From positions 24,907 to 88,906 of the forward strand of contig BEXV01000824.1 of the NCBI GenBank assembly GCA_003118195.1: DNA of 64,000 bases, in the 5' to 3' direction. Below the pieces are notes generated by a model, which was not told where the DNA came from, did no database searches, and worked only from the letters and a program-made list of their open reading frames with translations. Made by a program: the position numbers and the translations under genes. The stretch is from Hemicentrotus pulcherrimus. Its lineage: Eukaryota > Echinodermata > Echinoidea > Camarodonta > Strongylocentrotidae. Each line of letters opens with the position of its first letter. Position 1 is the stretch's first letter. Of this stretch, positions 1 through 64,000 are shown in pieces.

Positions 1-1096
1 ATTGATTTGAATCAATCTTAACTCTCTGTAGCTGATTTCTACACCTGTACAATCAAACCCATTGCTGTTTACAATGTTCTGGTTCTGGTTCTGGATTTTA
101 CTCCTAAAAAGCTGGGTCCCGCATCGCATCAGAGGGCTGACCTGGGGGTTGACCTGGCGGAATCATTTCCGTTTGGTGTTTGATGTTCTGTGTATCACCT
201 TCATAGTAATGAGATACAAATAGACTTATTTTTAAGGGCTTCATGTATTAAAACACATTGAACTTGTCTATTGTGCTTAAGTGATTTCATGAATCAAAGC
301 CAATTGACAAATCTTCACTTCCTTATGCATGCCAGTCAGTGTTGGGGGTGTCTAGAGAGTTTTTATTATACAAATGATGCATGCGCATGAGATCATTATA
401 CGATCTATCCACACTCGAGTTGAGGCTGTGTGCTATCACACAAAGTGGTTAGACGAGTGCAATAGATACACACAGCATCAACGAGGGGGAATACATCGTA
501 TAATAAACGAATGAAAACATGCTTCATTTGTTTTATACAACAAAACACCTAGAGCCTTGTTATTTGATGTATACATAATTCAAGATTGTTTCGTGACAAT
601 ATATGGCTCAAAAATGAATCTCAAGTTTTAATAAGTCTCAATTTAGTGCGCACACATAAGTATAGATATAAAGCAAGCGCACTTACCTCTACACCCATTT
701 ACGCATAATGCTGCGCAAGAATAGGCCCATGCACACGCAGTATTAAGCGCTAACCTCTACGCTCACTACTGCGCGCTCTGAAAACGAGTTCAATAGTACT
801 GGAAAAATATTGCACTCCTTTTCATGAAAACGAGTGCAATAGGCTCAGTAATTAAATCACACATAACCGCGCACGACCAATCATTTGACTAGGATCTGGG
901 AGTGAGTTGTATAATTAATGTTATCCCACTGAAATTCTCAGCCCAAGATACCCTGGGATAAATCTCCTGCTAGATTCATAGTATACAAACAATTTATGAT
1001 ATCTAATGGGGAAAAAAGTTGTTTTTTTCTTTTTCATTTCAAATTGGACAATTCAATTTGGCATTGCCATTATTTATTGTGAATCTGTTGATACAG
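1..1096. other. Upstream intron of the GPCPD1-like gene; no exon recognised
   Basis: I see no coding exon here. The stretch contains three copies of a short motif, acgagtgcaatag or close variants (about 448, 787 and 831), one of them in a small inverted repeat around 808-842. This suggests an old foldback element. Confidence 0.4.
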
Positions 1097-2722
1097 GATT
1101 TGTCTGAAGCAGTGCAAGTATCCGGTGATGATGTGTAACTTTGGTCGAACCACCCTCTACGAGTCCTACAATGACCCTAGGAGTGTGTGTGTTAAGAACA
1201 GTATCCTCACATCTCGTGCTTATCAGATCTTGGTAAGTTTTTGATAATGTTCAAACCCTCCATTAACAGTTCCTGGATCTTTCTAGCCCATGAGCTTTAA
1301 AGAGAAGGTTGAGTTCTGGGGAGAGGTGAACAATTATTTTTATTATGCAAGTGTGGAAGAACATCAGATTTTAAAAAAAATCCCTGAAAAGCATGGCTCT
1401 TCAAATGCCTTAATATTCTTAATATGGCATGCAACAGCATAAAAATCGGGACAGATTTTTATGACACATGTTCGTGTAGTCCCATATACATATTTCTGTG
1501 TATAGTGCTTGTAACGTAACCAAGACTGGGCTAAATTTCTTTTCATTTTGATAATTGCAGAACCTTGCAGTACACACTAATACTTATATGCTAGATGATC
1601 AACCTTTTCTGATCTATTTCACAACGTTTCTTTCATACATACATACATGTACATACATATTGGTATTTATATAGCGCCTTTGCATGAACATGCTCAAGGC
1701 GCTTTACATTTTAAAATAAAAACAATACTTATATACTCTCCAAGTGCATTACACTCTTAAAAATAACAATTACAAAGAAAACAAATGAGTTTTTAGTTTT
1801 TAAATTTTCTGTTAAATGATGCGACTGAGGTGCGGAAACAAATGCTTAAAGGGAGACTATTCCAAATAGTGGGACCAGAAAAATTATAGTTTGTTGACCC
1901 TTCACAATGCAATCGCATGACCAGTTGGTCTCCTAAAGGATAAAGGTCATCCATTATAACAACTTTGAATGTCTTCCCCATAGGGTCTGTGTGGCCATTG
2001 TGAAGACTACATCAAGGATCCAAGCTTGGTGAAGTCATGTCACAGCAATGGTCTGACCTTGATGTGCTGGGGTGAAGGAACAGTAGATCCTAGCATCAGG
2101 CAGCAGCTTTCAGATGTTGGTGTCGATGGCGTCATTCATGACAGGTATTCTTCATATGTAGATTTGAGTGAATCAAATATGTATTATGATGTAAAAGGGA
2201 TCCAGTAACTTTGTCTCAGATTCTGAAACAAAATTCTGGATTTAGCTCATGCTGGAATGATAATAATAAACATTTAGGTCAGTCAGAAACCGCATGAATT
2301 TTACAAGCCGATAACGGGTATGGTAAAACCAGTCACTCAAAGTTTTTTTATTCTTGATCATTTTGAAGCGCGATCTTTTTAGGGTTTCAATATTATACCA
2401 TATTACAGACACTGATTACACGTTATGCCGTGCATCTCAGATTTAACATTGTTAAACGATCCCTTTAAAGATATTGATGATGATAATGATAATCATAATT
2501 TTTGTGAGTTACATGTATTCTGCAGTGTACAACTACCTGCATGACATTACTTGTGCTCCAGTATCTTTCTCTGGCTTTCACATGGCTGCTTTCATGGCAC
2601 TCTTGCATTCAAAGATGAGTGACAATGCATTATCTTTCCTCCTTTGTAGAATGGCCAGCTTTGCCCTTGGAACGAAGAACACCTTTGAATCTTCGGAAGA
2701 ACTCAAGAGTGGAAGAACATAG
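1097..2722 (+). CDS. GPCPD1: GPCPD1-like glycerophosphodiester phosphodiesterase, last three coding exons (5' part lies outside the window)
   Basis: Three exons join in frame: 1097-1232, 1984-2144 and 2650-2722 (TAG at 2720-2722), each with AG/GT borders. The first encodes a stretch with KYPVMMCNFG and DPRSVCVKNSI. The second contains LGLCGHCEDYIKDPS, then GLTLMCWGEG and GVDGVIHDR. This is the C-terminal end of the GDPD TIM barrel as I recall it from vertebrate GPCPD1, where an FCWG-type strand is followed by a G(V)NGLIYDR motif. That enzyme hydrolyses glycerophosphocholine in the cytosol. The last exon adds a short tail ending ELKSGRT that I cannot match. The catalytic His residues and the starch-binding domain would lie upstream of the window. 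Another GDPD family member is possible. Confidence 0.66.
1660..1715. repeat. Short hairpin element of the 'tatagcgc' family
   Basis: The arms tatatagcgcc and ggcgctttaca face each other. The same 'tatagcgc ... gcgctttaca' hairpin end recurs at about 3055, 17195, 22705, 23047 and (inverted) 47800, so it is a dispersed element. It lies in the intron between the first two GPCPD1-like exons seen here. Confidence 0.5.
2250..2466 (+). repeat. Dispersed repeat, second copy inverted at about 59172-59490
   Basis: The segment ending atctcagatttaacattgtt is matched in reverse complement at about 59180-59210. The facing sequence with aggtcagtcag is matched near 59465. The two copies share order and inverted orientation over at least 150 bases with indels. 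The type is unclear; it sits inside introns of both the GPCPD1-like and laminin genes. Confidence 0.6.
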
Positions 2723-3040
2723 CAACCATCTTGGTCAACACTCAACTCATCACATCCCTTTTGTTTAGACTATGCAAGACTTACATGTATCCAGATCTTT
2801 GTAGGTGTTAGAATTTTGAAATGGATCAAACTTCGCAAGCAGCTTGTATGGAAAGTACTTTCAGGAAAGGACTTGTCTTTTGATTTCAGTCTATGCAAGA
2901 CTAACATTGAGGTGACAGGAATTTCAGTCTGATAATGGTTCAAACCAGATAAGCATCATTCAGGGACAGTGCTTTGCTTGACTCCTCTAATAGCTTGTTA
3001 AGCAGCAAAATTAGTATTAGGATGACTGAAGACTCCTGAC

Positions 3041-3370
3041 GATAATTATATTCCGCTTTTATATAGCGCTTAATACATCAACGATGTCTCGTAGCACTTT
3101 ACAAATATAATATTACCCCGGTCACCGATTCAAGCTTGCCTGCACACATATGCACATTCTCCTCTCCCTCGGAAGCATTCCAGCGAGGCGTCATTTTACA
3201 GAAACTACATCAACTTCCGCATCCTACCGGGTACCCACATAACACCTGGGTGAAGAGTGGCAAATGTGGATTAATGTCTTGCCAAAGGACATTAGTGCAG
3301 GGCTGGGATTTGAACCCTGTACCTTGTGATCTGAGGTTGGGTGACTAGACCACAACACCTCTACATAACC
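3041..3370 (-). mobile_element. tRNA-derived SINE, minus orientation
   Basis: Read on the minus strand it starts with an A-box-like stretch (tggtctagtcaccc, complement of about 3335-3350), followed by a B box (gggttcaaatccc, complement of 3305-3317). A conserved body contains the complement of tgccaaaggacattagtgc, and the element ends in the tatagcgc hairpin and an AT-rich tail near 3041. Related fragments lie at about 33110-33250, 56849-56962 and 60455-60525. Confidence 0.65.
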
Positions 3371-4454
3371 CAGACTGGTTCATGTCAAGCAAGTACCACA
3401 CACGAGCAGTGTGATTCTAGGCCCATACTCTGATTTCAGACTATGCAAAACTAGTCAAGATGTCACTTCACATGACAGCTGGCTCATCATCAGTGTGAGC
3501 TCTCGCTTAGCTCCAACTGACCGTTTTCATGTTTTTCCTTTGATACGATGTTCAGATGAGAACGGCACCCTGAATTGCTCAAATATGCATTTCACCACAT
3601 TTCATTTTAAGACACTAAGAATAAAAAAAGAAATAAAACTCTTTTATCTTTACGGTTTTAATAAAGCTATGCAATGAACTGTAATAGTCGGAACAAGGGT
3701 TAAGTAACAAAAGACAGGTCTCCTTCCTGAAGAACAAACCAGGTTACTCACAGTCATGAAAAAATGAATTCTTCTAGAAAGTCATGGAAAATGAAAGAAA
3801 AAGAAATAACCCAAAGTCATGGAAAATCTTGGCATTTGATTGTGCTACTATGGCAGCCTTCCAGTTCAAACTGACAATGTGCGTGGTAATCGTATGCTGC
3901 TTGGATGCCGCAACTCATAACAAAATAGTATTTACCTGGTCATGGAAAAAGGCAAAAATGGGCCTTGGAAAGTCTTTGAATTTGGTTCTCAAATTTCTTT
4001 GGGAAATCTGATATTGGCAGGTTCATGCAATCTAATGCTAGACATCACATAAATGTCTTTGGGCTATACGTTAATATTTCATGTATATATATATTTATAT
4101 ATACATCTCAGTGAGTGCGTCAATGTCATTGCCATTTAAAACAAAATGCATTTCATCACGCCTTAATTTTCTATGTGCCAGATATTCACATACATGCATC
4201 TTAGCTGGGCATTATCACTTTTTGCCATAGGTCATTGAAAATGAAAGAAAAAGAACTTGTTGAGGGAAGACTAAAATTGTATGGTAGGCATGGTAGGAAA
4301 GAATGGTACATGGTCACATGTTTGTATGTGACTAATTAGATTGCCTCCATTCGAAAACCTTGTTTCTTAAATTTAATATAATTATGTTTGTTATGTAGCA
4401 ATAGTCGTTATTCATAATTACTATTACATTGTTTATATTACAGATTTGTGTGAG

Positions 4455-5708
4455 CTAATTTCGATTCTCAGGTTTGTTATACAGACAGTTCTATTAATAT
4501 ATGATGCGGCATTATTAATTATTTGTTGTATGCCAGATAAAGTGTGTACAATGTGTTTTTAGAGATGAAAGATGAACCGCTTGTTACAAAAAAGGTTTGT
4601 TTGAAGTGCAAAATATTGTTATATACTCCCAACCAAATACTTCTTTTAATGCAAATCCCTATGGGATAGCATAATTGTTATCTTATACATGTATGTATGT
4701 AAAATTTTAAAGAGCGAGTTTGAATGGAATTTATTTCAGTGGCAATCACTAATTGTGTATTGCTTTGATGAAAACGAAAGTGATATATTGTTTAATTTGC
4801 ATTGTTATTTTGATTGCATGATAGACTACCACTCACCAAGTATACATTGCTCCTTATGTCATGGGGTTCATATCCCTATGCTATACCCAAAATATGTTCC
4901 CTTTGAATGCTGCTGTAAATAGATATTTCAAGTTGAAATACACACTGTGTAATAGACTAGTCAAAGCACTAATACACACTCCCATAAAATAAGGCACGCC
5001 AGGAACTAGTGTTGTATTGGCAGGAACTAAAGTCCGACTTTGGTTCCATGCACAGTATTTTTTGNCTAATTTCGATTCTCAGGTTTGTAATACAGACAGT
5101 TCTATTAATGATGCGGCATTATTAATTATTTGATGTATGCCAGATAAAGTGTGTACAATGTGTTTTTAGAGATGAAAGATGAACCGCTTGTTACAAAAAA
5201 GGTTTGTTTGAAGTGCAAAATATTGTTATACACTCCCAATCAAATACACAGAGATGTGTGTGTTCTTCTATCAATGCAAACCTCCATGCGATAGCAACAT
5301 TGTAATCTTATTTGTATGTAGAAGTTTTGAAGAGCGAGTTTGAACGGAATTGATTTCAGTGGCAATCACGAATTGTGTATTGCTTTGAAGAAAATGAAAC
5401 TGATATATTGTTTAATTTACATTGTTATTTTTATTGCTTGATAGGCATACATGTACATGTACTCATAGGGTACCAATCAACAAGTATACATTGCTCCTTA
5501 TGTCATGGGGTTCATATCCCTATGCTATACCCAAAATATGTTCCCTTTGAATGCTGCTGTAAATAGATATTTCAAGTTGAAATACACACTGTGTAATAGA
5601 CTAGTCAAAGCACTAATACACACTCCCATAAAATAAGGCACGCCAGGAACTAGTGTTGTATTGGCAGGAACTAAAGTCCGACTTTGGTTCCATGCACAGT
5701 ATTTTTTG
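4455..5708. repeat. Direct duplication (4455-5064 and 5066-5708) joined by a single N
   Basis: Both copies begin ctaatttcgattctcaggtt and end with the same stretch finishing gcacagtattttttg. The last roughly 200 bases are nearly identical; the middle differs by substitutions and small indels. A lone N at 5065 sits exactly at the junction, which is what an assembler leaves when it joins two contigs. This may therefore be two haplotypes placed side by side rather than a genuine tandem duplication. Confidence 0.85.
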
Positions 5709-6329
5709 TTAACTCTTTAATTTCTTCATACCCCATAACCATAAGTCCATAGAATGCCGATTGAAGTTTGTGAGGTTGATTTTAAACATTCTTTCTGTAC
5801 GGGTAGTTGATTAATACACTATGAATGTACAAACATGGAATTAATTGGAACACTTGATATGCAAACAATCCTGTGATTAATACATTCATAGGGCTCATGG
5901 AAGCTAGGCCTCGTACTTTAAAGAAATCACACCAAGAAGCTAAAGTGTATTAAAGTGATGCAAAATTCATATCATTGCGAAGGGGAAGCCTCACTGATCA
6001 AACACAACAAATTTCCTCTTCAAAATATGTTTGGCCCCCCCCCCCCTGCTTTTTTTTCTCAAACCAAATCAATGACTGCCCAAGGTAGGTACATGTACAT
6101 TTATACATGTATAGATCAGAAACATGTTGGGCATACAGGGCCATCGCAGAAAACGATTTTGTAACTGACAGTGCCAGGAGAGTGTGAACCCTGTATTAAT
6201 ACATTTTAAAGATAAACTTTCTGGCTCGTAACAGAAGAATCGATGAGCAAAATGGAGCAATGTGCTCTGTTTTCTGATAGGATCTAGCATTGTCTGCTAT
6301 TAATCAAATATACCATGCACTGAGAGGCT

Positions 6330-6438
6330 CTAGTTGAAATTATTGATCGAGGTGGCAGAAATAGCACTATTTTCTTAGGGGCATAGCCCCAAAGAAAAAG
6401 TGCTATTTCTGTCGCCGAGGAATCCATAATTTCACTAG
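6330..6438. repeat. Long imperfect hairpin with a tiny loop
   Basis: Two arms of about 52 bases pair across a two-to-three-base loop at about 6384. For example, cagaaatagcact on the left faces agtgctatttctg on the right, and ctagt..gaaattat closes the base. This is either a miniature foldback transposon or, if transcribed, a hairpin RNA precursor. The sequence does not distinguish these. Confidence 0.75.
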
Positions 6439-6754
6439 TGGCTTGAAAAAGTGTATGATATATTTGCTTTATATTTTTCAAACTAAATGCTTGGTATATT
6501 TGTTTTATATCACTTCGTTATGATCCGAACGTTTGACTTAATGAATGGTAGGCATATGGTTTTTAACTTTATTCTTATGTCACCCACATTGGGCCGGGCA
6601 TTGAAGGAGTTTGAGTTTGTCAATTTAACCTGCGCACAACTATATTAATGCGCATTTAATAAGACGCCCAAATTGCGCATTACTTTTGACTGAACATGAT
6701 GTGATGTCACGATGCTTATCTACCTTATCTATGACATCATCCATGATATAGTGT

Positions 6755-6778
6755 TATGGTATAGTGCACTATACCATA
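6755..6778. repeat. Perfect 24-base palindrome in a larger inverted repeat
   Basis: The half-site tatggtatagtg is followed directly by its exact reverse complement. Flanking gacatcatc and gatgatgtc extend the symmetry outward after mismatches. No function can be assigned. Confidence 0.8.
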
Positions 6779-7693
6779 GATGATGTCACATATACAGTAT
6801 AGCACATTTTACTTATCAGTAGCATCATAGCAATGTTATGTTTGGTCACATGATGACCAATCACTGAACACGATTTCATTGGTCAAAAATATAATTTTAA
6901 ATATTTTACCCACCACAAACAGATAACGCATCAATTGAGAGTACTTACAGATACAATGTGATATAAATAGCCCTATTTACAATTAACTGCCAGTACTGCA
7001 ATTAGTTAAGTTACTCCAATGATATATTTATCTACGATGTTTAATATCTTCTATTGTAGCGATGCAATGAGATATGAGTTAATTTGTATATGTGTCATGT
7101 ATCTTAGTTTGTATGTTTAAATACTATTCTGTTTGCAGTAATCTTTTTCTTATTTATAATGTCCTTGGTAAAAATTCTACCAAACATTTGAAACTGTATT
7201 GTTGTTGGTTTTATTGTTGGCGTTCAGTCAAATTTGACTATTTAGGCCAAGTTCTTGGTACTTGGTTGGTTAATCCCTTTGGCAGCTCACTCAAGAAGCT
7301 ATGCTGGTAATTCAATCAGTCGAGGAACTTACACTGTAGCTACATTATACAGTTTTTCAATAACATGCAAGATTTGTTAAATGCTTTACTTATTTATATG
7401 CGCCAGTGTAATTATTGAAACTAGCTAAAAATGTACACATATTGAAAAATAATTAAATGATTGTATAAATTCAAGTTGACATCAATTGGAGTTGATTAAA
7501 TGAAACAATTAGAGTTCCTAAAATGAATTACCAAGTGAGGTGATGAGCCTCAATTATTTCTTAATGATGATGGATGGTTTAGAGACAAAGAAGAAGAAGA
7601 GGGGTGAAGGAAAGATTCAAACATGTTGAATGTAGACTATTAACTCTTATAATTAATGCTGAGAAAACAGAGAGAGAGAGAGAATGAGCTTTA

Positions 7694-7724
<31 letters not shown>

Positions 7725-8841
7725 TTCTTCTTATTGATATCAAGAGTTAATAGTCCTTCTATACACACACACACATTTATAGTTAAATATATACAAGAGT
7801 TTATTATTTCCCAGTGGTTATTGATGGTAGTAGAATAGACGGTTTGGAGATAAAGAAGAAGAGAGTGAAAAGAAGGGGTGAGCATGTTGAGTATAATATG
7901 TAAGGACTATACACTCGTGAAATCAATACTCAATAGAGAGAGGGAGGGAGAACGATGAAAGATGAGAAAAAAAGGGGTTGAAAAAGATGTGAATGGAATA
8001 GGAGGTCAATACGTAGGAAGAGACACAGAGAGAAAGGTGGGGGTGACAGACTAACAGGTACCGAGAAAGCTGAGATAACGTGACAAATATTAACAGTATA
8101 CAGGCGTAATGTCAAATATCTTTCTTTAAAGAAGTCAAACAGTGAATGTGTTTATCTAACATACACTGCAATTAGCACATGAAATCGATTGCGTTATTTA
8201 CGTTAAGGAGTTCATGAGTTGGAATCGGCGCTACGTGGGGCAAGGCGTGATTGCCCTCTTCCCCATGATTTGCCCAAAAATACCTCAAATATTTGAACAC
8301 CCTTTGTTTCTTTGTTTATCTGTCGTAATTTGGACATAACGCCGAAACTTTTGTGAGATGCCACAACTCCTGTTTGATGTTGTTGTACTGTTCCTTGTCA
8401 GATACTATCTCTTTTTGCAAGGACGAATACCCCTTAAAAACACTCCAGCGCCGACTCTCGTATGCATGCATGATAGTAACACGTTCCCCCGGCGTGGAGG
8501 AATGCAAGTTATACAAATTAGTAGAAACCAAAAATATCCTGGGCCCCTGCTGTCAGCATCAACTGTCTTTTATTTCTTTATTAACTACGGGTAAATTTAG
8601 CACTGACGTCCGGTAATGACGAGAGTTGCGGGCGGAATAAAAAAAAAATCCTTGAAAGTATTATACTACCACCAGAAAGCTTGGAGGAACGCTGTTCCTT
8701 ACCTGTCTAAACGGAGATTTTTCAACATTAACGTAAAATATAAATAGATATGTAAAAAAGAAATTAAGAGGGTACTTCAATGAATTTGTGCACTGAATCC
8801 CAATTATATAATTCATTGATTTATTGTACTGAATTTTGAGT

Positions 8842-8994
8842 TTAAAGGGAAATCTAACCTTAAACAGTTCTGTATAAACGCAGAAAGCAGAAATACAAAA
8901 AACAGAATGGCAGATTTTTTAATAAATCGAAGAAATTTATGAATGTTAGAAATATGAGATCAATTAATCTAGGTTGGATATTCCTTTAATGGGT
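8842..8994. mobile_element. MITE-like foldback with ttaaagg termini
   Basis: The left end ttaaagggaaatctaacct faces a right end whose complement reads ttaaaggaatatccaacct. No coding capacity. It resembles the 9548-9725 element in its termini. Confidence 0.5.
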
Positions 8995-9547
8995 TTCAAT
9001 CGAACTCCCAATGTTCACCCCCCCCCCTCCTTTCCACTTCCGTAAACGTTTGCTTGAGACTCGGTGTTCTGCTTCAATAGGGAGTGTTGCTTGTGTCTTG
9101 GTAGTATTACAAACAAATGTGTTTTACATTTGTCATTTTAATTCAAATTGTAGCTTTTATTTTCATATCTTATTCAATGAAAAGAAAACTGTCCCTTTTT
9201 ATGAACAAACTGATCTCACTATTATTAGAATACGTAAACATTAAACTTTTTTTTTTTCTTTCTAAAAGCGTGGTATAAGTACACGTTACTCGTTAGGTTA
9301 TTGTCATTGATTTGTACTTTCGTACATTCACGCGAATGATGACAAAATCACTTTTATACTTTCATCTTTCGTTTCACTTTTTTTGTCAACATGTGTTATT
9401 TTCAAGTGAAACCGGTTTTCCGTTTCCTCTTTTTAAGTACCACTTTCCTCTTTTACCTTTTCATTCACATTTCCCCCTTTTATCTTTAATTCTTGTCGAT
9501 TTCGTTAAACCAGCGAATCTTGATATATTAAACAGGACAAACACGTC

Positions 9548-9725
9548 TCCTTAAAGGGCAAATCCACTCCAAAAATAACTTAATTACAATATAGAAGCAG
9601 AAAAAGCAGACAAACCAATCAAAAAGGTTTTTTGAGTAAAATCTGATAACTAATTGATTGATATGTCTGATTTTCTTTCTTCTATATTGTAAGTATTTTT
9701 TTTTGGAGTGGACTTGCCCTTTAAG
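9548..9725. mobile_element. MITE-like foldback, about 175 bases
   Basis: The left terminus (ttaaagggcaaatccactcc) is matched by the complement of the right terminus (ttaaagggcaagtccactcc). Pairing continues inward through acaatatagaag, giving terminal inverted repeats of about 60 bases around a short AT-rich centre. Non-autonomous, with no open frame. Confidence 0.8.
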
Positions 9726-10645
9726 CTATACATTTAAAACTATGATAAAGAATAAAAACCACTATATTGAAGTGCTCAGGTAAGAACCTCTTTACATTCA
9801 CAGGAATGGGAATCCATTCTTTAAGGAGTCATATTGGGGATAAATTCCTGTTGGAATGTTAAATCCACACTAAAACTGTCGGAATCCACTTTTAAAAAAT
9901 ATTGAAAGCTATACTCAAAGGTGCAATTCAAACAACATCTTCAGAGTAATCACTTTAATTCTGAATGGATTGAACTCCAGACGAAGTGATCCATAAAGCC
10001 CAACGCACACTACACGACCCTCCTGCCATCGAGTTTCGAAGAAATGGCAATTATATTAGATACTTATGTAGATCTGAACGGACACCATCTTCCCGATTTA
10101 GGTTCAAAATAATGATAAAAATACTAACAGCGGGAATATTAGTGCATTTAAAACTAATCTCAAACAAACGCACTATAATTGCTGTGACGTCACTCCGATT
10201 TGGGACGGGATTAGCTTTTCCTTCTCCAAGGAAGTTTACAATCCCTTGAAGTGTATGATTTATCAATCTTATAACTATTCATTCATTCATATTCATTATC
10301 ATTCAGATTGTACATGTTTGAATGTTTAAATCTTCAAATGCTATTGCAATTTCTTCCAAAATCGTATCGCAGTCGGATCAAATGGTGTGCGCTGGGCCTC
10401 TTTGCTACGACTCCCGAAAGCTGGGATTTCCTCAGTCCGCTTTCTCGTGATATAATTCGATATTTGCGCAAATATAAAAGCTGTTTAGTCACTGTCCTAC
10501 ATGACTGTAGCGAACCAATTTGATTGGCCAATTTGGTACTGCTGATATTTTGGTACTGCTGATCTTTGATTCATGAGCTGGCTATTGTTGCGATTGCACA
10601 ATATTATGAACCCCAAATTAATGTAGGTGATGCAATAAGATAAAT

Positions 10646-11983
10646 AGCTGAGCGTTTGTCAACCTAAATCTTCCTTTGCCTTGTCCCATGGCCGGAAATG
10701 TGAAATGTGATCTATTGTTTTCACTTTGAATAGGATATTATCATTCTTTTCTTTTTTTTTCTTCTTCTTTTTTTTTAACGAGCAGGCAATATCTTCTTTA
10801 CTTTATCATTATTTGTTAAGGTTAGTCGTTTCAACCGCAGTATGCAATTATCATGGTCATTATAGTAAATGAATGAAGTTTACTACAACATGATTGTTTG
10901 TTTTTCATTTTTTGTAAGAAATATACTATGGAATATTTATGGACAGACTTTGGCGTAGCTTCGAGGGGCACAGGGGGCATATGTCCCTACCTATTGGCGA
11001 AAACAGACTAGAGAGTTGGAGAGAGATAGGCTGAGTGTGTGTTAGAGAGAAAGAGAGAGAGAGGGAGGGAGAGAGAGAGAAAGGGAGGGGACGAGGGAAC
11101 AGAGAGAAACAATGAGAGAGAGAAGAAGAAGAAAAAAAGAGAAAGAAAATTACAAAATTATTTAGGCCATCCAGGAAAACAGAAGAAAAATGACCGTTGT
11201 AGACAGTTGGCCTTCTGGACAGGTCATATAACACACACTTGTTTCTTGAGGGAGATAAAATATATGGCTCCTTTAGACAGGTGGCCATCATAGACAGCTG
11301 GCCGATGATAAGAAATTAGTCATTAAGAGTAATTATTGAGTCATTAAAAAAGTATTCTCGGTTTACGCCAACGTTAACACAATATGCTGTTGTTATCAAA
11401 TATAAACATGAAATAATGATATAACTGAAACATATACACACAATGTAAATCAAAACTTTGTACACAATTTGACTGAATTACGTTATCATCGTCGTTCAAT
11501 CATAATTATCATATAATATTCACAATAAATGCATCAATAATTTAAATGTTATTAAGTTATATCCATCGAGAAGATCTTAATTAAATGTTTTTCTAAAGCT
11601 TTTTCGTGACGAACATTTTGTAATTCGATTACACAAATTTTGCCTGAAAATAAGAATCAAATAAAATCAAGTCTAAGTGACTATATTAGTATTTGTTGTG
11701 AAGACACGCGACATGATAAGCTATATGTATATACGAAACTTCTTCATCGCTGGTAGACTGACATTATATTTTGGGCGAGGGAGAGTTTCAGAATTAACTC
11801 GTAATGAACTCATTTCACAATTATAATCCATTCCAACTCCTACCAGCACTCCTAATTATATACCGTATCCGATCAGTGAAGGTATTTATACGGAGGAAGA
11901 AACGATGTCAATCATATGCTGGTATACCTCAGTTAACTAATCATTCTGACATAACACCCACTGATGATGACCTTAAACTCTCC

Positions 11984-12048
<65 letters not shown>

Positions 12049-13590
12049 TCCTCTCTCTATCTATCTATCTATCTATCTCTCTCCCTGTCTCTGTCTCTCT
12101 TTCTCACTCTCTCTCTCTCTCTCTCTTCCTTCTGCTCCCTCCCTTTCTTTCTTTACCCTTCTTTATATTTTCATATATAAAGTCAACAACTAAATTATTT
12201 ATACTCCTTTTAAATCTGTTGCTTTTTGTGTATATCTTAACTCGAAAATAACAGGTGGACTGGTTGAATTACAACCTCTGTTGGATACTTTAAGATCTAA
12301 GCTTTAATATGTTTCATTCTCAATAAATATATAGGGACAAATCATTTGTGCACTAATACTTAACACATTACGAAACTTGGTACGGAAATGAATAATTTAG
12401 TTGTAAACTGTAAATACTACATCTTTACTCAAAAAGAGTTACCATTTGCTTTTTAATGCTGAGTGTATACAATGGAAGAAATGACACGCTATGACCTGGT
12501 CGAAGCTTTCCCCTTTTCCCCCCAGATTACGATCTAAATGATCTTCGTTGAATTTGTTATATACAAAAAGCGTTAATATAATATTCACGTATTTAGTAAA
12601 TTAAATAAACATATCCACATATATATATTGAGGCATCATGTACAGGTCACATGTACAAGTAAAACTATCTTCTCATCATACTGAATTTATATTCAAGTCA
12701 AATGTGTGAAAATGTACATCCAAATAATTTGTGATATATCTATTATTGATAAAGATAATGGTTATGAACACGTGGCATGTACACTATTGCCATTAGAGTT
12801 GGACTTTTACTTCATTACCCTTTTTCATGAACTGATTGTATCAATATAGGATATATTCTTGATAGATAAAGTTTATTATCTTCTCAGAACTTTATTGATC
12901 AATTTATTTCACTTTTAAATTAATCAATAAAGTTATGAGAAGATATCAACTTTATCCCTCAAGAGTATAGCACATTCTCATAATCACTTATTTATAAGAA
13001 GTCGAGCTAAATATTCGAACTGTAAACGCAACAGTGAATATAATTATTTGTTGTATTACGGTATCTTCATAAATAAAACAATATATACAAGATTATAATC
13101 CTCCCTTCTCCTCTCTTCTCTGCGCGCTTGTCAGCCTAAATCCTCCTTTGCCTGTCCCGTGGCCGGAAATGTGATCTATCGTTTTCACTTTGAACAGGAT
13201 AATTATGATCGTTCTCATTTTTTACGAGCCGGCAATATCTTCTTTACTCCATCATTTGTTGTTAAGTTTAGTTGTTTCAACCGAAGTATGCAATCATCAT
13301 GGTCATGATATTAAATGAATTAAATTTACTACAACGCCATTGTGCGTTTTAACCTTTTGTGAGAAATATACAATGAGATTTGTAGAAATACTTTGGCGTA
13401 GCTACGGGGGGCACAGGGGGCATGTGTCCCTCCCTAATGGCAAAAAAAAAAGAGATGTGGAGAGAGATACGGTGAGTATGTGTGTGTGTGTGTGCATGCG
13501 TGTGCGTGTGTGTGTGTGGGTGTGTGAGTGTGAGAGAGAGAGAGAGAGGGGGGAGGAGAGGGGAACCGATAAACAATGAGAGAGAGAGTG

Positions 13591-13636
<46 letters not shown>

Positions 13637-15795
13637 GAGAAAGAAAATCAACAGTCGAACCTGTCTATTGAGACCACCCAAGGGAAACAGAAACACTGTT
13701 TACATTAGACAGGTGGGCTTCTGGACAGGTTCCACAAGACACAATTGTTTCTAGGGGGAGATGAAATACATGCCCACTATAGACTGGTGGCCATTATAGA
13801 GAGCTAGCCGATGACAAGAAATTAATCATTCAGACTTTTAATAGAGTAATCATTGAATCATAAAGAAGTATTCTTGGTTTACGCCAACGCTTACACAATA
13901 TTCTGTTGATATCAAACATAAACATTAGATAATAATATAACTGAAATATTAATAAACAATGTGAATCAAAAACTTTTTACACAATTTGAGTGAAATATGT
14001 TATCATAGTTGGAGCATAGTTATCATATAATATTCCCAATAAATTCATCAGTGATTTAAACGTTACCCAATTATATTCTTCGAGAAGATCTTAATTGAAT
14101 GTTTTTCTAAAGATTTTTCGTGACGAACATTTTCTAATTCCATTTAACAGATTTTACGTGAAAATAATCAAATACAATCAAGTCTAAGTGACCATATTAG
14201 TACTTGTTGTGAAGACACGTGACATGATAAGCTATATGTATATACGAAACTACTTCATTGCTAGTAGACTGGCATTATCTTTTGGACGAGAGGGAGCTTC
14301 AGAATTAACTCGTAATGAACTCATTTTACAATTATAATCCATTCCAACTACAACCAGCACTCCGAATTATATACTTTATGCGATTAGTGAAGGTATTTAT
14401 ACAGAGGAAGAAACGATGTCATAATTGTATTATATGCTGGTATACCTCAGCAAATTATTCACTCTGTCATATCACCCACTGATGGTGACCCTAATCTCTC
14501 CTCCTCCTCCTCTCTCTGTCTCTGTCTCTGTCTCTGTCTCTCTGTCTCTTTCTCTCTCTCTCTCTCCCTCTCTCTCTCTCTCCTCCCACCCTTTCGCTCT
14601 CTCTCTCTCTCTCTTTCTTCTCCGATCCTCCCCTGTCTTTCTATCCCCCTCTTTACATGTTCATAAATATACAGTTAACGACTAAATTATTTATATTCCT
14701 TTTAAATTCGTTGCTTTGGGTGTTTTTTGTAACTCGAGAATAAAAGGTGGACTGGTTGAATTACAGCCTTTTTTGGGGGGGGGGAATACTTTTAGACCTA
14801 AGCTTTAAAGATACTATGTCCCTTTTGCAGCCAACATCACATTCTGTAGAACTTTACAGGAATTATGAATATATCATGTATGTCCTATCTGTGAAATGTA
14901 AACGTTAGCAATGTCCTGATATTCAAATTATACAAGGAAATCTGTTTACTTGCTAGACTTCACTGTCAGACACTATTAAGTTACTGACTGGCCTTTTTTC
15001 CTCTTTGGTAATAACACACATAAAATGAGCTGTAAAGGGTACATGAGCATTTGTCTACATCAATAACCCACTTCTTGTAATGATCAAAATTAAACTGATT
15101 AAATCTTTGCGCAGCATAAAACGTACGACCATTCGGAACAATGGTCTGAAAATCAGACTATTACTTATTGGCTCTATAGCTCTTAAATCGATTCGCCAAC
15201 TATTAGTCGTTATTTTACCACTTTAAGACATTTTCAAGCCCCCTTTTTGTTTCTGTTGATCCAAACATGAGCTACTTATATAACTGAAACATATATACAC
15301 AATGTGAATCAACAATTTTTACACAATTTGACTGAAATATGTTATCATAGTTCGATCATAATTATCATAAAGCACGATAAATGCATCAATAATCTAAATC
15401 TTATCAAATAATATTCCTCGAGAAGTACTTAATTAAATTTTTTCCCTGAACATTTTTTAATACGATTACACAAATTTTACGCGAAAATAAGAATCAAATA
15501 AAATTCAATTCAAAGGACTTACTTAGTATTTTTTTGTGAAGACACAGGACATTATAATCTATATGTATATACAAATCTGCTAGTATACTGACATTATCTT
15601 TTTGGATGAGAGAGAGCTTCAGAATTAACTCGTAATGAACTCATTTTACGATTATTATCTAATCCAGCTACAACCAGCACTTCTAATTATATATTTTATG
15701 CGATCAGTGAAGGTATTTATACAGAGGAAGCAACGATGTCATATTGCTGGTATACCTCAGAAAATTATTCATTTTCTCATAACACCCACTGTCTA

Positions 15796-15826
<31 letters not shown>

Positions 15827-15929
15827 CTATCCCATTCTCTTTCTCTCTCTCTCTCTCCCTCTCTCTCTCTCTCTTCCTTCTTCTCCCTCCCTGTTTTTCT
15901 TCCCCCCTCTTTACATTTTCATATATAGG

Positions 15930-15960
<31 letters not shown>

Positions 15961-16689
15961 GAGTAATTTGTTTGTAATAAAAAAGTCCACTCTCTTTTGA
16001 TTGCTGAGCGTATATATTGGAAAGAATGACACGCTATGACTTGTTCGTAGCTTCTCCCGATATTTGCTGAGCTTTCGATTTAAATGATCTTCGTCGAAAT
16101 GTTGTTTTTTTAATGTAATATTTACATATTTTCTTAAATTAGGTACACATCTTCTGAAAAATTATATATTGAGGTAATGGAGAAACATATCATGTACCGG
16201 TTACAAGTAAAAGTAATAATATCTACTCATCATAATGAATTTGAATTCAAGTCGAATGTGTACAAAATATACATCCACATGTCTTTTATATATTTTGATA
16301 TATCTATTGTTAATAAAGATAATGGTTATGTATAATCAGCATGTCCACTATTCAAGTTAGACTTTTTCTTTATTACTTTTATTCATGGTTTGATTGTGTC
16401 AATAGGATATATTCTTGATTCAAGTTTATGTCTTCTCATAACTTTATTGATCAACTTCTATGACCCTTTAGATTGATCAATAGCGTTCTGAGAAGATATC
16501 AGCCTTAATCCTCAATAATATATCAAATTCTCATAATCACTTATTTAAAAAGAAGTCAATAATTTGTTTTCGAATTGTATACGCAGCAGTTTATATAATC
16601 ATTTGTTTCATTACGGTATCTTTATAAATAAAACAATTATACAAGTATTTATCCCCACCTCTCTTTATCTATTCTCACTTCTCCTTTCT

Positions 16690-16690
<1 letters not shown>
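10646..16690. repeat. Three diverged copies of a unit of about 2.4 kb (A 10646-13090, B 13120-14815, C 15270-16690)
   Basis: Copy A and B share, in order, a gtggccggaaatgtg block (10689, 13160), a ggcgtagct...ggcacagggggcat block (10951, 13393), a GA-rich tract and an agacaggtgg element. A, B and C share a block around gaattaactcgtaatgaac (11792, 14302, 15621) followed by a CT-rich tract. A and C share gaatgacacgctatgac (12478, 16023) and an inverted-repeat end (12850-12970, 16410-16520). B lacks the right third and C the left third. Low-complexity Ser/Leu-rich or Arg/Glu-rich frames within the CT/GA tracts are not genes. The content beyond repeats is unknown. Confidence 0.75.
11140..11310. 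repeat. 'Cagtc(a/g)aacctgtcta' family element, copy in unit A
   Basis: It contains gacaggtggcc and gacagctggcc repeats. Related copies lie at 13648-13810, 54285-54440 and 58621-58800. The two laminin-intron copies keep a clear acagtcaaacctgtcta end and the complementary end near the other border. Confidence 0.5.
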
Positions 16691-16721
<31 letters not shown>

Positions 16722-17139
16722 CCTTGAGTTTGAGTTTGAGTTTATTTCACATTTCACATGCAAAAATAATACAGATAACAAAATATACATAAAAGACATA
16801 TTGTTTCATAAAATAAAAAAATGATCATATTAATTGACAAGGTAATCATCACATTTGTTTGACAACTAATATCATTTGAAGGAAACCCAGGCAAAAGTAC
16901 AAACTGTGAAATGTGCAGGAACCTATAGAAAAGCAGAGCTTGTAAAGAATATGTTCCTGGGAGACTTGAAAAATAACAGGGACAGAAAATGTTTACTGTA
17001 GAGAGAGGTACACAATTAAAATTAAGACGGCAGTAATTTCTCCTCTCTAATCATTTCTTTAAATCTCCGACCGCGTCAAATCTCAGGATAGAAACATAAT
17101 TACAAACGACATTTTGAGTGGTATAAACATTGTGGCAAA

Positions 17140-17143
<4 letters not shown>

Positions 17144-17184
<41 letters not shown>

Positions 17185-17245
17185 GCTAGTTCTTATATAG
17201 CGCTTTTTAAGACTGAAGGCCCTCTCAAAGCGCTTTACAGATACA
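17144..17245. repeat. (AAT)n microsatellite followed by a tatagcgc hairpin element
   Basis: An AAT run at 17144-17183 leads into ttcttatatagcgctttttaag, then aagcgctttacag. The same microsatellite-plus-hairpin layout occurs at 22628, 23023 and, inverted, 47664. This suggests that the microsatellite is the element's tail. Confidence 0.65.
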
Positions 17246-17659
17246 GATACAGATACATTTTGTCTTTCAATGTGTTCTCTTTTCTGTACTATTTTCGGGA
17301 AATATATCCCAAAATAATAATTAAAAAGTAGTCTGAATATGTTCGTCTTGATGATGTCTTTTGCGCAGCCGTAGATATGAATTAAGCGGCCGGAGATACT
17401 CGTCTTTGACACCAGCTTCTCACTATGTTGGATATGCCACTGATTATTATGATGATAATAATGATTCCATTTTCTTCTCCTATTAACTAACTCACTGTGG
17501 CACTACATTAGTTCAATTAAAATAATTCAGTACATAACGGTATAAGATTGAGTGGCTTTTTAGAAGCTAGATGATACCCTTACCTTTTATTTTTAAAAGG
17601 TATATCCGATTACCACGCACTCGTGCAGGCATGTCTCATAGAACGCGTATTCGTATTAT

Positions 17660-17667
17660 ACCCGCAT
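17660..17667 (-). promoter_or_regulatory. Candidate GCM transcription factor site
   Basis: The plus strand reads acccgcat, the exact complement of the GCM consensus ATGCGGGT. It lies about 1.4 kb upstream of the PKS TATA box. Sea urchin Gcm is an established direct activator of the pigment-cell pks gene. A perfect 8-mer is expected by chance once or twice in a window this size, so position is the main argument. Confidence 0.45.
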
Positions 17668-18915
17668 CATTTAATCCCTTTACGAAGGTATCGACAGGAG
17701 AGGGTGTCACGGGGTGGGGGAGTGGGACATAATGACAAATCGTATCAAAATGCTTAGTCGGCAGAATCATAAAACGTAAGCATAATTATTAATGTATCTA
17801 AATCCTGTCAGCAATTTGAAAGGTTACAGATGTGTTTTACCGGTATCGACAATTTAAATCCGATGGTTATGATAATGGGGATGATCATGTTCATCATCAC
17901 TAGTTTTCTGTAATGTGTTAAAAACAGCAAAAGATTATGCATGATTTTAGGGAAAAGAATCAAGTTTAAGGTTTTGCAGCTATTAAGGCGATTATGGTGT
18001 TGACTAGAAGATGGGGATGGCGATGAGAGTGGTTAGTTAGGATGGTGGTGAAGAAGATGATGATGATGACAAAATGACGACACTGATATGATGAAAATTA
18101 TGATGATGATGTTCGTAACTATGATGTTAATAATGATTATAATGATGATGCTGATTTCGTAGCGGAGGTGATGATGATGGGATGAAGATCATTACTGTGG
18201 TTATGATGATGCTGATGTTGCTGCTGCTGATGATGACAATGTTGGCTATGATAATGTTAATCACCAGTTCTCTAGAATGTGTAAACAAAAATGAAAAATC
18301 CAAAATGATATAAAGTTTGTTTGCGTATAGTAAATCAAGTTTAATTTCATTTTATTGAATCTCTTTCCTTTCCGTTGATTAATGATGAATTTTATATTTT
18401 TTCTTTCGAAATAAACGTGATAAGAAATGAAAAGTAAAAGTATTGCGGTATTAAAGAATAAAAATCTTCTTGGGTAATTTATGAGTAGATACACATAATC
18501 GTTCTTACGCAGAATATCGCTTGGGATTTCCCATTCTTACTTCATAGCGTGATCATATCAGCAATTCACATATCGCCAGAGGAACCAATCATCAATGACA
18601 ATCATCGCAAGTCATAAATATTCAGCAGCTGAAGCCAAAATATCGAATGGTTTCTCGACCTCAAGTTGTCCGCAGAATCGGTTGTAGAATTGTTTCCTTC
18701 CAGCGAGAAGGCTTCTTACATAATTGTTCTACATGTTCGGCACGAAGAGAATTTAAAAGCTTCAATAAATTTAGGTAGACGTTTTGATCCCCCTATCCCC
18801 CCCCCCCAATTATAACGCTATTAATTACCAGCAAAAAATGTGAAACTATTAACGAGAATTCCCTAACACAGATCTTCGACCTATGGAACTCGCCACTTCC
18901 CCATGTGGTAATGAT

Positions 18916-18921
18916 CACGTG
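18916..18921. promoter_or_regulatory. CACGTG E-box about 100 bases upstream of the PKS TATA box
   Basis: This is a palindromic CACGTG in the context gatcacgtgta. MITF/USF-class bHLH-ZIP factors bind such sites. Its functional relevance is inferred only from proximity to the predicted core promoter. Confidence 0.3.
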
Positions 18922-19019
18922 TATAACAAGGCGGGGCTAATGAATATTCATAAGATGATGCTGATTGAGAATTTAGCAATATACCCTCATCTTTGGAAAT
19001 CCCAAGACTTGGGTTATGG

Positions 19020-19027
19020 TATAAATA
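19020..19027 (+). promoter_or_regulatory. TATA box of the PKS gene
   Basis: TATAAATA lies in a locally less AT-rich context (gggttatgg before it, ggagcgaactgg after it). It is followed at normal distance by a stretch that ends in a strong splice donor at 19209. Transcription should start near 19050. Confidence 0.6.
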
Positions 19028-19049
19028 GGAGCGAACTGGAGAGGGGTGT

Positions 19050-19209
19050 TGTCTTATTTCTTTCACCACTGCGACAAGAAGGCATCAAGGGGTCCAGGAC
19101 CAAGTCCCTTCTCAGCATTTTCTCAACCGTTCCTGTTTTCTAATCAGTGCTTGTTACAAGGAATTTAGAAACACATAACGCTGTGAGAGAGTTGCAGAAA
19201 GAAAAAGAG
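19050..19209 (+). other. Predicted non-coding first exon of the PKS gene
   Basis: It runs from about 30 bases after the TATA box to the donor aaagag|gtaagt at 19209/19210. No open frame crosses the donor in a useful way. A 5' non-coding exon is required because the exon carrying the start codon begins at a splice acceptor (tttttccag, exon from 23363). The intron between them, 19210-23362, contains the assembly gap. Confidence 0.55.
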
Positions 19210-21525
19210 GTAAGTCTCCTTCAACAGTGCATTTTCATTTATCAATTCAATTTATTCTTAGGAAATTGTTAAAAGTGTAATTAAAGTTACCTCCGTAAGA
19301 CAATTTCCCATTAAATTCAAATTGTCGTTTTCTTTTGAACATTATATAAACATCTCTCTTTTATAAAACAGAGACAAATACAGAAAGCAAGCAATGTGAG
19401 CTGTATTCCTAGCTGTGAATGCTTTATCAAACGGAAAAAATATACAAGTATATGTGTAACATATAAAACTGTCGTTTATTTTAGGCCTACCTGTTGACTG
19501 TGTGGTGCGCTCAATTAAGTCTTCTCAAGTCATTTTAGAAATATTGAACATTGAATGAAATTGAATATCCTTTTATAAATAAATATACTATGGTAAATTC
19601 AATATTCCATCTATGTGCAGAAAAAAGATGAAATGATCCAATGTCAACAACTTCACAAAGAAAATTTGATCTAAAAAGCTGTGACAAGTAATGCTTTTAA
19701 TTTTGAGTGCAGTATGCGTATTTTATTTGACAATTCTATGTCTCTTTATTTCGCTGAATTTCTAAAATATTCGTTTATTTCCTAATTGGAGAATATTCCG
19801 AACCATTCAGTTGAATGTTTGTGATAAAAATATTATTTGTGTTATTCGTGAGCATTGTTAAATTTTGTAATTGTAAACTTCTTCTACTTTTAAAAAGCAA
19901 ATCAAATCATCAAATGTTATTATAGTGCTAAGTGAAATATTCCTTGCATACCTAAATTCCAGGCATACCTATATTTTATGCTGTAAATTAATGTAACAAA
20001 TTAAATTCGTATCATCATCATCATCATTTTTGTTGAATTACGTGTTCATATAAACTCAAAGTTGTTAATTTCATTCCTCCCACCCCACATAAATTCCAAA
20101 GTTAACTTAATCCTCATATAACCATTTCGGAACCGGTGTGAGGGATGCCACATAAATTAATTTAGAATATACAGACAACTTAATAACTGTATTTTACCCA
20201 TCATCAAAGTTCAAGATAATCACTGGTTAATATAATTACAAAATATAAAACATAATTGCCCTTTTGCACTACATTTTTATCATAGTAATCGTCTAAGTGT
20301 GTCATGTACGTTTGGTGTTTGTTTTTGAAAGATTTGCCTTGAATTGTGCTTGCATAAATGGTTTGATAGAGATATCTTAGATATGGACAAAATAGATTAT
20401 TTAAACTAAATACAATTTACTACATTTTTATTAGGCCTTTTCTGATGTAATTCTGTCAGAATTTATGAAAGCCAAGATCGACTTTTGTCCCCAAAGCCCT
20501 TCACCTTTCCTGTCATAAAATTACAAAATTGACGACAATGTTGCAAATTTACAAGTTACCTTGGGACTACTAATACCATTGTTGCAATGGATCCGATAAA
20601 GCCTTAGGAACATCGTGAATAATGCTATAATCTCAGTGAAAACCTTTTATCTAAATCATGCAATTTGTTTGTAATAAGCATCATATATTGTTTAAATGTA
20701 TATCGTTGCTCCGATTTTCAAATGTATATATATATATATATTGTATATATCATTACTATGTCAAATTGAGATATTCACTGTCATGCAACTTTTTTTTTAT
20801 TCTTCTTCATTATAGTTAAGTGTACGTTTTGTGGGTTAAAAAAAAACTAACAGAAGAAAATGAAATGAAATGGATTTTTAAAAAAAGTATTCAGTCTTAT
20901 TCTGAAGAAAAAGGAGCAAAGCAAAGTTTGGGGGGATGAAATAACTATGTAGTGGCGGTAATACTGTCCTAATGTTTAATTGTGATTTATTTTAGTCCAA
21001 TACATTGTGAAATTTGGAACAATGAATTCGTTTATCAAATGATAAAAAAAAGCTTTGTTATAACTATGTTGCAGTTTTGTGTAAACTAGGACCTGGAAAA
21101 TGCTTTGTTTCTATGTTGTGTCCGGAAAAAGAATTGGAGTTTTGAGAAATAAAATGAGTGAATACCCCCAAAAATAACAAAACAGGACTTAAGGTAAATT
21201 TTAAAACAGGAAACATTTTATATCAATAGTGGGCATGGTAATTATCAAAGGGAATACCCCCAAACAAATGTTTTGGTAGCTAACTTCAAATCGAAACTCA
21301 GTTGATCCCGTGATGTCCTGCATCCCGCAATGGCGGATCCGGTATTTTAAAAGATGAAATAAAAAGGGGGCCCAATATTTCTCAAATTTGCCGATAGGCA
21401 AAAGAGTGAAAAATTTATCAGGATTTCCATGTCCTTTCTGTAAATAAATCTGACCCCCCCCCCTCCCTGAAAAAAGAAGGGAAAAAAGGCCACCACCTTG
21501 AAAGGGATAAGGGTGGTGGGGGGGG

Positions 21526-22160
21526 NNNNNNNNNNNNNNNNNNNNNNNNNNNNNNNNNNNNNNNNNNNNNNNNNNNNNNNNNNNNNNNNNNNNNNNNNNN
21601 NNNNNNNNNNNNNNNNNNNNNNNNNNNNNNNNNNNNNNNNNNNNNNNNNNNNNNNNNNNNNNNNNNNNNNNNNNNNNNNNNNNNNNNNNNNNNNNNNNNN
21701 NNNNNNNNNNNNNNNNNNNNNNNNNNNNNNNNNNNNNNNNNNNNNNNNNNNNNNNNNNNNNNNNNNNNNNNNNNNNNNNNNNNNNNNNNNNNNNNNNNNN
21801 NNNNNNNNNNNNNNNNNNNNNNNNNNNNNNNNNNNNNNNNNNNNNNNNNNNNNNNNNNNNNNNNNNNNNNNNNNNNNNNNNNNNNNNNNNNNNNNNNNNN
21901 NNNNNNNNNNNNNNNNNNNNNNNNNNNNNNNNNNNNNNNNNNNNNNNNNNNNNNNNNNNNNNNNNNNNNNNNNNNNNNNNNNNNNNNNNNNNNNNNNNNN
22001 NNNNNNNNNNNNNNNNNNNNNNNNNNNNNNNNNNNNNNNNNNNNNNNNNNNNNNNNNNNNNNNNNNNNNNNNNNNNNNNNNNNNNNNNNNNNNNNNNNNN
22101 NNNNNNNNNNNNNNNNNNNNNNNNNNNNNNNNNNNNNNNNNNNNNNNNNNNNNNNNNNNN
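21526..22160. other. Assembly gap (Ns) in PKS intron 1
   Basis: 635 Ns follow a G-rich tract (ggtggtggggg). Long frames reported across this gap are artefacts. Regulatory sequence may be missing here. Confidence 0.99.
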
Positions 22161-22301
22161 TGTCATTGTCCAGTGTGTTAAAAGTTGATCCTTTTTTCCT
22201 TACGTGTGAATGTGGTTAGATAAGATTTCGCTTCGATACGTTGGTGTCAATAATATATGCAGAAACTGAAAACTGTCTGTCTTTACAAGGTCTTGAATTC
22301 T

Positions 22302-22309
22302 ACCCGCAT
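22302..22309 (-). promoter_or_regulatory. Second candidate GCM site, in PKS intron 1
   Basis: The plus strand reads acccgcat, again a perfect complement of ATGCGGGT, about 1.1 kb upstream of the start codon exon. It pairs with the 17660 site on the other side of exon 1. Confidence 0.4.
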
Positions 22310-22627
22310 CTCTTTCTAGCATTGAGAGTGATAGAAAGGGAAGTGGTTAACAGATGCTTTCCGCAATTTAACTCTCATGTCCGGCAATAAATACGAATAA
22401 TTTCTTTCTATATCTTCAGTTAATTTGATTGGCCTATAAAATTCGAGACAATTTTGATGGTATTCTTATATTTTGGCGGGTACCACACATTGTTATTCAT
22501 TCCAATGGTTGGGTGACATTGAGAAATAGGTTATGACGCAAGGATCACGTGATTAAATCAACTCCGGTTAAACTCCTAACACGATCGCAAAGATATTCGA
22601 GAAATCATCCTAAGGCGATTGCGATAA

Positions 22628-22694
<67 letters not shown>

Positions 22695-22835
22695 GTGGGT
22701 TCTTGTATAGCGCTCATGTCAGTCAGATTTGACCCTCCGGGCGCTCCAGATTATTACCCTGGCTTTAGCACGGCTGCCATACGGCGCTCTAGCATTTCAA
22801 GGAATAAATTCCTACCAGGTACCCATTTAGCCTTG
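22628..22835 (+). mobile_element. (AAT)n-tailed dispersed element, copy 1
   Basis: An AAT run (22628-22693) precedes gttcttgtatagcgctcatg and a body containing cggctgccatacggcgctct and ggaataaattcctaccaggt. The same body is present in inverse orientation at 47664-47842, where it ends in an ATT run. A SINE or SINE-like non-autonomous element is likely. Confidence 0.7.
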
Positions 22836-23022
22836 TGCATCGTCTTTAAAATCAAACATTTGAATGACATGATTGCTTGAGCCAAACTTCATAGGGTATT
22901 GCTATTACCCTTCAGTTAATGTATTAAAAGGGTTTGCGATTGAGTTTCCTATGCCGTTTGGGCAGGAGGCGTTTATTGTAGCTGTATATGTTACTGGCAT
23001 TGAATAGACAATTTGCGGGAAA

Positions 23023-23125
23023 TAATAATAATAATATTCCGCTTTTATATAGCGCTTAATACATCTACGATGTCTCTAAGCGCTTCACAGATATACTATT
23101 ACCCCGGTCATTGGATTCAATCGCC
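23023..23125. mobile_element. Fragment of the 3041-3370 SINE family
   Basis: The sequence ttccgcttttatatagcgctt and the following acgatgtct block match the tail region of the SINE at 3051-3125. It is truncated after attaccccggtca. It lies in PKS intron 1. Confidence 0.65.
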
Positions 23126-23362
23126 ACTTCCTGGGGAAATGTAATCCTACAACTTTCTACTGCCATTATGTTCGTTAACTACTTCTATTAACTACATCGT
23201 TTTGCAATTGTGGCGTTTGAAATGAAAGTTATACTAAGGAATTACCCGGCAAAGTTCAAAGTTGAGCAAGTTCGATACTGTCTTTTGTTCATTTTCATTT
23301 TGGACATCGTAAATCTTCCTGGCCTTTAACGTCGTTTCCTTTCGATTAAATCTTTTTTCCAG

Positions 23363-23445
23363 ATCAACCATCTTCTAAAGTGAAATCAACATGGGAAGCA
23401 ATAAAACCAGCTGGGGGTATTTCCCTGTTGCCGTGGTAGGCATTG
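23363..23445 (+). CDS. PKS exon with the start codon (coding from 23391)
   Basis: The acceptor tttttccag precedes 23363. After 28 non-coding bases containing an in-frame TAA, ATG at 23391 opens MGSNKTSWGYFPVAVVGIG, the first strand of the ketosynthase. The donor is at 23446 in phase 1. Confidence 0.9.
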
Positions 23446-26400
23446 GTAAGCATGACATCATTATTCTTCCAAGTGTCATTTACCCCGGAGCCATCTATAC
23501 ACAGAGTTTAGCATAATTGTTTTCACTTGGTCACAACATGGCGTATATTCTTTGTTTTTACTCACCCAACAAAGCAATATTCGCCATATTGTGTGCCAAA
23601 CCGGGTTGGCCAAACTTTCCTAATCAATGGCTTTGATTTACACGACGGTCTGACTATCGGGGTTTGATATAATGTAGTGAAAATTAGTCTTTCGGAAAAC
23701 TATTAAGATTTGCAAATGATTAATTGAAAATTACGACATCCATATATTATATCGACAGAAGGGAATCCGTTTTGATTTAATAGATTCTCCAGGAAGATCT
23801 TCAAACAATTTCTTTGATTTGAAATAAAGAATATATAGGAGCCTTAAAGACAACTACCCCTTTCATCCTTCTTCCATTTATTAAAAAAATATATTATTAC
23901 AGATATGTGAAAGAATAGTGTGACAAGTAAATTGATTTCCATGGATTACATGACGATATGTGTTCAGTACTTCCACTTTTATTGACTTGTTCTTTTTAAC
24001 TACAAATGTAAATATATAAAACAATTACACACGTCCAAGTTTCTGATATTCTTTTTCTTTTTAATTCTTCATATTTTCCTGTTTCTAATATTTAATTAAT
24101 GTATGCAGTGACTAAATTATTGTTTGAGGCTATATTAAATGTATAGCAAAGTACTTTTCCTAGGACTAGTTCACATAAGCATAGACCAACAACGAAGCCA
24201 CAGTATAAAGTGATACGATTTTGATTTACCCCAGGAACTCGCCATGCTTGCGGAGCAAACACTACCGATGACTTCTGGAAGGTTCTCAAGGAAGGTAAAG
24301 AGTGCATCCTGAACATTCCTCCAGAAAGATGGGCCATCGATAACTTCCATGACGAGGACCAGACAAGACAAGGAAAGATGGTGACAAAGCGATGCGGACT
24401 CATCGACGATCTGGAAGGCTTCGACAACCTGTTCTTCAAGATCTCGCCCAGAGAAGCGGCATCGTTGGACCCTCAACAGCGCCATCTCCTGGAGGTCAAC
24501 TATGAGGCATTTGAGGACGCAGGGATCAACCCTGATAACCTAGGTGAATCCTGTGGTGTCTTTGTCGGTATTGGTATGATGGATCACGCCATCCAGCTAG
24601 TCGATACGTCCACTACCGATGCGTACACCCTGACCGGCATTGCGCACAGTGTGTCGGCTAATCGTATCTCTTATGCGTTTAACCTCAAAGGCCCTTCTTT
24701 TGCAGTCGACACAGCTTGTGCCAGCGGACTGACGGCTCTCCATCTGGCCTGTACCAGTCTCTGGAACAGAGAGTGCAGCGTTGCATTGATGTCAGCTTGC
24801 AATGGTATCCAACTCCCAGACATCACAGTCGGGTTCAGCGCACTTGGTGTTCTCTCACCAGATGGCCGTTGTAGTCCCTTCTCTAGTACCGCCAATGGGT
24901 ATGTCCGCAGTGAAGGATGGGGCGCCATTGTCCTCAAACCCCTCAGTCAGGCTCTTGCTGACAATGACCACATCTACACTGTTATACGCGGTAGCGCCAT
25001 CGCAGCCAACGGGTTAGCCAACAGTTTGACCATGCCGTCTCCTCCTGCTCAGGAGTACATCATGAAGGAAGCCTATGAGAAGTTCGGTGTGTCCATGTCC
25101 GATGTGCACTATGTCGAAGCTCACGGCACTGGAACCATGGTTGGCGATCCTCTGGAAGCAGAGGCAATCTCCAGGGCATTCAACCGCACACGTGACAACC
25201 CTCTCAAGATTGGATCCGTAAAGAGCAACTTTGGACATACCGAGGTTGCTGCCGGGGTGACAGCTGCCATCAAAGTCGCCTTGATGATGGAAAACCGTAC
25301 CATCCCACCAACCATCAATTTCGTCTCTCCAAACCCCCACATCAACCCTGAAGAGATGAAGCTGGACATCGTAACCAACGTCCAGCCCTTCCCGACCGAA
25401 GACAAGCACATCATCGGTCTCAACTCCTTCGGTTTTGCTGGAGCCCTGGCTCATTGTATCTTCGAGGAAGCACCAAAGAGACCTAAGAAGGAACTGACTC
25501 CAGAACAGGTGTGCGGATGGAAGTTTGGTGACTCCGACAAGGAAGGTCAGCCTATCATCATTCCTCTATCTGCCAAGTCTCCAGAGGCATTGACAGCTGT
25601 TGCCAAACAATGGCAGAACCTTGACCTTGACCAGGACGCAATGAGTGCAGTCTCATGGATGTCCACACGGCGTCGAGTTCATGAAAACAGACTCACTGTC
25701 ATCTCAAGCTCTGGCAAGCAGTTCAAGGCTCAGATGAAAGACTTTGTTGAAACAGGTGAGACAGACATGTAAAAAATAATTTCTAACTTAGCTTTCATTC
25801 TTTCTATACATATTTATCCATATCTCCTTCTTTTCAATCGATCATTGTTACCTGAATGGATATAAAAACAAATTCATCTTTGAATTTACTAAATAATGGG
25901 ATGGTAATTAAAGTCTTCACGTGAGCACATTATTTGTTTATAACGCTACCTCACATTCTCTCTCTTTCTCTCCAACTCTCACTTTACCATCTTCCTTAAC
26001 CCTCAATCGATTAACGGCCGTTATCAGTACTTGGACATTTTAATAATTTATTAATTGGATGTTTTTATCATACCATTTTTTTTTAGTTACACTAAAGATG
26101 CAACTCCCTTATATTATACTGAAAACAGATAAACAAATAAATGATACAAATTTAGTTTATGTTTTCTTAAATGCCGTCGGTCTGAAGCCTTGCTAACAAA
26201 GAAGCAATTAACATGCTGAATGAAATTGAGTAAAAACGGTTGAAAGGGTTAAAGAACTGTTTTTCTTTTTTCTTTTTTTTTTTTTGGTGTGAGTTTTTTT
26301 GAAGCGGAGAGCGACGATATCAAGATGTGATACGCTCTATTCAGGAACGGATTGTTATTATTATTATTATTATTACTATTATTACTATTATTATCATTAT

Positions 26401-29400
26401 CATTATCATAATTCCCATCGTTATTATCATCATCATCCTTATCAACATCATCACTGAACTCATCATTATCTTGACCCGTAGGTGGCGCCGAGAACGCAAC
26501 CTCTGGCACTGTCTACAGCGGTGAGCCAAAGATCTGCATGATCTTCCCTGGCCAAGGACAGCAGTACGGGAACATGGGAAGACAACTCTACAAGACGGAA
26601 CCAGTCTTCAAGAAAACTGTGGACGAGTGTGATGCCATCTTCAAGAAGATCAGTGGCTGGTCCGTGCTCGAAGAAAAATGTAAGTCACGCGATTAGATAC
26701 GCGATTAGTCACGCGATTAGATACATTGCTAAACCTTTTTTAATACAGGGGGGGGGAGGAGCAAGGGGTCGGATATAATTTCCCAACAATTCAATAGTTT
26801 ACCCATCTGAAAGTCTTTTCACAAAACCATCATAAGTACAAGTTCAGTGACACAGTATTGAAACGAGCATTAATTGTGATACACGCGTATGAAAGGGATG
26901 TCGGTGAACTTGTACTTAAAACGGGTTCGTTAAATGCATAAGATAAGATGGGAACACTCCACTAACAAGACTTCAGGTGCATTATAAATTTGAATGACTT
27001 CTAAATAAAGCACCAGATGATGATAAACCTTAATTTGTTTCACAAATGTTATTTCTAAAATTATGCCAATGTAATGCTCCCTGAAACGTTGTAGAGAAAG
27101 TTTCATAAATATTTTGGACATTCAACTTTCTCCACTGCTTATTTTTTTTTTTGAGTGGGTGGGGATTAAATGGGAAATATTCTTGAATACTCAGAGATAC
27201 AATTTTAACCACCTCAGTGAGTAAACAAAAATACATCATGAGGCTATTAGGAAGCGCGAGTATTATATTTTTTCAATAATTTAATTTAGTCTTTTCTTTC
27301 ATATCAAATATTTTTCTCTCAAATTTCAGCTCTCTTTGTCGAGCGCCCGCATTCGGCAGACTACAAACCCGACACCTTTATCAATGACCTGGAAGTCTCT
27401 CAGCCAGCCATCCTTTTCATTCAACTCGGTCTCTTTAACCTCTGGAGCCACTGGGGTGTCAAGCCCGCTTGTGTGGTTGGACACAGTCTTGGTGAGGTAT
27501 CGGCTGCATATGCTTGTGGAGGAATGACCCTTGAAGAAGCTGTGGAGACCATCTACATCAGGAGCGTTGAACAGGGAAAGCTTAAGGGAACTGGAAGCAT
27601 GGCGGCGTTGAGGATGACTCTTGAGGAAGCCAGAGAGCTCTGTAGCAAGCATGAGCGCCTCTATGTTGCAGCTATCAACGCACCTGGATCAACGGCCATC
27701 GCAGGAAACACTCAAGCCATTGAACAGATAGCTGCAGATAACCCAACCATCGCCAAGCAGCTGCGTGTCCAGTGTGCTTTCCATACACCAGACATGGACC
27801 CAACTGAGAAGACCTTCAAGGAGAAGATGGAGAAAGTGGTCAAGACTCCAGCCGGCGTGCGAAACATCCCCTTCTACTCCACCCTCACCGGGGCTCGCTA
27901 CGAAGGAGACTTCAAGACTTCCTATTGGTGGGACAACATCCGCAATGCTGTTGAGTTCCAGTCTGCTGTAGAAAACGTCCTGCGGGATTTCGAGTGTGAT
28001 ATGTTACTGGAATGCGCTGCCGCTGCTACTCTGCTATCATCCGTCAATCAAATTGTAAAGGGTTCTGGTGTGAAGATCCAACTTACAACCATCGCATCTG
28101 GACAAAGAAACCAAGACGATCGCATGTGTGCTCTTCGAGGCCTTGGTAACATGCACAACAACGGCGTGTCACTGAACTGGAAAAATATCACCAAGGACTC
28201 TGCTGCGTACACTAAACTTCCACTCTACCCGTGGCAACACAAGCCTTTCATGCTAGAGCCAGAGTACCGACGTAAGCGCCGTCTAGGCCTAGATGATCGT
28301 ACCTACAAAGGTCAGAATGGGCAGCTCAGTCTTGAAACATTCCCCTTCCATAGCGACCGTACCGCAAAGGACAAGCTGGTGTTTCCAGAGTCTGGATATG
28401 TCGAGTACATGATGGAAGCCACCAGCGGTGAAAATGAGTTGCCTGTTGTGAACAAAGTTACCTTCACACAGTCTCTAGAGTGGCCGGAGGAGAAGACAGT
28501 CACAGGTACCAAGAAGGCTACCCTGAACCTCGATTTGGTGAGAGATGGAAACAGGGTAGAAGTCAGCTACAAAGGGGACGTATGTAGCAGCGCAGAGGTA
28601 GAGGAGGGTGTTGCCCAAGACAACACAATCCCTGTGAATGATATCATTCAAAGATGTTCCAAGAAGACTACAGCAGAAGACTTCTACAGCTACATGCAGG
28701 AGATGGGTCTTGAGTACGGTGCCAAGTTCCAAGAGGTCAAGGAGGTGTGTCTTGGGGGTGGAGAAAGTGTTGGTTATCTCAAGCCAGCACAAGATAACAA
28801 GCAGAGAATCCAAACAACCCACCTAGATGCCTGCTTCCAGCTTCTTACTTACACTCTTGGGGCCCGATCAAGTCTGTATCAACCAGCTATGATTGAAAGC
28901 ATTCGGATGAATGTTCCATCACTACCTGCTGGAGAGCCTCTTCTGGCATACACTTCCATCATTGACTGTGACAGCTGGGCACTTAGGGGAAATGTCATGA
29001 TCACTTTGACAAACGGTAAGGTGCTTGCTGAAATCCAGGGATGTACATGTAAGAACACAAGTGGTACACAGACGGACATCGACATCAACAAGTGCCTATA
29101 CAAGAGAGATTTCCAGTCAGTCAAGGCACATCTTCCACCAATCAAAGAAGTCGCCAAAGTGTTTGACGAGGAAAATCTGAGAAAGCGCTTTCCAGAACTA
29201 ATGGAATCAGTCACAAGGGCAGAACAAGTGTTCTCAAACATGGGAGCAATCTGTCTTGCCTACATCAAGCATGGCTTGGATCAAGTACCCGTCAAAGAGC
29301 GTTCTGACTACTTAGATCCGCGGTACTATCGACGACTTGAGAAGCTGAAGAGAGACACGTCAATTCGTCAGATCAAGTATGAAGACATCCCAAAGGTCAA

Positions 29401-32400
29401 AGAGGAGATGCTTAAAGTGGCACCAGAACTAAAGCAGGAGTTGAGTATGGCACAGTGCCTTGGTGAGCATCTTCCAACCACACTGCGAAATCCACAGTCA
29501 GCAATGACACTACTATTCAAGCCTGAGTGCATGGCATCCTACTTCTTAGATTCACTGACCACCACATTCTACTACAAAGCTGGAGCAGAGATGGTTCGAC
29601 AAGCAGTCCTCAAGGCTCTTGAGACAAAAGCCACTGTCAGGTTGCTAGAGGTCGGAGCCCGCATGGGAGGTCTTACCCATCACATTCTAGAACATCTTGA
29701 AGATCTATGTCTAGAAGGACGAGTTGAGTACGTATTCACGGACCTCAGCGTTGCTTTCTTCCCACATGCCCGAGACCACTTGGTCGACTACCCCTTCGTC
29801 AAGTATCAGCAACTAGACATCGAAACCGACATCGAGAGTCAAGGTTTTGTGCCAGGTTCAGTCGACATCCTGATCTGCTTGGATACACTCCATTCAACTG
29901 GACATCTCCAAGAAGCCCTCTACTTCATGCGGGAACTCATCTGCGACGATGGATGGATGATCCTGTACGAAGCAACAACTGTCAAGTTCATCGCAGAGGT
30001 GATCTTTGGTGCCCTTCGCCTATGCTGGGTCTTTGAAGATGACAGACCCGAATGTTGCTGGCTGGAGCAAAAGGAATGGAAAGAGGCGTTGGAGAACAAT
30101 GGGTTTGATGATGTTGTGGCTCTATCGTCTCCGAAGGAGCTCTTCCACAGTGTACTTGTCGGACGCAAGGCAGGAGGTGACAATGCTTGCATCAATCCAA
30201 AATCCACACCAATCACCACACGCAAGCAATGGCTTGTGGTGTCACATCCCGACAATGCAAAGTTTGCTGACCTTGTCAAGTCATCACTCTCGGGAACAGT
30301 GACATCTCTTTCATATGACGAGATCATGAAGGCTGATCTTGGCAAGTTGAAGGAAGACGGTTCCGTCATTGAGGCTCTCTTCATCTGGAATGTTGATCAC
30401 GACAACGGGTTCAAGGTACTCCTGAACTTCCTCCAACAGATCGGTGTGAATGTAGAGAATGTCTGCAAGCTGTGGATGGTGACCTTTGCCGCGACATCAG
30501 GACCCAGACCTATCAATGCAGCAGGTGCTGGGCTTGTTCATGCTGCTGCAAATGCCTGTCAGATCCCATTCGTTACAGTAGATATCCCGGAAGAAGTGAC
30601 AAATGGAGACAAGGTATGGGCTTCCAGACTCGTGAACACAATGCTAGGTAACAAGTTATCCGACATGGAGTTGGTTGTAAAGGATGGAATCGTTCTTACC
30701 CCAAGACTCACGAGGATGCAGCTCCCTGAAGTGAAGGTTAACGAGACCCCTTACTGGCAACTCACACAGGCTGTTGATCCCTTCAAGACAGAGTCATCAG
30801 TGGAGGATCTGGGCATTGCATACCAAGATGGGTTGGAAGTGGCCCCTGGAACAGTCCTTGTTAAGGTTTCAGCAGCAGGTATCAACAAGAGAGATGTCGA
30901 TCTCGCAAGGGGTAGCACAGTGCAGGAAGAAGATGCCAGTTCATTCGGCATGGAGTTCTGTGGTGTTGTGGAGAAAGTTGGAGAAGGAGTAACCACCGTC
31001 AAGCCCAAAGATGAAGTCCTTGGATTTGGCACACACTGCTTGGCATCATACACACTAGCTAATGCAGATCTTGTTGTCAAAAAACCAAAGAACTTGACTC
31101 CAGCACAGGCTGCCACTACCAGCATAGCCTTTGCAACTGCATACTACAGCTTAGTAGAAAGAGCTAACATAACAAATGGAGAATCTCTTCTCATCCAGGT
31201 GACAGACCCAGGATTAAGAGATGCAGCAGTACAGATTGCAAACCACGTAGGAGCTAAGGTAATCTGCTCCATGGACGATACAACTAAAGCAACGTCACTG
31301 AAGAAGATGGGGGCAATGGTTGTACCAACATCCTCATCCTCTTCATTTGTTAATGATGTTAACAATGTAACCAATGGAGCAGGCGTGGATGTTGTCCTGA
31401 ACTCTCTTCAGGGCAAGCAGATGGAGAAGAGTTTGGAACTTCTGGCTGCTGGTGGGCGCTTCTGTTCCATCACTGACTCCAACACTATCAACTTCAAGCT
31501 ACAGATGCGGTTGCTGCAGAAGAACAGGTCTTTGATCTCCTGTAACATTGAGAGCATGAATCAACACCAGAAACCGCTACTTCAGAGGATCCTGCGGAAG
31601 GTCACGGATCTCATGCTTACAGGTAAACTGAAGCCACTGGATGTTACTTCTCGACCCATCACGGACTACCCAACTCTGTTTGCAGATGAAAGCATCACCA
31701 ACGGTGGCAAGGTTGCCATCGAAATCCCATCAGCGTTCAAACCTAACAAGGTCATCTCAACTATGCAACTCTTCAAGAAGAATGCAACATACGTCGTCAC
31801 AGCTGCTGAGTCTGGTCTATCCCAAATCTTTGCTCGCTGGCTCTACAACAATGGCGCCAGGCACATAGCCATGTGCTACCTGACGGAAAGCGGAAAATCC
31901 AAGGCAAGCAGAACAGTTAACTACCTCACCAGAAAGGGTGCTGAAGTCTTTGAGTACTGTCACCAGCTTGACGTACGGGGCCCAGACGGTGGGATTGCAA
32001 AGATCTTCGGGGATCTCAAGAAAAGGAATGCTCCAGCTATCCGTGGCATCTTCTGTCTCGGTGGCTACCGACTTCCTGGCAAGGAGACTATGTCCGATGT
32101 CACCTACGACAGTCTCCAGGCAATGCTCTCTGCCAAGGTTCGTCCTGCAAAGTTGTCCCACATCGTGTCAGAAAAGATGGGACTCGAGCTGGACTACTTC
32201 TTCACCTTATCAAACGACGACGTTGCCTGGGGCAACCCATCCGCTGTTGCTAGCGTGACTGGAGACTCCTACCTTGAGAATTTTGCTCTGAAGAGGCGAT
32301 TGGAAGGCAAGCCTGCTCTCAACCTGCAGGTTGGAGCTCTCCGTGGAATCGACGCCTATGAGTTCGGAGGGCAGACAACTCTACCGGTGAAGGATGGAGA

Positions 32401-34140
32401 AACTAGCCTACATGTGGAAGAGTTCCTGATGGTTCTCGGCAAACTTCTCTCCTCTCCCGACACTCCGCCATGTGTCTGCATTACAAACCAGGTACGTCAA
32501 TTAAAACATATTACATCATAAAACATACAACGAAAGACTTAGGTGTTTATACATGTAAAAGACACTGAAATGTTTATAAAATAAAATAAACATTAATGAC
32601 AAAACAGAATTGAAAACCATTTTGTGAAGAAATTCATAATCCCGCACTTTTACACGCTAATTTCATAATAATGTGGTTCATAGAATACATTGCTCAGGGC
32701 AACTAATCAATAAAAAAAAAAACGTTTATTTGATGTTAAAAAGTATTAACAATGATAATTTCATACATTCGACAATATCTTTATACATAAAGTATTATTA
32801 GTATTTAATATAATCGAGAAAAAAAATGCTTGAAATTGATCCGAGTTGTACTGAATCTAATGATATTGAGTCAATTTATGATAACACTCTTTCTTCTCTT
32901 ATTATATTTGCCACTATAGGACTGGGAGTCTGTACTGAAGTTCTCCCACGACCACACCTTGAAGTTCCGCCATTTTGCAGGTGGAGAGCAGGTGGCCATC
33001 TCGGAGTGCAAACTCAGTCTTGAAGACCTACAGAAACAGGTAAAGCTCTTCCCCCAACTATTGTCTTTCAAATATACTGTGTTAGACTTTAGTTTGTGAA
33101 AAGAGACACACAGCTACCCCAAGGTGCTCAAAGCATTCAAAGAATACATTCCTACCAAGAACCAATTTACTACACCTGGGTTAAGAGTGGCCATTGTAGA
33201 TGAATGTTTTGTCAACGGACATCCGCTATACCATGACATCTCTACCTCATGTATTTTGTTTTCTAAGTGCGCGAGGGGTGCCGAGGACACTTACATAAAA
33301 TTGTTTGTGAGGGAATGTTGACACTTTCAGGGTGGAAAGTTCAAAACAGCCCCCCCCCCCCATAAAAAAAAAGGTTTTTAAAAAAGTAAAAAGAACCTCT
33401 AAATTATTCCCTGCGTTCTCTATAATATCGTAAGTACAATATATCTCTCAACAAATCATTTCACAATTAAGTACATGTAGGGCGGCGGTACGACACTAAC
33501 ATGCATTTAGGCTTCAAGGAATACACAATCATAGTACTGCAAATCTCAATGATACTAGTAATAACCACTTCTAAAGGAAATGGAATAAGCATACCAAAAA
33601 ACATGATTTAGACTTCAGCTCTAAGAAAATTATATTGAATGACCATTACTTACGTGTGCTATTAAAAGTATGAATTTTTGTTCTATTAAAAGTATGTTTG
33701 TGCAATTAAATAGCCTCGCTCCCTCCGACTATTTCTGTGTTTGAGAGTATTTCTCTTTCTCTCTGTCTCTAGCAATTGTCTTTGTTTCTTTCTCCTTTCG
33801 TAAAACCTCTTGTCGCTTACTTTCTTCTAAGGCAATACACTCTTCATGATATCTATTTAATTGCTTTCATGTTGCAATTAAATTACCATCTTGCTTCTTT
33901 TTATTGCTTAACTTACTATAGGTGAAGAACAAGCTCGGTGACCTGTTGTGTGTAAACCCTGACACCATTGACCTCCGTCAACCCATGATCAACTACGGTG
34001 TCGACTCCCTCATGGCCGTCGAGATGGTGACATGGGCAAGCCGTGAGCTCAGTGTGGTCATCTCCCAGCTCGACATCCTTGGCGGGATCACCACAGGAGT
34101 CCTCTTGGAGAAAGCTATCGACAACAGCGTCTGTATCTGA
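23391..34140 (+). CDS. Animal FAS-like type I polyketide synthase, complete, 2424 aa, KS-AT-DH-MT-ER-KR-ACP
   Basis: Coding exons are 23391-23445, 24235-25755, 26482-26679, 27330-32491, 32920-33039 and 33922-34140. All introns are GT-AG and phases agree throughout (7275 nt, 2425 codons). The start is the first ATG after an in-frame TAA in the same exon. KS (about 1-430) has C180 (DTACASG), H315 (EAHGTGT) and H353 (NFGHTE). AT (about 545-850) has S644 (GHSLGE) and H743 (AFH, malonyl type). The ACP serine is S2381 (GVDSLMAVE). The DH, MT, ER and KR domains are recognisable but damaged (see exon 27330-32491). No thioesterase follows. This is an iterative cytosolic enzyme that would condense malonyl units. 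Family members make echinochrome-type naphthoquinone precursors in urchin pigment cells (Pks1) or act in skeletogenic cells (Pks2). The dead reductive domains favour a Pks1-like product; I cannot settle the paralogue. Confidence 0.93.
24235..25755 (+). CDS. PKS exon 2: ketosynthase domain
   Basis: It encodes residues 20-525, nearly the whole KS and its linker. All three condensing residues are present (C180, H315, H353) with normal spacing (135 and 38 residues). Codon third positions are clearly richer in G/C than in the flanking introns. Confidence 0.97.
26482..26679 (+). CDS. PKS exon 3: start of the acyltransferase
   Basis: It encodes residues 527-591, including ICMIFPGQGQQYGNMG, the conserved opening of acyltransferase domains. 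The acceptor is ttgacccgtag and the donor aaaaat|gtaagt. A GAT/TTA-rich simple repeat lies just upstream in the intron. Confidence 0.95.
26816..26932. mobile_element. Diverged foldback element in PKS intron 3
   Basis: The left end aaaccatcataagtacaagtt faces gaacttgtacttaaaacgggtt. The intact relative at 35926-36044 shares these arms and the central acacgcgt..gaaa block. Confidence 0.7.
27330..32491 (+). CDS. PKS exon 4: one 5.2-kb exon with AT, DH, MT, ER and KR domains
   Basis: It encodes residues 593-2312 without interruption. AT keeps GHSLGE (S644) and AFHT (H743). In DH the usual HxxxGxxxxP reads R935...D939...P944, so the catalytic His and Gly are absent; the second-half Asp (LDACFQ, D1091) is kept. 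The MT motif I is LEVGARMGG at about 1364-1372, with its middle Gly replaced. The ER NADPH loop (GGVGxAA) is replaced by DPGLRDAA at about 1884-1891. The KR loop (TGGxGGLG) is replaced by TAAESGLS at about 2082-2089, and the KR Tyr position is Ser (S2233 in GNPSAVAS). The fold-level sequence of all domains is retained, so they may be structural. Confidence 0.96.
32920..33039 (+). CDS. PKS exon 5: KR-ACP linker
   Basis: It holds forty codons in phase 0 (DWESVLKFSHDHTLKF ... SLEDLQKQ), between KR and ACP. Acceptor ccactatag, donor caaacag|gtaaag. The sequence is not a known catalytic domain; it is inferred to be linker and the start of the ACP region. Confidence 0.88.
33110..33255. mobile_element. 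SINE fragment in PKS intron 5
   Basis: The stretch with cacctgggttaagagtggc and tgttttgtcaacggacat corresponds to cacctgggtgaagagtggc and tgtcttgccaaaggacatt in the SINE at 3041-3370, in the same orientation. Confidence 0.6.
33922..34140 (+). CDS. PKS exon 6: acyl carrier protein and stop
   Basis: It encodes residues 2353-2424. GVDSLMAVEMV carries the phosphopantetheine-accepting Ser (S2381). The protein ends SVCI after TGA at 34138-34140, with no thioesterase, so release needs another route such as cyclisation or a separate hydrolase. Confidence 0.95.
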   Translation: MKNKLGDLLCVNPDTIDLRQPMINYGVDSLMAVEMVTWASRELSVVISQLDILGGITTGVLLEKAIDNSVCI

Positions 34141-34805
34141 GACTACGGACCTAACGACCTCATTGACAAGGCCAAGACCCGGTTTATCATTAACAAATGA
34201 TTGTTATACGCTACAGAAATCAGTATATTTGGTTGGCTGTCAGAAAAGTTGCTTTAAAATGTTGGCACTTCATATTGATAACAAGTTGTTTATGATAGAG
34301 GTTCCGAGACTGGAGACCTAAACCAGACCAATTTAACAAAACAAAAAATTGATAAATGCATGTCTTCTCAAAAAGACATACCTCGGAACCAACTAGTGAC
34401 ATTAACCTGTCATTTTAATAGCATCTCTGTAAAAGTGCTGTTTTATGCATACATTAATTGTTATGTCGGTCAACCCTCTGACAAGTTTTCGGATTTTTAA
34501 GAGCATCATTTGATAATGAAGAACAAGTAAATAATGAATAGAATAGTACAGTGTTGATGCAATAGTACATAATTTATTGATGAATTATGAATACGATTTG
34601 AATACAGAAGTATTCTCTAGAAGTTGCATTCAAAACTGGACCTCAAGGGAGGTGAATTATTTTGTTTGGAGAGACAAATATTTACTGTCAAGACGTAGTC
34701 ACTTTCTAACAACCCAGAAAGCAATATCAGTGCACTGCTTGGGAAGACATACGAATTTTCCAAATAGACACCAAAGTTTTGTTTCATAAATATTGATAAA
34801 GCCTG

Positions 34806-34811
34806 AATAAA
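34806..34811 (+). terminator. Candidate PKS polyadenylation signal
   Basis: AATAAA lies about 665 bases after the stop codon. It is the first clear match downstream; others follow near 35274. Confidence 0.45.
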
Positions 34812-35925
34812 CAAGTGTAATTAAAGGCTAGTATGTATCAATTTTGTTTATATGTACATAAACATTAAGAATATTGTCTGAGTAATGTCAAAAGTACGGT
34901 TCGAGATGAGAACTACGAATGTAAAATGATCTTTGTAAACGGAAAGTTCCTCACACTAATAGAGCAAAGGATCTGTTTTAAACCATTAATGAGGACAACA
35001 ATTATGACAGGATTTATTTTCAGTATTTTTATCATTGAAAGTAAATACATTTTATATGTTAGCATAATGAGAGTTGTTCAAATTTGATATTTGAAAATTT
35101 GATTTGCATTTGAATTGAATTGAAACGTTTGGTACTTTTTTGCTCCAGAAAGATCAATATTATCCCACAAAGAATCTTAATATGAACTTGGGTAGAACAT
35201 AGTGGTTTGGATTCACAGAAGAATATTAGAAACCAGACTCTTCAGTATACTTCATCATATTTGGATTTCGTTCAAAATAAAAAAAAAAGTATATAATACA
35301 TAAATGTAATTTAACACATCTAAAAAAATATAAATTAATAGATGAAATGTAAGTTTTGTTGCTTTTATTTTTGCATTAGCTGAATAATGTATGCAGATAT
35401 TTGGCAAACATTTTTTTTTGTTGCTTCATTTTGTCTGATATCATTTTCCTTAGAAATATAGGATATATTTCTTTGAAAGGCAATAGAACTGACTTGGTGG
35501 ATATGTGTTTTTTTAAGATAATCTATATCATCATAATTATATATGTAGTGTAGAAAGTGATTGGCATCGTTTTACTTTCAAAGACAAACAATTTAAAGTT
35601 CTATGGGTATTTTGGCAATAATGTATAATAGTGATATTTGTGGTAAATGGATATATTTTAAATTTATTTTGGGTTGAAGTACATATTTATTGTTTTAAAT
35701 GTCATCTGTGCAATTCTGGTATATGTTGGTCATTAAAAGTATATTCAAGGTAATTGCGATCTTTGTTATCTAAATTGATTTGATGGAAAATTGCTTGAAT
35801 CGCTATGAATCAGTTTCATATTAAAACTTAATTAAAGAGAGAGAGAGAGGGGGGGGGGGAGAGGAGAGGAGAAGAGATGAGATGAAGGGAGAGAAAACAA
35901 AGGGAAGAGACTCGGGTAACGTCTC

Positions 35926-36044
35926 ATGAAACCGTCATAAGTACAAGTTTAACGACATCCCATTGAAACGTGTGTTAAACTTAATACACGCGTTTCAATA
36001 GGATGTCGGTGAACTTGTACTTATGACGGTTTCATGAGACGCTG
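35926..36044. mobile_element. Near-perfect foldback element, about 119 bases
   Basis: The arms gtctcatgaaaccgtcataa and ttatgacggtttcatgagac are exact complements. Pairing continues through agtacaagtt and the gacatccca/aggatgtc region with few mismatches. A degenerate relative sits in PKS intron 3 (26816-26932). Confidence 0.85.
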
Positions 36045-36469
36045 CCTAGATGGAAGTAGAATAAGATGGAAGTCAGAAGATTGTTCTTAATTCCGTTGCA
36101 ATCATACTGAACACAAATAGTAAAACATAAACAATTGCCATGTGACCAGACAGGTTTGACTGTAGTACTTAATTCACTCAAATTTACACTCTCACTAAAC
36201 ATTCAAATTTTGCTCTCAAACTAGAAAGTACGCCCTCAATCTTTATAATCTAAACTCAAAAGACATCAAGAAATCAAAATTGGGTAATTTCAATGTTCTT
36301 GTCCATCATTTTTTATCTTACCATGGCACATTACATCATCCGAACATGATTGCATATGTAATAGAAAAGGGTGTTTAATTCTTGTGTTTTCCTACATGTT
36401 TATTACTCAAAACCCACTCACAGACAACATATACTGGACTCACACGCACAATATTAGATTCTTCTCATT

Positions 36470-36664
36470 AAAGGCCCACTGCACTACTTGTAGCTACTTG
36501 CGCAATCTATATAACAAACAGTGCCTAATCGGTGACCATTGGTCCCACATGATCCTCTTTTTCTTATGGTAACTGAGAGCTGAGTTGATGAGATAACAAC
36601 CTGTCCAGTGACCTTGCAGGGCGCTCTAATCCCTCCTGTAAACTACGGCAGATAAGCTTTAAAA
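36470..36664. mobile_element. Dispersed element, relative at 57699-57856
   Basis: Both copies share aaag(c)cccactg(c/t)actact, a block with acagtgcctaatcggtg or aatgcctgatcggtg, and a taagctttaa- or gggcttta-type end. This suggests short terminal inverted repeats and an internal deletion difference. Confidence 0.55.
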
Positions 36665-39600
36665 CTTTGCACACATTTTAAGCTTGAAAATATATTTTAA
36701 AATATGATTATAATCTATTCAAATTTGAATAGAATAACTAGTACGCCAAACACATACAGCAATCTATTAAAAATGAAGAGATTATTTTCATATTAAAACA
36801 TACATTTTTGATATGAATCTACAATATTTATTGGTGACTTGAATTATATTCAAATTGATGAGTTTAGCGCTAAAAGAATTGAATAGCTGTTCTTTTTACA
36901 CCCATAAATAACATTAATCCACTGGCGCAAAAGTGCATTCTTCGAATAAGATGCACACATATTTAGTCTCTCACATCTTATTCCAGAAATGACATACTCA
37001 CTCTATAATAAAGAAGAGACCAAAAATAGTAACTACTAATTATACCATTTTTTTCTTTCTTGGGCTTGTTTATTATACGAAGACAGTATTCCAAATTCAA
37101 CATGTTTAAAAAAAGTGATCATTCCACTACTCGGCTCCCTAGGAGTGTGTCCTTACAATTTCTCTTGTGTTAGATCAGAAATATAAATAGATATCTATTC
37201 CAAAACAAATAATGTCTTGCATATAGTTCCAAGGCATGATAAACTTTAGAAGAGATTGATCACAATGACTTTTCATTACAGGGTGATAGTGGAACTACCC
37301 ATTGCTCTCACAGCCCTCTATTCAGTCAGGGACTGTGTACACACTATGCCCGGATCAATCCCAAGCATTACAGCATGACCTTTAAAGACAATTTACAATT
37401 TTGAAAGTAGAATATCATAGATATTTTAATAACAATCTTCAAACTAATGCTATAATAAATTAACACTATGAGGAACATATTTCACAGCAATTTAATTTCC
37501 TATCAGCCATTCATCAAATTCATAAAATATTGAAACTTAAATAGCTTTGTTACGGGAAGACCCAAAATCACCTTCAATGTCATTCTGTAACAAACCCATA
37601 TCAAATTTAGTATTTCATTAATCTAATCAATGATAAATAGGACACCTTAAGTTTTGAAAGTACTTTATATAAGTTCATATATCATATCATTCATTTGTAG
37701 GTTTTATTAAAATGTCAAAAATATTCTTCATTCAAAATGGAACAGTGCTCTTGAAATGTCATTCTGTTATGCTTGAAATGAACCCAGATCTCAGGGCACA
37801 AGAAGGGCTAAGCACCACATGCACGTTTTGCATGCAGGAAACTGGGAAAGATGCAGCAATGGGTACATCCCTTATATCTCTTAGATGATTTTTTAACAAA
37901 ATATTTGAAGCATAAAATAGTTCACATCTCACACCTAGAAAGACAAGAATACTGATATTTTCTGAAGTACACTTGTCATATATATACTGCATATTTTTTG
38001 TCAACCTCCTAAAAACTTGTGAAAATAGCACCATGTTTTTTTTTTTTTGCAATGCATAACTGGTTTACAAAAGACAGTTCAAGATATTAATATGTAGGCT
38101 ATATAGGTACACAGAATCCTTGTTAAAAATCTTACAAATATGCAATTACATACAAGAATAAATACATGATTTATCATACTTTAAATAGAAAAGCTTATCT
38201 TTTATTTCTAGAAAAGCATATGTGCTAATGCTATCTACCTAATACAACACAAAGTGAAGTTTAAGAACCAATGTCAAGATCAAAACACATGATTTAAGGC
38301 TAGTCAATGACACATATAGCATGATCTCCCGATATCTACGTATGTACATATATACCATTGTAAAAACAGAGAAATAATCGTGTAGAATTCATGATTCAAA
38401 GCAAAATGTGACACTAAGTGAGTACTCTCATCCAGAAATCGGCATAAACCTTTCAAACAATTACAAAAGGTTGTGACAGGGATATAATAGTCTATCTAAA
38501 AGTTCAAACAGTAAAGCTACAATAAAGGGGGTTCGAACACTGCTCTACAACTGCAATCAAGGTTTATACCTCTTACAATTGGCAGTACTGGCAATCCAAA
38601 CCATTCAGAGCTCTTGATCCAAAAATATATATATACAGAGAATATTTAAATAGCTGTTTTTACCGAATAATCCCTGACAACAAACTTTGATAATCATTAA
38701 AAGAAAAGCAGCCCCAGTGTGGCCAGTAGATATGTTTATATTTGCTGGTATTTTTCTTATGTGATCAATGACATAACGTGCATCTATGAATGTCAATTTT
38801 GGACAGAGAATTAATTATTAGAACACATAATTAAGGAAGGTTTTCTAAATCTACAAGACTATAAAATAATGCATGGCAGTGTAACTGGTTTGTACTGGGC
38901 AGTGTAAGTAGGCATTTTAACTCTAAGATTTGACTCATAGAGAATCGTACAAAATTGAGGGCAATAAAGAGTAAATGTTTATTCTGTAAGCCATTTCTAA
39001 ACTGATGTCTATTGCAATGTCTTGAGCAATGTTAGAATTTAGGTTTATGATTAATACTATGAGCGGAGTCTATATATATTGAAGACTTAACCATGTGATA
39101 TAGATATGACAAGATATTTTGAGTGGTGCCTGATCATTTCTTACAGGCAAAGCAATGTCTTTGTGCCCTCTACCATACAAGTAACGGGGATTCACCATTC
39201 AACATGTGAAGTATCTAACAATTATGCAAATATGCTTGAGAGATCTTTCAAAATGCACTGCTAACTCATCTATCATACTCAATACCAATAATAAATGAAC
39301 AGCTAAATATGTACAGAATAGATGCTAACAAATCTCGAACAGAATAAGAAAAAGAAAAAGAATAAAAAGACACAGCAATTGGTAAACATAACTTAAAACA
39401 CATACATTATTTTATTGTTAAAAAGAGTGTTTTTTTAATTTGTTTTTAGAAAGAGTTGCAAGTATATATACAAAACATGAGCTTAGGTGTTAATGCATAT
39501 TGTTTGCATGGTGCAGCATTGTAAGCATGTTGCCAATTTGAGGAGGGGGTAGCAAACATGTGGAAACATAGGTCATAAATAATGGAAGGCTTTAAAAAAT

Positions 39601-39951
39601 GCATGAAAAAATATACACATGTATTTACTGTTCCCTTTAAAACTTGCTGACACATTTGCTGTTGCTTCCCCAGACATAAACTACTGATGGAATTCATGTT
39701 TTGAGAAGCTCTCAATAAAATGGGGATTACTATTTAACATAATTTTGAGTGAATCCACAGAAGGGGCTGTAAAATCCATGATGCAAAATAAATTTGGAAG
39801 CCTAATGATTTGTAATTATCTTTAAAGCTTAAGCTCCAGGTCTGGTTTGCTAAGACTAGAGAGTTGATAATGAAGAGAGCGATGACCTCTTGACCTTAAG
39901 TCTGAGTCTGACTTCAACTTAACCAATGCCCACTTATTTTAAATTGATTCT

Positions 39952-39957
39952 TTTATT
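39952..39957 (-). terminator. Candidate poly(A) signal for terminal exon A
   Basis: AATAAA on the minus strand, about 250 bases after the exon A stop and just inside the boundary of the 39966-40140 foldback. Confidence 0.35.
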
Positions 39958-39965
39958 TAAAAAAA

Positions 39966-40140
39966 AACAGTTGACTCTGCTGAATTTGGACTTTGTTAAA
40001 TGGGAACATCTGTTAAATGGGACAACCGTTTCACTGAATCAGTAGAATATAGACTGTAGTGTTGAGGGGGCATGTGCTTTCCAATGATAATGTATATCAC
40101 AGTTCTCAGAACTGTCCTAATTAAGCAGAGTCAACTGTAA
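39966..40140. mobile_element. Foldback with acagttgactctgct termini
   Basis: The left end acagttgactctgctgaatt faces ttaagcagagtcaactgt. It lies about 70-240 bases beyond the distal laminin stop codon, so it would be part of that 3' untranslated region if the signal at 39952 is used. Confidence 0.75.
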
Positions 40141-40207
40141 AATCACCCTGGACAAGCATCCCGTACATGAGACATTTCTAACAGAGATTGAAGCATGCAA
40201 GGTGTTC

Positions 40208-40279
40208 TTAAGGTTCTAGGATGCTTTCGTTAGGGCAGAACTCGGGCAAGGCATCCCTGATTTCTTCCACATTGGCCAC
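40208..40279 (-). CDS. LAMC1: Laminin gamma alternative terminal exon A (23 residues), most distal
   Basis: The acceptor gcatgctacag is followed by [16 protein letters not shown] and NESILEP, stop TAA at 40208-40210. The Glu is at Cys+7 with one residue after it. Of the four, its first half ([11 protein letters not shown]) is closest to the NLEDIRKTLP of human gamma-1. A possible poly(A) signal lies at 39952-39957. Confidence 0.85.
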   Translation of the reverse strand: MANVEEIRDALPEFCPNESILEP

Positions 40280-43200
40280 CTGTAGCATGCAATAAAACAA
40301 AAGAAAGCAAAGCGCAAAGGAAAGTGGTAAGTGAGGGAAGCAAACAAAACATTCAGAAGCATTTGAAAAGCAAGTGAACATGATTGCAAAGACTTTCAAG
40401 AAATCAATCTAGGGTTTTTTCCAATAGCCTCAAGCACCATCAACTTCAATGTGGTATATGATAGGGTTTTTATAGAATCGCCCTACATTTGATTTCTTGA
40501 AAGTCATTGCAATCATGCTGTTAATAAAGCAAAAAACAGGGAAGCCAAATGCATGCCCAAAGGTGGTTTGGGGTGTAAAATCTGACTGTCAATTTTTCAG
40601 AGACTTGTCAGCAAATCCCTATAGAATTAAGTATTCTATGCATGTTTTCAGATGAAAGTGTAAAGAATAGAAGTGGAATATTATATCGTCTGTTTGGAGC
40701 CAGACGGGCATTAACTCATATAACACAGATCTAATGCCCTTCTGGCTCTCAACCGACGTTACTATCCAATGAATGGTCGACCAGATTTTCCCATAATTGA
40801 TCGCATTTGTCAATGATCACAATATAGAATTCTTGAATTTCCTCATAAACATGGTGATAACGGTTCCATGATGCATATATTTTTTTTCTCAGTGCGAATA
40901 GCATAAAAGCTCAGGCATACTGTTCACTGAACAACATGAGCTTTGCTATACATAAATGCAGAAAATAGGATTGCACTGTTTATTTTGGGAATTGAGAAAA
41001 GTATGACCAGAAGCAAACAGAATTAATTAGAATTTCAGCACTGAAATGAATTTTCAGAGAGAAGCAATAGAAATGGAAGACTGATGAGCATGCAGATTAT
41101 TTCAATTTCTAGTCCTACAGTACCCAAATGAGAAAAGATCAATTTTAATGTGTGAATAAAAGCAGTTGCGGGAAAGAGCTAGATTGGGGAGGAAAAAATG
41201 AGGAAATGACACTCGTTTGCAAATAAAAAGCACCCTTGAAAAGAACACACACAAAACATTCAAAGAAAATGACTTTGAAGCAATGGCAATTATCAGGGAA
41301 AAAACTTGGCTGGCTAACTGCAAAGAAATAGGGGGTAAGCAGCTGTTCTAAATGAGAAGCAAACAAACACACAAACAAACAAACAAACAACTAAACAAAC
41401 AGTCTACCTAGACAAATTTTAAAAAAAGGGAAAAGCAAGAAAGGTTTAACAAGGATGCTGGCTGCATGCATGAGGGTTTCATCTTGTTGGCTCTAATAGG
41501 AACAGACATTGGAAAGAGTACTGTAAATCAGCCAATGACAGCAATGTTCAGAGTTCATTATGTTAAAGTTCAAAGTTCATCATCCCCTCTATAATGATGT
41601 TTTCAAATTAGGGTACATAGGGACGAAAGCTCTTAGTCAATGCCATAGCAATTGTCTTCACCACCATACAAATTAAATTGGTCTGATGAATCAAAGTTGG
41701 AAGCCATGCTTCTTATCCTCCTTAAGTGTCTCTCCAGTTAGTTTACAACTTACTTTGGATGCCATTTAATATTTATTATTTATGCAAAAACACCTACAGA
41801 TGTTCATATATAAAAATGAAACAGTAGTAATAATCTGCATTATAATACCATGCAGTACATACTCAGACCTCTTTAACAAATTCAAATTTCAAAACGTAAA
41901 CAATAGCACAATTCATACAGTTTTGTGGATGTACAAGAACATTTACAAAACAAACAACAGAGTAAACATATTTTTGAGTTTCTGGGACAGAGAGATCAGG
42001 TCTATTTCTCTCTAGGCTATATCCTAGTAGATACAGATGCGTTTTGGAGCACAACATAGCCAGTAAGAACTACAAATCATAAATAAGAAGTATAAACATG
42101 CCATCACGCACAAAAGGCACCAGAGGTATTATAGAAAGCTGAACTTGATAGAATTAAAATGTACAATGTAAATCGCAAACTATTTCGTCCAGACTGACCC
42201 ACGTCCCCAGAGAGAGGACCAGGGCTGTACACACTGAATGGGGAAGACTCTGCGTTTGATGCCTCCTATACACCCGTTTACCAATGTACCCAAATTTAGG
42301 TTGTTTCTTTACCAAAAGCACTGAAAAGCTACCTAATTCACCCCTTTTAAATGATAGAATCCGGGATAGATGGAAGCCATCATTCAGGGATTACCTGTTG
42401 CTATGTCAGGCAAACCTTTGACAAGAGTTTCAAGCCCTGAACAGTAACTCCTGATCGAAAGTTATGTAATAACTCTGAATACATTGAACACATCAGTAAA
42501 ACCGTCTTGCATAGGTGAACCAATTCTGTTTGACAATTAAAAAACACTCAACGCAGACCTAACACATTCAGTGCACTAGTTAGCCCTTTAGAAGTACGGA
42601 AAGGTTAGTTTTAGTGATAAAGATAATTTTGAAAGGGAGGGAGGGGTGTGTGTGTGAAGGGGAGGGGGGTGGATCAGGGGTCTGCGGGCGCTTCCTCAAG
42701 CCGAACAATGTTGGGACAGAAATTAGGCAAGGAATCTCGGACAGTTTCCAGCGATGCGACCTGTTAGAGAGAGAGAAATTGAGAGAGTGTTGGGACAGAA
42801 ATTAGGCAAGGAATCTCGGACAGTTTCCAGCGATGCGACCTGTTAGAGAGAGAGAAATTGAGAGAGAAAGAGAGAACATGGATGATGAATAACAAATGAG
42901 TGCAATGATGAAAAGTGCATTATAACAACATAAATATTGTGATATCACACAATAATTAAAGATAGTTATAAGTTGAGGGTGCAATAAATGGGTAATAATA
43001 AGAAAGACAGAATAGAAATGTTATGATAATAGAAGTGCTTTAAAACCAAAAATAATGGTTCAGAATTTTGTTTAAAATATTGTTTTCATGTAGCAATACC
43101 TGATTAAATCATTTTATGAGGCTATATTTTACTTTTTCGTTTAAGCATATAAGACCATTCTTTTAAATTTTGTTATAAAACTGATTTATTACAAACCTGT

Positions 43201-46200
43201 GTTTTAAGATCAATGCTTTAAGATTAGGCTAGGCACTACACTGCTTGATTAAAATCCACCACCAAATTAATACTTTAAATTTGATTTCCACCAAATCTTT
43301 CAACATTAAATCAGTATGCACAATGATATTTCATTCTACTTCATTTATGCAAGACATGACTTGTATGACTTGATATTACATCTACAAATGCATTTGAAAC
43401 TTTGAGGAACTTTGGAGGTGACCGTTAGTATAAACTTAAGCCCAGTTCAGATACAGAGCAGCAAAATCACTGCGGTTTTTAAAGACATAAAGTGCAATAC
43501 ACTTCACATTTCTGTGACCTGGGGGGTGTTTCACAGAGATCCTAAGTTGAACTTATCTCTAAGTTGGACTTAAAAATTATGGAAAGCCGTAGCGTCTTTG
43601 AAACTATTTTGTAAAAGTTATTTTAAAAGGCGTAACATGTTGATTCAAATCATTCATATTTTCTATCGTCAAGAAGATTTCATGTTCTTGATGTGAAATT
43701 TATATACAATCTTAAATACTTGATTTTTCGCTTTTGAATACATTTTATTTTAAGGCTACAAATGGCTCTCCATAATATTTAAGTCCAACTTAGAGTTAAG
43801 TTCAACTTAGGATCTTTGTGAAACACCCCCCAGGACCTTTGTTGTGTGCAGCTAATTGCCATTCATTTACATGTTTAAAAAAACGTGGCTACTCTTTGAT
43901 TGCATCGTATCTGAACGAACCTTAAGTTTAAACTAAGTATAAACCTAGTATGGTTTCGATCACGTTCTATCCAGGCAAGGTCAACTACATCTGTACAAGT
44001 ATGACATGACTATAATCTACAAGTGAGGTGATTAATTCCAAAAGGAGCTAAATCCATTTTTTTAACTTCAAGGGGAAAAAAAGAATTTGTACAGACGTCT
44101 ATGGAAGAGTGATATTAGAAGGTTTATGTTTTCATAATTTAGGTAAATCTTTTTCTTGAAAGACAGGTACTTACATTGTTAGTGAACAATGTTCTGATAT
44201 CATAACTCAATTTTCATTGAAAGTGGATTTAGCTCCTTTTGGAATTAAACTCTTTAAGTGATGAATGAAATGATAGGTCCTTTTCACCAAAGTGAAGGAT
44301 ATCTATTGGTAATAAGCTGGAGCATACGTATGTATGATCTATGAAGAGGATTAACACTGCTCATATCTGTTCTAGATGGCATATAATGGAAGGAAACTAA
44401 AGATCATTTTCACATTGAAAGAAAGTACTGCATGTCCCAATTCAATGACAAGATATTTTTTTCGAAGTCTCTTTTTTTTTTTTCTTCTTTTCCACCCTCG
44501 GTATATGGATAAATAATTTTGGGGCTTTGATGCGATATCAATCAAATATCTAATGGAGAGTAAGAAAATCAAGCATAACAATTGACAATCAAACACGTCT
44601 CACACAAGAGAAGAAGGAAGATAATTGATACCTTTGGGGGTTTTTTGTATATGTGCTTTTGTTACAAAGGTCTAGAACCACCACCTCCCCCACCCCCTCC
44701 CCTCCCCTAACAAAAAAGGAGGGGGGGGGGGCAAGAAAAGAAAAAAAAACTGGATGTTCAAAGAGAAAGTTTTCTTTCAAATTTCTTTTTCATAAATATC
44801 TATTTTGCCGAAACGATGTTCTATTATGAATATCTGCAATGTTAGATCACTTATATTTTCAATTGGAAATGATGTTGTAGTACATCTCTCCCCCTCTCTC
44901 TCTCTCTCTATCTCTCCCTCTCTCTCTCTCTCTCTCTTACTCTCTTTCAATGTAATAACTAAACATCTCAATTCATTAATTTCAGATTGTTAAACAGTAC
45001 TGTACGTCCCTTATCAGGGATCAACCCCAACTCATTGCAATCACCCAATGACTCTAAGTATTAATGCTACTGTAACAACAAAGATTGTTTTATCAAGGAA
45101 AGTTGTGAAAAAATTGACTACCTAGCGTAAGATCAGTCGTGACATCACACTACATTTCAATTCAAAATACATGACTGGCGTACCCTGTTTCATAAAACTT
45201 GCTATCAATGACAAGTTACTATAACTGTAATAAGCTACTCAAAACCCTGAATTTGATTGGCTGAGAGCAAATTCATTACAGAAATTTGGCACTTGTTCTT
45301 AATAAGGAGTTCTGTGAAACAGGGCCTGATCGTAAAAGAACATGCACATTCATATACTTCATGTAAATAACTGTCAAACACTTTACTGTAGCATCTACAT
45401 GTACGGTACATGAAGGACGGGTTGGAATGGGTCATTTTCACATCAATTTGAAAAGATGTATTGTTATTCTAGTTAACATGCCAACAAAAAAGCTTACTGG
45501 TGATCTCGTGAAAATGACATGTACATTTACATCGTGCAGTACAGTGCATATAGGTCATACCAATACTTTATACACACATACAAAGTTTGTACATGAAGAC
45601 ATACATTGTAGATTTCACACAAATACAGGGCGACTCAAAAAAAGGGGGAATATACAACACTTAATGACATGGGGTCCAATAAATTGGAGATAGACAAAAG
45701 GACATTCATTATCATATCTCTATATGACCTTGGGGTGTTTCTCAAAGATCTTAAGTTGAACTTATCTCTAAGTTTGACTTAACAATGCTGGAAAGCTGTT
45801 AATATCTTCGGAAATATTTTGTAAAGTTATTTTAAAAGGCATAAATATTGATTCAAATCATTCATATTTTCTATTATTTAAGAGATTTCATGTTCTTGAT
45901 GTGGAGTTTATAAAAAGTCTAAAATAATTGATTTTTTGCTTTTAAATATATTTTATCTTAAGGCTACAAATGGCTCTCCATAATTGTGAAGTCCAACTTA
46001 GAGTTAAGTTCGACTTAGGATCTTTGTGAAACACCTCCCTGGATTATGACACGCAAGTTGGGTAAGGAGATGAAAATACTAAGATGGACTGACTGTACTG
46101 AAGTTGTATCATCAAGCTATGAAACGTTCGCTACTTGAAATGAAATGAAGCTTTGTTAGAATCAAATGAAACTGGAGAAAGCAGCAACATGTCCATGTAC

Positions 46201-49200
46201 ATGTAGCCTAGACCTGTAAAACAAAGTTGGTTTTGAAGCTAGAGAGGAACAAGAAATTTCACCATTTGTATGATATGACATGGGATGCAGGCCACTTACA
46301 TGTATCTACCGGTATCTACAACATGAAATGTTTGATGTCAACAATCTTTTTTGCAATGAAGCTATTAATATGTTGGAAGGTTCTAAACTGCTACGATATC
46401 CTGTACCTACATATCTATTTACAATTTGGTTACTATCAAGCTTGGAGGCTAGGAATGTTCCTGCTATAAGCCTGGTTTCTCTCCCCGATATAAGCCCATG
46501 TAGCCATTTTCTTTTCCATAAAGCTCCTTTTCTCTCCCCCAGTACTACTACAGTATAACTCTTAAATTTGCATAAATGCAGTTGTTACAGGTACATATAC
46601 ATGTACTTGTATCTACATCAATACAGCTCCTGCTCTCCCTCTACTATTCTACAAAGCATATTCTTTCTATATTGCTACAATATCCCATTCTCTCCCTAAT
46701 TCTTCTAGAAGACTCCTACGTGTCTCAATATGAACACCTAGAAAGCTCACTGTATAATCCCAAACTGCTTGAAGGCTGTAGCTCTTTATCTAAATCCTTC
46801 AATCAAATTATTTGAACATATTTCAATCAGATTGTGTAAATAGATTACTGTGCATATTGCACAAGAATATATGTGAGTTATAATTACGAAGTGTATAGTT
46901 TGAGCTAATTATCCAAAATTCTCCGTAGTAATTCATTGTTCATTCTTAATAATTGATTTATTATCATAAATTATGGTGTATTAAACATTGCCAATCTCGA
47001 CTAGCTTTTGCTATTTTTTGGCTCCATTAAACCAAATGTACATTATTGTCATGCTGAAATACAATGTACATCTAAAATTTTGAGAATAGATGAAATGAAT
47101 GAAAACTATACACTGCTACAAAGCATCTGTAACTACATTGACATCCTGTCGCTCATTTTCTCTGCCTACATTTTCATGCACCTTGCTACAAAGCTCCTAT
47201 TCTTTCCCTTCTTCTTCTTCTTCATCTACAAGCTTCAAATCTTCAATCTACTTTTGCTTAAGAGCTCACATTCCTGAGGTTCTGTTTTATGTGTTTGGGG
47301 GGATATCCCCCCTCGATCCTGGCCTTACAGCCGGCGTCTCAATGCCAAGCTCACGAGGGCAAAAATTTGGTAGAGCATCTCTTATACGTTCCAAACTGAG
47401 CACCTGAACATGCAAGATGAAATAAACAATATCAAAAGATCAACCAAATAAAGAATACTTGCATTTACCTAATACTATCTTTTCCAGTTGCAATCAGATT
47501 TGTTACCATAAATTGTAACGTAGCTTAAGGAAACAGGGTGATGCATAAAAATCAAGGCTTTTCAATAAAAGAATGGGTCTTGCTAACCAATATTTAACTT
47601 TCACCTGTGTAGGACTTCCTAGCTATGGCAGCTAGAATACAAAAATGCATGTAGGTGATTTTTTTTTTNAGGTGAAGTAAATGGGTACCTGGTAGGAATT
47701 TATTCCTTGAAATGCTAGAGCGCCGTATGGCAGCCGTGCTAAAGCCAGGGTAATAATCGGGAACGCCAGGAGTTAAGCGCATTTGAACATGAACTTTATG
47801 GAAAATGCGCTATACAAATGCATTACTATTATTATTATTATTATGCTGTCTTTTGTCGAAAAACCATGGTTTGATATGTCACTGAATTTCTAAGATAAAG
47901 TACATTAAGCTCTTATCTATTTGCGCTCCATACTTATACACTGTATAATGCTGACCTTCATTCATTGTAGGAACAGGGGTGATCACAAACACTATTCATC
48001 ATTTGTAAACGCTGCTTTGTATACATATACACAGACAAACAGTACATAAGCATAATATACATTGTTTGTTAAGGGCCAAAAGGGAGCTTACTCATATCCT
48101 TCCATATTGAATTAATGCCTTTCTGGCTCTCAGCGGGCAATATGGGTTACATCACATACAAGCTGGGATTATATTCCTTTGGAACATTATTTTCTTTTCA
48201 GTAACTGGGTATACATACAAAACATGTATTTAGTTTGGGGGTAACATTACGCAGTGTAGCTGAACAGAACTATACGACTCGGGAGGGTGGGGTCGATTCA
48301 AGACACGATCAAAAGTCACAGCACTTTATCTGAAACTAGGCAATGGGAGTAAGGAAAGTAAGAGTAAAAGCCTATTTATTCATGGATATTCATGTGGAAC
48401 ACCTCATGATTAAATGGGGAGGGGGGAGGGATCGTACTAAAAGTAAGATCTAAATATATAGCAGCACTATAGAGTATCAAAGTATTGAGATTACATAATG
48501 CTAAAGCTGCCATAAGATGATGGATACTCACAATCTGGCTTTTTCAACTGGAACCCTTAACCATTGGTCCATATTGGGTGAAATACAGCTTTGCTAAAAC
48601 TCACGGCATAGCTAGAAAGGACCAAATCAACATTTCTGGTTGAAATGTGCAATGATATCGTTATCACCCTTGTACCCTGGTATTATTGTCAGGGAAACTT
48701 GCCCATGGTATTTTGTTGTTGTTCTGAAGTAAATGTACCTAAGCCTTATAGGTACATGTAGCACCAAGGATGTCTTATGCAATGGCAAACAACCTAATCC
48801 AGTATAACACCATGTGTGCTGCGGTTATTTTTGTTTATCGCAGCCAGCCCTTTTTTGTAATATTTTACTTTGATACTCTACATCTGTAAGAGGAAGGGGG
48901 AGTAAGGGTAAAAGCCAAATTTCAGATGAAAGCTAGTTTTTAAGCCACCTCAAGGGGTTCAAGAAGCACGCTGGAATATCGACATGAAGTTGGCACATGT
49001 ACATGTACGGTGATCAGTGATTGGTTCCTGTTCTAATAGGGTGAAAGTCACTTTGTCATGCTGGAGAGATCAAGGGTCAAACCTGCAACTCATCAAATCA
49101 TACCATATTGAGGGAGTGCTTGGTGCCAGATCATGTTTGTGTGGGTAGTGAGTTGGAACCAGTTTAGACTGGTTCCAACTTAGTGGGAAAGGGGCAGAAA

Positions 49201-50174
49201 TCGGGCAGTTTAGCAGCGATGAGCGAGAGACTTGTAACCTGTAGATAACCATGTATGGAAAAAAGAATGTTAGCCAAACACAATTTTAGCAACATCTCTG
49301 CCAGTCGCATGTCGCCTTTCTATGTGTGTTTTTACAGAAATGTCAGATCGGGTAACAGTAAAATGAGTGTGAACATTTCTCTTCATCGTAACATCAATAG
49401 CTGTAAGAAAAACAAAGATGATTTCGCATTCTCATGATCATTACGAAAGAATTCAAAAACAAAATTAACACTTGATCATTCACAATATTGATGAAAATTA
49501 AGAAAAGCCTCCTATTTTGAGAAAAGAACTTCATATCCTCTTAGATCCAGTAGGACAAGGATATTGTGTTAAAACTAGACAACTTTTATTGACATTTCAG
49601 TGCCTGTACTATGACAATGGTATCATATGCATGCTTCCTCAATCTTTAGCACTCCTTTATCGATAGACAGTTAATCACATGGTTGTTTTGGAAATGTCTT
49701 TGAGACTGTGCTTGTGAGATTGAATCAAACACTGTGCAAGTGATTGAAAAACAAGATGCTGTGCAGTGCTAACATTTACAAACATTAATCAACAAATGAA
49801 AGATTGGTAATAATTGATAACGGTGCAAAGTGAAATAAAGTACAGATTTAGGGTGATTCATAGATCCCTCAATCCTAAAAGTGTACATATAGGATAAAGA
49901 TTTTAAAAAGACATCACATCTTTGCATTTTCCAAAGATTGATTTGGTGAGCGGCTGATATTAAAATAGAAACATGGTCTCTGTTAAGACGACTCTATCCA
50001 TCTTTACAGTGGTACATGTACATGTAATTAAAGAATATTAAGTAATGCAACATTAAATAACATGTTTAATTAGAAAATATATAGAAGATCAATAAAACAT
50101 AAGATGATGTGAAATACATACACTGTATGGTAGATCCTATATGGACTAGGGTAATACAGAAAAGATAATACACT

Positions 50175-50208
<34 letters not shown>

Positions 50209-53200
50209 CTATACATAGCCACATATACAAGTACATATAGGTAGAAAATACATCATATATATATCTATAAATACATTGTATATAAATGTATTTGAAAAAG
50301 AACATCAACAAAAGAAAAAAAATGATGTAATAATGTGAAAGACAGACTGCCAATTTACTTTTGCGAAGAATAAATGATAATAATATAACAATAACAACAA
50401 TAGAAGGGTACACCCTGGTCTAATGGACGTCTTGATCTGTAAGAAAAGAGAAAAAAGGACATCAGCATGGCAATGAAATAGATGGAAAGGTTTAGGGTTT
50501 CTTACCTCCGCTCGTATTTCACTGAGGTCAAATTGATACGCTGAGATCCAGCCTGCTTGCTGCATGGCGTAAGCCCGTAGTTCATCCATGGTGTCATCTA
50601 GCCTGAGGTCAAAGGTGATGGTGGCGTTGACGTTGAGGAGTTCATCCTCCAGGTCCTGTAGTCTCTCAAGGTCTATAGAACCAGCACCATCTGAAGGGAG
50701 TGAATGAACCAAGGTGTTGGGTGTCGAGATGAGTGTCACTTTGGGTGTTACATTTGAAGTGGGTTTGATGTAATGAGAAGCTCATTTTAGGTGTCAGTCA
50801 TGAGTCAACTCTGGAGCTAACTGTCGTGTTTAAGTGGGGCTGTGTCAGGTTTTGAATTGGGTTAAGTTTGGCGTTAGTTTTTTACTCCCAGTTTTGAGTT
50901 GCACATACATTTGTGATGGGTTTTGATATGCTGCCAAGTTTGAGCTGGGTATCAAATAGGAATTGGATAAGTGTTGAATTTTGAAGCCTGCCAGGTTCAT
51001 GGAGCACCATCTAATAAAGATGAAGCCAACGGTTTGGTGTCAAACTGGGTGTCAATCTTAAGCCCCCATCACACCAACTAATTCTCACTTTGTTCTGAAA
51101 AATGTTGCCTAACTGGCTCAACCTGTGTGTGAACAGAGTTAAACTTGATATGAACTGACTGTGGATGGGGTACATTCACGATGGATGTATTGAGGACTGT
51201 TTATGAACAAACTAGGATTGTATTATACACATTATTCACAAATTCTACCCCGACCACAACCCGTTTTACGATTTTCTAGGACAGTTCTAGAACGTAGTGA
51301 GAAATAGTTTGGTGTGATGGGGGCTTTAAAGAGATTTGACTTGGGTTCGATCTGGTGCAAAGCTTGTGTCGGATTTGGAGATACATAGGGCGTCAAGTTT
51401 AAAATGGGTTGGATTTGGAATGAAAGAGGTCAGCTCTACAGAAAGGCCATACACTTGTCTACAGTGGTCACATCAATCAAACTTCTGGGTACACTCTGGG
51501 TACACTCACCTAGCTCTCCTTTTATCATCTGGAGTTGAGCTAGAGCTTCCTCAGCAGCTTGTAAGGCAGCACCGGTCACCTGCTTAGCAGCGTTTGCCTT
51601 CTCCTGAGCCTGCAAGTTAAATAGATTTTAAAAAGAAGGTTGAGTTCTAGTCAGGATGAAAAATATTTTGGGAACTTTTGTAATCCTATATAAGAATCCA
51701 ATATCATTATTATAATTCCAACGTGGAAACATACATCAATACTTGTTGTCAACTGTGATTGTGCTATAAGATGCCTCGGATCCCTCACAGAAGGGACCAG
51801 GACATCACATGATATGAAGATCTGGCTTGAGGTCATGAAGCAGAAGCCATCACACAGCTCCCAGATGGTGTGAAAGGCTTAGGTCAAGGTCAAGGTCAAC
51901 TGTATATGCCAAAACATGAGAACCCAATATTTTTATAATTATCACTATATTTACCCGATCTGCCATATTCCCATCGTCCTCTGCCTGGCCCTCGATGGCG
52001 TTCAGTCTCATCATGGTTTCCATGGCATCAGCAGCGAGGTCGGTTGCGCGGTCGTTCTGTTCCTGCGCCTCAAGCATGGTGGCTTCGGCGTCTGTCCTGA
52101 CCCCCCTGGCAGCCTGAGAGACAGAGCACAAGATCACAAGAGAACGAAAGTTACGAAAGGAAAGGGGAAAATGCTTGAAATATTCTGAATGCCAATAACA
52201 CACTAAGCCTATTTATGTCTTCTCTTCTCTTTAAAGAACTTCACTAGGAAAGGGTTGTGGTTATCATCCGACACTCCTGGGTCGAAGATGATTCAAAGGT
52301 CCCTTCAGTAAAGAGGAGATTAACTACCCAACAACATTTAATGAGGAGAGCTTGGTGCATTTCACATTTCTGTATGTCAAACATATTTGTTTAAACAGAG
52401 CAGCGAGTACACATGAGTGTTACTGTTGAGCACATATGTATGTCTTTTAAGGCTGTGAGATTGTGATGTCATTGCTTTTTTTACTCTCACTATTCATTTC
52501 CACATCCAAGATTTTTGTGGTTTGCTCTGTCATGTCTAAATGAGGCTTAAGACTCAAGAAGTTCTAAATTAGTCATTCAAAAATCCACCAATATATTGCA
52601 GCAAATGTATGAATGGAGGTTCTATTACACTTTCAGAGATATGGTAACATGACTCACCCTGTAGAATTATAGGCTCAAGATAACCTTGGCAGGGGTCTTT
52701 GTAAAATGTGTTCTACAAAAATTGTATCTTATATTCAAAGGGTTGAACAAATAGCTACCTCTGAGGCTAAAGTTGCATTTCCTTCTGCCATACTGGCATA
52801 GTCTCGTGCCTTCATGGCGTCGCCCTCTGCAGCTGCGATGGCATCAGATGCATTGTGGGCCGTAATGTTGGCCTGGTTGATCATAGCCTCGATATCAGGG
52901 ATTCTGAGCTTGGCATCGTCAGCTGCCTGCTTGCTATCTTCGATCTCTTCGTTGAATCCTGGGCAAACGAGAGATTATGGTCAAGCAATGTACAGGGGAG
53001 TGGTTCACAAAGACTGAGATCGACTTAAGTAGGACTTAAACTATGGCAGGCCAGTTATGCCACTGGCTGCTCTCACCATTGGTCTCTCAATTATGATTTT
53101 TAGGTAATATTTTTTCCTTCAATAATGAACTATCAAAAAAGGTAAATTCTGTAGATTTGTGGCCACAATTTGTACGTCCCTTGAGAAACCAATTAAATTA

Positions 53201-56200
53201 ATCAAACTATTAAACATTTACAACACTTGCTTGCTACATTGTACATCGTGTTTGATGCTAGCAATTTAAGAAGAGGAAATGAGCATAAAATTTCTTACAT
53301 TGACAACACAGTAAGAGATTCAAGTTCATTTTAGATTAAATAAAAATTCACAATTTGTTCAACTTTTCAACTAAGTTTCTAACCTTGTATTTGTTTCCAG
53401 AGACTTTGCATTTCAATTTAAAAATTTAGCAATATTAGAAAAATATTTTTGTTGCCAATTTGAAGAACCACCCATGATCAGTTTAGCCCCTTACAGTAAA
53501 TCCTGTCCTGAAATGTTTAATAACCTGATATTCACTATTACCTTGTAATACCCTGAGGATGTCTTTGGCTTCTTGTAGTGTTTCATCTCCTTTCCTCTTG
53601 GCTTCCAAGGCAATGGAACGAGCATTATCGGCCTTGGCCAGCAACAGAGCAATCAACTGTATACAAATAATAATATGAATTTTAAAGAAGAAAACATTTG
53701 TTTAGCACAATTATCAATTCTGTTGAATTTTATTGTTTCATCAATGGTTTTTATAATTTGTCAGACAATAATAATGAAATCGCTCTTATTCGAGAATGGC
53801 ATTGACAACAAATTTCTGTGAGACTTGCTTTTTCTGTTCATGTACATGTATCATGCCTAACTCCTAGCATGGATCAAACGATAATGCACAAACAAGACTG
53901 TAAGGAGACGCTGTGCGGGTGTTTAATACACATGTGCATAGATAGAGATAAATGGACCGCACTCTGGAATAAACAAAGTACTCACGTTCTCAGCAGCGAC
54001 GGCTTGGTCCAGCAGATCAGCGGCTGTTCTGGCGTCCTCTGCCACCTGGTCTAGAAGATCAGCATTCTCTCTCCTCAGAGCGTTGGCATCATCCATCAGT
54101 TGCCTTGCCTGCAAGGGCCCAAAACAAGAAAAGGTTATGTTGACATTCAAAGCAAGGAAATTGGTGTAGATATTGGACCCAATCTCAAATTAGCAAATAC
54201 ATTATATACCTTACATGTACATATAGGATGAAGCCTTATGGATGAAATAAAGAAAATAAAACATCAAACTGAAACTAAAACCAGATGGGTGGTCTTTCTA
54301 GACAGGTTCTACAACAAATACAGTCAAACCTGTCTATTAAGACCACCCAAGGAAAACAGGAAAACTGTTTCTTCTTAGAGGGAGACAATACAGATGGCCT
54401 TTATAGAGAGATGGCCGCTAAGATGGGTCTGACTGTACATGCAACGACTTACTCTGTAACTTATATCATTGGCTGCATCAAGGAGAGAATTGACATCAAT
54501 CGGCGAGAGGGGCATGTTGGCCTTGGTGAGTAAGCGAAGTGCCTCTTCTGCAGCCCGTTGCGCCCTCTCGAAGCATTCCTCAGCAGCTTGAGAAGCCTGG
54601 TTGAACAGTTCTTGGGCGTCAACATAACTGATGAAAGGAGATGGATGAAATAAATGAAATAATTCAAAGCATAATTAACATTATCAATGTCATCTGCATC
54701 ATCTTCAATTTTAATATCATCCTCATCATCAGGATTATCACTTCTTCAAGATCATCATTATCCTATAATACTATCTTCATAATCATCAAATTATTCTCAT
54801 CATCATAAACAGGAAAAATAATCCTTATCATAGTCATTACCATAATCTTTGAAAGAATGACATTAATCACCGTAATCATAAATACTGTCATCACTGATGT
54901 CGTCGCCGTCATCATCATCATCATCATCTACAAAATCAACTTCTCCATCACTATCGACATCATCATCTTCACCTTGTCATCAACACGACAATTTTCAAAT
55001 CCATCATCATTGACATCATCATCACTTTCAACATCATCCTCATCATCAGCCCATTTTCCTCCTCCTCGTCGTCATCACCATCATCACCACCCACATTTCC
55101 TCCTCTTTCTTTTCTTCCTCCTCTTCCTCCTCCTCCTCATTATTCTGCTAATGACCACTTACTTGCGCTCCACTCCTTCTACCATTGCCTCCAGGTCTCC
55201 ACCATCTCCACTGTCCCGTGCAGCATCCAAGGCCAGGTAGGCAATCTCTAGAGCTCTCGCTGATGTCTCCTCCACCATCAATGCCATCTCAGTGTGACTG
55301 CAGGGCACAAATGCAAAATAGCAATTATCATATCATATATCATTGTAAAAACAATAAAGCCACCTAAACTTGATACAGAAGTGAGACATGATCAAAATAA
55401 ATGCATTTAAAATGTGGGTGTATCAGGGAATACTGAGGGTTCCGTGAACAGACAGAAGAAACAAACTGATATGTACTGGACAAGCTGGATACAGAGATGT
55501 TGCTCAGAAAGAGTATTGCCAGAAGGAAACTGCAGTTTTTTGGCCATGTAGTAAGGAGAGGTGGTCTTGGAAAGTCCCTTAGTAACAGGAACAGTGGAAG
55601 CCAGACGAGGAAGAGGGAGACCTGTTTTTTCCTGGTTTAAAGACATCCACATATGGACAGGGGAAAAGATGTCAGAGGTAACGAGAGCAACAGCAGACAG
55701 AGAAAGATGGCGTAAACTTGAGGTGGCCACAGCAGCGCAGCTAGCGTCACCTGACTAAAGAAGGAACTTGATCATTAGAACATTCTCCTGATTTATCCCA
55801 TAAAACATGAACAAGACACGAGGGAGAAAACTGTCCAATAAATCATTCTTCCACACAAATATATCGCCTTCATATTTCATAATGTAAATAAGCTCGTAAT
55901 TATGATTTCAGTCAGATCTCTATAGGCTCTAGGAACCTTAATTCCACTTCTAGGTCTACACGAGGCATACACATGAAGGCTTTGATACATTCTAGCTTTG
56001 TACAACCAAATACTTTTACAACTAAGTACTCTCACAAAATGTTAAGTATAATGATTTTCATGACAATAAAACTTCCACGATATTCAAAGAATGTGTCGTG
56101 TTAATTGTGTCAATTGTTATTGTGAAACTTTGGCAAATCTGAACCACTCGCGAAATTTACCAAAATTTCATGCAATCAAAATCTCTGGTTTTACAATAAT

Positions 56201-58246
56201 TTCTTTTATTACTACAAATTGTATTCTTGGGTTTCAGAAAATATGACAAAAATAAATGAAATGCTTTCTCACTTAGGATATAAGTCATTATGACACACAT
56301 ATTTGAGCATAAGAAACAAAATTTACCCACAATAACTAGATTGCGAAACTTTCGCACGTGTGAGACACTTGCATAATTTGCATACATTTTGGTAAAATGT
56401 TCTAGTTTAACAATAGTACAATCTACAATGTAGTCATTTACAACTAATCTAGGTTTGCAGATAAGGGCTAGGGGAGAAGAAAGCAATTAGAATAAAGACT
56501 TACTTATCAGCGAGTTGCTTGGCCTCTCTGGCTATCTCTTGCATCAGCCTATCTTGAGCAGACATGTTAGCTGTGAGTCCCCTCAGCTTCTCCAAAAGTG
56601 CCCAACCCTCGTTGTCAAGGTATTCCTGTGCAGAAGGCAACATACGCTTGAGACGATCGATGATGGCATTCACCTCGGCAACATCTGAAATAACAAAGGA
56701 GATAAACACTTCAATTATGGGATGCTTGAACAAAGCTTTGAGCAGATAGGCATCACGGGCCATTCTGTGCAATGTTTGTTTACGGTACCGGTATTTGTTT
56801 TACCCGACTACTAAAAAATCATGTGTATGCTTGTAATTAAGCAAACAGGGGACTGACAGCTTTATGTCCTCTCCGAAGGACTTGGTAATGCCTTACCAAA
56901 GGGCACTAGCCCATTGCGTTGGTTTCGAACCCGGGACATACCACTGAGCTATGGCACCTCCTGAATGTGTGCTGTACGGTATATGTTCTATCAAAATATT
57001 TATGCAAAACTGAAGACTCCCTTGATGTGACCATCAAATAACAGTGCATCTAGTACATGTACATGTACTACTATCACTGGTCAAAGTCATATCAAAGACA
57101 TTTTTCATTCATGGATGAAATATGTGAATAATGTCAAACGTTGAACGGGACAAAATGCACTGAATCCCACTACAGTATATACTGTACCATGTACTCTTTA
57201 TAAGGCCCCTTCACATTTATTACTATATGCTCTGGTGACAATTTCTCCACAGGCAGAGTCATACAGTAACAGAATTCCTGGGAGAGATTTGGAATGATCC
57301 AAGCAATTCTGCAGGTTGAGACTATACAATTGACTAATGTATTACCATTGTTGGTAGCCTTGTCACGCTTGCTAGTTTGCACGTGGTATTTTCTTAAATA
57401 TGAAATCCCTGATTTTTTTTTATTAGCACCAGTCTGCAAACAGGGTTGTGTCTGATGTGTGAGACTATGGCGAGTGCATGGTCTACTACATACCATTGGC
57501 TCTGTACTTAAGCTGCTCAGCAGCCAGAGACTGGGCTAGCTAGGGTCTGCTCAAGAGTTATGAAAATTGTGTTTAAGTGTCAGATCAGAGTCTGTGCATT
57601 CAGACTACATGTATAGAAAAATAGTAAGGGCATTATGCACTGGTGAAAACCCTGTTTGGAATATGTACTTTCGATTAGGCCAGAAAGATTTCAAGACCTT
57701 AAAGCCCCACTGTACTACTGTACATATGCTACTTGGGCCCTCTATATAGTAAACAATGCCTGATCGGTGCCTGTTGGTCACCCATGATACCAATTTTCTT
57801 AATTGCAGAAAGGTCTAATCCCCACTAGCCAAACTAGTACAGACGGGCTTTAAATCAAACGCGACTTTCTATATGACAGGGCCAAAATATTTACATAAGC
57901 CAGGGAGAGGGGTGGGTGGGTGTGTCATACTGACCTTGTTTGGCAGCCTCTGTGACTCCATCTGCCTGGTTGATCTTAGCCCTGATACGAGCTAAGGCAA
58001 GTCTGAGATCTCCTAGATCATCCTTAATGGCGTTCAGATTATCGGCTAAGGTACGGTCCTCGGCTGAAAGATAATAAATTGGGTATATTGTCAACATCAA
58101 CATCGTCGTCGTCATCATCATCATCTTTGTCTTCATCATCACCATCATCATCATCACCATCTTCATCACCTTCATCTGATCATCATCGTCTTCATCATCA
58201 TCGTCGTCATCATCATCGTCGTCATCATCATCATCATCATCATCCC

Positions 58247-58287
<41 letters not shown>

Positions 58288-61200
58288 CCATCATCATCAT
58301 AATAAACATCACCATCACCATCAGCATAACCATCAGCATCTTTACAAATATATCACCCCTACCAACAAGAAAATGTGATCTCATTCCCAACATATTATCA
58401 TCCTTCACACCATCTCCCATTGCCAGCATCATCTTTATCACCACCAGCAATTGAGATATCAATGAAGTCCTGTATCACCATCATTAACATCAATGTGACC
58501 ATAATCATTTTTAACATTACTGGACTAAACCCCAATCTTTCTTTCCTTTCTCTCGTCCATCAATCCATTCATCACTCCATTGTGATCCATTTTTGAGTAT
58601 CTAAATTTCATTTTGTACATAATACAGTCAAACCTGTCTATAGCGCCCACCCAAGGGAAACACAAAAAGTGGCCTTTGTAGACAGGTTCCTTTAGTACAT
58701 GATTCAATGAGAAACCATTTTCAAGGGAAACAACAAATGTGGCCTTTGTAGACAGGTGGTCTTTGTAGACAGGTGGTCACCAAAGCAGGTTTGACTGTAT
58801 CTTAATTACTGTTCCTTGTATGATTGCTATGATTTGTATGTTTCTTTTCTGTTGTTAAAGTGCTCTGATCAGTTTGTCTGTAATAGGGCTCAATAAGAAT
58901 CAATTATTATTATTATCATTATCTCAATGATCTCTCACCTGTCACTCTCTGAGCGTCGTCAATGGTCTGATTTAGGAGCCCTTCAAGCTCCCTCAGTCGC
59001 ATCTCAAAGTCTGTATCGTTGATGACAGTGGGGTTGCTGGAGATCTGGTTGATCTTGTCCCTCAGGGCATCCAGGTTGAGGCGATGCACGTTCAAGTTAT
59101 CCCTCACCAGATTGTAGCACTCGGGGCAGGCTGTATGGGGGAGGGCGAAATGAAGGATGTGAAGTCAAAGGTTAAAGGCATCGTTTAACATTGTTAAATC
59201 TGAGATGCATGGCCCTAGGTGTCATAAGGGTCTGTGATATGGTGTAATATTGAAGCCCTAAAATAATTGTGCTTCAAAATGATCATAAAAGTGTCTCCAA
59301 AAAAAAAAAAAAATTTTAGTGAGTGACCGGTTTTACCATACTCATTTCCCCCAATAAGACTGTAGTGTTATCAAAACCAAGAAAAACAGTTTGTGAAATT
59401 TTGATTTCCAATCATAAGTATCTTGATCATTCGACAGGCAATTGGCACGTAAAAGTCATGGAATTCCTGACTGACCTAAAGGTTTATAATTATGATTGCA
59501 GCATGAGCTAAATCCAAGATTTTGTTTAGAATCTCAGGCAAAGATACCCAATCCCTTTAAAGGAACAGGTTCGAAAGTTTCCAAGATCATAGAAGATCAT
59601 AATTTGCTGACACCAGACTTGGTAGAAATACTATTAATGGGTGTACAGGTCTGCACACAGCAAACCCATAGTCCAATCAAGAAATCCTCCTAGTCTCTAG
59701 AAGAATCTTCGGGTGATGGAAAAGTAATATAATGAATTTACCAAATCGTGAATGGGTGGAAATGGCAGAGCGTTGCTTAAAGCCTGTTGGTCATACAACT
59801 GCAGGCTAATCCTGGTGATTGACAACATCTGTTATTGGTTTAATACCCAGATGGTGTCAAACTCCCCACGAGAGCATACTTCTATGAGTCTTTCAAGTTT
59901 CACTTAGTTAAAAGTAAAGTGTAGTCTAGTTTCAAGTAAGGTTAATGATACAGAGGTAAGTAATTTTAATATGAGAATACTTCCCAAAGAAGAGACACTG
60001 GACTTATCTAACAATGAAATATTTGATTTCAACACTTCAGTCATGATAAACATTCATGAATTTAACCCTATTTCTACAGCACCTCCAGCCATGGAACATG
60101 AACGTTCTGCTGTGCTGTGATTTGTTTTCCTGGGATGCTGTAGAATTAGGGTTAAAGGCAGATAAGGTTCAGGTCAATTTGATGTTGCAGTACTTACGTA
60201 TGCAGCCCAGGGCAATGTTGTAGAAGTTCTCCTCACAGGAATCACACTTGTCACCGATGACTCCTGGCTGGCAGTTGCACACACCGTCGTCTGTGCAATT
60301 GGCGTACAGGGATCCTTGGGGATTGCATTCACATGCTACGGAGGGAAACAGAAACGGTTTATGAGAGTCTCTGATACACAAAAGGATTATTTTAAAAAGC
60401 AGATATGGATATTAAATTTATAACTCTCAATGGCATTCCTCCAAACGTAGCAATGTATATTAATGCTTGTCAAAAGACATTAGTGGCATGTCTGGGATCT
60501 AACCCACAACCTTTTCATAACCATTCACGTTTAAAAGGATATCAATGAAACATTCTTATACACAACATAAAAATTTATTACGTCAGTTTACTAGATGAAG
60601 AACTTACGAGTACATCCTTCTACAGAGTAGTCATAATGGTCGTACTGGCACTGGTCACACCTTAGACCATCCACTCCCGGCTTGCAAGGGCACTGACCGC
60701 TGCGGATGTCGCACTGGTCAGACGTCGACCCGGTGCTTTCACAGTAGCAAGGCTCGCAGCCACGCCCACTGTCGATGTTCCAGTAGCCGGCTTCGCATTC
60801 GCTGCAGTCACGGCCGGTCACGAAAGGCATGCAGCTACACTGGCCATTGGATTGGTCACATTCGTTACTAGTCGAGCCACTAGCGTAGCAGTTGCAGGCT
60901 GGAAAGTTAAAAGAGAGAGGGAGAGAGAGAGTAGAATCCCAATGTTGCATGAAAGGTAATATTTCAAAGAGTATGAGAGAGAGAGAGAGAGAGTAGAATC
61001 CCAATGTTGCATGAAAGGTAATATTTCAAAGAGTATTATTCAAACTATTTTACATTAAGTTTGTAGCGTTTTAGTATAAACTTTAAGAGACATTTTATTT
61101 TGTCTTTAGATCAAGAATGAATTAAATTTCGAAAATTGTATTCAAGCTGAAAGTGTGAAATTGCTAGAAGATTTGAGTTCATTCCTCTTGCAGAACATTT

Positions 61201-63847
61201 TGCCATTCTTCAATAAGAATGATTTAACACACCACGGTGACATTTATAATCACTGTTTAAATGTAGAAATTGAAAATTTCTTGTTTATTTTGTAATTTTC
61301 ATTCACATTGTTTCATGTAATTTACATTTGATTTGTTTACACCATGAAAGAGTGGAAAATACGAATAATTGTTGCCAATCGAGAAGAAAAAAACAATGTT
61401 TTTGGACCTTTAGAAAACTCTGAACAGCCATGGATTAACATTCTGAAATGGTCATGAAAGAAAATCAATGTATATCAAGTTGGCTCAGAATAAAAGAAAA
61501 TGCTTAATTGAGAATTTAAAAATATGATTACCATTTATTTTGGTAAATTTGATTTATCCCTCTTAATCAGCTTAGTAGCCTACGCACTCTGTTCATTCCG
61601 TGGTATGAATATCTATAAATTCATAGATATCATCACAAGTTTGGCAATAATTGCAAAGGAAATGCATCAAAATAACACTACCTATATAATCTTACTTTCA
61701 ATAAAACGGTCAAAATAATTCTTCAACATGTATATCAAAATGATAAATAGTATCTTAAATCCACAGCGAGCCATAATGTCACAATTGTAGGAGAGGATGA
61801 AGTGTGTAAACAACCAATTCTAAGAAACAAAAATCAAATACTTACCCTGACACTGCTCTCCCTTGGGGCTACCAAGTGCATTGCCATAGAAACCAGGTAA
61901 ACAGTTCTCACAATAGAATCCTCCTGTGTCAAAGACACACTTGAGACATTCTCCAGTGAACCTAAAACAATAGCCAACAAAATATCATCATTTGGCGTTA
62001 TTCAGACTAAAACATTTGTTGGTGATTTATAAGACATCCTTCCAGGATCTGTTGTTGTTGAAGAGTCAACTATTATCTATAGAATGTAGTACCGGTAAAT
62101 GATTGCTTTCCAAAAATTAAAATTAAAAATATAACAAATTCATGAAAGGTTCCGGCTTCAAAGAAGATGAACTACATTTTTTTCTTGTTGAACTTTAGAG
62201 GGAAGAGAAGATACATGTAGGGGGTAGGGTCAATCAAAATCATGGATGTTGCTCCTAAATGTGGCCCATTTCACAGTGCCTCTATCGGGCTCTGAACAGA
62301 ATTGGGATCATAGTTAAAATAGCACTTTGTGAAATACATCTACCCTATCCAAAAAGATGTCTGTGAGAAGTTCTACATTTTTTCTTTCTTTTTATTTCAA
62401 TATGTTTTGGAGTGGGAGAGGGGGAAAAGGCTATGATCACTGTAGTTACCTGTCACAGTTACCGACAGAATTGGGGTCGATGTTGTAGTTACAGTAGCAC
62501 TGTCCGCAGGCCGTTCGTTGGCCCTGGATGCCAGTAGGGTCACCATAATAACCATCCGCACAGTAATCACAGCGGTTTCCTTTAAAAAAAAAATTATGAA
62601 CACATGAGCTATTACAGTCTACAAATATACATATATAAGTAGCAGTTAGTTAAAAGTAAGCCTGAAATATATCAAAAATAAATGTACATGTATGCATGTA
62701 TATTGGCATGCGCCCCTCCCTTTTAAAAAAACAAAGATTAAGAACTCTAAAGAAATATGTGCCTCCCCCCTATTCAGTTCTTGTGCTCCCTATCCTCCTT
62801 AAAATGTTAGACCCATAAGAAACATATTTGCATTTCACCATAGAATATATATAAGAACATATACATCTATACTGTATATATATTTTTTTAATAGCTTCTC
62901 AGAATAATGACCACATTCCCCCCTTCCCCCGATTTCAGAATTCCAGTTGCACCCTTACACTGAGGGATACACTATGAACTTACCAACATAGCCTGTTGGG
63001 CACTCGGTACAAACCACATCACCCAGGTTATCAACAAAGCAGTTGGTTCCGCCGGGGCAGGGGCAGGGTGAGCAGTCATAGGCTGTGCCCTCAAGGGCGT
63101 TACCATAGAAACCATCCTGGCAGAGTTCACAGCTTGTACCCATGGTGTTGTGGTTACAGATACATTCACCTATGAAACAAATCAAATTCATTAAATCAAA
63201 TCAAATCAAACTATGCAATTCATTAGGAGGGTGGTGCAGAGAGATTTTAATTAAATTCATAACCAGATTTAGATTAATTTATGTTGATCAATATTTCAAA
63301 AACAGAGAAAAACTTGCTTCCACTGGAACAGAAAAATAAACATACTGTAGCACGAGTAAACCCTAAAGGAATACATCTATTTAGATCAAGTGAATCAATA
63401 CTCATATACAGATTAATGTACAATTGATGAAGAAAAAACAAAGATGATAAGTTGAGGAGGGGTGATAAAGAGAACAAGAGGATGAGAGGAGGAGAGAGAT
63501 GGGGAGAAAGTAAAATTTAGTCAGGCTACAAGACGATTACAAAAACAAAGCTATAAAATAATATAAAAGAATAAATAGAAGGGAAAATGGAAGAGGAGCT
63601 TTTCATCTGATCTCACCAGTATCAACATCACAGTAGTCAGCATGTCCATTGCACTCGCAGGGGATGCAGCGCGTGAAAGGTCCGTTGCCGTAGGGATCCC
63701 TGCGGTAGCCAGCAGCGCAGGACTCACAGAATTGACCGACATAGCCGGTTGGGCAGCTGCACAGCTCCACAAATGTAGCCCTGGTGCTTTGTGGACCAAC
63801 TGACCGCTGGCCACTGACAAGGCGGACGTCATCAAGTAGTCCTTGAC
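40208..63847 (-). CDS. LAMC1: Laminin gamma chain (gamma-1-like), 3' part with alternative last exons; 5' part lies outside the window
   Basis: Seventeen internal exons chain in phase: 63617-63847, 62984-63169, 62450-62579, 61846-61961, 60608-60898, 60198-60335, 58939-59130, 57935-58063, 56504-56684, 55163-55297, 54453-54627, 53986-54108, 53542-53656, 52759-52958, 51955-52113, 51510-51609 and 50506-50690. One of several terminal exons follows (49.2, 47.3, 42.7 or 40.2 kb). The product is a basement-membrane glycoprotein subunit that pairs with alpha and beta chains. Visible parts are the end of the L4 domain, Cys-rich LE repeats with the nidogen-binding motif NIDPNSV, an alpha-helical coiled coil of about 560 residues, and a C-terminus with LPxFCP and an integrin-type Glu. 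Exon content aligns region by region with human LAMC1. Signal peptide and LN domain would lie beyond 64000. Confidence 0.95.
41772..41777 (-). terminator. Candidate poly(A) signal for terminal exon B
   Basis: AATAAA on the minus strand, about 900 bases after the exon B stop. Confidence 0.25.
42674..42760 (-). CDS. LAMC1: Laminin gamma alternative terminal exon B (28 residues)
   Basis: The acceptor tctctaacag is followed by [20 protein letters not shown] and LEEAPADP, stop TGA at 42674-42676. The Glu at Cys+7 is kept, followed by six residues. A possible poly(A) signal lies at 41772-41777. Confidence 0.83.
   Translation of the reverse strand, partial: VASLETVRDSLPNFCPNIVRLEEAPADP
42709..42866. 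repeat. 79-base tandem duplication spanning the core of laminin terminal exon B
   Basis: The unit beginning tgttgggacagaaattaggc occurs twice without visible differences (42709-42787 and 42788-42866). It contains the acceptor and the first 17 codons of exon B. Perfect identity implies a very recent event, a polymorphism or an assembly error. Confidence 0.9.
42765..42839 (-). pseudogene. Duplicated exon B' with an altered tail
   Basis: This is the upstream copy (in transcription order) of the exon B core, with the same acceptor. It reads [17 protein letters not shown] and then runs into intron-derived sequence ([19 protein letters not shown]) before a stop near 42724. The residue at Cys+7 is Ser, so this tail would lack the integrin Glu. 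It may be silent. Confidence 0.6.
43524..43835. mobile_element. Foldback element, copy 1, about 310 bases
   Basis: The left end ggggggtgtttcacagagat faces atctttgtgaaacacccccc. The inner arms taagttgaacttatctctaa and the complementary ttagagttaagttcaactta extend the terminal repeats to about 45 bases. Confidence 0.85.
44036..44251. mobile_element. Foldback of about 216 bases
   Basis: The arms aattccaaaaggagctaaat and atttagctccttttggaatt are exact complements. No open frame. Confidence 0.8.
45184..45326. mobile_element. Foldback with ccctgtttca termini
   Basis: The left end accctgtttcataaaactt faces gttctgtgaaacagggcc; the interior is short and AT-rich. It is of a different family from the neighbours. 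Confidence 0.6.
45729..46042. mobile_element. Foldback element, copy 2 of the 43524-43835 family
   Basis: The left end tggggtgtttctcaaagatc faces gatctttgtgaaacacctcc. The inner arms aagttgaacttatctctaag and ccaacttagagttaagttcg pair. Length and layout match the first copy. Confidence 0.8.
46957..46962 (-). terminator. Candidate poly(A) signal for terminal exon C
   Basis: AATAAA on the minus strand, about 325 bases after the exon C stop. Confidence 0.35.
47287..47403 (-). CDS. LAMC1: Laminin gamma alternative terminal exon C (38 residues) with an RGD tail
   Basis: The acceptor tgttcag is followed by [16 protein letters not shown], then RELGIETP and a 16-residue extension after the Glu that contains [12 protein letters not shown]; stop TAA at 47287-47289. 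Cys and Glu keep the exact spacing of the other exons and of human gamma-1. RGD is the classical motif for another class of integrins. A possible poly(A) signal lies at 46957-46962. Confidence 0.83.
   Translation of the reverse strand: MLSLERIRDALPNFCPRELGIETPAVRPGSRGDIPPNT
47664..47842 (-). mobile_element. (AAT)n-tailed dispersed element, copy 2
   Basis: This is the reverse complement of the body at 22690-22835: acctggtaggaatttattcc, agagcgccgtatggcagccg. It continues to gcgctatacaaatgcatt and an ATT run. It contains a single N at about 47669. It lies between terminal exons D and C. Confidence 0.75.
48375..48380 (-). terminator. Candidate poly(A) signal for terminal exon D
   Basis: AATAAA on the minus strand, about 790 bases after the exon D stop. 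Other AT-rich variants may be used. Confidence 0.3.
49164..49238 (-). CDS. LAMC1: Laminin gamma alternative terminal exon D (24 residues)
   Basis: The acceptor tatctacag is followed by V-T-S-L and [14 protein letters not shown], stop TAA at 49164-49166. Cys and the Glu seven residues later are present, followed by two residues, as in human gamma-1. The start of the exon (LSLIAAK) is the most diverged of the four. A possible poly(A) signal lies at 48375-48380 (minus strand). Confidence 0.8.
   Translation of the reverse strand, partial: VTSLSLIAAKLPDFCPFPTKLEPV
50180..50204. repeat. (TA)n microsatellite
   Basis: A TA run in the intron after the last shared laminin exon. Confidence 0.9.
50506..50690 (-). 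CDS. LAMC1: Last shared laminin gamma exon before the alternative termini
   Basis: It encodes [37 protein letters not shown] and [13 protein letters not shown]. The donor gcggag|gtaagaaa ends it in phase 0, and every candidate terminal exon downstream begins in phase 0. The short insert GWISAYQF interrupts the heptads. Confidence 0.94.
51058..51328. mobile_element. Foldback with aagcccccatcacacca termini
   Basis: The left end aagcccccatcacaccaact faces agtttggtgtgatgggggctt; a second pair (ttctcacttt near aaaatg, and gtgagaaata) extends the arms. It lies between laminin exons 51510-51609 and 50506-50690. Confidence 0.8.
51510..51609 (-). CDS. LAMC1: Laminin gamma coiled-coil exon
   Basis: It encodes [20 protein letters not shown] and [13 protein letters not shown], phase 0 to 1. 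Confidence 0.9.
51955..52113 (-). CDS. LAMC1: Laminin gamma coiled-coil exon
   Basis: It has fifty-three codons, phase 0 to 0: [20 protein letters not shown] ... [20 protein letters not shown]. This corresponds to the AERTFAEVTDLDNEVNNML area of the human chain. Confidence 0.91.
52759..52958 (-). CDS. LAMC1: Laminin gamma coiled-coil exon
   Basis: It encodes [20 protein letters not shown] and [20 protein letters not shown] (with NIT and NAS sequons), then [20 protein letters not shown]. Phase 1 to 0. Confidence 0.92.
53542..53656 (-). CDS. LAMC1: Laminin gamma coiled-coil exon
   Basis: It encodes [20 protein letters not shown] and [16 protein letters not shown], close in pattern to the DTLQEANDIL region of human gamma-1. 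Phase 0 to 1. Confidence 0.92.
53986..54108 (-). CDS. LAMC1: Laminin gamma coiled-coil exon
   Basis: It has forty-one codons, phase 0 to 0: [20 protein letters not shown] ... [13 protein letters not shown]. The heptad pattern is strong. Confidence 0.91.
54285..54440. repeat. 'Acagtcaaacctgtcta' family element
   Basis: It contains tacagtcaaacctgtctatt and ggtctgactgtac ends and gacaggtt blocks, as in the 58621-58800 copy. Intronic. Confidence 0.6.
54453..54627 (-). CDS. LAMC1: Laminin gamma coiled-coil exon
   Basis: It encodes [20 protein letters not shown] with one Cys, then [19 protein letters not shown] and [14 protein letters not shown]. Phase 2 to 0. Confidence 0.91.
54690..55140. repeat. 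ATC/TCC-rich simple sequence in a laminin intron
   Basis: Interrupted atcatc and cctcct runs. Translated frames are Ser-, His- or Ile-rich and not genes. Confidence 0.85.
55163..55297 (-). CDS. LAMC1: Laminin gamma coiled-coil exon
   Basis: It encodes [20 protein letters not shown] and an acidic Gly-rich insert [11 protein letters not shown], then VEGVER. An NHT sequon forms at its 5' border. Phase 2 to 2. Confidence 0.9.
55440..55758 (+). pseudogene. 3' remnant of a non-LTR retrotransposon reverse transcriptase ORF
   Basis: Two frames together resemble the C-terminal end of LINE ORF2 proteins. One gives [17 protein letters not shown]; after a frameshift near 55560 another gives [18 protein letters not shown] and [14 protein letters not shown], ending TGA at 55758. 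The GHV.RR and RRGRGRP motifs are typical. It is truncated at the 5' side and inactive, in a laminin intron opposite to the gene's orientation. Confidence 0.75.
56504..56684 (-). CDS. LAMC1: Laminin gamma coiled-coil exon
   Basis: It encodes [20 protein letters not shown], a short break around [11 protein letters not shown], then [15 protein letters not shown]. Phase 1 to phase 2. Confidence 0.91.
56849..56962 (-). mobile_element. tRNA-derived SINE fragment
   Basis: On the minus strand: ggtgccatagctcagtggta (A box) and, close after it, gggttcgaaacc (B box). A body follows with the complement of ccttaccaaagggcactagc, matching the body of the 3041-3370 SINE. The A-to-B spacing is shorter than in a tRNA gene, so this is not a functional tRNA. 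Confidence 0.7.
57494..57535 (-). CDS. Candidate 42-nt cassette microexon in the laminin coiled coil
   Basis: Between gctag and gtatgt, 42 bases in phase 1/1 encode [14 protein letters not shown], exactly two heptads. The upstream and downstream exons also join in frame without it. The polypyrimidine tract is weak, and the frame closes just upstream. It could be a chance match. Confidence 0.32.
57699..57856. mobile_element. Dispersed element with aaagcccc/gggcttt ends
   Basis: A relative of 36470-36664; the ends ttaaagccccactg and gacgggctttaa form short inverted repeats. Confidence 0.55.
57935..58063 (-). CDS. LAMC1: Laminin gamma coiled-coil exon
   Basis: It encodes [18 protein letters not shown] and [16 protein letters not shown], phase 1 to phase 1, donor gtcagt. 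It is directly upstream of a candidate 42-nt cassette exon. Confidence 0.9.
58082..58325. repeat. (CAT)n microsatellite
   Basis: A long CATCAT run with GTC interruptions. Its frames give poly-His, poly-Ser or poly-Met products that are not genes. Confidence 0.95.
58621..58800. repeat. 'Acagtcaaacctgtcta' family element with inverted ends
   Basis: The left end atacagtcaaacctgtcta faces aggtttgactgtat. The interior has three tgtagacaggt blocks. Confidence 0.7.
58939..59130 (-). CDS. LAMC1: Laminin gamma exon: LE to coiled-coil junction
   Basis: [19 protein letters not shown] carries the CPxCY motif that holds the three chains at the start of the long arm. Heptad-like sequence follows ([28 protein letters not shown]). 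Confidence 0.93.
59172..59490 (-). repeat. Inverted copy of the 2250-2466 dispersed repeat
   Basis: It contains aacattgttaaatctgagat and, further on, tgactgacctaaa, the complements of the ends of the first copy. It is longer here than at 2250. Confidence 0.6.
60198..60335 (-). CDS. LAMC1: Laminin gamma exon: last full LE repeat
   Basis: It encodes [20 protein letters not shown] and [15 protein letters not shown], matching the repeat directly before the coiled coil in gamma-1. Confidence 0.93.
60608..60898 (-). CDS. LAMC1: Laminin gamma exon: two LE repeats
   Basis: It encodes [58 protein letters not shown] and [13 protein letters not shown]. It is the longest internal exon here (291 nt). 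A GA-rich repeat lies just upstream of its acceptor. Confidence 0.94.
61000..61840. other. Laminin intron, unique AT-rich sequence
   Basis: Nothing is recognised here apart from a short repeat of the preceding exon's flank: agagagagtagaatcccaat occurs twice (about 60928 and 60988), a local duplication of about 60 bases. Confidence 0.5.
61846..61961 (-). CDS. LAMC1: Laminin gamma exon: LE repeat
   Basis: It encodes [20 protein letters not shown] and [16 protein letters not shown], typical of the repeat after the nidogen-binding one. Confidence 0.92.
62450..62579 (-). CDS. LAMC1: Laminin gamma exon with the nidogen-binding loop
   Basis: It encodes [14 protein letters not shown] ... [24 protein letters not shown] (62464-62484) is the urchin form of the NIDPNAV loop through which vertebrate gamma-1 binds nidogen. 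Its key Asp, Asn and Val are kept. Gamma-3 keeps a related loop and gamma-2 diverges, so this supports a gamma-1-type chain. Confidence 0.94.
62984..63169 (-). CDS. LAMC1: Laminin gamma exon: LE repeats
   Basis: It begins [17 protein letters not shown] and includes [13 protein letters not shown] and [10 protein letters not shown], the eight-Cys spacing of LE modules. The exon is in phase 1 at both ends. Confidence 0.93.
63617..63847 (-). CDS. LAMC1: Laminin gamma exon: end of L4 domain and first following LE repeat
   Basis: It encodes [13 protein letters not shown] and [20 protein letters not shown], then [15 protein letters not shown]. This is the usual L4-to-LE transition of gamma chains. 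Acceptor ttttttcag, donor at 63616 in phase 1. Confidence 0.93.
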
Positions 63848-64000
63848 CTGAAAAAACAGTATTTCCCCTTGGCATTATGGCATTTGTTCCAGAACTCTGT
63901 ACAGGTTTTTTTTCTTGAACTTCATACATACAATTTCAAGATTCATGAACTAACTTCTTGTTTAATGCATCAAGACATAAGTCTAATGGTCAATATTGAT

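Follow-up and report, generated by a model that had tools for sequence, protein, structure and literature searches.

The laminin gamma locus of the sea urchin Hemicentrotus pulcherrimus raises the question of whether a single gene can supply the gamma chain with several alternative C-terminal ends. The window, i.e., the whole stretch of 64,000 nt that was analysed, carries on its minus strand the C-terminal part of this gene, followed by four candidate last exons (E1–E4).

The minus strand encoded a sea urchin laminin gamma chain, in which 19 exons of consistent phase gave a continuous translation of a 1029-aa partial core (Table 1). The characteristic elements of a gamma chain were present, namely laminin EGF repeats, a laminin IV domain, a coiled coil, and the LPxxC end; the model does not reach the N-terminal LN domain. 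The last shared exon matched human laminin gamma-1 in the PDB (5xau_C, E 0.00022), and its GSIDL..RAE stretch was identical to the Diadema and Lytechinus proteins at 38/59 and 48/59 residues, respectively. Of 41 homologues, the closest were those of Lytechinus variegatus, at 83% identity, and of Diadema antillarum, at 65%. The assignment to laminin gamma made in the preliminary description was thus borne out by the sequence, the Pfam domains, the PDB match and the related proteins. When the 414-Mb genome was searched with the C-terminal 587 aa of the gamma model, all 12 matches fell within this locus, so no second gamma gene was detected genome-wide at the sensitivity of that search. We also observed a type I polyketide synthase on the plus strand (24225-25772 and 27290-32521), with KS, AT, DH, methyltransferase, ER and KR domains recognised by Pfam, which converges tail to tail with the laminin gamma gene.

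Table 1. Coordinates of the laminin gamma exons, the candidate terminal exons and associated features (window numbering).
Feature	Position	Strand	Basis or remark
Upstream laminin gamma exons, 17 in window	50506..63847	-	In-phase translation; Pfam EGF_laminin, Laminin_B, EGF_LMN_ATRN
Two further laminin gamma exons, outside window	64997-65780	-	In-phase translation; more N-terminal exons exist upstream of the model
Last shared laminin gamma exon, coiled-coil end ...FDLSEIRAE	50506..50690	-	Phase-0 donor gtaagaaa at 50505
E1, terminal exon, 2-residue tail after Glu	49164..49238	-	AG acceptor, phase 0, own stop
E2, terminal exon, 16-residue tail after Glu	47287..47403	-	AG acceptor, phase 0, own stop
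RGD codons, E2 tail	47305..47313	-	Translation; overlap palindrome
E3, terminal exon, 6-residue tail after Glu	42674..42760	-	AG acceptor, phase 0, own stop
Exact 79-bp tandem duplication, 2.0 copies, 100%	42709..42866	-	Covers E3 acceptor and first part of E3
E4, terminal exon, ancestral-type end, 1-residue tail after Glu	40208..40279	-	AG acceptor, phase 0, own stop

The shared donor reads GCGGAG/gtaagaaa, with 50506 as the final exon base and the phase-0 intron starting at 50505. Each of the four exons behind it began with Val in phase 0, continued with LP[D/N/E]FCP and a hydrophobic residue and Glu at Cys+6 and Cys+7, and closed with a stop. A single donor followed by four in-phase terminal exons, all with acceptors and stops, has the predicted layout of alternative last exons. 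In the position of the donor, and base for base in the acceptors, phase, motif and stops of the exons, we agree with the preliminary description; its tail lengths of 1, 2, 6 and 16 residues also match ours if its letters A–D follow ascending coordinate.

Among 2928 AGs, the acceptors of E2, E3 and E4 scored 10.74 (rank 8), 9.8 (rank 19) and 6.97 (rank 72), and the weakest of the four, that of E1, scored 3.95 (rank 249). By leave-one-out scoring, the 19 acceptors of the gene itself spanned 0.0 to 11.6, a range that includes all four. The use of E1–E4 as internal cassette exons was considered but not favoured; the best donor within them (E2, after 47355) scored 4.3, near the bottom of the gene's own range of 3.3-10.8. 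The hexamer AATAAA, common in this AT-rich DNA, was located 784, 325, 897 and 251 nt 3' of the E1, E2, E3 and E4 stops, respectively. Two copies of a MITE-like element of ~315 bp, with inverted arms of 63-71 nt, sit between E2 and E3 (43518-43834 and 45732-46043); they are 2.2 kb apart and about 86-88% alike.

To assess a chance origin of the four exons, we took the 49,868 nt that follow the donor on the minus strand and shuffled them 1000 times at the dinucleotide level. The strict motif occurred four times in the real sequence and in none of the shuffles, a figure that is descriptive because the motif was derived from E1–E4 themselves. The looser motif LPxxCxxxxx[ILVMF]E, which also fits human gamma-1, gave 4 observed matches vs 37 in 1000 shuffles. 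When an AG exactly ten codons upstream with no intervening stop was added, the comparison became 4 vs 1 in 1000 shuffles, which makes a chance origin unlikely; with the initial Val included as well, the shuffles contained no match. When 118,906 bases of the 141,521-base contig (~13 kb of them an N gap) were scanned by regex in six frames, no further full terminal exon of this kind emerged, and the additional hits were a partial E3 copy at 42818 and scattered looser-pattern matches that we judged to be chance. One more candidate, at 50436, has a strong acceptor (10.5, rank 10/2928), but contains neither LPxFCP nor Glu at Cys+7 and was treated as noise. The ORF opened by this acceptor (50436-50302, minus strand), 69 nt behind the shared donor, is unrelated to the terminal motif.

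The four exons have diverged extensively from one another; in pairwise comparisons, identity was 30-39 of 69 at the nucleotide level and 10-13 of 23 at the amino acid level. Synonymous sites were saturated, leaving dS undefined in 6/6 exon pairs, and dN was high (0.40-0.81). Even at the 10-13 residues shared by a pair, different codons were used in 5-9 cases. Despite the synonymous saturation, the phase, LPxFCP, Cys, hydrophobic residue and Glu were retained in all four exons. The proposal that selection rather than decay has shaped the array is supported, as Cys and Glu persist in 4/4 exons while dS is beyond measurement. At the level of sequence, these data support an old duplication of the terminal exon that appears to have been kept under constraint.

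The ends of related proteins were compared with those of E1–E4. The Lytechinus variegatus model (P0001) ends in an E4-type exon (21/23 residues identical to E4). The end of the Diadema antillarum model, VLSLTLVRDSLPDFCPNLNELEPI, shares 15 of 23 residues with E3, 13 with E1, and 12 with each of E2, E4 and the Lytechinus end. Its V-x-S-L start was unique among the 32 motif-bearing homologues and is common to E1–E3; the usual residue at that start position is N (25/32 homologues). We assigned the Diadema end by parsimony on 23 columns, using eight ends and 10,395 trees. The single shortest tree (47 steps) paired Diadema with E1 inside the E1–E3 group, and the best placement with E4 took 49 steps. 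Across 500 bootstraps, the position within E1–E3 was the sole best in 269, tied in 224 and absent in 7, and E4 alone was never best. The BLOSUM62 sums (75 for E3 and the Lytechinus end, 68 for E4, 66 for E1 and 60 for E2) did not separate the classes. With moderate confidence, the Diadema end belongs with the E1–E3 type, and the terminal-exon duplication would, at the same strength, be older than the Diadema–Lytechinus split. The comparison supports the view that urchin gene models use more than one exon type, E4 in Lytechinus and the only moderately assigned E1–E3 type in Diadema.

FCP was found in the four echinoderm-like homologues P0001-P0004 and in 0/28 of the other motif-bearing ones. 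P0003 is closest to a sea cucumber; the sea cucumber ends P0003 and P0004, from proteins with an overall identity of 76% whose differences lie chiefly after the Cys, were considered as isoforms and read instead as coming from two species. A homologue search from the alignment of the isoform C-termini yielded 2391 candidates, none under E 0.001, and with the Diadema coiled coil as query only P0001-P0003 were returned. The homologue records are 90% clusters, that of P0001 having seven members, and further isoforms may be contained in such clusters.

The residues retained in E1–E4 have assigned roles in human laminin-511. According to PMC8241838, gamma-1 Cys1600 is bonded to beta-1 Cys1785, Glu1607 (E1607) reaches the integrin MIDAS, the C-terminal carboxylate of Pro1609 faces alpha-6 Asn189 (N189), and integrin affinity drops when one or two residues are removed from the gamma-1 end. 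In mouse, changing the Glu of the gamma-chain tail to Gln is lethal just after implantation (PMC6238537). The spacing of seven residues between Cys and Glu (Cys1600-Glu1607 in human gamma-1) recurs in 4/4 exons, as the preliminary description had claimed. Moreover, the vertebrate gamma-1 C-terminus has the same LP-x-x-Cys, the hydrophobic residue and Glu at Cys+6/+7, and a short tail, and the PDB alignment to human gamma-1 is gapless. However, vertebrate and other retrieved homologues have one end per protein record, whereas the urchin gene has four. Only E1 places the C-terminus two residues after Glu, as in human gamma-1; the distance is 1 in E4, 6 in E3 and 16 in E2. Among the 32 motif-bearing homologues, a tail of one residue was found in 20, of two in 8 and of six once, and the E2 tail is longer than all of them (range 1-6).

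We propose that the terminal exon was tandemly duplicated long ago, giving rise to four alternative last exons. The shared donor at 50506 would be spliced to one of E1–E4, each of which has its own stop and presumably a separate poly(A) site. All forms would retain the beta-bonding Cys and the integrin-site Glu (roles taken from human laminin), and the forms would differ in the short stretch around Glu and in a tail of 2, 16, 6 or 1 residues. E1 and E4 would be near-canonical; E2 and E3 would displace the second (carboxylate) anchor, and E2 would add RGD. Since the human C-terminal carboxylate is a second integrin anchor, the choice of exon would tune integrin affinity or specificity. The data directly show the exons, their frame and motif, the single locus, and relatives whose models end in different exon types; for this animal, we infer the splicing choice, the poly(A) use and the integrin effect.

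Two of the exons have additional features, which, like the acceptor at 50436, do not appear in the preliminary description. The RGD of E2 might address RGD-binding integrins. Nevertheless, the motif may be incidental, because its codons overlap a short palindrome, GGGGGATATCCCCC (47298-47311), which has a single occurrence in the window at <=1 mismatch (0.01 expected). The tandem copy at E3 may have arisen by genuine recent duplication, or it may be an allele or an artefact of the assembly. When E3 is read from the first-copy acceptor at 42839, Cys+7 is Ser and not Glu, and splicing to that acceptor may remove the Glu of E3. The earlier claim that Cys and Glu are found in all four ends therefore stands for E1–E4 as listed in Table 1, but not for E3 entered through the first duplicated acceptor.

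We consider an array of alternative last exons that varies the integrin-contact tip, with at least two ends in use, to be the probable reading of this locus (roughly 0.78). Several observations weigh against it, namely the weak acceptor of E1, the duplication at E3, the high dN between the exons, the homologue search with the C-termini that found nothing under the threshold, and the few columns behind the Diadema assignment. That all four ends are used in this species is slightly favoured. It is conceivable, although rather unlikely, that the only gamma gene found switches integrin class by its last exon, with E1 and E4 addressing laminin-binding integrins, E2 addressing RGD-binding integrins, and the duplicated E3 acceptor producing a Glu-less, integrin-silent form. 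If this were true, splicing would give urchins what vertebrates obtain from several gamma genes.

Use of E4 alone, or of E4 and one other exon, with the remaining copies being still undecayed relics of tandem duplication, appears unlikely. E4 is of the ancestral type found in the Lytechinus model, the E1 acceptor is weaker and E3 carries the duplication, all of which suit such relics; yet copies out of use would be expected to lose their frame, acceptor, Cys or Glu, all of which are intact in 4/4 exons at synonymous saturation, and an E1-type exon is the most likely end of the Diadema model. It is very improbable that the extra exons come from another transcript or gene, or from an assembly artefact such as collapsed haplotypes or misjoined copies. 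The exact 79-bp copy at E3 and the N gaps in the window and contig could be taken as signs of misassembly, but E1–E4 differ at the codon level. Because 30-39 of 69 nt are identical, E1–E4 are not haplotype copies, a reading also opposed by the genome search, which found gamma exons at this locus only. An origin in another gene is opposed by the agreement of E1–E4 in strand, phase and gamma-specific sequence, by the failure of that search to find gamma exons at any other locus, and by the neighbourhood, since the polyketide synthase, on the opposite strand, is the one adjacent gene recognised on this side.

The preferred reading, alternative last exons at the gamma-chain tip, has counterparts in other genes. 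In LAMC2 transcript variants and in tropomyosin, alternative last exons lead to different protein ends, as proposed for the urchin gene. In the short LAMC2 form, however, the end of the coiled coil is lost and not encoded anew, whereas the urchin exons would re-encode the tip.

Vertebrate gamma-3 is without the C-terminal integrin Glu, according to the review PMC11260871. The integrin Glu is thus varied in the vertebrate gamma-1/gamma-2/gamma-3 family by separate genes, whereas in the urchin it would be varied by last exons at one locus. In the literature searched, a search with most subscription papers outside its reach, we found no account of echinoderm laminins with alternative gamma ends, and none was seen in passages of PMC8241838, PMC6238537, PMC6744579 and the review PMC11260871.

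Human laminin enters the metal site of its integrin with the tail of the gamma chain. If one gene can end in four such tips, laminin–integrin affinity could be set per tissue via splicing, and the four natural tails would form a ready-made test of how binding depends on the residues that surround and follow the Glu.
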